This document shows, in pieces, positions 1 to 64,000 of a stretch of 64,000 bases of DNA; positions within the stretch are counted from its first letter, which is position 1; each line of letters begins with the position of its first letter. The notes below the pieces were generated by a model. The model searched no databases and was not told where the DNA came from. It was given only the letters and a program-made list of their open reading frames with translations. The DNA comes from Heterobasidion occidentale (taxonomy: Eukaryota; Basidiomycota; Agaricomycetes; Russulales; Bondarzewiaceae), in assembly GCA_039111635.1 (NCBI GenBank), contig JBCAQO010000002.1:806001-870000 (forward strand). Direction: 5' to 3'. The position numbers and the translations under genes were made by a program.

Positions 1-158
1 GATATATGATCATCTGATCATATGACACGTGGTCTATGACCAACGGATATGACCTATACCCGGTGACCGACCCCTTGACTTCACCAACAGACATTGAGTT
101 ATCTTATCTTATCTTCTACCCCTGATCAGCGATCACATCATCACAGTTACCTGAACGG
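1..158. other. Left-edge sequence, no gene seen
   Basis: Short AT-leaning sequence left of the first LTR. I see no open frame or repeat shared with the rest of the window. It should be the 3' flank of the minus-strand family-A element that begins at the LTR. Confidence 0.4.
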
Positions 159-737
159 TGTTACGAACTGCTCGTTCAGTAACCCAAGAGTAACAGGTTC
201 TTCCCTAGGTCACATGATAGACTGAGTGGTGGACGAAGTCTCGACTGTATCAGGCAACGATACAGGAGGGAATAATGATTGGCTCTAAGTTACACAGTGT
301 GGTGACTGTGTAGGAATGAAGAGAATAGACTGAAGATCCTCAGCCTATTCTGTGGGCCTTATATACTGTATAGGGTATAGGGTAAGAGTCCGTGTGCTTC
401 TCTGGGTTTCCATCCCAGGAGAGCTCTGGTCGCTGTCTCTCTCAGCTGGTGCCTACTCTTATACTTCTCCAGTTGCACCAATCCATCCAGGTGCAACGAG
501 GTGCTTACCCATAAGCCCTAAGCCCATGGCATGTGAACGCCTATCTTTATCACCCACTATTCCCATGACCCTGTCATGTAACCTATACCGATGTCTTGAA
601 GAACCATCAGTCCAGCCGGCTCCTAAGGACATGCCGAATACCTTGATGTACGCTCCGTAGTGGAGCCACCTAGCATGTGATGCTTGTACCATCGGATAGA
701 CCGGCCCCGAAGGGCCCCAATCGGTCAAGTCATAACA
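159..737 (-). mobile_element. Family A LTR (3' LTR of a truncated minus-strand Ty3/gypsy copy)
   Basis: The 579-bp repeat begins TGTTACGAACTGC and ends AAGTCATAACA on the plus strand (TG..CA ends). Near-identical copies lie at 2098, 3100, 54060 and 63831. The element reads on the minus strand, because the copy at 54-64 kb has minus-strand gag-pol next to the same LTR. The purine tract expected before a 3' LTR is present just inside as TACCCCCTTTCT on the plus strand. The matching 5' LTR of this copy is absent, so the element is truncated. Confidence 0.85.
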
Positions 738-2971
738 TTACCCCCTTTCTAGGTCCTAACTCCTGAGGGGATTATTTGCTGTCGTGAGCTTCATCGTCAT
801 TCCACGTACAATTGCTTTCTGGTCGTCCAACTAGATTGGGATGCGTCTTCCCAATATGACTTTGTTTTCTGGGGCGAAGACCGACTTACATCGTTTACAA
901 CGCCTAGGAGTTTTCCATCTCCGTTGAGCTGTTTGATTTGGAGCTTGTGATATCGCCACAATACTGACGTTCTCCTTGGTGTTTTTCCTTCACTGTACCA
1001 TTTTGTTGCGAGTATGCTCCTAGAGTCAATAGGCAGCTGCTCGAACTAGGTCTCTCCTGGTACCTTTGATAAGCCAGTTCCGTCTGGCGACAATGCAGAA
1101 AGGTATCACGTGTGAACAATTATGTGATGAAATAGAAACGCATCTGTGGATGGGTGTGTGTCGTTCTTCTTTAGAATGCCGAAGGCCATGCTTCAGTGTT
1201 TCCAGGATAGATCTTCATCTCCTCGATCTCCGGTATCGAGGGGGATTCCAGGTGTGTGGGTTGATCGCTTTACTAAGGCTTAGGCCCACCAACCTATCGA
1301 GAGTGAACAGTTCTCGACTTGTTTTGAATCCAGCAAGACCCCTTTGAAGATCCCTAACTCTGTCAGCCCCATACGGTGGCCCGTCCTGGTTAGAGATTGA
1401 GTGTTCATCCAGAGTTTGTTTGTTATATGGGAGCGAGCATGTAGCCGCGCTCCGCGTATTGAACACAAGGTAAGGATTTGGAAGAATAGACTTTGAACCC
1501 CATGGTCTCTTGAATAGACCATGGTATCCACCTTGACGGTAATTATTGCGGGGTCAGTGTAAGGTATGTCCTGGTAGTTTAACGTCATGCCGGACGTCTG
1601 TAGTTTTGCGTCTTTGCGGACGTCCTCTAGTTTATCCTTAAGTCTTCACGGACTGAGGCTAGTTTATACATAAGTTGTTACAGACTGCCCTGCTAGTTTA
1701 AGCTAAGGTCGTTGCGGACCTATCCATCTCCCAACGTAGGAGTACCTGTAAACAAGACAGCAGGTGTTTCTGTGCGCCGGAACATCCATCGGTGATGAGC
1801 ATAGGGCCGTAGACCAGTTCCTCCTTCTTGACAGGGTTCCCATTGAGGCAAGATGGTGACGGTTTATACTATATCAAACCAGATAACTTATAGAGTTGCC
1901 AGAATAGACTTTAAAGCCTATTTTGACACAACTCACATGGCCCTGTAGACAAAGGGCAGCTCAGTTTATCATCATGAAGGACGCCCATAGTTTATAGTTA
2001 TTGCGGACGTCCTGCTATCGCCTGGCTTGAACCTCCTGAGCCTTGATAGATTTAATCCTCCAGGGTGAGGGTAGTTTAAGGTCATTTCGGACTATTGTGT
2101 TACGAACTGCTTGTTTAGTAACCCAAGAGTAACAGGTTCTTCCCTAGGTCGCACTACGGACTGAGTGGTGGACGAAGTCTCGACTGTATTGAGTAACAAT
2201 ACAGGAGGGAATAATGATTGGCTCTAAGTTACACAGTGTGGGGACTGTGTAGGAACGAAGAGAATAGACTGAAGATCCTCAGCCTATTCTATGGGCCTTA
2301 TATACTGTATAGGGTATAGGGTAAGAGTCCGTGTGCTTCTCCGGGTTCCCATCCAGGAGAGCTGTGGTCGCCGTCTCTCTCAGCTGGTGCCTACTCTTGT
2401 ACTTCTCCAGTCGCACCGATCTATCCTGGTGCGACGAGGTGCTTACCCATAAGCCCTAAGCCCATGGCATGTGAATGCCTCTCTTATCACTGTGTGAACC
2501 TCGTGTCCCTCCAATATAGCCTCTACCGATGTCTTGAAGAACCATCGGTCTAGTCGGCTCCTAAGGACATGCCGAATACCTTGATGTACGCTCCGTAGTG
2601 GAGCCGCCTAGCATGTGATGCTTGAACCATCGGATAGACCGGCCCCGAAGGGCCCTGATCGGTCAAGTCATAACATATTGCAGCTGAAAGCGGTAATTTC
2701 AGCTCCAATATGATCCCAGAACAGAGGGATAATAGTTTATTGTCATTGCGGACTAGATCAACATTGTGGTGTCAACAACAATGTCAATCAACATCTCCTA
2801 TGCTGAAAGGAGTGGTAGTTTAACGTCATTGCGGACGCAGCGGTGCCCACACATATCTCATGTTTGGACACTGCTCATGACCCTGTAAAGGAAAGGGTAA
2901 TCCCAGTTTAACGTCATGGAGGACGTCTGCAAACATGAGGTACGATCCCAGTTGCCTCTTGACTGGCCCTT
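738..2971 (-). mobile_element. Family A internal 3' noncoding region, truncated
   Basis: It aligns with 54649-56339 of the complete family-A copy. It carries the same repeated motif (TAGTTTA, about 3 nt, GTCATTGCGGAC), for example near 1590, 1650, 1700, 2000, 2070, 2730, 2815 and 2900. It contains no coding sequence. The alignment is interrupted by a solo LTR at 2098-2675 and stops at 2971, where the family-B LTR starts. The gag, pol and 5' LTR of this copy are missing. Confidence 0.8.
2098..2675 (-). mobile_element. Solo family A LTR nested in the truncated A element
   Basis: A 578-bp LTR is flanked by the 5-bp duplication TATTG (2093-2097 and 2676-2680). The other copy of the host sequence, at 56006-56022, reads straight through with one TATTG followed by CAGCTAGA, so it is a visible empty site. 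The insertion and the later LTR-LTR loss are therefore well supported. Confidence 0.95.
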
Positions 2972-4442
2972 TGTTAGGACCACGTCCTAACACGTGCTTC
3001 GCACGTGAACAGATGGGCTGGTCAAGTGCTTTGGATGTGCTACAGACTTGGACCGTTCCCCATGACTCATTACTATTTACATGCTCGCTGCATGAACACT
3101 GTTACGAACTGCTCGTTCAATAACCCAAGAGTAACAGGTTCTTCCCTAGGTCGCACAATGGACTGAGTGGTGGACAAAGTCTCGACTGTACCTGGCAACA
3201 ATACAGGAGGGAATAATGATTGGCTCTAAGTTACACAGTGTGGGGACTGTGTAGAAACGAAGAGTTCTGTATGCGTAGATACAGAAAGAACAAAGAGAAT
3301 AGACTGAAGATCCTCAGCCTATTCTATGGGCCTTATATACTGTATGGGGTATAGGGTAAGAGTCTGTGTGCTTCTCCAGGTTTCCATCCTAGGAGAGCTG
3401 TGGTCGCCGTCTCTCTCAGCCGGTGCCTACTCTTGTACTTCTCCAGTCGCACTGATCCATCATGGTGCGACGAGGTGCTTACCCATAAGCCCTAAGCCCA
3501 TGGCATGTGAATGCCTCTCTTATTACTGTGTGAACCTTGTGAGCCCCGTGTCCCTCTCATATAGCCTCTACCGATGTCTTGAAGAACCATCGGTCTTGTC
3601 GGCTTCTAAGGACATGCTGAATACCTTGATGTACGCTCCAGAGTGGAGCCGCATAGCATGTGATGCTTGATCCATCGGTTAGACCGGCCGTGAAGGGCCC
3701 CAATTGGTCAAGTCATAACAAACACTTACTTACGATTCCTGGTTCTTGATGTGGACAGACTTTAGTTCCTAGCCCTGTTCCTGGTTCCTGATTGATCGCG
3801 ATGTGCCTCGGTATTTGATATGGATGTGGACAGACATTAGTGCTCCAGTACTATACTTAGATCAATGACACATCTTAGCTTACAGATCTCGATCGTTGAC
3901 TTCGGTACCTGAGAAGCGCACAGACCAGATTGCGATCCTGCCTTAGATACTTCTTTGTATATTTAGCCGAGATGAGCTTCTAAGAAGCTCAGCTTGTTCA
4001 CATGTAATATATTCGATCTCTGTACTGCACCCGGTGTCTGGCTACCTTCCTAGCCCACACTTCGTGATCTCTGTCAGATCTAAAACTCCTTTACACGGTC
4101 TGACGAAGCACTGGCCTCGTCTCCCTTCTCTTCTTACTCCCTCTTCACGCACTACTACACCGGACTCGCAGCCTTCCGCGTTCTCAGTTGGACACCTCCT
4201 CATGTCATCTGTTGGACAGGAGAAGATCATCCCGTTCCTCCTCATCATTGAGAAGACCTTGAGGATCATCTCCTTAACCTCTTCAAGGAAAAGGCAGAGA
4301 ACGACTCAGAGTTCCTTGAAAGAGCCCAAAGACGATCGGTTGTCTTCATTCATTGGAGCCTCCGACTCTACAATGCTGTGGACGTATTAGCCTAGGGATC
4401 CCCTTTGTGCATCGGCGTACGTGATAGGTCTCCAACCTAACA
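2972..4442 (+). mobile_element. Family B 5' LTR, split by a nested solo LTR
   Basis: Removing the nested solo LTR and one target repeat leaves 845 bp, matching the other B LTRs (846 and 844 bp). A TATA-like TATATTTA lies at 3958-3965. Thirty-three nt downstream is AGCTTGTTCA (3991-4000), the presumed transcript start and self-primer. A reading frame from about 4034 to the TAG near 4388 recurs in the other two B LTRs. Confidence 0.9.
3100..3720 (-). mobile_element. Solo family A LTR inside the B 5' LTR
   Basis: A 621-bp LTR is flanked by the perfect 5-bp duplication AACAC (3095-3099 and 3721-3725). It is longer than the other A LTRs, partly through an insert of the GTATGCGTAGATACAG type near 3265, which is also present in the 54-kb copy. 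The interrupted host sequence is recognised by comparison with the intact B LTR around 13280. Confidence 0.95.
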
Positions 4443-4444
4443 CT

Positions 4445-4454
4445 TGAACGAGCT
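4445..4454 (+). promoter_or_regulatory. Family B primer binding site, self-priming type
   Basis: The LTR end is followed by CT and then TGAACGAGCT. The reverse complement, AGCTCGTTCA, is found inside the B LTRs (27859-27868 exactly; 3991-4000 with one G:U-tolerated change). It sits 33 nt after the TATA box, where transcription should start. This is the geometry of Tf1/sushi elements, which prime reverse transcription with the 5' end of their own RNA. I saw no obvious match to a tRNA 3' end. Confidence 0.65.
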
Positions 4455-5860
4455 CTTCCATCCCTACCCTATTCAAGCTGGATCCCCAGCAGCGACAGCT
4501 CTTTCTCCAATCAGTAAACAACATTCTAGCAACCGCCGCCAGGGCAAACCAAGCAGGACCCCTTCAAGCAAGAATTAACAGCCCAGGAACCATAGAAGTT
4601 GCAAGACACCGAAACCCAGGAAAAGTTTATTCAGGAATAGCCACACTCAGGTTACAGCGATCACCCGAAATCTTCATCGACCTCAGTAAAACTGGATATC
4701 AGTCTTACGGGATTTGCTTCATCAACGAACCAAAGACACCGTTCACCCTCACAGACAACGGAGAGCCTGACGTCATCAGAACCAAGAACACCGTCGAGAT
4801 ACACGACAGAAGACCAGATGATTTCCCCAGCACCGTTATCACCGATCTCAGAAGAACCCTCGCAAGAAATATCGACGCAGACGGAATCAGGGCAGAACTT
4901 GTCAAGACCCAGGAGAACAGAGACCACGTCTCAGTCCTCATTCACTGGACCTTCTCCTCCACCTAGGAAGACACACTGGAAGCCCCTAACTCTCCACCAG
5001 TCCGAACAGAAATTGAAGGGATCGTTTTTATTGTCAGAAGAGGAGAGTTTGCCCACAAAACTTATCATCTCCAAACCCTCATCTCAGGACACACATTCTC
5101 CGAGATCATCCAACTCATCGACCAGATTGATATTTCCATCAACGAAATTATCAAAAGGGACCCAGACCTACAAGAAGCATTACAGGCTGGAAGAAGACAG
5201 GCAGTACCCTTCTTCTTCAAAGAATAAACAACGGACAAAATCACCTCGGGATATCCTTCCGGCTACAGAACAGACCCAGCAGAAGTCTACGGAGACTTAC
5301 CCAAAGACTTCAACGAGGACCAACTTTATTACGACGAGAACAAGAGACACTTCTACTACGCAGGAACTCTCACCGGATTCTTCCGTAAACGAGGAGAGAG
5401 CAGATATGAATACCCGACCTGGGGAAAGAAGACCGTCCACGCAGGACCCCAACTACACCTGGTCAAGGTCGCGGACTACGTTGCAAGCAAGACCTTTGAC
5501 AAACCTGAATCACCAGCAGATAGGCATTGTGACTCGCCAAGACCGCACATACATACTCTACCCAGAGAAACAGCCAGTGGAAGTCGAATCTCTAGAAGAA
5601 ACACTCCCGCTACATCCCCCTTACAGGAAACCACTCCCAAAGAAGACTTCCGAGCCCCAACACCGGAGTTTGTCCCCGAACCGGAGTATTGTGAGGCACC
5701 AAGTGGAAATCCGGAACCACCTAACGGTCCAGAGCCCCACCCAATACAATGTCGACAGATACTGGAGGTAATGAGTCCAAGGGACCAGCTATGGCCAAAC
5801 CTACCACCTTCAGCGGAAACCGGAAACAAACAGAGCAGTTCCTCCACAAAATTGACCTGA
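4448..5860 (+). pseudogene. ORF0 of family B, upstream of gag, broken by two stops
   Basis: A long frame opens just after the primer site and runs about 470 codons, broken by TAG at 4964-4966 and TAA at 5225-5227. It overlaps the first part of gag. The translation has normal amino-acid composition (for example VITDLRRTLARNIDADG, VSVLIHWTF, RRGEFAHKTYHLQTL), unlike the Ser/Thr-rich frame open across 4818-5771, which I read as its shadow. No ATG begins it; the first codon after the upstream stop is ACG. I do not recognise a family. Extra ORFs before gag are unusual for Ty3/gypsy elements, and the function is unknown. Confidence 0.6.
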
Positions 5861-6768
5861 TGTTCCTGGCCAGGAAAAAAGATTATGCAAATGAATTCGC
5901 TAAAATCGCCTACGCTCTGTCATATATGAAGGAAGGATCAGCAGGGATATGGGCAAAAAACTTTACTCAGGCCAGGAACACATTAAAGGACTGGAACCAC
6001 TACACTTGGGCAGACACAGCTAGCTTCATATCCGTTCGCAAAAAGATAGCCACCGACTTCGAGGAGTTCAATAAAGAAGCAGACGCTCGCGACAAATTAG
6101 CCAGGGTCAATCAGGGAAAAGAATCATTCAACACCTACCTTCAGTTATTTGAACAGCTCGCGGCGCTTGCCAGTATAGATGAAGAAACCAAGAAGACCCA
6201 TTTCCTGCGAGGACTCAAATGGGAGCTAGCAAAGGGAATTTACAAAGATCCCTCCAAAGACGGAACATGGGATGAACTGGTCGAGAAGGCCAAGAAACAT
6301 GAAAAGATGCGCATCGCAAGGGACCGAGCATACGACCTCCGAAAAGGCAAATTCCGAATCTACACTCCACGTACCTTTTACGACAAAAGGGCACCCCCGC
6401 AGCACAATAGGGAACCCCAATACGAACCTATGGATGTAGATGCAGCAGAAATGGAGGCCAATGCCGTTTGCACTCGCTTCAAGAAGCTTACCCCGGCGGA
6501 AAGAGATTGACTTGCCAAAGAAGGCAAGTGCTTCTTTTGCAAGAAGCCCGGGCACATGGCACGCAACTGTCCTTCTCGACCCAAAAGAAGATTCCAACCT
6601 CCTCGTCACAGGGTGGTGCGCGAAGGAGAAATGGATGAAGGACAATTCAACAATGAAGATGTCGAGGAAGGAAAGAACAGAGTCAACCACATCCGCCAAA
6701 TGATGATGGGACTCAGCATGGAAGAAATCGAGGAAGTTCGAGCCTTTAGCGACTCGAAGAATTTTTAA
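5749..6768 (+). pseudogene. Gag of family B with an in-frame stop before the zinc knuckle
   Basis: It starts at ATG 5749 (MSTDTGGNESKGPAMAKP). The capsid-like region (FSGNRKQTEQFLHKIDLMF, LRGLKWELAKGIY) matches the retrotransposon gag style. TGA at 6508-6510 cuts the frame. The same frame continues with a CCHC knuckle, CFFCKKPGHMARNC, about 10 codons later and ends at 6768. The stop sits where Arg is expected, so CGA to TGA is the simplest change. A run of five T at 6762-6766 lies at the gag stop, where the pol frame (-1) is already open. Confidence 0.85.
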
Positions 6769-9700
6769 GGCCTCTCCCATCGGCAGCGGATGCGGAGAGT
6801 AGGATTATTGCAGGAAATAGGTACGCTCCTCTGGCCAGTAAAGACGCTGACCAAGAGCATGGACATCCAGATGTATTGTATCTTTCGGAAATGAAATCAC
6901 ATGGTGCACCATCACTCCGACTCGAGACAATGCTCATAGGCAAGAATAGAAAAGCTGCTACACAGGCACTGGTGGACAGTGGAGCCACCGGAATCTTCAT
7001 GCACCCTCACTTTGTAGAAGCACACCGAATCACCACACATAAAACCCCTGCCCCTATCCCAGTTAGTACGGTCCAAAACACCGAGTTTAAAGGAGGACCC
7101 ATTACAAGATTTGCCAACCTCAAGTTACAGGTTCTAGGCGAAAAAAGGGGGTCGCATACAGAATCAGCAAGATTCTACATTGCGGAAATAGGAAAAGAGG
7201 ACGTCATTTTAGGAACCGACTGGTTATTGGAACATAACCCAGAAGTCGACTGGCATGCCTACGGGCTACACTTTACCAGATGCCCGCCCTCCTGCCAAAT
7301 AAAAGGAGAACCGGTAAAAGCTAAAAGAGCTACAAGAAAACCAGGACGTCCTAAACCAAGCATACGGCACATGGAAACAGTACCGCAAACGGGCGACTAC
7401 TCAATACCAGTGCAAAAGCCGGGCAAAGCAGTACCAGGTTGGAAAGTGGGAAACACCACAGTACCACATCCGCGGACAATACCTACAAGTCCGGAGTTCA
7501 CAACTCGAAGGTTGAATGCTGAACGTCTGAAGGCCCGAACCAGAAATTACAAGGTTCCGACATGGGCTGAAGAAGACGTTCCGGAGGACGGTGACGGACT
7601 TCCGGCACTTCCCTCCAAGGATCTTAAAGAAGATGGAGTCTATCTCGTTAGATGCCTGGATACGGGAACATTACAGGCACTGGAATTATACAACGACTCC
7701 GAAGAAGGTGTCGATATACATCGCGCCGGAACCACGGAACTTCCATACGCCAACATACCGGCTCAAGGAAGCAAGCCTGCCAAAGCACAGACAGGGAAAC
7801 AAACGAAGCACACCAACTCGCAAAGACTTGCAGAAGAAGCCGCCAAAAGGAAACCCAAACTATCTTTTGAGGAAATAGTGCCGAAGGAATACTGGAATTA
7901 TAGGAAGGTTTTCGAAGGCCGACCAAAAGGACAGCTACCGCTCTCTCGACCTTGGGATCACAAAATAGAAATCAAGGAAGGAATGGATCACTCGCTCAAA
8001 CCCAAGCTATACAGTCTCAGCCCCGGTGAGCAAGTGGAACTCAAGAAATTCATAGACGAAAACCTTTAGAAAGGATTCATCAGAGAATCCAAGTCGCACA
8101 TGGCGTCCCCATTCTTCTTTATCAAGAAAAAGAATGGGGAACTACGACCAGTAATGGATTATCACAAACTCAACGAAATAACGATCAAGAACAAGTACCC
8201 TTTGCCGATTATTCAAGAATTACTGGACCTTCTGGCTGAAGCCGTATACTTTTCACTAATGGATGTCGATACAGGATATAACAACGTACGCATGAAAGAA
8301 GGAAGCGAGAAACTAGCTGTGTTCGTCACCAATCTAGGAATGTACAAACCACTGGTCATGTTCTTTGGATTAACCAACTTGCCGGCAACATTCCAAACCA
8401 TGATGAACGCACTCTTCAAAGACCTCATCTATGCCGGATTGGTAGCAATCTATATGGACGACATCCTAGTATTCTCTAAAACAATGGACGGCCATATCAA
8501 AATGGTTCGAAAGGTTTTACAAATCTTACAGGACAACGATCTGTACCTACAACCCTCGAAATGCCACTTCCACAAGAAGAAAATCGACTACCTTGGATAT
8601 GTTATATCACATGGACATCTGGAAATGGACCCGATCAAAGTGGCCGGTATTATGGACTGGCCAACCCCTGGAAAAGTCAAAGAAGTGCAATCGTTCTTAG
8701 GCTTCTGTAACTTCTATCGCAGGTTTATCAAGGATTACTCAAAAATAGCACGACCGCTATTCGAGTTGACACAGAAGGAATGCACCTGGGATTGGACACC
8801 AGCATGCAAAGAAGTGTTTCAAACGCTAAAACGAATATTTACAGAATCTCCGGTGCTTGTTATGCCGGATACAAGGAACCCATTCCGCATTGAATGCGAT
8901 GCTTCCGACTTCGCCACCGGAGCAGTTTTATCACAAGTCACCGAAGATGGAAAATGGCACCCATGTGCTTATATTTCCAAGTCGCTCTCACCTACAGAAC
9001 GCAACTACCCAATCTACGATAAAGAGTTGCTGGCTGTTGTTCGAGCCTTTGAAGCCTGGTGACACTATTTGGAGGGCGCCGACCACCTGGTAGACGTCTG
9101 GACGGACCACAAGAACCTCAAATGGTTCCGGTCAAGCCAGAAATTAAACCGTCGGCAAGCATAATGGTCACTCTACCTCTCGCGTTTCGACTACAAATTG
9201 ACGCACAAGGTGGGAGTCACTAATAAATCCGACGGTCTGTCACGGCATCCAGACCATAAAAAGGGGGTGGAATTTGACAATTCAGGCGAAACACTCTTGG
9301 AACCCAAACTTTTCAATGACACAGAAAAGATCCGAAGACCTTTTGCAGAAATCAATGCCATTAATACAGATAACAGTTGGGACCCTCACCAGATACTTCA
9401 CATTAGGGCAACTGGACGAGGAGGTGTTACCATAATAGACGACGACCTCCGGAAACAAATCATTGAAGAAAACAGGAAAGATAAATGGCTACTAGAAACT
9501 CTAGCCAAGATCAAAACCTTAGGACCTCGAAACATGAAGAAAGGTTTACAAGAATGGAATGAAGAAGAGGGATTGGTCCTTCACAGAGGAAAGATATACG
9601 TTCCCCGAAACGAACAACTTCGTCAAGATATCATCAAGCTAAACCATGATAATCTAGCAGCAGGACATCCAGGACAAAGAGGAACTCTAGCCTTAGTTGG

Positions 9701-11066
9701 ACAAGAATTCACTTGGCCAGGAATATCAAACACAGTCCACCAATATGTCGAAGGATGCGCTATTTGTCAATCCACCAAGAATGACACACATCCCACCATG
9801 GTACCCCTACAACCAACGGAAATCCCAGATCGACCCTTTGGAACAATAACCATGGACTTTATTACAGATCTACCGGAATCAAACGGATACGACTCGTTAC
9901 ATGTAGTAACCGACCGATTTACCAAAACTGCAGTAATAACACCATGCCAGAAATCCATCGACTCTGATGGAACAGCCAAGATCCTGCTAGAAAACGCCTG
10001 GAGACGCTATGGACTGCCAGATAAAATCATATCAGACAGAGGAACCCAATTTGCTTCAAAAGTAGCGCAAGCCTTACTCAAAGAATTAAGAATCAAATCC
10101 GCCTTAAGCACAGCTTATCATCCACAGACGGACAGCGCTACTGAACGAATGAATCAGGAACTAGAACAATACTTTAGAGCCTTCTGCAGCTCTTCACAAG
10201 ACGACTGGGCCGGATTAATCCCCTACGCGGAATATGCCTGCAACACCCATCAGCACTTGGCCATGCAGAAGTCACCATTCGAACTTCTCCATGGATATCA
10301 ACCACAGGCTTACCCAGCCATCATCGGAAACACAAATGTCCCCACCGCCGACGCTCGCCTCAAAGCTCTGCAGCATGCTAGGAAGGAAGCACAAGCCAGC
10401 CTCGAAATTGCAGCCAAAGCCATGAGGATACAGCACGACCGTTTTGGAACGGACTTGCCGCCTTTCAAGAAAGGAGATCAAGTATGGCTCGATGGGAAGA
10501 ACATCCACACCGATCACCCATCAGAGAAACTGAGACCCAAGCGCTTTGGGCCATTTGAAATCACTGACACCATAAGAAATGTCAACTTCAGGTTGAAACT
10601 GCCCAACAGCTGGAAGCGCATTCACGACGTCTTCCATGCTAGTCGACTCACACCCTACAAGGAGAACAAGGTCTACGGCCCTAACTACCCCAAACCGGCT
10701 CCGGACCTGATCGAAGGGCAAGAAGAATTCAAAGTCAAAGCCATCGTCAGAGCCCGACACTTTGGGCGATGGAAGATCCTGCAGTACCTGATCAAATGGA
10801 AGGGCTACCCAGAATTGGACAACTCTTGGGAAGCCGCGGCAAATGTGACTAATGCACAAGAAGCCATAAACGACTTCTACCGCTGGCATCCTTGGGCAGT
10901 CAAAGGAATGGAAGCCTCCATTCTGGCCCTGGTGATCGAATTGGAACTCAACAGAGTAGCCGAAGAAAATCAAATTAAAAAGAAGCTCGAGAAGCATCCA
11001 ATCGGAAAGAAGCTCCTCGCTACAGGATTGGCTATCCCCCAGATCATGGAAGAGATCAACAAATGA
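6750..11066 (+). pseudogene. Pol of family B: protease, RT, RNase H, integrase, chromodomain
   Basis: One frame runs from 6750 to 11066, interrupted by TAG 8067-8069, TGA 9060-9062 and TAA 9162-9164. Domains in order: aspartic protease (ALVDSGATG, near 6970); reverse transcriptase with YMDDILVFS near 8453; RNase H (ECDASDFATGAVL, then DHKNLKWF after the TGA); the integrase zinc finger (H..H, then C..C at GCAICQSTK) and DDE core (TMDFITDLPES, ISDRGTQF, YHPQTDSATERMNQE); and a C-terminal chromodomain (YLIKWKGYPELDNSWE). The catalytic motifs are still readable. The stops fit Arg or similar codons changed by C-to-T transitions. Confidence 0.9.
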
Positions 11067-11209
11067 ATGATGCAGCTAAAGAAGCCGCCCCTGGTTCCTC
11101 GATCAAAAGTGCCACCATCGGCGATCAACGATTGAGAAGCACAACCAAAGAAGCCCAATATAGACTCGTCTTGATCAAAGCCACAGCAGAAACGATCGGA
11201 CAACTCTAA

Positions 11210-11428
11210 TTGGCAGACTCAAGCATACCAGGAGCTACAAAAGCAGACCAACCAAGGATTGGCATGGTCAGGCAAACGACTATGACCCCTTTCGACCCCA
11301 CTCTGTCCACAGTAGCCGTTTATACCGTCGTCGCGACTCTTGCTCTCACCGCTGTCTCCATTGCCATCGCCCTTGTCCTTGGATCCCTTCACGCCGCTGC
11401 CACTATTGGCATCTCCTCCGCCGTATAA
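11210..11428 (+). CDS. Possible small membrane ORF between pol and ORF3 of family B
   Basis: A 72-codon frame follows pol. Its last 35 residues are strongly hydrophobic (AVYTVVATLALTAVSIAIAL), as in one transmembrane helix. The frame starts at TTG; the first ATG is at the Met of GMVRQ. Its end overlaps the TATA box for the next ORF. It may be fortuitous, and nothing comparable was seen in family A. Confidence 0.25.
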   Translation: MADSSIPGATKADQPRIGMVRQTTMTPFDPTLSTVAVYTVVATLALTAVSIAIALVLGSLHAAATIGISSAV

Positions 11429-11431
11429 AAG
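11424..11431 (+). promoter_or_regulatory. TATA box upstream of family B ORF3
   Basis: TATAAAAG lies 57 nt before the ATG of the third ORF. Family A has TATAAAAAG 56 nt before the ATG of its own third ORF (58213-58205), which supports an internal promoter. Confidence 0.55.
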
Positions 11432-11480
11432 ACACCCTGCATCAGACAGAGATGTTCTTCAGCATCCCAGCTACAATTGA

Positions 11481-13153
11481 ATGTCCCTCGCCCCCACACA
11501 CCTCCTCTTAGCTCACTCCCCCCGTTATATTCTCAGCAACATCAGAATGACTTCCGCCCGGACCTCCCCTCATGCTTCCAATACCTCTTCCCCCAACCCC
11601 TTCATCCTCCGCCCCATCTCCCCTCCCACTACTACCCCCACACTCGTTGATGACTCAGACTCAGACTTTGACAGCGAGGATGGCATCCCCTTGGAAGGTG
11701 TCCACGTCGCCGACCCACTCACGGAATTCATCATTCCCCGCTTCCCGGCTCACATGCCGAACCCCCACATCGCCATCCCCCAGTTGGCTTTTGCAGTTCA
11801 CAACGAAAACCCTCGATTCCGCATTCGTGCTCTACCCACCCCCCTTCACGACATCCGCCTCTACCAAGATCTGGCTACAAGCCATAGCATCTACCACCTC
11901 ACACTCGCTGAGGACGAGGCCCCCATCATCTTGAACCAGCCGGGTTTGAAGGCCCCCGTGCATTTCTTTTTTATTTACAGCAAGCAGTCTGGGCGCAATG
12001 CTATCAAGTATTCTCTGGACCGCTCACTCAGACCCAGGCCATCCTCCTCGCCAACATCACAGTCACCTCCTATCGCATGAGAGGGTTAATCAACCTCCCG
12101 GCCATCCACAACAACATGATTAACTTCCGACTAGGCGGGATCTTTAGCAGCAGCTCCGTCCTCCTCCAGATGCACACCATCCCGGCTTGGCTCGACACGT
12201 TGGCCCGAATTCGCTACAAGGAAAACACGATCCGTTGGTTTCGCTTCATAGGGCTCAACGGGAACCGTCTGGAGATAGAAGAGTACGTCCCTAAAGGACT
12301 GTTACCAACTCGCTCCTTCCCCCTCAACAGTCGCGGAGTTCACCCCATCGCCAGCTACTGGCCGGGCGGAAGTATCCCGGAAGATAATGTCAGGCCCTGG
12401 GTTATGACTAAACCAGACATACAGGAACAAGGTTTTCACTCGATTGACGTTGGAGAACCCATGGTCGTTGATCCCCCTGCAGTCACGGAACCTGAGCTCC
12501 CGGCTGCCGAACCTTTTCGGCCCACCGACGAAGAGACCGCTAAGTTCATGCGGCCCACCAGTCCCCCTTACGACCCCGAACAAGCCGTCCGGGATCGCCA
12601 GGCACTTCGGCCGCTACCGGTACCACCCCCGTCACCCCCTGCTGTGTCCCCATCCCCTCCCCTACTCGGCAACGACCTCACCCATCCTATCGTTGTCGAC
12701 AAAACCTCCCCCCAGTCGCCGGACATTCCTGTCGCAACTGAAGAAGGATGGCCCGCAGACGCAATGGACTCCGAAAATGTCTGGCCTAACCCGCCGACTC
12801 TCCCGCCTTCTCCACCCACCGACCCCACCACTCGTACCTGCTGGGAATGTGGACGCTCTAGCCATCTTGTCGTGGGATGTCCAATTACGGGCATTAGACA
12901 GAGAACGGACGTTACGGCGCGTGGCTTTCTTCAGGACTATGACAGACATTGCATGCAGTCCCATAGACTCTGTCTACAGATGGATCGGACGGCTGAAGAA
13001 TATGGATACCACAAGCAGGCATTGGACCACCTAATCAACACTGTTAACTGGACCGGGTACCCCACTCGCAGCATCCCCACCTTCGACGAGGCCCACACAA
13101 GGAGACCCCCCCCTATCATTGGTGCGCCCACCAAACACCGAAGACTTGTATAG
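11481..13153 (+). pseudogene. ORF3 of family B with C-terminal CCHC knuckle, one frameshift
   Basis: A third ORF lies after pol. The first frame runs 11481-12080 and the second continues from about 11985 to 13153. Upstream of the ATG at 12077 the second frame is open and coherent (LTQTQAILLANITVTSYR). A single indel near the T-run at 11968 therefore explains the break, giving an original protein of about 550 residues. Near the C-terminus is CWECGRSSHLVVGC (C-x2-C-x4-H-x4-C), a retroviral-type zinc knuckle, after a Pro-rich stretch. The function is unknown; a second nucleic-acid-binding Gag-like protein is one possibility. There is no env-like signal or membrane segment. Confidence 0.65.
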
Positions 13154-13164
13154 AGAGGGGGTAG

Positions 13165-14010
13165 TGTTAGGACCGCGTCCTAACACGTGCTTCGCACGTG
13201 AATGGATGGGCTGGTCAAGTGCTTCGGACGTGCTACAGACTCGGACCGATTTCCATGACTCGTTACTATTTACATGCTCTGCATGAACGGTTACTTACAG
13301 CTCCTACTTCTTGATGTGGACAGACTTTGGTTCCTGGTTCCTAGTTCCTGGTTCCTGATCGATTACGATGTGCCTCGGTATTTCACATGGATGTGGACAG
13401 ACATTAGTGCCCCAGTACTATAGTTAGATCGATGACGCATCCTAGCTTACGGATCTTGATCGTTGACTTCAGTACCTGAGAAGCGCACAGACCAGATCGC
13501 GATCCTGCCCTAGATACTTCTTTGTATATTTAGCCGAGATGAGCTTCTAAGAAGCTCAGCTCATTCACCTGTAATATATCTGATCTCTGCACTGCACCCG
13601 GTGTCTGGCTACCTTCCTAGCCCACACTTCGTGATCTCTGTCAGATCTGAAAACTCCTTTACACAGTTTGACAAAGCACTGGCCTCGTCTCCCTTCCCTA
13701 CCTACTCCCTCTTCACACATTACTACACCAGATTCGCTGCCTTCCGCGTTCTCAGTTGGGCACCGCCTAGTGTCATCTGTTGGACAGGAGAAGACTACCC
13801 TGTTCCTCCTCATCATCGAGAAGACCTCAAGGATCATCTCCTTAACCTCTTCGAGAACAAAGCCGATAGCGACTCCGAGTTCCTTGAAAGAGCCCAAAGA
13901 CGATCAGTTGTCTTCATTTATTGGAGCCTCTGACTCTACGACGCTGTGGACGTATTAGCCTAGGGATCCCCTTCGTGCATCGGTGCACGTGATAGGTCTC
14001 CGACCTAACA
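13165..14010 (+). mobile_element. Family B 3' LTR
   Basis: An 846-bp LTR with TGTTAGG..CCTAACA ends, preceded by the purine tract AGAGAGGGGGTAG (polypurine tract). The TATA box lies near 13525, and AGCTCATTCA at 13558-13567 is the self-primer equivalent. It is closer to the solo LTR at 27466 than to the 5' LTR. Confidence 0.92.
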
Positions 14011-14204
14011 TCAGGACACAATGGCTTGCAAAGAGACAAGTCGGTATGGTCACATGATATATGGCCATATGCGGTAAGTCAAGTCGCTGCTTGCGGGACG
14101 TATTGACTTTGTCTCTTAACCTCCTCTATGGTCTCCTCTCTCAGAGCTCCCCTCCTTTGGTTCAACACCCTGGCATTCAAACATCCACTTCAAGAACATG
14201 AAAT

Positions 14205-14712
14205 ACCCAAGATGACTTGCCTCCAACTCAAGGCGGATTCTCAAGCCTCAAGGTAAGCAATTCGCACGCATATATGCACCTTACTCACTCTAGATCCTCC
14301 AAATGGCGCTCTTGTGCACCGACACTCACGCTAAAACAACAAAATTGACAAGGGGATCGGAGCGAGAAGGAGAAAAAATAGGTATGTACTCTCATCTCTC
14401 TCCATCCCTGTCCCCTTCCTCGTCTCGAACAACCTCAGCAGAGTGTGTTGCTGATCTGCTCAACAATCTCAACACCATGCATGCAGAATTGCTGCTGAAT
14501 TCCAGTAGCCATATCAGTGAGTTCTCTATTGACTTAATCCTCATTACACTCTGACTATCAAATCCCTTACAGCAGAAACACCTCCTTGGCAAGCACACCC
14601 AGACCCACCGGTGTCGTCTCGCGCATCTCGGTGCTCAACGTCCCGTCCCTCTTCCCTCTCCACTGCCACGCTGGCAGCTCGTGTCTCCGATGCTGACGAG
14701 CCCGCCAAATGA
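14205..14712 (+). CDS. Hypothetical protein, multi-exon, 5' end unresolved
   Basis: Four exons join in one frame across three consensus introns: 14253-14293, 14382-14438 and 14517-14572. The exons after the first total exactly 102 codons and end at TGA 14710-14712. The middle reads AECVADLLNNLNTMHAELLL, a plausible helical segment, and the C-terminus is Ser/Pro-rich. The first exon is open upstream of 14252, but I could not fix a start codon. I do not recognise a family. Confidence 0.4.
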
Positions 14713-15284
14713 CACAAGCATGCTCATTGTCATCTCCTCAGAGCGCGACGATGGAATCACAGGTGAGCTGGGTGGTGGCCCTGCTTCTTCAATGCTGCTT
14801 GTCCGGGTACTTAGTTTTCTCGTATGACTGGCCATTTTTTCTCACATGTTTTGGTAGTGGTACAAATAAAAATAAAAATGTTTATTCTGATTCTATTTAA
14901 ATACTGAGACTGGAACCAGGATCTGAAGCTCCCACTGGGTCCGACCAGAGGATATAGAAGCATCCGAAATTTCGGATGACATGATATATGCTCATATGGA
15001 TTGATGGCATAAGTCCAGAATTTATGACGCCAGAGGATGACATAGGACGACATAGGACGTTCCGATCTCGTCCTACCTCATCCTCTCAGCCGTGGGGGGA
15101 TTCTCACTGGGCCTGACGAGGAGCCCTGAGCTTGTAATGTCTCCCAACGAGGAGACTGGAGATTGCAAGAGCTTGCAGTGACTCGCCACGGCCGGCAATG
15201 GATTGCAAGTCGGGCCGCGAATTGCGATGCCCATAAGGGGGAATAATTCTTGTACAGTTTTGTTGATGACTAGACGTTCGCTAG
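14713..15284. other. Stretch without a supported gene
   Basis: I see short frames only and no motif. The part near 14955-15010 has small palindromic runs (catatgatatatgctcatatg-like). Nothing else is supported. Confidence 0.3.
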
Positions 15285-15565
15285 TCGTTCGCTTCCTGCA
15301 CTGACAGAAACTGACCATAGCCAGGCCAGTGCTAGTCAGGATCACCTGAATGTTTCAAGAATGGTAAATATGAGTCTATGCCTTGTTTTTCTCGTCATGA
15401 GGTATCACCAACTCACATCTAAATCTGCTGCCTGGTAGACTTGGGGGACATATGATGCTGTGCTAGAGAATATGACTTGAGACAGCGTCCGCGACTAAAG
15501 TTTCACCGAAGATGTGTCGCTCAAGGCCTCCTCCAGGTTCTCATAGGTCGCCATGCGGTATGTCG
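15285..15565. repeat. Dispersed repeat, copy 1
   Basis: About 280 bp recur at 34575-34860 and, more diverged, at 44400-44800. Shared landmarks are CACTGACAGAA, CCAGTGCTAGTCAGGA, the TATGACTTGAGACAGC block and CTCAAGGCCTCCTCCAGG. Copies 1 and 2 are also the left end of the segmental duplication. Confidence 0.75.
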
Positions 15566-17395
15566 TCACTCGCATCCACTTACTTCACTGATAATGTTTG
15601 CAAAGCCAACCAATCTCACTCCTCCTGGCTCGCAGTAGCTCAGGCTCTCCTCTCTGGGAACTTTGCATGCGCCTTGCTGCTACTGCACACGTCGATATAG
15701 CCATCTTTTAGCTTGTTATCGTCTGTGGGTTCTTGCATGATACCGCTCCGACGCCTTCGCCCCTGCATTCTGACTTTGACGCGAAGGTTCCACACGGTAA
15801 TGAAAACCCACGGGATGCAAGAGTTGTGGCCTAGAAGGAGGGCTGGAAGTATGGGGCTGATGAAGCGATAGGACGCGATGGGTTGGAAGAATGAAAAAGA
15901 AATTGCTGCAGGCGACGCTGTGAGTAGTCTTCTCCAGATCTCCATCCAACTCCATGATTCCGCCTTTCTTGAGCTCTTCGCTACTCTATCATCTTACATC
16001 CCATCTGTAAGGAAAAAAATACAAGGGTGACAAACGCACCAAAACTCTTCGCCCGCAATTGAGCGTCGCCGCCCGCTAATTCTGACGCATATCTTGAGCA
16101 GGCTCTTTTACATCGTCAAGCCTTTCCCTTGCATGCCCATATGAAAAGCCTGTTTCTAAGTTTCACGAAACATCCTGTTGGACAACCAACTTCAAAATTC
16201 CACAAATGGGTGTAAACATTCGACATGTGGCCTGTGGCAAGAAACACGAACGCGTTCAACGCTCGCCGTGTGTCCGTCACGTTCTTTGCCAAAACAATGT
16301 GATCCCGACGAGCTTACTTGCGCAGGCACACTGGCCAGATGCCAAGCGTGCATTATGCGCCTCGCTCGCGTCGTCACCGTGTGCCGCGTCAGATCCTGCA
16401 GTCTGTCTGCTAATTATGGGCGGACAACGCGTTTGAGAATTCACGTCCATTACGGCTGGCCAATATGCAACGGGTTCGTCATTGAAGATTGCGATTACTT
16501 TGCTATCTCACTTCTATACGCTGCCTTGTTCTGTAAGGCCAAGAGTCGCTTTGAGCGAGGCCCATCCCTGACGAAGGAAGACCGCAGCACAACGCAGATA
16601 GCCAGGAGGTGCACGCAGGGCGGTTCATGGACTTATTCATGATGCCGATATTCTTATAGAGCTATGTTGGACATTATGCGTCGTTGATCTGCAGCTGTGC
16701 AGCTCTTCCATATCATATCTATTGACACTCGATCTCTTATGGCGGTCGTATTTAAGAAGGGCTGTCATATCCTGGGATGCAGTAGGATACAGTACAACCA
16801 GACACTGTTGCCAATCTGGTTGTGGTGATCCTGCAATGTATGAGATAAAAAAAATCCATCATTACAGTATGGCTGTAAAAAGAACTGTCCCTCAGGCCAG
16901 GCAACGTAGAAATACTGGCAAAAATCGAACTTGAAATGAGATGAGATTGGTATAAACATTCATGGTTACATGGTCTCGGGCAGTCATTCAGGCAAAAGAC
17001 ACTTTGGAAATCTGCATGCTGGAGCGAGCCTACGTCAACTTGGTCATCCCCTCTTCCGCAAGATACTCTGTGCTCGAGTAAAAGCACGGCTTATCGCAGC
17101 ATTCGGCGGGGTCGGTATTGGATGGCTTGAGGGATTGTCAGCGACGCGCGGACGTTGCAATCACCTCGCCACGCACCGTACCAACAGGGCCTTCGAGCTG
17201 GATGCAGAGCTCCCGACGAGCGTGGAAGTGTGAAGTCCCCTGGCTTGTGATCCTCTGTAACGCTTACATTCACTATATGAAAGGTGAACATGAGAAGAGT
17301 CCAACGTACTTTTTCCAAGTGAAACAACGATCCTTTGGGAAAGGCTTCCTGGCTTCGGCCACACGCCTGATTGGACTGTAAATAAACGAAATTCA
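15566..17395. other. Duplicated sequence without a clear gene
   Basis: Frames of up to 154 codons exist (for example 16178-16642, plus), but they are equally open on both strands and have no recognisable motif. A diverged third copy of the 16.2-16.5 kb part lies on the opposite strand at about 40500-40800. It may be an old element or gene relic. Confidence 0.4.
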
Positions 17396-18187
17396 TCAAA
17401 AAACGAACAGCCCCACGCACCCCATACTCTCAAGAATGGCTCTGCGAGCAGTGACCTCATCAATCCAGCCCTTATAAGTGTTCCTGATGTTCGACTCCCA
17501 AAGGCGCCTGTTCTCCGGCTTGAGGCTTGCCGAGACAGCAGCGTGCTCAGGTTCGAGGTCTCCGTTCGGGAGAACACGAGGGAAAGCACGAAGAGTGTAG
17601 AGGTTGATGTAACTGATGTAAGTGAAGAGTATGGCGTCCAGCTTGCCGTGTCGAACTCCAGTCGGTGGATCGAGGATGTTCGAGATCAAAGAGTCCAAGA
17701 ATGCTGTCCGCGTAGGAAATCGCAGGGCCGAGTTGGCAGGCGCAAGGGGGGGAACGAGGGAGACAGAGCGGGAATCGTCCTTGACATCGAAGTAAAACCA
17801 AGATGCCGGGTGAATATAGATGTCGACGGGATCATCTTCGTGCCGTGACGACTGTGGCAGTGTCAGCTCAAGCCGGATGGAATTAGGGAAACAGCTCCAT
17901 TGATCAGGGTCCATGAACTCGAAGTCCAACCAATCCTTGTGAGGTTCTGTCAATCGCCTGTATGGTAAACTGGAGGTGATAGCTTGCGCAGCCCTCTCTA
18001 TGTCCTTGTCAGGGATGAGGAGTTGTAAAGCAAACATCTCGGTGGGGACGAAGTGAGCAAAGCTGAGAGCGTCCTCTGCCCAGACTAAGCAAGGAACGCC
18101 TGCATGTGTGATAGCTCGCGCTGGCTTGAGACGAGTCTCCACGGTCATTGGAGACATAGGACAAGAGTCGTAGAAGTGAATTCCCAT
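17396..18187 (-). CDS. Uncharacterised protein, 263 aa, duplicate 1
   Basis: The first in-frame ATG after the upstream divergence point is at 18187 and gives 263 residues (MGIHFYDSCPM... ending GCVGLFVF). The paralogue at 36671-37462 has the same length and only a few amino-acid changes, so both were probably kept in frame by selection or duplicated recently. The pattern AITHAGVPCLVWAEDAL followed by LLIPDKDIERAAQAI recalls fungal nucleotidyltransferase-fold proteins, but I see no clear GG..DxD catalytic pair. An intact nucleotidyltransferase-like gene sits next to it. Confidence 0.7.
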   Translation of the reverse strand: MGIHFYDSCPMSPMTVETRLKPARAITHAGVPCLVWAEDALSFAHFVPTEMFALQLLIPDKDIERAAQAITSSLPYRRLTEPHKDWLDFEFMDPDQWSCFPNSIRLELTLPQSSRHEDDPVDIYIHPASWFYFDVKDDSRSVSLVPPLAPANSALRFPTRTAFLDSLISNILDPPTGVRHGKLDAILFTYISYINLYTLRAFPRVLPNGDLEPEHAAVSASLKPENRRLWESNIRNTYKGWIDEVTARRAILESMGCVGLFVF

Positions 18188-18482
18188 GGTTGGTTGGGTG
18201 TTAGAGTAAATCAAGTCCGTGACCGAGAGGCTTATATAGTATCTGCTCGATCTTATGAGAGCCAGCTTTCCGGGTTCTTGTTCGACAGAAAACGCCACGC
18301 TCGTTTCATCATGTTATCGTACATACAGACAATCAGACAAACCATCAGAACATCGCAATCCACTTCGATTCTCCGTTCATTCAAGAAGCTCATTCGCTTC
18401 CAGCCCCTAACGTATGATCGTGCCTCCTAGTAGCCATACTGTATCAGCCAAAAGCAGCTCGCAAGAGGCGTAAGAAGCGCAC

Positions 18483-19137
18483 CTAATTCGGTAGAATAAC
18501 GTCCAACTCCTCCAAGAAAGTGCGGTATACCAGATGATCTTCGATGGGTACACGTTCAAGGAAGGCCCTGAGAACGTTTTCGCTAAGGATCGATTCCTTA
18601 AGCTCGCCTGGCATCTTATCTCCCTTTTGCCTCATGACATCGATGAGCTGTAGGACATCGTACAAATCGTTGTGTTGCTTCTGAACAGCCTGGAACGGGC
18701 GTTGTCCATATGTACGAATCTTGTCCGCCAAAAGAATGTTCGCCGAGGCATAGCGAATGCCGTCCTCTGTGACGCAGCTATAGGTCTCAAATGCATCATT
18801 CACGAGTTCAGTGCGCTCGGTAGCTACATCGCACTTGACGGTGTTTGCCCAGGTGATATGCTGGCGGGTGTCGACGGTGCGAGGGTGACAGACAAACTCA
18901 TTTGGCAGGAATGTAGTAAATGCAAGAGAGGATACATTGATGTCGAGATCCTGGTGGAACGCGCGAAAATAAGCACAAATGGAGGTATTAAAGTGACAGG
19001 TGACGGACTTTGGTGTCGCGTTTGGCGCCATGGAGTTTGGCGGCAGCACCGCCGAAGAGAACAGCCGTAACATTGGCTTTGTTGGCTGCCTCAAAGATGA
19101 GTCTAGCAGGAGTGATAAGGCGTGGGGGCAAAGCCAT
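18483..19137 (-). CDS. Nucleotidyltransferase-fold protein (AbiEii/MNT-like), two exons
   Basis: Exon 1 is 19137-19009 (MALPPRLITPAR... 43 codons) and exon 2 is 18950-18483, separated by a 58-nt GT..AG intron (19008-18951). The join reads VLFGGAAAKLHGAKRDTK then DLDI, which is the nucleotidyltransferase signature GG(x)..LHG..R.T.D.D with both acidic metal ligands. The second half has ADKIRTYGQR and KQHNDLYDVLQLID, like the helical region after the fold. The total is 198 residues. The role is unknown; related folds transfer nucleotides to proteins, RNA or small molecules. The frame open on the other side of the intron is spurious. Confidence 0.7.
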
Positions 19138-20676
19138 AGCGAGTGAGGACTAAATCCAAGGAATGTGTTCTGCGATGGCAAACGAACTCGATTATATACC
19201 ACCACTCCCAGAAATTTGATGACTGTGACCATTTCGTGAGTGGCACCTGTCCTAGCTGCTGGCTGAGCTGGCATACGACATCTATTGGCGGTCTGGTGCA
19301 CCACTGTGAATCAACTTCAAGCTCTGAGCCGACAGAGTGGACAGTGGACAGAAAAGACGGCTTCACAAGTCCAAATCCAGGTGCTAGCCAGCATGCTGTA
19401 TAATGATCGAAGTCCATTCAACTACGTCTAGAAGCAATCGAAAATGTCAGCAATACATTTGTTCGAGCAGAATCGGCTCGTGCCATAGAAGCACAGAGGT
19501 GTCTTCTAGGATATGAGGTTTCCAGATGATCAGAATCTTCAGATAACATACAGCATGTCAGCCATCACGATCGAAAGGCAACGTGCGAGTGCTCACATTC
19601 CACATTGGCTGCCATCGAATCTCGATGCTTTGAACCTTCAATTCAGGGTACACTTTTTGGGAATCATCGGGGCGCCATGGGTACTTACCACAGTAATCAC
19701 GGGCATTTTTTGAGATTGCCTGTCCCTGCAGGGTCCCAAATATCCTAGACAAAAAAGGCCGTTACCTGTGAGATTGATAGATAGATCAGGAACCAAGGAC
19801 TGACGCTGACGCATGTGCTCGACGTCTGCACTTCTGACGACAGGCCCTGTCAGGTTTGGACGCGTCGGTTCAAGTCAGGCCAACTTTCAGTCTCGGTCCG
19901 CCTCCATTTCAAGGATTAATAGCATGATGCCTCGATTGTATCCATAGTCATCGCACTGCAAGATATAGGCGTTGTGTATGTGCTTACTCGTTGGAGCATG
20001 GAAGAGTTCTGAATTTTCCCAATCGTAACAAGAATCGAATTCTTTTGCCACTTGAACAGTGATCGATCTAGCCCTGATAGACCCTGAAGCCTGAGCGTGA
20101 TTCTTCAAGGCGTGTAGCGGCGTATCAAATGATTCTCTTCGCATGACGTTCGATTATCGACTGTTCCCAAGCCACGGCCCTTCACCAGCGGCGTTTTGCT
20201 GTGGTCTGTTCCCGAGACCCCCTCTTTCTATGCCACGTGGGGGGAGAACAAGGGCTCGATAGCGACCGAAGAAGTGGCGTGTGTGCAATCTCACTACTCA
20301 ATATCCCCTTCGTCAGCTACCACTTCCGCAGGAAAGCCGTTCAGTCGTCTTTTCTCACAAAAAAGAATGTTACAAGTTGACGTACATACATGAATCTGTG
20401 ACGACATTTGGCGCGCAGGAACTGAACTGATCGAGATGTACACAATTGCTCATATCCTCGGAGCCGTCCGGATGTAGCTGATGGTCTCTGTGCTCTTGGC
20501 GTTATGAAGACGTTATACAGTGGTCGCGGACATCTTGACCCTCGCATGTGACGTCATCCAGCTCAAAGGGTCGTCACGAACATGACCGAGTATGCAATCA
20601 AGAGGGGTCAAGGCGCGCTGAGCTGTCATCTACGCCAATTCGACGCAAGAATCTGCGTGATAGTAGAATTGGTATG
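19138..20676. other. Intergenic stretch without a supported gene
   Basis: Only short frames on both strands. I see no repeat shared with the rest of the window and no motif. Confidence 0.35.
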
Positions 20677-20833
20677 ATATCGAAATAACGCTCTAAGCGA
20701 ATGTGGTTACAGAGTCGGAGACGAATAGCGAAGGACATCTATGAGGGGGCCTCGGCATCAACTCGACTACCAGGTAGAACAATTACACACATAAATGACG
20801 CCGGGAACGATCAACGTTTTCATTCTATAGGAG
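20677..20833 (-). pseudogene. Fragment of V-ATPase subunit a gene
   Basis: It aligns over about 155 bp with 42160-42320 in the V-ATPase subunit a gene. The match includes the exon end (SYRMKTLIVPGVI versus SYKMKMSIVLGVI), the intron, and the start of the next exon (MSFAIRLRLCNHIRLER versus MTFALCLQVPNHIRFKR). The conserved intron shows a DNA-level copy, not a retrocopy. It is diverged and isolated, so it is non-functional. Confidence 0.8.
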
Positions 20834-20881
20834 CGCGCATGGAGGCGAAATGAGAAAGGACAGCCTGCTGAGCTAAGAGAG

Positions 20882-21571
20882 TTGAACGTTGAAGGTGCAT
20901 ACCGTTCGCTTCCTCTTTCTCTACACTTGCTCCTTTGTTTTGCGCGCATCGCCGCACGCCATCAATGCCTTCGCTTTTCCTTTCTTTACCACCCTCGTTG
21001 CCATCGTCTCGCACTTCGGATGGATGCGGATAGGAAGCTGAATCGCTCAGTCTTTTTCGGAGAACTCTGCTCGTGGTCGACGTCGTCCAGCCCCGGCAGC
21101 GCCCTCCAAGGAACAAACAGCAAATCGACGACGTCCACCTACAGGGTGGAGAACCCCACCGGTGAGCCAGTCCCCGAGGCTGTACCGCAGTCCTTCGGAG
21201 GGCTCTCAACGGCGACACCTAGGAAAGAAGAAGAAAACACGCGAAAGCGCAAGAGTGCAAACCCCCACGTCTGCGAAGAGTGCAACTTGTGGCTGTCGTG
21301 CCCGTCCGACATGGCCCGTCACAAGGCCGGCCGCGACCACGGAAACCCTGCAAAGTTCAAATGCGACGATTGTGGAGCCCCCTTCTTCCGGAAGGATGCA
21401 GTCTACCGCCACAAGAGGGACCACTGTATGTCCAGGAACAGGCGCAACGGCGACGACCATGGCGACGGCCGCCGCGACGGTCCCTCGCAGGACCCGGGGC
21501 GCGACGTTCCAGAGGGCGGCGGAGGAGGTATGGGGCCCATGGGGGGTCGGATGTTCAGCTGGCAGAGCTGA
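20882..21571 (+). CDS. C2H2 zinc-finger protein
   Basis: A frame of up to 229 codons holds two C2H2 fingers: CEECNLWLSCPSDMARH..H (C-x2-C-x12-H-x5-H) and CDDCGAPFFRKDAVYRHKRDH. These are followed by a basic, then Gly-rich tail ending at 21571. It is a putative DNA-binding regulator. The N-terminal 60 or so residues look unlike coding sequence, so the true start, or an upstream intron, is uncertain. The KDZ transposon begins 90 bp after the stop. Confidence 0.55.
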   Translation: MNVEGAYRSLPLSLHLLLCFARIAARHQCLRFSFLYHPRCHRLALRMDADRKLNRSVFFGELCSWSTSSSPGSALQGTNSKSTTSTYRVENPTGEPVPEAVPQSFGGLSTATPRKEEENTRKRKSANPHVCEECNLWLSCPSDMARHKAGRDHGNPAKFKCDDCGAPFFRKDAVYRHKRDHCMSRNRRNGDDHGDGRRDGPSQDPGRDVPEGGGGGMGPMGGRMFSWQS

Positions 21572-21660
21572 AGGTGCGTACCATTCCTGGGACCTTCGGT
21601 CCCAGGTTTCAGAACAGAAGTCAATAAGCGATTTGTCAGCTTTCCCTCCAGCGTCAAGAT

Positions 21661-21728
21661 GGGAACGGCTGACCGCCGAGGAGATGGTCTATTAGACTTG
21701 TGGACAGTAGACTTTTGGACTTGTAGAC
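21661..21728 (+). repeat. KDZ left terminal inverted repeat
   Basis: It pairs with 30070-30137. The outermost six bases match poorly (GGGAAC versus CAGAAA); from GGCTGACCGCC inward the match is good. Confidence 0.85.
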
Positions 21729-21902
21729 AAGAGACTTTTGGACTTATAGACTATCACTAATTTGTAGACTTTTGGACTTTTGGACTTTTGGACACCGGGG
21801 GTGCCGGCCTTTCCGGAGGACCATACACAGTACCAAACAAACATCCGGGCTCACCGATCGATCTGTGTCGTCATTGCCGTAGTACGCAGCGATAGCAAAC
21901 TA

Positions 21903-24900
21903 ATGTCCCTCTCCACACTCTTCAGCATTCTTGCCAACCATCCGAAACTCACTAATGGCCTCACCCTTTCCTCTTTCTTTTAGTTCTTTCGGCTCATTGG
22001 ACATTTCAAGGAGAACTTATCATGGCACCGATCACCTGATATCCGGGGCCCTCCTCTCGTCTTGCCAAAGAAGATACGCAGCTTCTGTGCCACTGCGCTC
22101 GGTATCGAAGATCAAAGGCTCATACTAGAGTGCTGGGAGACTCTCCGGGACATAGCATGGGGTACGACTGAAACAGACGAGAGTCGGAGGGCTGGTGATC
22201 TGGTCGACTTGTTTCTGAAGCACGGCGTTGAGTTTGGAATCGGTACATTCCTTTGTTTGCAAGTAATACATTTCTTATTTTCTGTAGGATTCCATGATCT
22301 TTATCCTCCAATCCGAAGGTGCCTTGATCCACACTGCTCGGGAGGACACAACGGATTAGAACCTCAAGAGTTGCTCGATTTGCGCAGATACCGCTGATGA
22401 GCATTCACCCGCACTAGGGTCCGAGGGAGGTATTCAGGAAGCTTTGGGGAGATACCGAACAACGCTAGAAGAGTACCGAAGACGCCGACTTGCACTGAAC
22501 ACGGTCAGTTCCTATCCAACCGACCGCAAGCCACCGAAGGACGTTTGGCAGCACTTGGGTCAGTTCGCCCACACTTCACATACTTACCATAACCGCACAG
22601 GAGTGTTACGATAGGTGTTTACGAGATCGGAGCCAGTATTCCGTGTCGGCCGATGTGCTCCGGGAGTCGGTCGGTCCTTATCGCTTATCTTCCCAACTTC
22701 CACATGGTCGGTCAAATGTGATCTTGCACCATTAATTGGCCACCCTGGTCGTACGTTACTTCTTCTTTATTTTCATTGGGTCTCCAACGCCTGTTCCTGC
22801 TACCTACGCTCGGGCGACGGATCCCGAACGTTTGGGATTTTGCCATCGCTGATTAACTTTTACCTTATCACCTTCGGAACCCATATGGACATCTCACCTA
22901 CCTTCTTATCTTCTCTGTTCGCTAGGGCTTGGCGCCCATTCGACATCTACTCTCATTTCTTGTTCGATATTTTACTTAGGGGCTCTGTTTACTATAAAAA
23001 CCTACATACAACTCTGGAATAAACCAGCTTTCGTACCCCACAGTTCAGTGCTCATTCGCACTCGTCTCAACCATTGAAATTGTCTTTGTCAACTTCCAAA
23101 AACTCGTCATCCTCATCGTTCGGCCTCATTCGCATTCGTACTCGTCGCTTCGCTCGTACCCCTCGTCCTCCCTCGTATATTGTCAGAGTCCCGTGTGGCT
23201 CTTGAAGCACAAAGTTGTCGGTCGCGACACTACCTTCTCGTTACCGACCGAATCCCCGACTCGACCGACCAAACGTTCGGTCGGTGTTCGACGCAGTCCC
23301 GAAACCGTTCGGGCGCTATAATCTCATACTCCCCGTTGTTTCTCAGTACGCCTTCGATTTCTAAAGTCATCACTAACAATTCCTTGTGTATCAGATACTA
23401 GCTCCAGCACCCCTGCCTTAGAGGTTGTTTTAGTGTTGTGCTCGGCACTTAGAGCCACCTCTAGCGTATCACCGCGCTGTTCTCTTCACGCGTGATCATG
23501 GTCCCCTTCCCACCTGGTCGTATTCTGCGAAGTGCTATCGTGAGTGATCAAATTCATGTGTAGTACTAACACTTTTTTGACCCCTATCTGTAGGATGTGG
23601 CACTCGGTATTATCACAACTACTATGTTCATAACGGCACGTGCACCTACTACCTCAACATTCCATGCGCTATCCACGTTACAATGCACTCGTACGTTGAG
23701 GCTGCGCTGTGCGAACACTTTGCAAACTCCATGGTCTGTGCTTGGTAAGCTTATCTCTTCAGGAACATATCCATTCGCTTGACCTGTTTGCAGGGTTTCC
23801 GCTGCAAACAATGCCCACATATATGAATTAGAACACAATATCCCTCAAGTCCTCTCTTGGCCAGTCAGCCTCTCACTCACCGGGGAACTTGTCTGGGACA
23901 CTTTTTTTCTTCATGGCCTTATCTGCGACAGCCACGACCACTCGAAAACTCTAGTCCTCAGTGACAGTACTCACCCGGATCGTCTCCACGAAGCTCTCGA
24001 AGCTTGTAATATTTCAATGGTAGGACCCGGACAGAAATTATGGAACCATGCTTGCAATCAATGTTGTGCCATTGAGGAGAGGAGCGAGGGAACTTGTATG
24101 TCCACTCACTAAACTATGATTATATCTTCTAATTTATCATATACAGATACTCTTCATGCAGTCATTTGTGATGGGGTGACGGTAGAGCGTCCGTGCTGCG
24201 CTCACCATGACTGCCAGGAACCCCTTCCAACCCAACGAGCAAGATACTGTGCCGAGCACACTTGGGAGGAGGGTGTGTGCTGTATCACCAGTTGCAATAG
24301 GCCAGTGGAGCATGGATATCAGACTTGTAATATGCCAGATCACCGCGCGCTCGAGAAGCGCGGTGTTGAGGAACATTCCGCCATGTTTCAGCTATGAAAA
24401 CACCTCAAACGACGCCGGACCGCCCTCATCGATGATTCCATGTCTCTCAACCAACAAGAGGTGGACCCGTTGACCGCGCTGGCCAACGATGACGCTGTTG
24501 AGATGGAAGGGTCGACCAGATGTGCCGGGAAGTCGGAGACAGGCAATGTTCGACTACGTGCCCAATTCGGGCGTTTGAGGACCCATAGTGAACAGCTGTG
24601 CGTTGCGACGTGCGGAGTCGTTCTTGGACGAGCGATGTTCTATGGCTCAGAGGCAGTCAACGGTGTCTGCGTGAGTCCTTCTCTCGGTTTTGGCCTCTAT
24701 CTACCCGTCCTTGCTGTGCCTGCCCTTGCTTCCGATTCCTCCTTCAGAGGGCGTCCGTGCACACCTTCCTTCCCTTTTTCTTTTCTCCTTCTTCCCTTTT
24801 CTTTCTACTGCCCTCCTTTCGTCTCCTTTTCCCTCTGTTGCTACATGCTGACTATTATTATAGCTATTCCTTTGTGCGCTGTTCCCAACGACCCAATCGC

Positions 24901-25214
24901 TCCCAAACGTCATCTTCTACAACAACAATTGTCACCTTAAACGGCATATCACAAAGCTGCACAACTGCCATTTTGAGATGTGCGCGCTGCCCGTCAATGT
25001 TTTCCACATGAAGTCGAAGCACAAGGAATCCGACGATTTTTGTGGCCAGTACTGCAATCCAGCTCTCTTCGAGGAGCTGATGGTGGGTGGTAAGTGGAGG
25101 TTCAATTCATCGGCTGCCGAAATGACGAACACCTGGTTCGGGGGATTTCATTCGATTGTGCGTGAGATGCGTAAGGACCGTTATGATTTTTTTATAGATG
25201 AAATGCTCAGATGA
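21903..25214 (+). pseudogene. KDZ transposase (CxC5 and CxC6 cysteine clusters), inactivated
   Basis: It starts MSLSTLFSILANHPKLTNG (ATG 21903). Exons joined by eye give an N-terminal region (PPIRRCLDPHC), a CxC5-type cluster (SAKCYRCGTRYYHNYYVH), WNHACNQCC, LHAVICDGVTVERPCC, a CxC6-type cluster (CCAHHDCQEPLP, RYCAEHTW, CCITSCNRPVE) and the C-terminal block (FHMKSKHKESDDFCGQYCNP, EMTNTWFGGFHSIVREMR). It ends DEMLR at 25214. Introns include about 22240-22287, 23536-23592, 23735-23793, 24098-24147 and a long one before 24864. Defects are TAG near 21980, TGA near 24395, and the solo LTR at 22395-23471. Asn replaces the Asp I expect in the FYDNNC motif (FYNNNC here). Confidence 0.88.
22395..23471 (+). 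mobile_element. Solo LTR (family C) inside the KDZ transposase gene
   Basis: The insert begins TGATGAGC and ends GTATCA (TG..CA, with TGAT/ATCA inverted tips). It is flanked by CCGC on both sides (22391-22394 and 23472-23475). Removing the insert and one CCGC rejoins the transposase frame exactly, RRYR to AVLFTRDHG. A TATA-like CTATAAAAACC is near 22992. No second copy of this family is in the window, so the LTR identity is inferred from its ends, size and lack of coding content. Confidence 0.75.
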
Positions 25215-25544
25215 CGGAACACTATGATCGTCCATGGTCTTCACGCTCGTGGTGTTTCGTGTTACCAGATTCCGCGTTCATATTTACTTTCATAGTGTCG
25301 CTTTTTCTCATTCAGACTATACTGTATAACCATTAAATTGTGCTTCAATGTAATGTAGATCAAGATGTGGCTAGGATGCAATGAAGATTAGGAAAATAAG
25401 TATCGGAGAGTAAGTGAAAGACTGGCTGCATAAAATCATAGGAGCATAGTGGTTTCATAAGGGATACATATAACTTGGACAGGCCATCTGGAATGGTTCT
25501 CGATCCTTGTTGAACTCGCTGCTAACCCCCTCTGAACTCCCACT

Positions 25545-26435
25545 TCAAATCTCGGTGATGACCCTGAGGTTCCATACAAGGTCCTGCAGCTGGCGGAAGT
25601 CCAAATCATTGTCGGCCGGAAAGGCCATCATCCCGAAAGAAGTGCTGAAAGCCTTCACCTCCATAGCACGCTCTTGTGTGCATTTGAGGTCATCTTGAAT
25701 GAGCAAGGTAGCGGCCTCTGGAATAAGCACGCGGTGTGTAAACTGGATGGCTGGAATCATCCAGATCAGCTGTGTGTTGGTGAGGTTGAACAATGTGATT
25801 AAGCTCCAAAACATTATCTCTCTTCCCTTGAGTCCGTAGCTAACGAGCCGTTAGTGATCGATAACCAGCACAAAAGAGTGAAAGATAACATACTATCCAG
25901 TACCTGTGGTCTCAAAAGAACCATATTCACCTTCAATACCAAATGCATTATTGCTATTCATCGTGAACAGAGACTCCATGACATTGTTGTAGAATAGACA
26001 GGAGGCCGGATCCAACATTATGAGGTGCAACTCGAGGTAGATGCTGACAATACGGTGGGGAAGGATAGAAAAATTGATGTCCGGCCAGTCCTGGATTGAC
26101 TTGTCAGCTTGTCCCAAAGCCTGAAACTCAAGACGATGGCACTCGCAGTGCTCGCCAGTCTTGTAGTGAGGAACAACCTTGCGATGCGATGGATTAGGGT
26201 TCTCGGATATTCCACCCAGAGGATCGGGAGTGCTGATCGCATCCAGCGCATCGCGGAGTTTCTGAAGGATTCCCGAAGGATGTCCTGGATAAGGCTCATC
26301 GCAATAAGGACAGAGCGGTTGGATTTCAGGTGCCTGCTTGTTTTCCATCTCCTCTGCATCATGACTGATTATGCCTAGAGTGGATGGCTCACCACCCGTA
26401 GTCCTCCCAGCCCCCTCCTCTGATCTCCATGACAT
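25545..26435 (-). CDS. RTC4-domain protein, KDZ passenger gene
   Basis: Exon 1 is 26435-25894 and exon 2 is 25839-25545, with a 54-nt GT..AG intron that joins in frame at GTGYYGLKG. The result is 278 residues, uninterrupted. CPYCDEPYPGHPSGILQKL and HCECHRLEFQ near the N-terminus, GWP-like QDWPDINFSILPHRI in the middle, and HRVLIPEAATLLIQDDL near the C-terminus match the RTC4-like domain (restriction of telomere capping 4) that is expanded in basidiomycetes. The cellular role in these fungi is unknown. It is the only gene inside the transposon with no visible lesion. Confidence 0.8.
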
Positions 26436-27465
26436 TCTATCAAGTTTTGCAGCCTCAGCAATCGACTCTTTTGATCACGAGATGAAGTAACTCCAACCGC
26501 CCAGTTCCAAGTGTCCCAGCTTTCAGAAGGCAGCCTCAAGGTCTTGATTCTCCCGGTAACTAGTCATAGCCTTATTGTACGTTGACTTTGCATAGGTCTG
26601 ACCAGGGAAAACCTTTGCAAAGGTGAGCTCCTGCCTTATGCGTGGGTTTCGTTGCTTTGACAAGATGATCATCCTCGCAAAACCATCGAAAATGTCGACG
26701 GCAAAATACGAGGATGGCCACGCTTGCACGGTCCCCCGGACTCTTCCATTCGCAAGGGGATATTTTGTATCAACAGAAGTGGTGGTGAAGGCATGGCTAG
26801 TACTGGGTGGTTGAGCTGGTTCAGGAGTTTGCAGCGCCAGGTGAGGTAAGGGCAATGCAGCCATTCTCGAGGTTGTATCTGAGCTAACTGGCATGCGGAT
26901 CTCTTTGGCATGTTTGTGGCCTACAGGTTCTCCGTTTTCTGAGATTGTCGTCAGTGACTCATTGGTATTCCCCAACGCCGGGAACTGCCTAGATACGTCC
27001 TCCTCTTCCCCACGCAGGAGGTCACGCGCCTTCCACTTCAATCCAGCTTGAGCGCCTGGGCGAGAGCGGAAGCACAACTCGTTGTTGACATCTATCATGG
27101 GTCCAGGTGATGAAAGGGGATGCGGATTCCGATACGGCGCCCCACGGTGAGTTGTAGACCAAAGGAAATAGGGTGCTGACGCTATTTGTTTAGCTTTGCC
27201 GAAGGTCAAACTGGAATGCTGAGGGCTGGGGAGACTGAACATCCTCTCCCCGACTGTAGAAGGGCTGCGCCTTGGTGTGGAATTGCTTACACCGTGAGTG
27301 CGTTTGGGTGTTCTTGGAGAGCGCAGGGTAGTTCCGAGAATTGGTTGATCTCGGTCTACAGATTCGGGTGGAGCTGCGCATTGACGCTTTGGCAAGTCTT
27401 GTGAACCTGACGTTTTATCCTCTAATGGCATCTGATACCTCTTTCCTCCACGCAAAGTGAGTTTC

Positions 27466-28309
27466 TGTTAGGACCGCGTCCTAACATGTGCTTCGCACGT
27501 GAATGGATGGGCTGGTCAAGTGCTTCGGACTTATTGCAGACTCGGACAGATTTCCTTGACTCCTTTCCATTTACATGCCCTGCATGAACGGTTACTTACA
27601 GTTCCTACTTCCTGATGCGAACAGACTTTGGTTCCTGGTTCCTGGTTCCTGGTTCCTGATCGATTACAATGTGCCTCGGTATTTCACATGGATGTGGACA
27701 GACATTAGTGCCCCAGTACTATAGATAGATCGATGACACATCTTAGCTTATGGATCTTGATCGTTGACTTCGGTACCTGAGAAGCACACAGACCAGATCG
27801 CGATCCTGCCCTAGATACTTCTTTGTATAATTAGCCGAGATGAGCTTCTAAGAAGCTCAGCTCGTTCACCTGTAATACACTCGATCTCTGCACTGCACCC
27901 GGTGTCTGGCTACCTTCCTAGCCCACGCTTCATGATCTCTGTCAGATCTGAGAAACTCTTTACACGGTCTGACGAAGCACTGGACTCGTCTCCCTTCCCT
28001 CCTCTCCCTCTACTCATCCGCTTCTACACCGGGCTAGCTGCCTTCCGTGTTCTCAGTTGGACACCCCCTCGTGTCATCTGTTGGACAGGAGAAGATCATC
28101 CGGTTCCTCCTCATCATCGAGAAGACCTCAAAGATCACCTTCTCAATCTCTTCGAGAACAAAGCCAACAGCGACCCCGAGTTCCTTGAAAGAGCCCAAAG
28201 ACGATCTATCGTCTTCATCCATTGGAGTCTACGACTATACAAACCAGTGGAGGTTTAGCCTAGGGACCCCTTCGTGCATCGGTGCACGTGATAGGTCTCC
28301 AACCTAACA
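27466..28309 (+). mobile_element. Solo family B LTR in a coding exon
   Basis: An 844-bp LTR with TGTTAGG..CCTAACA ends is flanked by a perfect GTTTC duplication (27461-27465 and 28310-28314). It contains the best-preserved copy of the LTR reading frame (27902-28258, 118 codons) and the exact self-primer AGCTCGTTCA at 27859-27868. Confidence 0.95.
27902..28258 (+). other. Conserved reading frame within the B LTR
   Basis: A 118-codon frame (VSGYLPSPRF... VICWTGEDHPVPPHH... FLERAQRRSIVFIHWSL) is also open for most of its length in the other two B LTRs, with a stop or early end there. It begins about 43 nt after the presumed transcript start and has no ATG near its beginning. Its end (ERAQRRSIVFIHWSL) resembles part of ORF0 (KTQENRDHVSVLIHWTF). 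Confidence 0.35.
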
Positions 28310-30069
28310 GTTTCCTCAGCCTTGCAATTTCTTCATCCAGCTGCGGGCAATCCTGAAGGCAGGGACCGTTGATCCCATTTGGAAGTACTCGATAAAGCAA
28401 GGTTTCGTCCGCTTGCACTTGGTAAGGCTGATCAATCCGGAAACAATCCCATCGGTCACGATCGGCATTGTACATTTCAACACACAAAGGAGGTGCAGAG
28501 TCTCTGTCTACCAAGATCCCTTCAAGAAGCTCTGGATGGTCTTTGAAACGAAAAAACGGGAACGATTGCAACGAAAGTGGGTATCCAACCGGAAGACAAC
28601 CATCCTGTCGCAATTGTAAGTATCTATTGCCTTGAATGCAAACTCCCGAGCTCACCTTCTTCCATATGACAACTGTTACACTCTGCCGTGCTTGGGCTTG
28701 AGTCTCAAGGTAACTTTGTTTCCTTTCTGCTGCTTGATCCTTGGCATCGGCGCCAGCACGAAGCTTCTCGATCCATTCTGGGGGTGTCTTCTGCCATAGC
28801 GTTGAGATCGGGTACGCATGACCAGATGCGGAGGGAGCTCCCTCAGAGTGTGAGGCTGGCAGTGCAGTTTGCGAGGCCGGCGGTGCAAAGTCAGAAGGTG
28901 CAAAGGGTTGTGTACCAGTACGTGGTGCTTCGTTCTCGTCTACCAGTACTGATTCCGAAGAGGATGAGACGCTAGAAATGACATTTGTGGGTGATTGCGT
29001 GGGCACTGTGCTGGAGCTTGCTGATGGCTGTGACGTAGGGGTGCTGATTAGATTTGTCGCAGATAGTGCACTTGTTCCTGCATGTGCTGATGCCGACATC
29101 AATGGTAATGCAACATTTTTCCCCTTGTGCCGGTGACGACGTTCACTGCACTTGACCTGTTCGATACTGGCTACCTGTGCGCTAAAAGCGGCTTTCTGAC
29201 AACACGCCTTGCAGAGCAGATATGTGCACTCAATGTGGCCTTTCATACAACTGTTCTTCGACCGACAATCTGGATGAGCACAGTAAATCCCTCCTCCAGG
29301 GCGACCAAGTGCGGCAATCTGTGTGGTCCTTGAGTTCTCGGGACCAATGATGGATCCTCCCTGGCTGTTCAACAAGCCCACTGCCTGACTGTTCAATGCT
29401 CCCGCAGGCACCTGACTGACGGACACATCCTCTGTCTGAAGAGTCGACCCAGAGCCTGCAGCCTGAGCATTTGAGCCCACGGTGTGAATCACGTCATTGA
29501 TCGTGGTACCTCGAGAAGCACTAGATTGTGCAGAGGAAGCAGAAGCGGAAAGTGGTTGTGTAATTGATGGGGTGCCCTGCTGTCGCCAATGATAGGCATA
29601 TGGAGACTTCGGAAGGTACATATCAAACATCTCAGGTTGCTTGTTAATGGTATCGACGATTGCATGTGCCGCAGCCTCCTCTAATGGATCTGTATGGAAT
29701 ATGACCGCTCTGCAATGCTTGTTCGAGCACTAATAGTACTAATTAGTGACACATCATTCGATGATCTGTATCACGTACTGATTGTTGAATTCTATTCTTG
29801 TTTGCTGGATTTCCGGTTCCTTTGTTCACAGAAAGATTTGCGAGGGCATTCTGACACGAAGGGCATTGGCCATGATAGAACATAATGTTGGGGAGGATAA
29901 TAGAGGAAAAGGTATCATATTCAGAGCTACCGACACCCAGGGGGTTTGGTTCACTTGTCTACTGTTTCATCGGCCCTACGGAGCAGCCTTGCCGGAGGAA
30001 CGGGACGTGGCGGCAAAGGTTGTATGAGATAAGCAACTCTTGTTTTGTCTACGTGTCCACAAGTCTACA

Positions 30070-30137
30070 GTCTATGAGTCCAAAAGTCTACTGTCCACAA
30101 GTCTATTAGACCTCAACCTTGGCGGTCAGCCTTTCTG
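30070..30137 (-). repeat. KDZ right terminal inverted repeat
   Basis: Inverted match of 21661-21728. The adjacent 30138-30145 is the second copy of GTCAAGAT. Confidence 0.85.
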
Positions 30138-30145
30138 GTCAAGAT

Positions 30146-30685
30146 TGGCGTGACCAAAAACCGTGTTGTAACGCATTTGTCAGAACTCGGTTACTCCCGT
30201 GTCACTCTATACCCCATCAAGAAAAGTGTGTGGATCTTCCATGGCCTAATATGGCCTGGGCAGGCCGTGTAAGCCAGGTGCGGTGACACGACCTCACCAG
30301 GCGCCACCAGTCCTGTAAGAGTCGAGAAGGGTAACATGAAAATGGCCATCCTGGCAAGATTTTGTCAGTCTGACGAGATCTTGCCAGTCTGGCCAGTCTC
30401 AACAGGCTTCACATTCTCAGGTCAGATTCCTTCAGACTGGACAGTTAATAATATACTTCAAATCTCTTTATATTTCTATGCATGCTATTGTATGATACAC
30501 GGAATTTAAAATAGAACAAGACATGTTGATGCAGGCCAAGAGGCAGGAAAGAAACAAAGCCATAGCACCTAGGCAGCACGCGCTAGCTGCCTTCTGGTCG
30601 GGTGCTGCGTTGTGGATCTGGTGTTCGATCTCCTCTGCTTTCTCTTGACTCTAGCTGCAAGATCGCTTCCGACTAGGCTTGTGCT
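30146..30685. other. Gene-poor flank right of the KDZ element
   Basis: It contains short CCAGTCTGGCCAGTCT-type repetitive runs at 30340-30430 and an AT-rich part at 30440-30510. I see no supported gene. Confidence 0.3.
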
Positions 30686-30991
30686 TCAGTCCGATAGTGC
30701 ATAAGGCGGCATCAGCCTGTGTGTCAATAAATTGCTTAGTTGTTGAGAAACAAGAGCCACGGCCAAGTCTCTAAAAATCAACACCTACCACAAAACTGAG
30801 TGCGACTCCTGAACGCTCAGCTGGTCTGATGGCTTCCTGCTGTACGCAGGCGCGTCGCACAGACACTTGATGTGCGCAGTGCCATGTGGCGTCTCCGTAG
30901 CCGACCTGCCCACAAGCTTTAACAGCAGATTGCAAAGCATGTCCGCAGGCGAGGAGCTGCCCTCAATAGACCGAGAGAGCGTGCTCAACAT
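30686..30991 (-). CDS. Possible small two-exon gene
   Basis: The frame from ATG 30991 (MLSTLSRSIEGSSSPADM) runs to a possible donor near 30792 and an acceptor CACACAG near 30717. It then ends after about ten codons at 30686. I see no family match. It is kept only because the splice sites are good; it may be chance. Confidence 0.2.
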
Positions 30992-31790
30992 GGAATGGTT
31001 CAAGTTGATGATTGCAACTCCTAGGCAGAAAAGTGAGGCATTGATAATGGGGAGGAAGGGTTGCAGAAGGTGGCTTACTTAAATTTGGCAGAGTATCTAA
31101 ATCAGGGGATATCATCAAGGAATGTCAAGACACTGGTCAAAGTCTGAGAATAACGGGGATGTACTATGGGATCGGTTGCCTCTACATGTGTTGATTTTCA
31201 AAAAGATGCAACGGCACGCAAACAATAAGCAGGGGATGAGTGTCCACAAAATTCACATCCAAGCCCACATAGGAAAATTCAGCGCAATGTCCAGTCGTCA
31301 CTGAGTCCCAAGCGGCCAATGCGCAGCTCAAAAGAAAGCCTAAGATGAGGTACAGAGGAAGTGTAGTCAGTGGTCCCGGTCAATAATGGGAACCAGCGCA
31401 TATAGTGACATTGTAACTGATTCTCGGTGCATATAACGACGTACTATGTCTCGAGTGCCTTGTTTGTGACACTTGACATGGGGGATGAGAGCAAGATGCA
31501 TTTCGAAGTCTGACTGTGCGGGGACGCGTCTTTGCAAATGCGACTTGTCATTTTGACGTGTGCTTCTCTTGAAGTGTTTCTGACCTCCGCACCCTGGTCC
31601 CAATGCCTTTACCTCCTCATCAGCAAACTGGGAAGTGTCTGTACCAACCTGGACAGATGCTCCTAGGCCCCCAGATGCCTCTAGCAAGTCCCCGATTAGA
31701 CAGACACACCAGTGTCTGGACAGATATGTCTGGATGCACCATATATGGAAATGATTAGATAATTGTCATCAATAGGACGACTACAAAAAT
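30992..31790. other. Stretch without a supported gene
   Basis: Short frames on both strands. At 31640-31740 there is a run of CAGATG/CAGACA-rich sequence that partly recurs inverted at 32230-32300, which might be the ends of a small element. Confidence 0.3.
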
Positions 31791-31796
31791 CAATCT

Positions 31797-31888
31797 GCAC
31801 TGTACAGGAATTGAACCCAGAACCTCTTGAATCATTCACTGGCTGTAAGCAATGTTAAGACCACAATTATCCACTCCACTATATGACC
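31797..31888 (-). repeat. tRNA-derived SINE-like sequence
   Basis: On the minus strand it has TAGTGGAGTGG, which fits the Pol III A box (TRGYNNARNNG), and about 50 nt later GGTTCAATTCC, a perfect B box. The acceptor and T stems do not pair well, so it is not a functional tRNA. The CAGATG-type flanking sequence described for 31640-32300 surrounds it. Confidence 0.45.
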
Positions 31889-32315
31889 ATGATATTCTAT
31901 AGCAATATTCGACTTATAACAAGCTTTTTGAGACTTGAAAGAATTTTGGGATGCCTGAACTCAGTGAGGTGACATTTATTTTCGCATTTTTAGCATCTAT
32001 TCATGGAAGAATGATGGCATATGATACATCATTTGAGAGCTATGATACAGGAAAGTATCTCAATACCACTAGCAAGCTGATATTCAACAGATAGCACCAA
32101 TGACAGTCTGGTTCATTACTGGGAATTTTCTTCTCAGCTCTTGTATTGAAAAATTTTGAAGCAGCACTGACATTACAAACAATGCCTTCCAAAAATGTCC
32201 TCCTAGTCAGCTTATTGATAGAGCACCTTATCTGTCTAGATCTGGGCATACACAGACATCTAGCCAGATGTCCCCAGATGACCTAAGCATTTGGGAGTAT
32301 CTGGGGCTCTGGGAC
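31889..32315. other. AT-rich stretch without a gene
   Basis: Nothing recognisable apart from the CAGACATCTAGCCAGATG run near 32250. Confidence 0.3.
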
Positions 32316-33895
32316 ATCGGCAAAATTGCAGAAATCTGAGCTGGCCTGGTGGCAGCCGTCGGCGCTGGGTCAGCCTGGTGAGACCTTTTCGGCAGCGACC
32401 GGCCTGTTCCGAAAGTGACATTGTGAGACCAGCATGATGAGTATCTTACCCAGTTGCAACACCCAGAAGGAGGTTTGTCAGACTGTAACAGCCTGATCAG
32501 ATTCCACTTGTATATATCAGATCGGTGAATCCTTTCTCTTTCAATGAGTTCACTTCAACTTCGTCTGATTATCGCCCAGTCCTAGCACTTGCTTACTAAT
32601 AAACAATAGCACAAAGCAGTACCTCATGTTCAGACTCCGCTACGCCTCGCTATAGAAGCCACATTGGATCGCCCCTTCAGCTTCGTCTCTGACCCCGATG
32701 GCCTTCCTCCGACAAGATGACAAGTTCTATCCCTGCCAGTGCTCTACCCTCCACCACTGAATCTCCTAGCCTCGGCCTTTGACTTTAAGCAAGAAGGAGA
32801 ATCTTTTGATGGCCAGGCAGACCATCCTTTGTGAGCTTCTCTCCGCAATCTCGTACGTACCCTGTGGCATAGTTCGGTTCCCGACATTCACATCCTGCCT
32901 CTCCATCCGTTCAAGGATTTTATGCCCTGACTTCTCTGCCACAGCCATGGGTCTTCCCTTGCCTCCATCTCTACATCCACAGAACTTGTGGATGCCTTGT
33001 CCATGCAGCCACAAATGTAACACCGACAGCCTGCCGTGCCTCTCGCAAGTCAAACGTGGAGGTGCTGGCCGCCCTCTAGATCCACGCGCACTCAAGCAAG
33101 GAGCCCGATCCCCGACAATGGCCTTGCTGGCCTTCTCGATCCTGACTCTATCCCGCCGCCTCCACTCTTGATGTCTGTTGCCTGCGCAATGAAGTACATG
33201 CGTTCAGTGGCTTCGATGAAGTATGCCATCTCTTTTCTCTCTCCTCCTATTCTCTGAAATGATAGAAAGCAGCATTTATAGCGCTACTCTCTCAAAAGCT
33301 TCATCAAGCAGTCGACCATCAAGGACTGCATGCGGTTGAAGGGGCTCGATGCGCAGAACGTTCGGCAGGGACTGTGCTACTCGTGACCAGTCAGCAAATT
33401 AGTTTCTTCTTCCCATTCCAGTGTATTTCGTCTTCATTGACATCCCTTCTCGCTAATTGCATCTCTAGCTACCACATCCTGTTCTCAGGTGAGTGCTAAC
33501 GACTCATCCGGCCATTCTCGAGTGATAGAAAGTGGTTGGTACACCGGTAAGTTAAATAGATGATTTTTTGTGTTTTAATTTATAATATATTTGCAATAAT
33601 GATAACGATAAAATTGATAATAATTGATGCAATAAACTAAAAGAAAATACAAATGATTTCACCCCTTGCTAGTGAGATACCAGCCTAGTGAGCCATATTT
33701 TTCAAGACCTGTCCGGTGAGGCTTATTATGACAGACCAGCCCGGTGAGATTCATCAACAATTCATCTACCTGGTGGAGTCTTATAAGGATCAACATTCTC
33801 AGGTCAAGCACCTCCGGAGCGGCATCAGGCTGACGGTGGCTGACCACGCCTGATGGGGCCTTGCCGAGCTAGGTCAGATTAATGCAGTTTTGCCG
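32316..33895. mobile_element. Possible decayed TIR element
   Basis: The left end ATCGGCAAAATTGCAG matches, inverted, ATCGGCAAAACTGCAT at about 33880-33895, with further similarity inward (CTGAGCTGG versus CTGACCTAG). The inside holds a TATA-like stretch at 32507, a frame relic at 32640-33260 broken by several stops, and a very AT-rich block at 33560-33655. No clean target duplication was found. Confidence 0.35.
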
Positions 33896-34574
33896 ATGGA
33901 CTGGCTGGGACTGGTTACAGGTTTGCTGATGCTCATTCAGCTTACCTTGCTCCACCATGATGTCTATGGCTCCTCATATCGCACTCAAAGGTAAGAATCT
34001 TGACCCAGAAGGCAACCCAAATGACAACAATGACATATCTTACGACGGCGAAGACATCGACAACAATGCGACAATGGTGATGATAGCGAGTCGGACCAAT
34101 CGGGTTTCAGCGCGAGTTTGACAGTGCTATGAACAAAGGTTCAGAGGACGAGGGTTTTGATGATGAAGGTGTTTCATTTTGCGAAGATTTCAGCTTCAGT
34201 CCACTGTAATCCGTCTTTTTGTCTCATCACCCGAGCTCTTTTTGTTGTTGTTTGCACGGCTTGGCCTGAATTGACTTAGACTCACATGAACTTGGCCGCA
34301 GCAAGTGGTTTGGAACTGTCAAAGTATCGCATTGCGTAGTTTTACTGTTGTACCGACCTGGACGAGACCGCGTAGAGACGTCGACTGGGGAAGCCTGGCG
34401 AGAGCAGAAAAAACATACCCAGGCTTACCAGTGCTTGTCAGGGCATGTATGCAGATGTATGCCCATGTCGGGATTCGCCGGCGTCGCCAGATTTAGGCGC
34501 TTTTCCTGATGGCCTTTTATACTCGCTTTGGAAATGGTTCATGTCGGCAAGCGTCGGCATCATCATGCACTAGA
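33896..34574. other. Stretch without a supported gene
   Basis: Only short frames. The acidic-looking frame at 34020-34210 has no start or partner exon. Confidence 0.3.
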
Positions 34575-37466
34575 TGTTCGCTCCCTGCACTGACAGAACC
34601 TGATCATAGCCGGGCCAGTGCTAGTCAGGACCACCTGAATGTTCCAAGAATGGTAAATATGAGCCTATGCATTGTTTTTCTCGTCATGAAATATCATCAG
34701 CTCACGTTTATCTCTGCTATCTGGTAGACTTGGAGAGAATATGACTCAGACAGCGTCCGCGAAGTTGTCCGCGACTCAAGTTTCACTGAAGAGATGTGTC
34801 GCTCAAGGCCTCCTCCAGGTTCCCATAGGTTGCCATGCCGTATGTCGTCACTCACAGCCACTTACTTTACTGATAATGTTTGCAAAGCCAACCAATCTCA
34901 CACCTCCTGGCTCGCAGTAGCTCAGGCTCTCCTCTCTGGGAACTTTGCATGCGCCTTTCTGCTACTGCACGCGTCGACATAGCCGTCTTTGAGCTTGCCA
35001 TTGTCTGTGAGTTCCTGCATGATACCGCTCCGACTCCTTCGCCCCTGCATTCTGACTCTGACGCGGAGGCTCCAATCGGTAGTGAAACCCCACGGGATGC
35101 AGGAGTTGCGGCCTAGAAGGAGGGCTGGAAGTATGGGGCTGATGAAGCGATGGGACGCGATGGGTTGGAAGAATGAAAAAGAAATTGCTGCAGGCGACGC
35201 TGTGAGTAGTCTTCTAGTAGTCTTCTCCAGATCTCCATCCAACTCCATGATTCCGCCTTCCTTGAGCCCCCCGCTACTCTATCATTCTACATCCCATCTG
35301 TAAGGAAAAAATACGAGGGTGACAAACGCACCAAAACTCTTCGCCCGCAATTGAGCGTCGCCGCCCGCTAATTCTGACGCATATCTTGAGCAGGCTCTTT
35401 TACATCGTCAAGCCTTTCCCTTGCATGCCCATATGAAAAGCCTGTTTCTAAGTTTCACGAAACATCCTGTTGGACAACCAACTTCAAAATTCCACAAATG
35501 GGTGTAAACATTCGACATGTGGCCTGTGGCAAGAAACACGAACGCGTTCAACGCTCGCCCTGTGTCCGTCACGTTCTTTTCCAAAACAATGTGATCCCGA
35601 CGAGCCTACTTTCGCAGGCACACTGGCCAGATGCCAAGCTTGCGTTATGCGCCTCGCTCGCGTCGTCACCGTGTGCCGCGTCAGATCCTGCAGTCTGTCT
35701 GCTAATTATGGGCGGACAACGCGTTTGAGAATTCACGTCCATTACGGCTGGCCAAGATTCAACGGGTTCGTCATTGAAGATTGCGATTACTTCGCCATCT
35801 CACTGCTATACGCTGCCTTGTTCTGTAAGGCCAAGAGTCGCTTTGAGCGAGGCCCATCCCTGACGAAGGAAGACCGCAGCACAAAGCAGATGGCCAGGAG
35901 GTGCACGCAGGACGGTTCATGGACTTGTTCATGATGCCGATATTCTTATAGAGCTATGTTGAACATTATGCGTCGTTGATCTGCAGCTGTGCAGCTCTTC
36001 CATATCATATCTACTGACACTTGATCTCTCATGACGTCCGTATCTAAAATGGGCAGTTATATCCTTGGATACGGTAGGATACAGTACAACCAGACACTGG
36101 TTGTGATGATCCTGCAATGCATGAAACATCCGTCATTACAGTATGCTTTTTGAAAAGAACCGTCCCTCAGGCCAGGCAACGTAGAAATACTGGCAAAAAT
36201 TGAACTTGAAATGAGGTGAGATTGGTATAAACATTCATGGTTACATGGTCTCGGGTAGTCATTCAGGCGAAAGACACTTTGGAAATCTGCGTGCTGGAGC
36301 GAGCCTACGTCAACTTGGTCATCCCCTCTTCCGCAAGATACTCTGTGCTCGAGTAAAAGCACGGCTTATCGCAGCATTCGGCGGGGTCGGTATTGGATGG
36401 CTTGAGGGATTGTCAGCGACGCGCGGACGTTGCAATCACCTCGCCACGCACCGTACCAACAGGGCCTTCGAGCTGGATGCAGAGCTCCCGACGAGCGTGG
36501 AAGTGTGAAGTCCCCTGGCTTGTGATCCTCTGTAACGCTTACATTCACTATATGAAAGGTGAACATGAGAAGAGTCCAACGTACTTTTTCCAAGTGAAAC
36601 AACGATCCTTTGGGAAAGGCTTCCTGGCTTCGGCCACACGCCTGATTGGACTGTAAATAAACGAAATTCATCAAAAAACGAACAGCCCCACGCACCCCAT
36701 ACTCTCAAGAATGGCTCTGCGAGCAGTGACCTCATCAATCCAGCCCTTATAAGTGTTCCTGATGTTCGACTCCCAAAGGCGCCTGTTCTCCGGCTTGAGG
36801 CTTGCCAAGACAGCAGCGCGCTCAGGTTCGAGGTCTCCGTTCGGGAGAACACGAGGGAAAGCACGAAGAGTATAGAGGTTGATGTAACTGATGTAAGTGA
36901 AGAGTATGGCGTCCAGCTTGCCGTGTCGAACTCCAGTCGGTGGATCGAGGATGTTCGAGATCAAAGAGTCCAAGAATGCTGTCCGCGTAGGAAATCGCAG
37001 GGCCGAGTTGGCAGGCGCAAGGGGGGGAACGAGGGAGACAGAGCGGGAATCGTCCTTGACATCGAAGTAAAACCAAGATGCCGGGTGAATATAGATGTCG
37101 ACGGGATCATCTTCGTGCCGTGACGACTGTGGCAGTGTCAGCTCAAGCCGGATGGAATTAGGGAAACAGCTCCATTGATCAGGGTCCATGAACTCGAAGT
37201 CCAACCAATCCTTGTGAGGTTCTGTCAGTCGCCTGTATGGTAAACTGGAAGTGATAGCTTGCGCAGCCCTCTCTATGTCCTTGTCAGGGATGAGGAGTTG
37301 TAAAGCAAACATCTCGGTGGGGACGAAGTGAGCAAAGCTGAGAGCGTCCTCTGCCCAGACTAAGCAAGGAACGCCTGCATGTGTGATAGCCCGCGCTGGC
37401 TTAAGACGAGTCTCCATGGTCAATGAAGACATAGGACAAGAGTCGTAATAATGGATTCCCATGATT
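34575..37466. repeat. Segmental duplication, copy 2
   Basis: Direct copy of 15285-18190. It differs by scattered substitutions and a few indels (for example an extra TAGTAGTCTTC near 35215, and a shorter segment near 36100). Confidence 0.9.
36671..37462 (-). CDS. Uncharacterised protein, 263 aa, duplicate 2
   Basis: It has the same length and frame as the gene at 17396-18187, with few replacements (for example HYYDSCPMSSLTM versus HFYDSCPMSPMTV, and EPERAAVLASL versus EPEHAAVSASL). The start at 37462 is the same Met. The upstream region beyond 37466 differs from copy 1, so the two genes have different promoters. Confidence 0.7.
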   Translation of the reverse strand: MGIHYYDSCPMSSLTMETRLKPARAITHAGVPCLVWAEDALSFAHFVPTEMFALQLLIPDKDIERAAQAITSSLPYRRLTEPHKDWLDFEFMDPDQWSCFPNSIRLELTLPQSSRHEDDPVDIYIHPASWFYFDVKDDSRSVSLVPPLAPANSALRFPTRTAFLDSLISNILDPPTGVRHGKLDAILFTYISYINLYTLRAFPRVLPNGDLEPERAAVLASLKPENRRLWESNIRNTYKGWIDEVTARRAILESMGCVGLFVF

Positions 37467-37874
37467 GTTGAGAAGGTAGCCCAAAGTCCAAACGCTCACC
37501 AGAGCTCACCAACTGCTCACCGGCACCAGTGAGTATATGGCAGATTCCGGCCATCTCCGTGCTTCTCCAGTGCTTCTCCGTGTTCGTAAGTAGACAAAAA
37601 AATAGCAATAGCGAGGACTCTTCTATGCCACTGGAATCATATGCAGCAGATCAACGATATGAATATGCAGTATCATGTTTCGCTTTAGACATCTAGCTGA
37701 AGTCCGAGAATCACCAAGGAGTTGGGGATGTACTTCAAACATATATATATTTGTTTCCGATTTACTTAACCACCTTGCATCTAGACGTGAGCATTGCAGA
37801 GGGCCACAAGCCTGGCAGTCCTTCATATTTTCACGTCTGTCGAGAGTGATAGCTAGAAGGCGCTGTTGGAACAG

Positions 37875-40150
37875 TGCGTAGCAAAAGTGATCACAACATC
37901 CGCATGCCGCTGAGAACTTCTTTAGCAATATGATAGCGGCTCTGCTCGGTGCTTCGAAAGGACGCGTCGCTGCTTGGAAACGGAGTTCAGTCCGAGATAG
38001 AGGTGCCTGAGGGCTGTTGGTTGACGAGAACAGAATCGACAGCAGAACATATTGTAGCATATGCATGGAGGAGAGATCAACAAGCATAGAGTGTGATCTG
38101 TGATAAATCATCAGCATGTCAGTGACGCTGGGGCGGGAATAGGGGCAATAAGCTTTTTCGGAGCTCGTCACTGGTATCGTTCTCCTTCCATCCGTCCATC
38201 TCGAGATGCTCCTCGATGATCTCTATGAATCGATCCGAAGTCTTGAGGGTTTCGAGGGCAGAGTCCCGAGATTGCTCCATGGTAGGCACCAGCTGTAACA
38301 TGTCTGGGAGACTATAGAGCGGAACGAATAATCTTCGAAGCGTCTCGATGCGGCTGGCAAGCAGGGTGTTCAGGAATATTTTGAGGCCTGGTTGAGAGAA
38401 GGCAGTAGGCCCGGTTGGTTGAAAAAACTCGTATTTTCCATGTCCTCCGGATGTTCGCCCCTGCACGGTGGCAGATCTGCTGTCGAAATGCTCGATAAAG
38501 GCTTTCTTGAGCAACTTACATTGTGCCACAGGAAGGTGGCTGGCTCTATAGCGGACACTGGTGTATAGCAAGACGTGAAGACCAGATTCCAGTTCATCAC
38601 GAAGTTCGTGGCGCGTGCTGTCAGGATCCATGAGCCGAGCCGCCGAAATGAATTGGCAAGTTCCCTGAAGACAGGAGTTCAGTTTTGAGTTGAGTCACAT
38701 GGCTATCTCATGACGCACCGTTTGCCATTTCGTCGTCGATCCCTGAGTGTCAACCCCCTGATCATCGTCGCTTGGCAATCTCATAGCTAGATCCCAGTCA
38801 ATCAGCATTCCCTTGCCTGAATCAGATATCAAGATATTGCCAGCACTGAGATCGCCATGTCGCACGCGTGCCAATCTAAATGCCAGATCGTGCGCTGCAC
38901 AGAAAGGTGTTGGTGAGCGTGCGAGGTGTCAAAGACATCATCAACTTACCTTTCATCCCATCGCGCATAACGCTGGCGAGCTCTTTTGACGATCTAAATT
39001 GGCTCAAGGGCCGTCCGATATCGCCCAGAACTAAACGGTGGAGCCTGTGCCGTCTCGGAGTATTGGTCGTCTTGCAGAACCACTCTTTTGAACTGTACTC
39101 GTGCGTCCGCGTGTCTTGACCCAGAATGTCTTGAGAACAGATCAGCGTCGGGATCCCGGTCACACCTGATCGTTCGAGGTGCCGATAGGTCGCTCCTTCC
39201 TTCTCGATCCCATCCTCCAAGCATCGCCAGCTGTTCTTCAGATACACAAGTTTCTGTCTGGTGATGTCATATGCAATGTACCCGTCTGTGGATCTTCCAA
39301 ACGGGCTGCCGCTCTGCCAATGAGGTTTGGATGCGATGAAATAGTGTTTCCGGTGCGTGTCATCGTCCGTGATACAAAACTGGTGGAAGGTGGCATCGGA
39401 CGAGTAGAGGCATTGGGCCGTCTCCTCGTCCTCACCTAAGAGCCTAGCCAGAAAATTGGCTCGTTCATCAAATGCTTTCTTCGCCCTCTTGATGTCTCTC
39501 GCCATGGGCTTTGTGAGCGAAGTATCGCGTCCACGTTGCACGTCATTGAAACGGTTGAACCTCCAAAGGAACATAATCAGATGAGTAGGATCTCTCCTCC
39601 AGTTGACTCGTTCAGTCACAATAGCTCCCGCGCGATCCCATCGAATGAAGCGAACATAGTCACCAAGCAAAACCACAGTGAACAGAAAGAACCGGTTCTG
39701 CGCCGAGAGCTGCAAGCCTGCATATGAACAGATTTGTCCTCGATTCTTGGTCGCCCCCTTCGAGCGGCCTAAGACTGTGTGTGTATCGCCAGAGGTCGCA
39801 CTGGAAGCGAGATCTTTGAATGGGTCGTCAGTCTCTGGCTTGTGCTCGATGCAGAGTTCCACCAGCTCGAAGTCATTTCTGTTATCGCTGGGCAGAGATC
39901 TCTTGTATGCAACCATGTTTGGCTTGCGGTTGAAGTCTGCGTCCGGATCGACGGTCGCGTTGACAAATTTTAGCTTTTGGCAAACTCCAGATTGCTCGAC
40001 AGCACGTATCTGTGAATATGACTTCAATTCTTAGGTAGAACAAAGAAGAATATATACGCACAAATACATCCTCAAATCTTCCGACCTTAAACATGTTCTT
40101 GAAGATTTGGGTGGCACGCTTGGAAGGTTTCTTGCCATCATCCACCATTA
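37875..40150 (-). repeat. Inverted repeat, left arm
   Basis: Inverted match of about 44806-47300. It covers the body of the FunK1 gene and a few hundred bases past its 3' end (GATCACAACATCCGC on the plus strand versus GACGTTGTGATC at 47285). The V-ATPase gene lies between the arms. Confidence 0.85.
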
Positions 40151-40253
40151 TGAAGGCGTCGAAGGATTTTGTGATAGGCATAGGTCCGTGAAAGTCGTCT
40201 TCAGTCTCTTCAGCAAGTAGAGCATATTCGCCTGGTGCATTGGATACTTTCAT
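38119..40253 (-). CDS. FunK1-type fungal protein kinase, copy 1
   Basis: Exons from ATG 40253 (MKVSNAPGEYALLAEETED) join across GT..AG introns near 40066-40017, 38949-38896 and 38725-38665. The protein has the FunK1 features: a long N-terminal half (GLQLSAQNRFFLFTVVLLGD), then the kinase catalytic loop RHGDLSAGNIL with HGD in place of HRD, and GMLIDWDLAMRL with DWD in place of DFG. It ends at 38119. A further upstream exon is possible because a good acceptor (TTCACACAG) lies just before the start region. These kinases are expanded in basidiomycetes and their substrates are unknown. No lesion was found. Confidence 0.85.
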
Positions 40254-41165
40254 CGCAACGCTGTGCGCTAGGGATTCTGTGTGAAGTCATGTTGGAAAGT
40301 CAAGAGCAGACCAGGAAGGTTCTGAGAGTGCCACTGACCGGGATCGAGGACGGAGTACACTGGATTGTGACGGCAACCGTCCGCTCTTTTGGCAGACGTC
40401 GTTTGAACCTAGCCACGTGATCACTTTTCGATTCTCGTGGCTACAGTATATACTTCTATCTAGCATCAACCTCTGTGACGACAAATGGGGTCGGGACTCA
40501 CTCGGAGTGACTCGTATTTTCAATGTAGCTAGAAATGCAGAGTGAGGTGGCAAACGGATCGAACTTTTTCTTCACGGATCCGTTGCACGCCAGTCGTCGA
40601 TACGCTAATTCGCAGACCCGATGTCCGCTCATATTTGACAAGCCCGCAGGACCTGATGCGGCACATGGTGGCGATGCGAGCACACGCTCGGTGTCTGGGA
40701 GATGTGTCTGCGGAAGCAAGCCTGTTAGGACCACATCGGTTTTGGAGAGAGTTACGAAGATCATATCCTGCTCCTTCATACGGGTCCCTAGTCCACAGAG
40801 CATTGAATGAAACCAGGAGGTCGTAGATGACCACTATGCAGTGCCTTTGATGGGCCCTGGCGCGAGCGGGAAAATGGATTCCAAGCGCATTCACAGAGAT
40901 ATGGCTAGACTTGGGCCTTAGTAAAATCAGTGCGGTGAAATGTCAGCAACTGCCAACAAAGACACCGCTCATAAATGTCTGCCTGGAGCGCTGGTTCTCC
41001 TTCACACCCTATCCTGTGTTCATGGTTGTCGCTTTGGGTAGCGTCAGTCGGCAGGACGTGACCAAGTATAATGTAGTGGGGTACACAGTATCGAAGGAAA
41101 GTGACAAGAGAGAATATAAGCAGGTCACGAGTACGACGGAGCACATACAGGTTTACTACTCATGC
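40254..41165. other. Region between FunK1 and V-ATPase, with an old repeat copy
   Basis: Minus-strand 40500-40800 (CRIRSCGLVKYERTSGLRI) is a diverged copy of the sequence at 16330-16450 and 35620-35740 (CRVRSCSLSANYGRTTRLRI). I see no intact gene. Confidence 0.4.
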
Positions 41166-44100
41166 CTATTCTTCATTCAAACCGGCAAAGCTCAATGGTG
41201 TAAATTGCTGTGAAGAGAGAGCCAATACACTCAGCATGCGTCCTCGCCAGCAATGTAAAATGGAGCACGTACATAGCCACCTGCTTCGTAGTGTTTACTG
41301 TTAGCCTCCACCCAGTGCAACCGGAGCGCATGGAGGAAAGCCGACAATCCCTTTGGCAGAAATGACGATAATGAGCGCTCCTGAATGGCGCTACCGTAGA
41401 GCCAAGAAGCTGGAAACGCACCTCCATGATACATAGGATGAAGACTGTTAGAATGAACCACAACACGAGCACGAGCCCAAAAGCAATCCAGCCGGTGACG
41501 CCCTCCATTCCCCAAACGCCTCCCAACGTCATATCCCACAACACTTCGGAAAGCTGCGCATGCGCAAGCGAAAGCGCCCACAGACGAAGATACGACGCCG
41601 TGTGTGAAATACATCCCAGACAAAACTCGATGGTATGGATGACTTGATGAATCACGACCTCACTAAAATCATGCTGTTCCTGAAAGAGAATGGGAATGCT
41701 TCATTAACCATCAAGTTCAAAGTAAGAGAGGACACTTACGTGCTCCTCATCGATCTCCTCTGCGATAGCTCTCCCATTTCCTTCTTCCTCGCCTTCTAGA
41801 TCATCGCTCCGCCTAACCATGTATTCCTGTGGTCCGTCACCATGGGCGAGGCCTACGTAGCCCTGATTCTGGATCTTCTTCATCTCCTTCCATTGCACGT
41901 ACGGCTTCACGACAAGCATCCATGGCACGCAAACAAATGCGAGTAACAATAGCACAGTCTGAATGATGCTCTGGCCAGCGTACAGCTGTGTTCCCGGTTC
42001 TATAGAGCCAGGAGAAAGGAACATGGAAATGAGCATGTTCAACAAAGAAGGCGGGGCAGTTGGGCTTTGACTCTATCCAATCGTCCATTTGTACAAGATG
42101 CAAATGACGAGGTAGCCGAAGATTGATTGGAGGAAAAGCATTTGCGGAATGAAGTTGGTGTAGATATCGAGAGGGCGCTTGAAGCGAATGTGATTAGGGA
42201 CTTGGAGACAAAGAGCGAAGGTCATCTGTGGCAAGAGGCCTCAGCATCAACTCGACTACCAGGTAGAACGATTACACACATGGATGACGCCAAGAACGAT
42301 CGACATTTTCATTTTGTAGGAATTAAGGAAGATGAGACCGTTATCGGCACAGTGCCAACCAGGATCTAAGCCAAAAGGGTAGACGCGCCCATTGGCTTGA
42401 GCGTTAACGGTGCCATTAGCGCCCTCAGGGATGGTCCATCCCGAGTTGAAGAGATGTAAAGTCTTCGAGAAAACATCGTTGTAGATGAAGCCGGTGCAGA
42501 TTGAGAACAGTCCCATGAGGAGGATGATGTAACGACTACTAGACATCGACGATGAGCTTCACAGGGAAAAAAAAATCGTGCTAACCACTCACTAAAAGAA
42601 GGTGCCGAAAATTTCGCCGAGGTCAGCTCTTGCCATCTTTCTCTCGTTGAGAATCATTATCAGTGCAGCGAAGAAGATGATGGCGCCATGCCCAATATCA
42701 CCGAACATCACAGCGAACAAGAATGGGAAGGTGATCACAGCAAATAGACCTGGATTGACCTCTTGGTAAGTGGCGATACCATAGCTGTCCATGATGGTCT
42801 GGAAGCCCTCCGTAAATTTGTTGGTGCGCTGGAAAGTCGGCGGAGTCTTGCTGGTGCGCAACTCATGCAAAATTGGCGGGACGGTTGTCCCTGACTCCTC
42901 CTAAGTCCAGTGTTAGCAGTTAAGGTGAATCAACGAAAGGGTTCCATACAGTTGCATGGCGTAAAGCCAACTGAATGATAGCGATATCCCTTGATGGGCA
43001 CCATCCCTCTGCGATTAACGTTTTCCTCCTCAGATCATAGTTGAACAGGTTTAACGTCTCGTAGATCATCTTCTCCTTCCTCACGACATCTTGCTAGCTG
43101 GCCAGACTCTCTCCAATCCTCAACAGTTCCTCTCTTCTCGTAGATCCCATGTTGTACAACACCATTTCGAGATCTTCAATGCGGCCATTGGCTTCACGTA
43201 AGGGCTCAACGCGCCTGTCCGCGTTGGCATCGATGGGGTAGAGTGTAGCGCCCATAGACTCGGCGACTTTGCGGATCTTGGCGAGGAGAGCGTCTCCGTG
43301 AGCAAAAATGATGAAGACGTTCTTTCGAGTCTCGACACCACTCGCAGCATCGACGAAGGGCTCGGCAATGTCGGTGTGGTTCATGTAAAGATTACCACGG
43401 AGCACGCGCCACAGCACGCGCTCACAGGTGGGGATACGAGCGCGATCAATCGTGCCAGCAACAAACCTGAAAAAGATGCCTGGGATAAGATAACGATTCA
43501 ACGCGAGAACCACTTACTCGAGGTCAAACTGGACAGTTGATGTGGAGAACTGGTTCTCGCGGTCATCATGCTGCAACAAGGGTGCCGAGCTGTCGTCGAA
43601 TGAGGTCCTGATATCAGACTGATTGCTTTCAGCCTGTAACAAAGAGTTAGCTATGAGGCCTTGTGTGTGTGCGAGCGTGCTTTACCCTGTCAAAGAATAC
43701 AGCTGTCTCCCTCAGAACATGCCTAGCCTCAACCAGCTCCCTCAATCGACCACTAAGCAGCTCGTAGCTCTCATTCATCTGTACTAGCCTCGACTCGTGC
43801 TCGGCAAATGTAACGTCTAAGCCGTCCATTGTTTGAGCTGCTCGCGGACCAACGGTGATGAGAGGCGCCGAGTCATACAGCGGGCGCACGGGTATCTTGT
43901 CTTTTTCCCTCTCGATTTGAGTGGAGAAAAAGCGAACGCGACGAGCCATCTCGTCGATGCGACGAATCTCGCCTATGAATGATCGTTGGAAGGGATTGAC
44001 GTTGGGGTTCAGCTGTGCAGCTCATCGTTAGCTTCATATAACGTGAATTCAACAGTCCTAATCTCACATCCTTGAACTGCATGTTTCCGAGTTTCCCAAG

Positions 44101-44258
44101 CTCAGCGACCGTGTCATGGGCAACTTCTGTTGGTACGAATAGTTGCACCAAGCTCATAGTCTCAGAGCCTGATGTGCGTGCTAGTTCAAGAGATGGTTCG
44201 ATATATGGAGATACGAACGGAATAAGCTGGGATATTCATTGACCACAGGGGTGCCCAT
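41166..44258 (-). pseudogene. vph1: V-ATPase subunit a (Vph1/Stv1 type) with two premature stops
   Basis: The multi-exon gene encodes the membrane subunit of the V-ATPase V0 sector. Readable segments are a likely first exon at 44258 (MGTPVVNEYPSLFRS), MSLVQLFVPTEVAHDTVAEL (44157), [107 protein letters not shown] and a C-terminus [13 protein letters not shown] ending at 41166. Splice sites are consensus. TAG codons at 43096-43094 (after GESLAS) and 42075-42073 (after KWTIG) each replace a Trp expected in the family. The first intron's phase is off by one. Otherwise the frame is continuous. Confidence 0.85.
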
Positions 44259-44399
44259 GGCGGTGGAAGAATTGTAGATGGAGAGTTATGGAGAGTGACG
44301 ATGATGCGAGGAGGCACGGCTCTTCACTAGCTTCACTGTTTTTCCGGATTCCGCAAGCTTTTCGATTTTTCGTCCGTGCTCAAATTGGCCCCAATCAGG

Positions 44400-44800
44400 T
44401 ATTTCAACCTTTTCTACTCGCACTGATCGTCGGCAAGCGTCGGCATCGTTCCTAGACTACATTCGCCTGCGCTGAGTCGCTGACAGAACCTGACCAGGCA
44501 AGGCCAGTCCCGAGTAGTCTCTGTTGCTGACCCTATACGCAGAAAATATTCGTAGGCCAGTCCCAGCCAGGATCACCTCATTGATGCGCACAAGTTTATG
44601 CATTATTTTCTTCGTCATTAGGTACCGCCGACCCATATTTAAATCTGCTGCTGGCTAGACCTGGAACACATAAGACGCTGTGCTCTCTAGCTAGAGAATA
44701 TGACTTGAGACAGCCTCCACGACTCAAGTTACACCGAAGACATGTAACGCTCAAAGCTTCTTCCAGGTTTTTATGCCGTACGTCGTCGCATCATGAAGAC
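44400..44800. repeat. Dispersed repeat, copy 3
   Basis: Diverged relative of 15285-15565 and 34545-34860 (GTCGGCAAGCGTCGGCATC shared with 34546; AATATGACTTGAGACAGC shared with 15470). It ends where the FunK1 copy-2 homology begins, so the repeat has replaced that gene's promoter and N-terminus. Confidence 0.7.
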
Positions 44801-46983
44801 GAAGGATGACAAGAAACCTCCCAAGCGTGCCACCCAAATCTTCAAGGACACGCCTAGGGTCGGAATATTTGAGGATCACTTTGTGCGTACATATTCTTCT
44901 TTGTTCCCAGCGACTGATGTTGATTATATCGTATTCACAGAAAGATGCTGTCGAGGCATCTGGAATTTGCCAGAAGCTAAGATTTGTCAACACGACCGAC
45001 GATCTGGATGCAGACTTCAAACGTAAGCTAGACATGGTTGCTTACAAGAGATCTCTGCAAGGCGATGATGGAACTGACTTCGAGCTGATGGAACTGTGCA
45101 TCGAGCGCAAGCCAGAGACTAAGGACCCATTCCAGGATCTCGCTTCCAGTGCGACCTCTGGCGATGCAAACACAGTCTTACATCGCTCGCAGGAGGCGAC
45201 CATGAATCAAGGACAAATCTGTTCATATGCAGGCTTGCAGCTCTCGGCGCAGAACCGATTTTTCCTGTTCACTGTGGTCTTGCTTGGTGACTATGTTCGC
45301 TTCATTCGATGGGATCGCGCGGGAGCTATTGTGACTGAACGAGTCAACTGGAGGAGAGATCCTACTCATCTGATTATGTTCCTTTGGAGGTTCAACCGTT
45401 TCAATGACGTGCAACGTGGACGCGATACTTCGCTCACAAAGCCCATGGCGAGAGACATCAAGAGGGCGAAGAAAGCATTTGATGAAAGAAGAAAGCATTT
45501 GATGAACGAGCCAATTTTCTGGCTAGGCTCTTAGGTGAGGACGAGGAGACGGCCCAATGCCTCTACTCGTCCGATGCCACCTTCCACCAGTTTTGTATCA
45601 CGGACGATGACACGCACCGGAAACACTATTTCATCGCATCCAAACCTCATTGGCAGAGCGGCAGCCCGTTTGGAAGATCCACAGACGGGTACATTGCATA
45701 TGACATCACCAGACAGAAACTTGTGTATCTGAAGAACAGCTGGCGATGCTTGGAGGATGGGATCGAGAAGGAAGGAGCGACCTATCGGCACCTCGAACGA
45801 TCAGGTGTGACCGGGATCCCGACGCTGATCTGTTCTCAAGACATTCTGGGTCAAGACACGCGGACGCACGAGTACAGTTCAAAAGAGTGGTTTTGCAAGA
45901 CGACAAATCCTCCGAGGCGACACAGGCTCCACCGTTTAGTTCTGGGCGATATCGGACGGCCCTTGAGCCAATTTAGATCGTCAAAAGAGCTCGCCAGCGT
46001 TATGCGCGATGGGATGAAAGGTAAGTCGATGATGTCTTTGACACCTCGCATGCTTACCAACGTCTTTCTGTGCAGCACACGATCTGGCAATTAGATTGGC
46101 ACGCGTGCGACATGGGGATCTCAGTGCCGGCAACATTTTGACATCTGATTCAGGCAAGGGAATCTTGATTGACTGGGATCTAGCTATGAGGTTGCCAAGC
46201 GAGGATAATCAAAGGGTTGACACTCAGGGACCGCAGGGACCGACGACGAAGTGGCAAACGGTGCATCATGAGATAGCCATGTAACTCGCCTCAAAAACTG
46301 AACTCCTGTTTGCAGGGAACTTGGCAATTCATCTCGGCGGCCCGGCTCATGGATCCTGACAGCACGCGCCACGAACTTCGTGATGAACTGGAATCTGATC
46401 TTCACGTCTTGCTATACACCAGTGTCCGCTATAGAGCCAGCCACCTTCCTAAGGAACAACGTGAGGACCTCAAGAAAGCGTTCATCGAGCATTTCGACAG
46501 CAGATCTGCCACCGTGCAAGGGCGAACATCCGGAGGACGTGGAAAATACGAGTTTTTTCAACCAATCGGGCCTACTGCATTGTCTGAACTAGGCCTCGAA
46601 AAGTTCCTCAGCACCCCGCATGCCAGCCTTATCGAGGCGCTTCGAAAATTATTCGTTCCACTCTATAGTGCCCCGAGAGTGTTACAACGGATGCGAGACA
46701 TGGATCAATCTCGGGACTCTGCCCTCGAAGTCCTCAAGACTTCGGATCGATTCATAGCAATCATGGAGCAGCATCTCGAGATGGACGGATGGATGGAGAA
46801 TGATGTCAGCGATGAGCTGCGTGGCTGTGATCAACTCTTCACCGAAGCACGAGGCCTGATATTTGCGGCACGGCGTAGCTCGTTGTTGAGGGCTAACATA
46901 AAGCGCGGTAGTGGCTCTGCGGGTATGGCTAATGCGACGCCAGCGTCCCTCCCCTCTATGGCCGAATCTAATGGGGCAGACTA
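44793..46983 (+). pseudogene. FunK1-type kinase, copy 2, truncated and frameshifted
   Basis: Inverted paralogue of the gene at 38119-40253. The first 35 or so residues are replaced by repeat sequence. A 20-bp tandem duplication (AGAAGAAAGC then ATTTGATGAA, about 45469-45508) shifts the frame to a stop at 45532-45534. The correct frame then continues downstream, with intron 46022-46074 and the catalytic loop RHGDLSAGNIL and GILIDWDLAMRL still present. The C-terminus extends about 55 codons past that of copy 1, to TAG at 46982. Confidence 0.85.
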
Positions 46984-47300
46984 GTACGCTTGGTAACTTG
47001 ACATGCTAGTTTTCCATCACAACTTACGCTCTATGCTTTTCGATCCCTCCTCCATGTATATGTGATTATATGTCTAACATCTCATGTTTCACTCAATATG
47101 TCCTTCCCTGAGATTTCTAATGTCAATCTTGTCTCGTTCACCAACAGCTATCGTTCACCAACAGCCATCGGGCACCTCTATCCTGGACCATGCACCGTAC
47201 TCTACCAGCAACGCGTTCGACTTTTCGAAGCACCAAGCAGGGCCGGTATCAGGTTGCCTCAGGAATTCCAAGCGGCAGGCAGACGTTGTGATCACTTGTT
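44806..47300 (+). repeat. Inverted repeat, right arm
   Basis: Inverted match of 37875-40150. Confidence 0.85.
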
Positions 47301-47616
47301 ATGATGAATGGATGTTTCAAAGAATTGGAGAGTCATGGCGGCTAAAGGGAATGCAGATCAAATTCACAGCAGCGTCTAGCATTGTACTTATCAAAATTAT
47401 GCCGACTGCTGTCAGAGGAAATCGGATGAGAAAATAGTTGTCATCGGTTGCACGGCTTGGAAGAATTGCGCGGTATGGAAGAGCTGCACGGCAATCCTGT
47501 GAAGATTTTGCGCATACGCAGCCGCAGACAAATGAAGCACAATGTCCAACCCAGCTCTATAAAAATACCGGCATTACGAACAAGTCCATAAAACAACCTA
47601 CACAAATCAGGCCCGT
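47301..47616. other. 3' flank of gcn5
   Basis: No gene seen. It lies between the inverted repeat and the gcn5 stop codon. Confidence 0.3.
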
Positions 47617-49583
47617 TCAACTGATTTCGCGCACGCGACTGACATGATCCATCAGCACTCGTTCCATCTTAACCGCGCCCTTATAATAGATGGTATCCTC
47701 GGGATTGTACACCTTAGCGTTGTCGAACACAAGCTGAGCGTCTGCAATGAACGCGTCGAGATCTTGATATTGCCCCGTCTCGAGTTTGTGCTCCATAGTT
47801 GAGAAATCTGCGCGAAACAGTTGACGTGAGCGGGATTGGCAGGAAAAGAAGGTAGGACTGACCCATCGGATTTTGAATTACATCGTAGTAATCCGGCACC
47901 TCCTGAGCGTTGACAGGTTCCTTGAAGGGCCAGGCCTGAGGGTGAGCCTGCAAGTCTGACAGAATAGATTCCATTGCGCTGCGCTCAAAATTCTTAGTCG
48001 AGGGGCGTGCACTGAAATGGCGTGAGTGACTGACAGAACACATCCGAAACAAGAATACACGCACGGAACATTCATATTGGGCATCCACCCGCTCTCCCCT
48101 GTTGCTCGTCAGTTGCCCCGCAACAGAAAAAGAAGTCAGTACACTAACTCAAACCTGGCACGTCCTTGGGATCAATGACGAGCCCTTCCCCTTTCCCATC
48201 CTGAAACTGTGGCAGCCCCTCGTACACAATATGACTCTTCGACATCTGTCTGATCTTTGACAATATCGCTTCCCTCTGCTGTGCCACGATCTCCTTCGTG
48301 GCGAGGTAATCGACCTTTCGCAGCATCGTGCACTGATTGTTCCGCCCTCGTAGTCCTTGATATAACCTGCCCATATGGCCCGATCAAGCGTGATGTTCTT
48401 CGAAAAACCTTGCTTCTTGAAATACCCAACTGCGAAGTTATCTGCGTATGTCAGAAAATGCATCATGTCGGGGTAGGTCCGTCGGATATGAGCTTTGAAA
48501 TGATCCATCAGCAGGGCACCGTAGCCCTGTGAGATATGTCTTCAGCTTTTACTCAGATGGAAGTAAGATCGATCGACGTACCTTGACTTGATCTGCAGAT
48601 GCCGTCGCGAAAAAAAACGATCTCGGCGAAGCCGCGATGGGGGAACGGCCGGTAGCAAATTCCGCCCACGACTTTATATCCTCGTTTGCAGATGGCGAGA
48701 CATTTCGAGTTGGAGTCGTAAACCAGGCGAGCGATGTATTCGCGGGGCATCACAGGTAGCTGTTTCTGGAACAGCGTCTTCAGGTTCGTCAGGATGACGA
48801 ACGATCGCGGCTGCCCATCATTCTCGATAGGTAGGATCTTGATCACACCCTTTCGCAGCTCCTTTACCGAGATTTTCTCTGGTTTCAGGGGAGGCTATAA
48901 GAGAACGTCAGTGTGAAGGAGGATGGTCCATGAAGAAGCTCACAGAGATCGTCCGTTCAGCTGCGAAAACTCCCCGTTCATCTCTGCTTGTTGCTCGCCT
49001 GTGGGTGGCGGTATTGACGCCGGAGCAGTCTGTGCTTTTGACTTCATACTCGACGCCTTCTTGCCGCTGCGTCTTCCAGGCGGACGAGTGCCGTTGCTGG
49101 AAACGTGTGTCCCCACCATTCGGGATGCAAGAGGCCTGTTCTCGTCTTCGTCGTCTTCTGCGTCGCTCAATGGAGATGAGGAAATACGCCGTCTCTTTGC
49201 GGGTGGCTGTAAGAGTTCCTCGTCAAGCTGCGAAGAGACCGATGAAGATGGTAGTTTGTCTGTGGAAGAAAGGGCTGTAAAGTGATACATGCTCAGCCGA
49301 GTTAGATGCGCATCGAACAACGGAACGCAGCCACAGTTGCTGAGGGTATGTGCCTCGTGGCGATTGCGGTAAACTTACCGGGTGACGCCACTGCTTCTGT
49401 CAGGGGACTCGCGGCGGGCTCGGGCAGCTTGAATTGTGATCGGAGAGTTTCCATTTCTGTGTCTGTGTAGTCAAAATCCAGCAGATTCCCGCTGGCCTGT
49501 GTACAGATGGATTACAGGGACGATGAATGCTCGCAAGACACTGCACAAAAGCCATTCAAACTCCGCACCTGATGCATGGACGC

Positions 49584-51016
49584 AGGCCCCGTGAAGCTCC
49601 TATAAGGGTTTCCCGGTCAACATACCCCAAAATCAGTCAGAAATATGCTAACTTTTTGGACATTTCGCCCATGAAATATGCTAAAACCGGGAAGGGTAGT
49701 CACAATTTGTCATATTTGTCACGCTTTGTCACGCTTTGTTCAAGACCAAGTAAATTAGCAAACAGAACCCCTGCGGCGTCGAGTTCCTCTCGCAAACAAC
49801 AAAGAATCGATATAAAATGAATATGACAATGTTTCTACTGTGCTATTATCTGATCTCCAGGAGTTACAGGCTTGGGCGGTGCCAAAATCACCTTTTTCAC
49901 CTTAGATCGTGTGAGAGCTTTCCATCTTGATCCTGCTATCGGTGTCAAGCGCATTAAGTCTCGCTGGTCTCCAACCAGTGCCTTGGAACCAAGGTGGTAC
50001 AGCATGTGGGAAGCCTTTGCATGAGTGTGCAGCTCGGTCCGGTTGTCGAGACATGAAAAATAGAAAGAAGGAATGGAACTTGAGATTCCGGGGCCCAGAG
50101 CTGACTCCTCATCGGACTCCAACTCATCGGAGCTCCCAACGGTAAAGAGTCCATGTGACTATGAAAGATTAGGATCATCTGTCAGAGAATTATAAGGATA
50201 TGACTTACCAAAGTCATAGGCAGATACACACGAAGCGAGAGATACAATAGACCTGTCGTGGAGACAGCCGTGTCGATGGAACAATGCCGCTTACTGGCAC
50301 CCTTCTTGTAGATATCAAGGACCTCACCAATATAGAAACGAGCGCCTGTCGTTGTCTTGTTTTTCATCACCACATAAGAGCCTTTACGAAGGCTGTGTAC
50401 GGCATTCACATTCTTTGCAGGGAGGTTCGGGACAATGTCTGTCCAGCAATATCAACAAGTGTCCCTCAAATGATCAAATAGACTTACCAGATGACAAGAC
50501 GAGGAGAACCCGCCTCGCGGTCTCTTGCCAATGGAGCTCGCGATCCGTTTTTGGCTTTCGGAACTCCGGGTCAGTATCCTGTGCTAGTCAAACACGGTGC
50601 GAAGCCTCTCGAATTGTCATCTTCTTCGCCTTCGCAGCAGCTCCCTCCATCTCCTTCTCCGTATCTTCAATTGCGCGCTGAAATTTCGGATCTAGCATGA
50701 CGGTCCGTTGCGACTTTACCGAGGTTACTGACTGATGGGATTGACGAGCGATCAACATCTGCTTGATAGAGAGCTTGCCTTGAGAAAGAATTGCACTCTC
50801 GGCGAGGGAGAGAATGTACTCCGACTTGACAAAAGAAAACATCGGGAAATGCCGTAGGCCTAACCGGACCTAGATCGGGCACAAATATGCTAACAACCGG
50901 GAAACATGGTGCAAAATCAACCCAGAAATATGCAAAAAATGGGGAAGGATTTGGCCTATTTTCGCCCTCAAATATGCTAATTTTCCGGGAAACCCTATAG
51001 GAGCTTCACGGGGCCT
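49584..51016 (-). mobile_element. TIR transposon in a gcn5 intron, carrying a gene fragment
   Basis: The ends are inverted: AGGCCCCGTGAAGCTCCTAT then AGGGTTTCCCGG at the left, the same inverted at the right. They are flanked by ATGGACGC (49576-49583) and ACGGACGC (51017-51024), an 8-bp duplication with one change. The motif AAATATGCTAA occurs near both ends (49645, 49673, 50884, 50971; also AAATATGCAAA at 50927). There is no transposase, so it is non-autonomous. Confidence 0.85.
49835..50842 (-). pseudogene. Captured 3' end of an unknown gene inside the TIR element
   Basis: Three exons join in one frame: 50842-50509 (VKSEYILSLAESAILSQGKL), then about 50458-50210 (KGSYVVMKNKTTTGARFYIG, EVLDIYKKGASKRH), then 50159-49835 (HAKASHMLYHLGSKALVG... 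IIAQ). Introns are consensus. One TGA near 50587 replaces a codon where CGA would fit. There is no start codon region, so only the C-terminal part of a host gene was taken up. I do not recognise the family. Confidence 0.6.
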
Positions 51017-51310
51017 ACGGACGCGAAGGTTTGCGAAAATCCGCCTTAAATTGCTCCAGAAGCAGGCCAATCAAGCCACGGATCACGCACCTCCAATCGT
51101 TGCTCGAGACGCACCGCAATCTCCGCCCGACGCCCATACTCTTCTCTGCCCAGTTTGTCTGGGTCCGCACCATGCTCTTTCGCGTCATGCCCGCAAGAAC
51201 ACTGATGGAGGTATTCCGTGGGACCATCCTCGTCGTCCGAATCATACTCTACAAGGTTGGACAAGGAATTCTCTGGCTGTTTCGGTAGGTCGTCGCGAAC
51301 CACATCAGAC

Positions 51311-52353
51311 TAGGGTTCCGTGAGTAATCCCTGAATTGCTAACATGTTAATAACTTATGTTATTAACATTGTTATTAACACTGTTATTAACATTGTTATT
51401 AACACTGTTATTAACAGGCCCCCTCCAGGGGGGCACAATGTCGATGTTAATAATGTTAATAATGTTCAAAATTGTATATAATGATCAGCATTTGAATTTA
51501 CATTGAAATGTACATATTTGGGCAAGGGCCAGGTGGAAATATTGAAGGTTGTGGCTGTACAATTATGTCTTCCCTGCAAAATAATAATTTTGTCCGGGAG
51601 TGCAGAGTCTCGGACTGCATCGGTTCCCGCTCTGGACATTCCGTTACCCATTCCCCCCGCTCGCGCCATGTCCACCGAGTCAAACGACGTCAGCTTTGAG
51701 ACTGTTCTCGCAGAACTGCATCACCTGCTATTGGGAATACCTCCTATGGCACCCATGCGGTATGTACATCCCTCTCTTTCCCATGCTGCGGCTCATCTGT
51801 TCTATAGACCAAAGACAAAGTGCCAAAAAAGTGCCCGACCGTCAAGTTCCGCGATCTTGAAGACGATCTCAAGGCTGCCGTCTCTCGTTCATCACCCGAG
51901 GGCACCGCTGACATGGTGGACACTGCCACCTTCACCTTGGACAGCTCCAATTCTGACGACGACTCGGACGACTCGGACGACGACACGGATGGCCGACAGA
52001 GAGGACCCCCATGCCGGGCTTCTGCACTCAATATCGTGCAGGAGTTCGCAATCCGTGAGGAGGCCTTCGCGGATCTGCTATCTGATACTCCTAGGTACAC
52101 TGCCACGAGCCCCCCACCCCCCCTGAAGCTCCCCCTTCCATTCCCAGCTCCGAGATTGACTGGAGCTGGTGACTTCTTGTTATTAACACCACTTTCTTTA
52201 TTAACATGTAAATAAATCGGTTTTTAACATGTTAATAACACTTTATATACAATTGTTATTAATCTGTTATTAACTCATGTTAGAAATTCCTCGGAGAGGC
52301 AAATGTTATTAACATTTGTTAACAACTGTCCATGAATTACTCACGGAACCCTA
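51311..52353. mobile_element. hAT-like TIR element in gcn5 exon 1
   Basis: The ends are TAGGGTTCCGTGAGTAAT and its inverse, flanked by a perfect 8-bp duplication CATCAGAC (51303-51310 and 52354-52361), the hAT target size. Subterminal GTTATTAACA motifs are dense: five near-tandem 12-bp copies at 51355-51418, and scattered copies at 52175-52325. It is only 1.04 kb and lacks a transposase. Confidence 0.88.
51668..52215 (+). CDS. Possible gene within the hAT-like element
   Basis: ATG 51668 (MSTESNDVSFETVLAEL), a good intron near 51760-51807, then an acidic frame (VKFRDLEDDLKAAV, SNSDDDSDDSDDDTD, IVQEFAIREEAFADLLSD). The two exons join out of phase by one, so either another splice site is used or it is broken. 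Not recognised. Confidence 0.35.
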
Positions 52354-52492
52354 CATCAGACCCGTGTGGAGGCCGGAGCCCCGAGCAACAACCCTCGCAA
52401 ACCTCGCATGGGACATAGCGCGAGATTTTCGTCGATGTAGACGCTTCGGGGAGCGAAGCTAGGTCATTGGAGGCGGGATAGAGTAACTTCAT

Positions 52493-52960
52493 GGTCAAAG
52501 TGGTAGAGTCATGGCTTGGGAGTTATCAAACGGGAGAACTGTTCAAACGTCGGCTCCTGGTGTCACATGTGGTTATCTTGTGTGCCTCTTCGGGAACGGC
52601 TGAACGGTGAGACCCAGTGAAAACGCCCTCGTTTGGGAGCGAATGTGGTCGAATGGAAGCCACGTATTCGTTAGCAAAGGAACTCATTCGACCGTATTCA
52701 TTCCCAGTCCGGAAATCAGCAATGCCCTGAAATGCCATTCATTGCGGACAAATACTTAGTTTTTCACTTCACCTCATGCGATAGTATTCGGTGTGAATCA
52801 TATCCAGTTGAATACTAGCTATTGCTGGCACATATGAAGAAAAATGATTTGATTTTCGACCCAATCAAATACAGGTGAATGCCATGGAATATGATCAAAT
52901 AGGCCAATACCAGCGAATATCAGCATATACCAGCGAATACCATCATTTGCCTACACCTTC
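52493..52960. other. gcn5 upstream region
   Basis: Presumed promoter region. GAATAC/GTATTC-like words recur at 52665-52930. No gene seen. Confidence 0.3.
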
Positions 52961-53620
52961 CACACCTCCTGTATCTCCCATACCTCCTGTTCCTCCCGCT
53001 CGTCCCGCCACTCGTCCCGCCACTCGCTCCGCCACTGCTCCCGCCGCTCGTCCCGCCGCTCGTCCCGCCGCCACCGCCATTGCTCCTGCTGCTCGTCCTG
53101 CTCATCTCGCAGCTCGTCCTGCTCGTCCTGCTCATCCCGCAGCTCGTCCTGCTCCTCCCGCAGCTCGTCCTGCTCGTCCTGCTCGTCCTGCTCATCCCGC
53201 AGTGCTCGTCCCGCTGCTTGTCCCGCTTGTCCCGCTGCTTGTCCCGCTTGTCCCGCTGCTTGTCCCGCTGCTTGTCCCGCTGCTTGTCCCACTGCTTGTC
53301 CCGCCACCGTTGCTCCCGCTCCTCTCGCCGCTGCTCTCACTGCTCGTCTTGCTCCTCTCGCCGCTCCTCCCGCTGCTCCCACTCCTCGCTCTGCTCATCC
53401 CGCCGCTCCTTCCACTGCTGCTCGTCCCGCCGATCGTTGCGCCGTTCTTCCCGCCGCTGGTCCCGCTGGTCCCGCCGCCGCTCCCGCTGTTGCCCCCGCT
53501 CCTCTCACCGCTGCTCCCACTGCTCGCTCTGCTCATCCCGCTGCCCCACCCGCTGCTCATCACGCCGATCATTTCGCCGCTCGTCACACCGCTCATTCTG
53601 CTGCTCTTTCCACTTGGGTC
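52961..53620. repeat. Pyrimidine-rich minisatellite
   Basis: Imperfect tandem units of 9-15 bp built from CCCGCTGCTTGT, CTCGTCCTGCT and CCCGCCGCTC, almost purine-free on the plus strand. The regular part is 53215-53300 (12- and 9-bp units). Unit lengths are multiples of three, so several frames stay open; this explains the long Pro/Ala/Leu frame there. Confidence 0.9.
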
Positions 53621-53678
53621 GAGGTTTTTGCTGTTCGCTAAAGTCATTATAATCAGCATCAACTAGCGTACCAAAATA

Positions 53679-54059
53679 TCATAAAGATACCATCTTAGAG
53701 CATTCTTTCTTCAATTCCTTTGCATTGAGAACCGAGCAAGATGTTTTCAGAAGTCTATTTGAGTTTATAGGCAACACCCATGTACACACCTTTATCTCGT
53801 CAGACGAGAGGGCACCATAGGCTTTGGTGCACTCGTAGTAGTGTCCCTCAGGATGATCTTGGAGCCAGTGAGCCAAAAAGATGTTTCTGGCGAGAATTCG
53901 GGACAGTGTAAGTACAATGTGTCAAAAATGATATAAAGACTTACTGTGTACTTATGACATTGGCTTTGTACTTGTGCTTCGCGAAAAGCTTTGATCGTTT
54001 TTGCGCTAAGTTTAGTGCGGCGCCTTTGGAGGATCCAGAAGCGACGGCATTCGAGGAAG
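53679..54059 (-). pseudogene. 3' end of a gene cut by the family A element
   Basis: Three minus-strand exon pieces join in frame: GAALNLAQKRSKLFAKHKYK up to STQ, then NIFLAHWLQDHPEGHYYECT to DEIK, then ELKKECSKMVSL and stop at 53679. Introns are about 53948-53894 and 53780-53717. The frame runs directly into the LTR at 54060, so the 5' part of the gene lies beyond the element, off the window. Not recognised. Confidence 0.55.
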
Positions 54060-54648
54060 TGTTATGAACTGCTCGTTCAGTAACCCAAGAGTAACAGGTT
54101 CTTCCCTAGGTCGCACAATGGACTGAGTGGTGGGCGAAGTCTCGACTGTATCAGACGATAATACAGGAGGGGATAATAGTTGGCTCTAAGAATCCTGTAT
54201 GTGTAGATACAGGGGGAACAAAGAGAATAGACTGAAGATCCTCAGCCTATTCTATGGGCCTTATATACTGTATGGGGGTATAGGGTAAGAGTCCGTGTGC
54301 TTCTCCATATTCCCATATAGGAGAGCTGTGGTCGCCGTCTCTCTCAGCCGGTGCCTACTCTTGTACTTCTCCAGTCGCACTGATCCATCATGGTGCGACG
54401 AGGTGCTTACCCATAAGCCCTAAGCCCATGGCATGTGAATGCCTCTCATATTACTGTGTGAATTCTGTGAGCCTCATGTCCCTCCAATATAGCCTCTACC
54501 GATGTCTTGAAGAACCATCGGTTTTGTCGGCTCCTAAGGACATGCCGAATACCTTGGTGTACGCTCCATAGTGGAGCCGCCTAGCATGTGATGCTTGATC
54601 CATCGGATAGACCGGCCGCGAAGGGCCCCGATCGGTCAAGTCATAACA
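54060..54648 (-). mobile_element. Family A 3' LTR
   Basis: 589 bp, TGTTATGAAC..CATAACA on the plus strand. In the sense direction it has TATATAA at 54267-54261 and, 34 nt on, AGTCTATTCT (54233-54224), the presumed transcript start and self-primer. The adjoining purine tract (sense AGGAAGGGGGTAT, 54649-54661) is the polypurine primer. Confidence 0.92.
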
Positions 54649-57185
54649 ATACCCCCTTCCTAGGTCCCAACTCCTGAGGGGACTACTCGCTTGAGCAGAA
54701 ACAACCTTCATCGTCATTCCACAGACAATTGCTTTCTGGTCGTCAAATAGATTGGGATGCGTCTTCCCAATATCGCTTCGTTTTCTGGGGCGAAGACCGA
54801 CCTACGTCGTTTACAACGCCTAGGAGTTTTCCATCTCCGTTGAGCTGTTTGGTCCAGGCTTTTAGCAACATCAGCCACAATATTGCGTCGCCCTCGGTGT
54901 TCTTCCTTCACCGTACGTTTTGTGTGAGTACACTCCTAGAGTCAATAGGCAGCTACTCGACCAGGGCTCCCTGGTAGGTTTGATGAGCCAGTGTCATCTG
55001 GCGACGATGCAGAAAGGTGTCGTGCGAATGATTATGAGATGAAATAGAAACTCGTCTGTGGATGGGTGTGTGTCGTTCTTCTTCAAAATACCGAAGGCCA
55101 TGCTTCAGTGTTTCCAGGATAGATCTTCATCTCCTTGATCTCCGGTATCGAGGGGGACTCCAGGTGTGTGGGTTGATCGCTTTACAAAGGCTTAGGCCCA
55201 CCAACCTATCAAGAGTGAACATTGCTCTTGACTTGTTTTGAGTCCGGCAAGACCCCTTTGAAGATCCCTAACTCTGTCAGCCCCATACGGTGGCCCGTCC
55301 TGGTTAGAGATTGAGTGTTCGTCCAGAGTTTGTTTTTCACAAGGGAGCGAGCATACAGCCGCGCTCCGCGTATTGAACACGAGGTAAGGACTTTGAAGAA
55401 TAGACTTTGAACCCCATGGTGTCTTGAATAGACCATGGTATCCACTTTGACGGTAATTATTGCGGGGTCAGCGTAAGGTATGTCCTGGTAGTTTAGCGTC
55501 GTGCCGGACGTCCGTAGTTTTGCGTCTTTGCGGACGTCGGCTAGTTTATCCTTAAGTCGTCGCGGACTGAGGCTAGTTTATACAGAAGTCGTTGCGGACT
55601 GCCCTGCTAGTTTAAACCAAGGTCGTTGCGGACCTATCCATCTTCCAACGTAGGAGTACCTGTAAACAAGATGGTAGACCATTTCTGTGCGCCGGAACAT
55701 TCATCGGTGATGCACATAGGGCCCTAGACCAAGTACAGCCATCTTGACAGGGTTCCCATTGAGGAAGGATGGTGACGGTTTATACTATATCAAACCGGAT
55801 AACTTCTAGAGTTGCGAGAATAGACTTTTAGGCCTATTTTGACACAACTCACATGGCCCTGTAGACAGAAGGGCAGCTCAGTTTATCGTCATGAAGGACG
55901 GCAACTAGTTTATAGTCATTGCGGATGTCCGCTATCGCCTGGCTTGAACCTCCCGAGCCTCGATAGATTTAATCCTCCGGGGCGAGGGTAGTTTAAGGTC
56001 ATTTCGGACTATTGCAGCTAGAGGCGGTAATTCTAGCTCCAATACGATCCCTAGAGCAAGGGATAATAGTTTATCGTCATTGCGGACTAGATTAACATCG
56101 TGGTGTCAACAACAATGTCAATCAACATCTCCTGTGCTGAAAGGAGTGGTAGTTTTACATCATTGCGGATGTAGCAGTGTCAAAACATATCTCATGTTTG
56201 GACACTGCTCACAACCCTGTAAGGAAAGGGTGATCCCAGTTTAACGCCATGGAGGGCGTTCGTAGTTTACCGTCATTGCGGACGTCCCAAACACGAGGCA
56301 CGATCCCAGTTGCCTCTTGACTGGCCCTTGAAGCGGAATCCTTGCTTCGGACTTCAAGGATAGAATGGGAGCGCCATGGAGTAGTCGTGGTCTCGTCCTC
56401 GGAAGATCGACAACCCGCTCCATGTCCCCAAACCCCTCGCACGGAATTGAACCGTGTCGACCCCATATTCTTTTACTGTAGGGCGTATGGAATATGGAAG
56501 CGCCTCGACCTAGTCGGCAGGGTTCTGCAACGGTGGAGGCCCTCCCTTCCACCGTCTGCCAGAATACAACCACGCTCCGAGGGTCTTGGTAGCTTTAGCG
56601 TCGTTCCGGACGATAACTAGTTTATCGTCATTGCGGACCAAGCCTTCCGTAGTTTTACATCGTTGCGGATGTATTTTCTCCGTTTTGGGTTACTAATGGA
56701 GTGCGGCCATTAGTTCCTGCATCGCAGATAGGGCCCCCTAATGCGGAAACGACCCTGTAAAACCGGAGATCCAAAGTGGGACGTCCAAAACACCTGTCAG
56801 ACCTTGACAGTGAGGTTGGTCCACCGTTCCCCAGCGGCGAACATGCAACACGATTTCCCACCAATATTCATGCATCATTCATGTACCAGTACCAAGGTTA
56901 TGTTGTGAATCCTAAGGGCCTCCTAATGCGGAAAGGGCCCTGTAAAACTGGGGATCCAAGCGGGACGCCCGATTCGCTTGTCAGAATACCTCTTGACAAC
57001 GAGAGTGTTAGATGCTTGTCCTTGTCTTGAGACCGGAGGGTTGCAACGCAAAATGGTCAGGTACTTCCCCTGCCTTCTTATCTTTTCACAGTTTAACGTC
57101 ATGCAGGACGTTCGTTCCGGTGTCCTGTGCGTGAAACCGGTACCTGTGGTGCGGAGGGTCCTTTCCTCTCCGCCACCGTGTTAAA
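54649..57185 (-). repeat. Family A 3' noncoding region with about sixteen repeat units and hairpins
   Basis: No gene. On the plus strand, units reading TAGTTTA, 2-5 nt, GTCATTGCGGAC begin at 55489, 55515, 55542, 55574, 55608, 55880, 55906, 55989, 56067, 56150, 56238, 56262, 56590, 56618, 56650 and 57089. Many follow a small hairpin: GCCCT/AGGGC near 55857, CCTC/GAGG near 55972, AGCTAGA/TCTAGCT at 56016-56038, ATCCCT/AGGGAT at 56047-56064, CTCC/GGAG near 56130, and ACCCT/AGGGT near 56215. The same order is seen in the truncated copy at 738-2971. Confidence 0.8.
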
Positions 57186-57194
57186 AGCTAGGGG

Positions 57195-58157
57195 TTAGAC
57201 TGTAGCCCAGACATATTCTGTCTGGGTGGATGCGTCTCGACTACTTGTAGCCGGTATCGCTCTGCTGGCTTCGTCCCATGGTTGGACGCGGAATGGGTCA
57301 ATCCGAACGGGACGGACAGGATGGGAGGAGTGTCTTGTATCGGTGCGCGATATGAGGGCGGGTAGGAGCTCCAGATTGATGAAGGAGGAGAACTCGTCCG
57401 GGTGAATGAGTAGGGCGTAAGCCCCATTATTTCCTCGGGCGTACCAGGAGGCGGCCCTATGATCATCTGCGTAGGCCAGAAGCCTGACCTGGTCGCTCGC
57501 GTTAGCGAGGCGTCGGGGTATGTCGTCGCTCTCGCTCCCTGGTTGCCCTGCGAAGAAGTTAGCGAGCCTTTGTAAGGCTAGCGCTGTGGCCATCTGAATT
57601 ACCGCGGAGATGGTGGTGCGCTGGAGCAGTGCGTCTCCTAGCCCTTCCAGCTCTCCGGGGTGCAGATCTCCACTACTGGTAGGGGGTCCTCTGGTCCTGG
57701 TAGTCGATGCACCAGCCGTTGCTGGTTCTTGTATACCTCTCTCAGCAACTGTAGGCAGTTCAAGGTCCGCAGGGTTTCCCGGTCTTCTTCCGCCTCTCGT
57801 TTCCTGCCTTGCGTTTCCTTGAGCCAGCGTTGTCGTCGGTCGCGGAGGCGTTGACGGAGTAGGTCTTCCTTCTTCCTGGTGTCCTTCATCGTGCTCGTCA
57901 TGAGTTCTCTCAAGCCTGGATGAGGCTCGGGGACTCGTTCGATCTTCGATGGTGAGCGCGGCCTGGTGGACAACGATTGGTATGGAAATTCCTTCTGGAG
58001 TCGCTGGGCGGCTGCCTCGGCTAGGGCGTCCAGTGTCGGGGTTGGCCACGGCCAGAATGATGTCTGGTGAGGGGTTTCTTGAAGGGGAGGAGGTAGTTCC
58101 GTCATTGATGAGCATGGCACGTTCAGGGGAGTAATCAAGGGAGGAGTGGTCGGACAT
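57195..58157 (-). CDS. ORF3 of family A, unknown function, 320 aa
   Basis: ATG 58157 (MSDHSSLDYSPERAMLINDG) to 57195, intact. The first 170 residues are Pro/Ser/Thr/Arg-rich and look disordered. The C-terminal part is folded-looking (QMATALALQRLANFFAGQPG, ASWYARGNNGAYALLIHPDE). There is no zinc knuckle, membrane segment or protease motif. It sits after pol in the same orientation, with its own TATA box. Family B has an ORF at the same place but with a CCHC knuckle, and I see no clear sequence similarity. Confidence 0.7.
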   Translation of the reverse strand: MSDHSSLDYSPERAMLINDGTTSSPSRNPSPDIILAVANPDTGRPSRGSRPATPEGISIPIVVHQAALTIEDRTSPRASSRLERTHDEHDEGHQEEGRPTPSTPPRPTTTLAQGNARQETRGGRRPGNPADLELPTVAERGIQEPATAGASTTRTRGPPTSSGDLHPGELEGLGDALLQRTTISAVIQMATALALQRLANFFAGQPGSESDDIPRRLANASDQVRLLAYADDHRAASWYARGNNGAYALLIHPDEFSSFINLELLPALISRTDTRHSSHPVRPVRIDPFRVQPWDEASRAIPATSSRDASTQTEYVWATV

Positions 58158-58204
58158 ATACTAGTGGGAGGATTCTTGCTTCGAAAGGGGTGGGGCGTCT
58201 CCCC

Positions 58205-58213
58205 CTTTTTATA
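58205..58213 (-). promoter_or_regulatory. TATA box upstream of family A ORF3
   Basis: Sense TATAAAAAG, 56 nt before the ORF3 ATG, lying at the pol stop codon. It parallels the family B box at 11424. Confidence 0.55.
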
Positions 58214-58218
58214 CCTTT

Positions 58219-61200
58219 CTAAAGCTTAATCGCCGCAGGTCGGGGTTTGTCGGGGTAGCTTTCGTGGAATTCACGAAGCGCCTCGTCGGCCGTATCTCTG
58301 AGGAGGGCGAAGGGTTCCCAGGTGTTATCGGCTTCGGAGTATCCGACCCACTTGACAAGGTATTTCGTCCCTCGTCCCTGTCGTCTTGAATCTAGAATAG
58401 CCTCCACTTCGTAGTGTTCTTCTTCATTCAAGATCTCTGGGGCAGGTCTGGGGAAGTTCCTTCCGTGGGCCTCTGTCTCGTGATATTCCGTGAGTATGGA
58501 GGCATGAAATACCGGGTGTATCTTCCATGTCTCGGGTATTTTCAGCCGATAAACCAGAGAGCCGATTCTTTCGGTCACTGAGAAAGGGCCATATCGTCGA
58601 GGTGCCAGCTTGAATTTCGGGTGAGTCGTCCGAATGTGGGTTCCTTCTAACCAAACTTGGGTTCCTACTTCCCACTGTGGGAGTTTCCTGTGCAGGTCCC
58701 GGTCCTTGGCGTGCTGCGCTGCTATTTGTAGACTTGCAGCCGCATCTTCTTGGACTTCCTTGATTAGCTGTAAACGTTCAATTACTGCGGGCACCTTGGT
58801 CTCCAGAGCTGAGTCGACCGAATATGGTGGATTGAACCCATAAAGGATTTCAAACGGCGACTTCCCAGTGGCGGAGTGTCTTCGGGTATTGTGGGAGAAT
58901 TCTGCGAAGGGGATCAAGTCTACCCAGTTATCTTGATGGTAGTTGCAGAACACTCGCAGGAATTGCTTGATTTCTTGGTTTACCCGTTCCGTTTCTCCGT
59001 CTGTTTGGGGATGGTAAGCCGTGCTGAGGGCAGGGGTAATTCCCATTCCTTTCCATAGTTCTCTTGTGAACTTTGCTGCAAATTGAGGGCCTCTGTCAGA
59101 TACCACCTTGGTTGGTAGTCCGTATCGTTTGAACACGTTGTCCTGGAAGAGCGTTGTGGTTTCTTCGGCCGTGATTGTCTTCTTGCACGGAGTTATGACT
59201 ATCCCTTTTGACAAGCCCTGATCGACCACCACGTTTATCGAGTCGTAGCCTCTGCTTTCTGGGAGGTCTGTTACGAAGTCGGTGGAGATGAAGCGCCAAG
59301 GGGCGTTCGTGGTTTCCAATGGTTGGATCGGTGGATGGGTCCTGTGGGGCAGGTTCTTGGTGGATTGGCAGATTGCGCATCCATCCACATATTGGTGCAC
59401 GAATTTGGTCATGCTTGACCACCAATAATGGCGCTGTACCAATTCTAAGGTCTTTGCTCGGCCTGGATGTCCTGTAGCCATAGTGTCATGGTGCGTTTTG
59501 ACAATCATTCGTCGAAGGAGGTCGTCTTTCGGGACACAAATGTAACCGTCGCGTCTTGTGATGCCATCTTCATGTGTCCATTTTCCTAGGTCACCCTTCA
59601 TTGCATTTGGTCCTTTCTCCAGCAGTTTCTTGAGGGCGGCATCAACTAGCAAATCGTGTTCCGAGCGCGAGTGTCGAATAAGGGAGAGGATGTCCGAGGA
59701 TACGAGTTCCGTTGCTTTGACGTGTATGCCTTCGCTTGGCTCTACCAAAGTTTCGCTGGATTCGGTGAAAAGTCTGGACGGGAGTAGAGTCTGTGCTTTG
59801 TTATCAGATTCCACCCCCTTACTAAGATCTGGACGCCTGGACAGAGCATCGGCATGATTAGTAGTTCCAGCCTTGTAACTGAGCTGGAAGTCAAATCGGG
59901 ACAAAAACAGACTCCAGCGTGCCTGCCGCCTTGACAGGTCGCGCGCCGTCTGGAAGTGTTCTAGGTTCTTATGGTCCGTCCAGACCTCAAAGGGGTGTCG
60001 AGCGCCTTCGAGGTAGTGTTTCCAGTGCTCCAGTGCCTTGATGATGGCGAGGAGTTCGCGATCATGCACGTCGTAATTTCGTTCGGCCGGTGAGAACGAT
60101 CCTGAGAGGTATGCAACAGGATGCCAGTCGTTATCAGGTCCCTCCTGTAAGAGGACCGCACCGTATGCCGCGAGGGAAGCGTCGGTAACAAGCCGGTAGG
60201 GGCGCATCGGGTCAGGGTACAACAGGACGGGTTGACTGATGAAGGCTTCCTTCAGTCGATCAAACGCCTGTTGGCACTCCGTGGTCCAGTCCCATTTCAT
60301 ATCTTTCTTCGTGAGGTCATGCAGGGGCCGAGCGATCAAGGAGAATTTATCAATGAATCGTCGGTAGAAGTTCCCTAAGCCTAAGAAAGAGCGGATGTCG
60401 CGAACTGTGCGTGGGATGGGCCATTCCTGGATAGCCTCAATCTTCGAGTCTTCCATAGCGACGTGGTCTTTTGAGATCGTGTACCCAAGGTAGTTTAACT
60501 TTTCCTTGTGGAATTCGCACTTCTCTGGTTTGAGGTAAAGATCGTTGTCGCGTAGGATTTGGAGGACTCGTCGAAGAATCACAATGTGTTCTGCCGTGGT
60601 CTTCGTAAAGATAAGGATGTCGTCCATATATACCGCTATTTTCCGGGCCAAGATGAGTTCCTGAAAGATCATGTTCATCATGGCTTGGAAGGTTCCCGGG
60701 GAGTTACAGAGTCCAAAGAACATCACTGTGGGTTCAAAGAGCCCTAAGGGTGTGACGAAGGCTGCTTTGGATTCGTCTCCCTTTTTGATGCGTACGTTGT
60801 TATATCCCCACCGAACATCGAGCTTCGAGAACACCGTTGCGCCTTTAATAATATCCAATAGTTCTTGGATTAATGGCAGGGGGGTGACGTCTCGAATGGT
60901 GTGTTCGTTGAGGTGACGATAGTCTTGTACCGGACGGAGTTTCCCATCTTTCTTGCTTACAAAAAAGAAAGAGGCCGCGCTATGTGCTGTTGACCGACGT
61001 ATTGTTCCTCTGGAAAGGTGCTCCTTGACGAACTTCCCTAACTCATCATGCTTTTCCGGGCTCAGAGGAAATATCCGCGGGGCCTGGGGTACAAAAGATG
61101 GTTTGAGGTTTATCGCGTGGTCCCATATTGTATGTTGGGGAAGCCTCTGTGATTGTCGTTCGCTGAAGATGTCGAGGTAAGAATGATATTCTGTCGGTAC

Positions 61201-62154
61201 CCGATTTTTCAAGTCGGTGGTGTCGATTTCTTCCTCTAGGTCTTCGTCAAAGCTTGCGAACCCCGAGGGTTCTGGAGCTACCTTCCTGATGACGGGTTCT
61301 CCTGCGCTATCCATTGCGGAGGAGTTAAACGGTGTTTGCGCTTCTTCAGCGACTTTCCTTGAAGGTTCGCTCTCGGCTGCCTCTTGTTGAGCTTGACGGT
61401 GTTCCTTCCTTTCGGTTACTTGCTCCTCGAGCCATTCCCGAGCCTTGCGTTGTTGGGTTTTGTGTTCGAGCAGTTCCATGAACCGAGTTTTCCATTCCTT
61501 CGTTGGTACTTGGCCCCATTGTTCCTTGGTCCAAGTCCACGAAGGTCCTACCGGTTCTGAGACAAGATGCGGTTTCGTCCGCTGAGGAATCTTGTCACCG
61601 CGTAGTTTTGCTAGCCATGCCTTCCTGGTAGGCTCTTCCCTTGCCTTGGTAAACCCATATGGTTGTTGGCAATCTCTGGGGCACCGATCAAAGTGTACTT
61701 CACGGCGCCTCCACCCGATGGAGGGGTCGTGGTATTTCAACCAATCCGTTCCTAGGAGCATGTTGTCTTTCCCTAGATTGGTGATGAACATCTGGACGCG
61801 TTCAGTGTGAGTTCTCCCTCGTCTATCCTTGACGGTGAGATTCGCGTCTAGGCCTCGTCGAATGAGGCCTGCCTTGTTGATGGTGTCATCGACGTTGCGA
61901 ACGCGGATGGGGCGGTTTAAAGGGTAGGTGGGGAGATTGTGCTTCTGTACCCACTCTTCGTTTACCAAAATCCCTTCGCATGCTGAGTCGATGGCGGCTC
62001 TGGCTCCAGCGCTTCTTCCTCGAGTTGTCAATCGCATGTCAAGTCGAATGGGGGTAATAATGTGACTGTTCATTGCTCCGATTCGAATATATGACGGGGA
62101 ATCATACTCGAGTTTCTTCAACCTTCTCTCTTCGGCTGGTGAAGGAGAGGTCAA
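58219..62154 (-). CDS. Pol polyprotein of family A: protease, RT, RNase H, integrase, chromodomain
   Basis: A continuous frame of 1311 codons. Protease region ARAAIDSACEGIL (DSA where DSG is usual); RT with FSKLDVRWGYNNVRI and YMDDILIF; RNase H (LVTDASLAAYGAVL, DHKNLEHF); integrase zinc finger (HHDTMATGHPGR, GCAICQSTK) and catalytic residues in FISTDFVTDLPES, VVSDRGPQF and YHPQTDGETERVNQE; and a C-terminal chromodomain (YLVKWVGYSEADNTWEPF). The frame is -1 relative to gag, and the first codon listed is TTG at 62154, so it is probably made as Gag-Pol by frameshifting. All domains are present and uninterrupted. Confidence 0.93.
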   Translation of the reverse strand: MTSPSPAEERRLKKLEYDSPSYIRIGAMNSHIITPIRLDMRLTTRGRSAGARAAIDSACEGILVNEEWVQKHNLPTYPLNRPIRVRNVDDTINKAGLIRRGLDANLTVKDRRGRTHTERVQMFITNLGKDNMLLGTDWLKYHDPSIGWRRREVHFDRCPRDCQQPYGFTKAREEPTRKAWLAKLRGDKIPQRTKPHLVSEPVGPSWTWTKEQWGQVPTKEWKTRFMELLEHKTQQRKAREWLEEQVTERKEHRQAQQEAAESEPSRKVAEEAQTPFNSSAMDSAGEPVIRKVAPEPSGFASFDEDLEEEIDTTDLKNRVPTEYHSYLDIFSERQSQRLPQHTIWDHAINLKPSFVPQAPRIFPLSPEKHDELGKFVKEHLSRGTIRRSTAHSAASFFFVSKKDGKLRPVQDYRHLNEHTIRDVTPLPLIQELLDIIKGATVFSKLDVRWGYNNVRIKKGDESKAAFVTPLGLFEPTVMFFGLCNSPGTFQAMMNMIFQELILARKIAVYMDDILIFTKTTAEHIVILRRVLQILRDNDLYLKPEKCEFHKEKLNYLGYTISKDHVAMEDSKIEAIQEWPIPRTVRDIRSFLGLGNFYRRFIDKFSLIARPLHDLTKKDMKWDWTTECQQAFDRLKEAFISQPVLLYPDPMRPYRLVTDASLAAYGAVLLQEGPDNDWHPVAYLSGSFSPAERNYDVHDRELLAIIKALEHWKHYLEGARHPFEVWTDHKNLEHFQTARDLSRRQARWSLFLSRFDFQLSYKAGTTNHADALSRRPDLSKGVESDNKAQTLLPSRLFTESSETLVEPSEGIHVKATELVSSDILSLIRHSRSEHDLLVDAALKKLLEKGPNAMKGDLGKWTHEDGITRRDGYICVPKDDLLRRMIVKTHHDTMATGHPGRAKTLELVQRHYWWSSMTKFVHQYVDGCAICQSTKNLPHRTHPPIQPLETTNAPWRFISTDFVTDLPESRGYDSINVVVDQGLSKGIVITPCKKTITAEETTTLFQDNVFKRYGLPTKVVSDRGPQFAAKFTRELWKGMGITPALSTAYHPQTDGETERVNQEIKQFLRVFCNYHQDNWVDLIPFAEFSHNTRRHSATGKSPFEILYGFNPPYSVDSALETKVPAVIERLQLIKEVQEDAAASLQIAAQHAKDRDLHRKLPQWEVGTQVWLEGTHIRTTHPKFKLAPRRYGPFSVTERIGSLVYRLKIPETWKIHPVFHASILTEYHETEAHGRNFPRPAPEILNEEEHYEVEAILDSRRQGRGTKYLVKWVGYSEADNTWEPFALLRDTADEALREFHESYPDKPRPAAIKL

Positions 62155-63359
62155 GAAAAATCCTCCGCCAGGTCCACCAACATTTCCCTCGCCTTGGCCT
62201 TTCCTACTTCTTGGAAGAGCGCTCGGACGTCAGTAGTATTACTGACGGGTCCGTTACTTTGTCGTCCGTTAGGCGGTATGTAGCGCTCTCCATCGCTCTG
62301 GCGTGATCCTCCCCTTCTCGCAGAAGGGTCCTCGTGTTCCACCGAATTACCAGGTTGTGGTACCCGACGGTGGTGGCCATGAGAACTCCCCTCCTCCAGT
62401 CCTCGATGTAGTCGCGCATCGTTTCCCACCGGGGATTCTTGCTTGTCTTCATCCTCCATGTCTGCAGCGCGAGTTCGTCTACCTCCTCCGCCCATCGGCT
62501 TGCGCGGATTTCCTCGAGGCGGGGGAACGCCTCTACGAGGGGAACGGCAGTCAGACGCCCAATGCCCTAGCTTCCCACAGTTGAAACAACGAGTGGTAGG
62601 CTTGCCATCATAAGTGCGCTTCTGGCGAGCGGCATCTCTTTTTCGGGAGGCGTCAATGTCCATGTCGACTACCTGGTTGTTCATTCTGCGAGGAGCTGTG
62701 GTAGAGTTGTAGCGACGAGCTGGTTGGAGGTGAAAGCGGTTGAGGAAGTCGCTTCGGAAAGAGGTGGAGTTGGCGAGGATCGCCTTTTGAGCACTTCGGG
62801 CTCTCAGGCGTCCGTCTATTTCACAGGCAGTGTTGACCCAGTCTTGGATTGTGTCTTTCGGCGGGGTTTCTTTGTCATAGATTTTGTCCATGACCCTCGG
62901 ATCGAGCCCCCTCTGGAAGTAAGGAACTTGTTCCTTGTCGGTGATGTCGGCGTCGGCGGCTATAAGGATGAATTGGTTTGAATATTCATCCACCGTCATC
63001 TTCCCCTGAGAGAAAGACATGAGGGCGCTTCGGGCCTTGTCCGTGAGGTTCGTTTCCTTGAACTGGAGTTTAAATTTGTTAAGGAAATTGTCCCAAGTTC
63101 CTACGGTTTTAGGCGGGGTCGCCCCTACTGTCTTCTTTAGGAAGCTTTCTGCCCATACGCCGGCCGTTCCATATCTCATGCAAGAGAGAGCGAGGGAAAC
63201 CTTGTCCGTATCCGTCTTGTATCGGTCTGATTCTGTTGTGAAAAGGAGGAGGCAATTCATAATGAATTTCTGTGATTGTGTTCGGTCCCCTTCGAAGTTA
63301 TCAGGGAGTTTGAGCTTGCCCCTTCCCGACGAGGCGGGGGGGTCTGTAGGGTTTGACAT
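62151..63359 (-). CDS. Gag of family A
   Basis: First ATG of the frame at 63359 (MSNPTDPPASSGRGKLKLPD); 402 codons, ending at TGA 62153-62151. The capsid-like region has NFLNKFKLQFKETNLTDKAR and FQRGLDPRVMDKIYD; the zinc knuckle is CFNCGKLGHWASDC. A U5 run (plus-strand A5 at 62156-62160) lies just before the stop, where the pol frame is open in -1. The same frame is open without an ATG for another 120 or so codons upstream to about 63740 (acidic and aromatic, WAWDEIAEDWVEPPQY). Confidence 0.9.
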   Translation of the reverse strand: MSNPTDPPASSGRGKLKLPDNFEGDRTQSQKFIMNCLLLFTTESDRYKTDTDKVSLALSCMRYGTAGVWAESFLKKTVGATPPKTVGTWDNFLNKFKLQFKETNLTDKARSALMSFSQGKMTVDEYSNQFILIAADADITDKEQVPYFQRGLDPRVMDKIYDKETPPKDTIQDWVNTACEIDGRLRARSAQKAILANSTSFRSDFLNRFHLQPARRYNSTTAPRRMNNQVVDMDIDASRKRDAARQKRTYDGKPTTRCFNCGKLGHWASDCRSPRRGVPPPRGNPRKPMGGGGRRTRAADMEDEDKQESPVGNDARLHRGLEEGSSHGHHRRVPQPGNSVEHEDPSARRGGSRQSDGERYIPPNGRQSNGPVSNTTDVRALFQEVGKAKAREMLVDLAEDFS

Positions 63360-63818
63360 AATGTTTCGGGTGTTAATCGGTGTTTGAATATCCGAGGATT
63401 TGGACTCGGATGTTCCTTCTTCTTCTTCCAATGTGTCCGGGATTTCCGGTTCGGGGTTTCTGTACTGGGGTGGCTCTACCCAGTCTTCTGCTATTTCGTC
63501 CCAAGCCCACTCAGCTTCTGTTTCGTCTTCTCTTGTGAAGAAGTATCGTCCTTCTCGGTACGAGCAGTTATCAAAGTTTGGGGGTGCTGGTCGATTGGTG
63601 TCGGAGTAATACCAGCGGTTTTCTCTTTGATGGATAGGACGATTATTCTGTCGAAGTTGGTTATGGGTTCGTCTAGTGCCTGGTGGGAATCCTAGGCCTA
63701 GGTCTTGCTCCAGGGTGTGTGAAGTAACGCTCTTCGGTGGGGGTCAATGCCACCGATGAGGGTTATGAGAAAGAGTGTGGCAGCAAGCAGAGTGTGGTGC
63801 AAGGTAGGGGCAAAAGCG

Positions 63819-63828
63819 AGTCTATTCT
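63819..63828 (-). promoter_or_regulatory. Family A primer binding site, self-priming type
   Basis: In the sense direction the LTR end is followed by CT and then AGAATAGACT. The reverse complement AGTCTATTCT occurs in the LTR at 54233-54224, 34 nt after the TATA box. Same layout as family B. Confidence 0.7.
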
Positions 63829-63830
63829 AG

Positions 63831-64000
63831 TGTTATGAACTGCTCGTTCAGTAACCCAAGAGTAACAGGTTCTTCCCTAGGTCGCACAATGGACTGAGTG
63901 GTGGGCGAAGTCTCGACTGTATCAGACGATAATACAGGAGGGGATAATAGTTGGCTCTAAGAATCCTGTATGTGTAGATACAGGGGGAACAAAGAGAATA
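63831..64000 (-). mobile_element. Family A 5' LTR, cut by the window edge
   Basis: 170 bases identical to the start of the LTR at 54060. Confidence 0.93.

Follow-up and report, generated by a model that had tools for sequence, protein, structure and literature searches.

Coremin-like hairpin-and-spacer units arrayed in the 3' non-coding region of a Heterobasidion Ty3/gypsy chromovirus

The 3' non-coding part of a Ty3/gypsy chromovirus in Heterobasidion occidentale carries an array of about 16 short hairpin-and-spacer units, which are probably exoribonuclease-resistant RNAs of the coremin class and would in that case yield a ladder of stable, nested 3' RNAs. The motif, its orientation, its position after the last ORF, the copy number, the second hairpins, stem compensation and conservation were all computed for this array. 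Exonuclease-resistant RNAs are known mainly in RNA viruses; if this reading is right, they extend to the mobile elements of cellular genomes.

The element and its 3' region

The window analysed is a stretch of 64,000 nucleotides (C2:806001-870000) from a genome of 45 Mb. The element lies on its minus strand, which is therefore the sense strand throughout, in the order gag, pol, ORF3, array and 3' LTR. A zinc knuckle in the gag ORF (62151-63431), reverse transcriptase, RNase H, integrase and a chromodomain in the pol ORF (58219-62154), and the LTRs together place it among the Ty3/gypsy chromoviruses. The 3' LTR, as defined by repeat boundaries, occupies 54059-54649, and positions 54058-54229 are 100% identical over 172 bases to 63829-64000, the portion of the 5' LTR that falls within the window. 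Relatives of pol among the matches listed are agaricomycete or metagenome proteins with no more than 54% identity. The proteins of the window also include a fungal protein kinase.

ORF3 (57195-58157; 320 aa) has no Pfam match, and its predicted structure has a mean pLDDT of 39.7. Its protein relatives come from Heterobasidion and from metagenomes, and none was found in the viral contigs searched. At least 125 places in the genome are related to it (125 of 392 candidates scored). The 2.5 kb from ORF3 to the 3' LTR hold no ORF of 200 aa or longer. A neighbouring chromovirus, at about 3.7-14 kb of the window, has a 3' region without such an array.

The units of the array

The reference array consists of 16 tails of the form AAACT(A/G) or AAAGCTA at 55489-57109, all on the minus (sense) strand, in agreement with the first-pass annotation, which had counted about sixteen units between ORF3 and the 3' LTR. 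In the sense direction a unit reads as a hairpin, GTC[CGCAAN]GAC, separated from the tail by 3 nt, or by 8 nt in three units. Many units had been described as lying directly after a hairpin of 4-8 bp. GTC..GAC is itself the hairpin of the unit, and the extra hairpins lie 3' of the tail in the sense direction.

Seven units have a loop of the strict form YGNNAD, each with the tail AAACTA. The hairpin is GTC[CGCAAT]GAC in unit 3 (56618-56638), in unit 5 (56263-56283), whose second hairpin is the hairpin of the next unit, and in unit 8 (56067-56087), which is followed by the hairpin ATCCCT[TGCTCT]AGGGAT. It is ATC[CGCAAT]GAT in unit 7 (56150-56170), GTC[CGAAAT]GAC in unit 9 (55989-56009), where CCTC[GCCCCG]GAGG follows, and GTC[CGCAAA]GAC in unit 15 (55515-55535). 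The seventh, ATC[CGCAAT]GAC in unit 10 (55906-55926), has one A.C stem mismatch where the majority row of the family reads GTC/GAC; the three core stem pairs are intact in the other 15 of the 16 units.

Six further loops end in C. These are found in unit 2 (56650-56670; ATC[CGCAAC]GAT..AAACTA, a compensated stem), unit 4 (56590-56611; GTC[CGGAAC]GAC..AAAGCTA), unit 16 (55489-55509; GTC[CGGCAC]GAC..AAACTA) and three neighbouring units in which AAACTA follows a spacer that is 5 nt longer: unit 12 (55608-55633; AGGTC[CGCAAC]GACCT), unit 13 (55574-55599; AGTC[CGCAAC]GACT) and unit 14 (55542-55567; AGTC[CGCGAC]GACT). The remaining three form a second class, in which a CUNCAU loop goes with an AAACUG tail: GTC[CTGCAT]GAC in unit 1 (57089-57109), which is nearest ORF3 and has no close second hairpin, GCC[CTCCAT]GGC, again with a compensated stem, in unit 6 (56237-56257), and GTC[CTTCAT]GAC in unit 11 (55879-55899). 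The spacer is N3 plus AAACU(A/G) or AAAGCUA in 13 of the 16 units, and ends in G in three.

Spacing across the array is irregular, with local tandem pairs at a pitch of 26-34 nt. In the window copy the 3' side of unit 3 can also pair with the 5' side of unit 4 in a competing 8-bp hairpin, the exact form of which occurs in two of the loci L001-L053.

Likeness to coremin

The unit corresponds to the coremin Xrn1-resistant RNA as set out in passages of PMC10520033, a class absent from the proposals of the first-pass annotation. Coremin is there a first hairpin (hp1) with a YGAD or six-nucleotide YGNNAD loop, an essential spacer and any small second hairpin (hp2), for which two pairs and a stable tetraloop are enough. 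The array shares with it the short hp1 with a C-G-(NN)-A loop, the AAACUA spacer and the small hairpin that follows, the placement in a sense-strand 3' untranslated region, and several identical loops. Some viruses also repeat the motif, as the array does. An intact hp1 stem, in which coremin tolerates other Watson-Crick pairs, is present in 15 of the 16 window units and in 48 of 48 core pairs of the majority rows; the coremin spacer, 8-10 nt ending in AAACUA(C) with an essential CU, has its counterpart here; hp2 is present in the window array; and 16 of 16 units are in sense and 3' of the last ORF.

Within 6 nt past the tail, 11 of the 16 units have an hp2 of -2 kcal/mol or lower. The mean of -3.16 is lower than that of the array positions as a whole (-1.43; P 0.003) and of shuffled sequences (-1.15; reached by none of 300). 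In six units (tail ends 56618, 56263, 55906, 55574, 55542 and 55515) hp2 is the hp1 of the next unit, and tandem units therefore interlock, although the one at 55574 has only -1.9 kcal/mol. Five of the 16 have a weak or absent hp2: none is clear in units 1, 4, 12 and 16 (tail ends 57089, 56590, 55608 and 55489), and that of unit 13 is weak.

Hexaloops that resist Xrn1 in the context of BNYVV include CGCAAU, CGCGAA, CGAAAU, CGUGAA, CGGAAA and CGAGAU, according to the same source (PMC10520033), and the array loops CGCAAT, CGCGAA, CGAAAT and CGTGAA are among them. The C-ending CGAAAC was not resistant in that context in vitro, and two of four chrysovirus motifs are naturally C-ending (PMC10520033). 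The array differs from known coremin in having about 16 units, in tandem and in spaced groups, in an LTR retrotransposon with more than 1500 exact-pattern matches in the genome. It also differs in that 194 of 605 family units end in C and that the CUNCAU/AAACUG class lies beyond the tested consensus. Exonuclease resistance here is a prediction.

At the gathering score Rfam gives no matches in the window; the best sub-threshold match, with an E value of 2.7, falls in the array, and none is coremin-like. Several other candidates were set aside on inspection: the H-box of snoRNAs and a preQ1-like pseudoknot, and likewise a -1 frameshift heptamer, a likeness to the tmRNA tag and a splice branch point, none of which accounts jointly for loop, tail and hp2.

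The motif in phages and bacteria

In IMG/VR, 85 stretches carry the exact hexaloop pattern, with a gap of exactly 3 in 80 of 87 matches, against three stretches for a reversed control with gap 3. With genes predicted by a simple ORF script, and rRNA rows and duplicates removed before counting, 53 of 66 distinct gap-3 viral matches fall between genes, and in 48 of 50 the gene that follows has the same orientation. A full unit lies between co-directional genes in Enterococcus phage SEsuP-1, Lactobacillus prophage Lj928 and Synechococcus phage S-B43.

Freeing two of the stem pairs gives 103 stretches with 39 distinct non-canonical matches. Both free pairs are Watson-Crick in 22 of the 39, compared with about 1 in 16 by chance, some of these possibly coming from related phages; 19 of the 22 are intergenic, compared with 4 of the other 17. 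An hp2 downstream of the phage motif is not enriched (mean -0.52 against -0.47 when shuffled), and for that reason the phage sequences are described here as no more than coremin-like. Matches to the tetraloop form in viral contigs seem to be due to chance, 2 of 15 distinct ones being intergenic. The pattern matches listed from bacterial genomes are a mixture, among them Bacteroidetes 16S rRNA, where the likeness is a coincidence.

Copies of the array in the genome

Allowing up to three mismatches, a 21-base motif has 20 matches in the window, where 0.34 are expected and none of 100 shuffles reaches 20; 11 are in the main array, eight in a truncated copy and one elsewhere. The truncated copy (738-2971, minus strand) keeps the layout, as had been noted in the first pass, with 11 tails, eight of them with a hairpin; it is interrupted at 2097-2676 by an LTR-like stretch, and its unit at 2815-2836 is exactly GTCCGCAATGACGTTAAACTAC. 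This hp1 and spacer, with a CGCAAT loop, has four exact occurrences in the genome, and GTCCGCGAAGACGTTAAACTAC, with a CGCGAA loop, has 15. The 20-base BNYVV motif itself occurs once, in a copy with a loop two bases short.

Genome-wide, the exact pattern GTCCGCAANGACN{0,8}AAACTA has 1513 matches and its reversed-pattern control none. A search of the copies for the motif, one of the checks proposed in the first pass, bore the array out: under a looser unit definition, 46 array copies (that of the window and 45 further, most of them fetched through the array or the motif itself) contain 605 units in sense and none in antisense, with 21 in reversed sequence. The same definition finds none on either strand in the remaining 57.5 kb of the window. 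The copies have 4 to 18 units each, and in the 29 long arrays (2400 bases or more) the number is 12-18, with a median of 15. From the loci L001-L053, L004, L006, L009, L039, L040, L041 and L044 were dropped as overlapping or self, and L045, which has no array match, is absent from the copy set. By loop, the 605 units divide into 292 YGNNAD and one YGAD, 194 C-ending, 106 CUNCAU and 12 others. The loops of the family include CGCAAU, CGCAAC, CGCAAA, CGAAAU, CGCGAA/C/U, CGGAAC, CGGCAC and CUNCAU with AAACUG; CGTGAA is found as well.

Copies picked by ORF3 keep the array in nine of ten cases, with 4-10 units per 2.6 kb read, but not in the tenth, L045, where the 2.6 kb after ORF3 contain no units and another repeat, like that at 22391-23471 of the window, starts directly after ORF3. 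On C1 and C2, 33 motif places could be matched with an ORF3 of their own, and all 33 lie downstream of it on the same strand; the assignment used 51 of 100 listed motif places, and the raw count for strand is 33 of 41 because eight of these motifs are also near a second, opposite ORF3.

A rival possibility is that the units are sites for an RNA-binding protein, be it Gag, the ORF3 protein or a host factor, which serve as a packaging, localisation or export signal and resemble coremin by coincidence. Arrays that bind proteins typically consist of tandem hairpins whose loop and tail are conserved, the units are confined to the sense strand and present in nine of the ten copies picked by ORF3, and the conserved ORF3, whose function is unassigned, adjoins the array. 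Such sites are nevertheless an unlikely explanation. The match covers both hairpins, the spacer and the loop rule of a motif defined, in passages of PMC10520033, by its blocking of exonucleases, and the hexaloop motif recurs in phages, where a common binding protein is improbable.

Conservation and structure

Conservation was followed in an alignment of 45 copies, which leaves out L038 with its long insertion (the count of units in 46 copies includes it); statistics per class of position are based on 15 of the 16 units. Mean minor-base frequency is 0.000-0.010 in the tails and 0.020-0.045 in the stems, compared with 0.057 over the other 1390 columns of the array. Tail diversity, 0.0048, is about tenfold lower than the 0.0460 of base-matched columns, a difference reached in none of 5000 draws, and outside CpG-type contexts the values are 0.0038 and 0.0427. 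Within the loop, position 5 is nearly invariant (0.0016) and position 6 is variable (0.10); position 2, the base of which is essential in coremin, has no special conservation here (0.041).

A captured or locally amplified satellite without function, whose conservation reflects recent amplification and gene conversion, would fit the way in which the tandem pairs at 26-34 nt pitch expand and contract, with 12-18 units in the 29 long arrays and nine in L007. It is a very improbable account of the difference in diversity between the rest of the array and the tails and stems, and of the proportion of intact tails, 634 of 658 against 1721 of 2533 random six-mers. An ordinary unstructured tandem repeat, the alternative raised in the first pass, is rejected because the stems covary, the tail is strongly conserved and the spacing is irregular.

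The covariation is between units. In the per-unit majority rows (n=16) all 48 core pairs are Watson-Crick, with a P of 0.0037 in an arm-shuffle that redistributes the 3' arms among units, and the compensated changes are ATC/GAT and GCC/GGC. The fourth stem pair is formed in 12 of 16 and varies (C-G, A-T and G-C; P 0.013); pairs 5-6 are not significant by arm-shuffle (P 0.13). The first-pass picture of a structured, RNA-level array kept in the family stands, whereas its three specific proposals, an RNA packaging or export signal, a protein-binding array and a captured satellite, found no support as stated.

High conservation of the tail and of parts of the loop as sequence would also be expected of an array acting at the DNA level, whether its sites bind a chromatin factor or another DNA-binding protein, much as in an insulator, or are used for regulation by the LTR, and arrays of protein sites are found inside the gypsy element of the fly. 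The compensated stem changes between units, which are clearer still in phages, and the confinement of the units to the sense strand make a role of this kind most unlikely.

Mismatches in single copies show no overall bias to G.U over A.C, so that nothing points to wobble pairing in the sense RNA: the counts are 4 against 20 at pair 1, 30 against 52 at pair 4 and 28 against 77 at pair 5, and pair 6 alone shows the opposite direction. The absence of a bias does not support selection on the RNA after insertion; decay of dead copies at CpG sites could plausibly explain it.

Discussion

Coremin stalls yeast Xrn1 and, in Saccharomyces cerevisiae cells, gives rise to a non-coding RNA made via Xrn1, as passages of PMC5869530 describe. 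By analogy, we infer stalling of the exonuclease on the array and a benefit from it to the element. The typical unit has an hp1 with a C-G-N-N-A-N loop, followed by the conserved AAACUA spacer and a small hairpin of any kind as hp2, and Xrn1 arriving from the 5' side would, going by the published biochemistry of coremin, halt one nucleotide before hp1. A decapped RNA of the element would then lose gag, pol and ORF3 and keep the array and the U3-R end. The products would be a nested ladder of non-coding RNAs with 5' ends right before each working hp1; the predicted ends extend from about window position 57110, provided that unit 1 works, to about 55510. A large number of units would provide redundancy, the next one stopping the enzyme where one fails, and in tandem stretches a single hairpin could serve both as the hp1 of its own unit and as the hp2 of the preceding one. 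Several observations weigh against this reading: the loops outside the strict rule, the longer spacer of units 12-14, the units lacking a clear hp2, the absence of a G.U bias, the ordinary variability of loop base 2, the competing hairpin between units 3 and 4, and the copy L045, which has ORF3 but no array. That the units mainly block ribosome scanning or translation rather than an exonuclease is highly improbable, since the array lies past the last listed ORF of at least 200 aa, where scanning ribosomes are not expected, even though coremin blocks scanning ribosomes in vitro (in passages of PMC10520033) and the phage motif precedes genes.

The benefit of exonuclease-resistant RNAs to the element may lie in keeping the 3' end of the template, in occupying Xrn1 or P-body factors, on which Ty3-type elements depend, or in blunting RNA silencing. 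The host genome carries XRN_N and Piwi-domain genes and Ty3 packaging needs Xrn1, so that enzyme capture and suppression of silencing are both possible.

The flaviviral xrRNAs adopt a large ring-like fold with pseudoknots, and the units of the array are far smaller. The likeness between the two, as far as excerpts on sfRNA go, is in 3' roadblocks that are sometimes duplicated and in the nested stable RNAs. Yeast Ty3 is not known to have a chromodomain or an ORF3. Both it and the present element are Ty3/gypsy, and the Ty3 passages of PMC4589538 describe no such array. They do report that Ty3 RNA packaging, assembly and focus formation require Xrn1 and P-body factors, and the array may therefore have an indirect role in packaging, via Xrn1. 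If the array stalls Xrn1, it would be a direct mechanism by which an LTR element handles an enzyme that Ty3 needs for packaging. In the plant Retand elements tandem repeats also lie between pol and the 3' LTR, but these elements, in the passages of PMC11963269, differ in belonging to a non-chromovirus lineage, in having antisense ORFs and in carrying tandem repeats rather than hairpin-plus-spacer units.

Among the matches listed in searches of the open-access literature, with preprints excluded, no paper describes coremin in retrotransposons or DNA phages, although such reports may exist elsewhere. Within that scope the unit is known, and the host element, the array form and the scale are new. 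A broader and more speculative reading is that roadblocks of the coremin class are a general tool of mobile elements, be they RNA viruses, dsDNA phages or LTR retrotransposons, and have been amplified here as a decoy for Xrn1 or silencing that favours transposition. The roadblocks would have been reinvented by, or exchanged between, different types of element; the decay enzyme of the host would itself make the nested non-coding RNAs, and these would trap Xrn1 or saturate RNA silencing.

The structure of coremin is unsolved as of PMC10520033, in the passages concerned, and its fold can therefore be tested by comparing variants, of which the array family offers hundreds of natural ones. They include the second class, in which the base at loop position 2 varies together with the final base of the spacer: the alignment contains 121 U-G and 517 G-A cells, against 3 U-A, 2 G-G, 26 A-A and 1 C-G, all of them from few unit lineages and not independent. 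This suggests that the two bases are in contact. In viral contigs the pattern of the U/G class matches six stretches, five of which are intergenic, and the two forms with loop base and tail base swapped match none and one, the fixed bases of the last pattern differing slightly.

Loop and tail combinations in the repeat units

Within the array between ORF3 and the 3' LTR, the units at 57089-57109, 56237-56257 and 55879-55899 belong to a second class, which is also present at the viral IMG/VR loci L261-L266. In this class a CUNCAU loop is almost invariably accompanied by an AAACUG tail, and since the two so rarely part company, their sequences suggest that the loop may contact the spacer.

A coremin-like hexaloop RNA motif is also found in DNA phages, where it is located between co-directional genes (IMG/VR loci L054-L138, L261-L266 and L291-L334, and also L268, L269 and L270) and where its stems show compensatory changes. 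Matches to the motif (GTCCGCAAGGAC..GAAACTAGGTGCTGC) in Bacteroidetes 16S rRNA (L142, L144, L170, L176, L185 and similar loci) were set aside as a chance likeness.

Organisation of the array and its surroundings

A long gap in the array holds a duplicated 45-base module (56730-56774 and 56915-56959, 89% identical) that is not of the coremin type. The truncated array is surrounded by three LTR-like copies (158-738, 2097-2676 and 3093-3720), the middle one of which interrupts it. In the genomic copy L045 the array is replaced by another repeat, which starts directly after ORF3 and is also found in the window at 22391-23471.

The protein encoded by ORF3 itself (57195-58157) is conserved, and its relatives, at 38-60% identity, come from Heterobasidion and from metagenomes; it is 320 aa long in the window copy, whereas many other copies have open frames of about 474-480 aa.

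Another chromodomain LTR element with flanking repeats (about 3726-14010; reverse transcriptase and integrase at 8100-11066) has no repeat array in its 3' region (11000-13300). A long imperfect tandem repeat with periods of 9-42 bases (52994-53606) lies past the 3' LTR of the array-bearing element, external to it.
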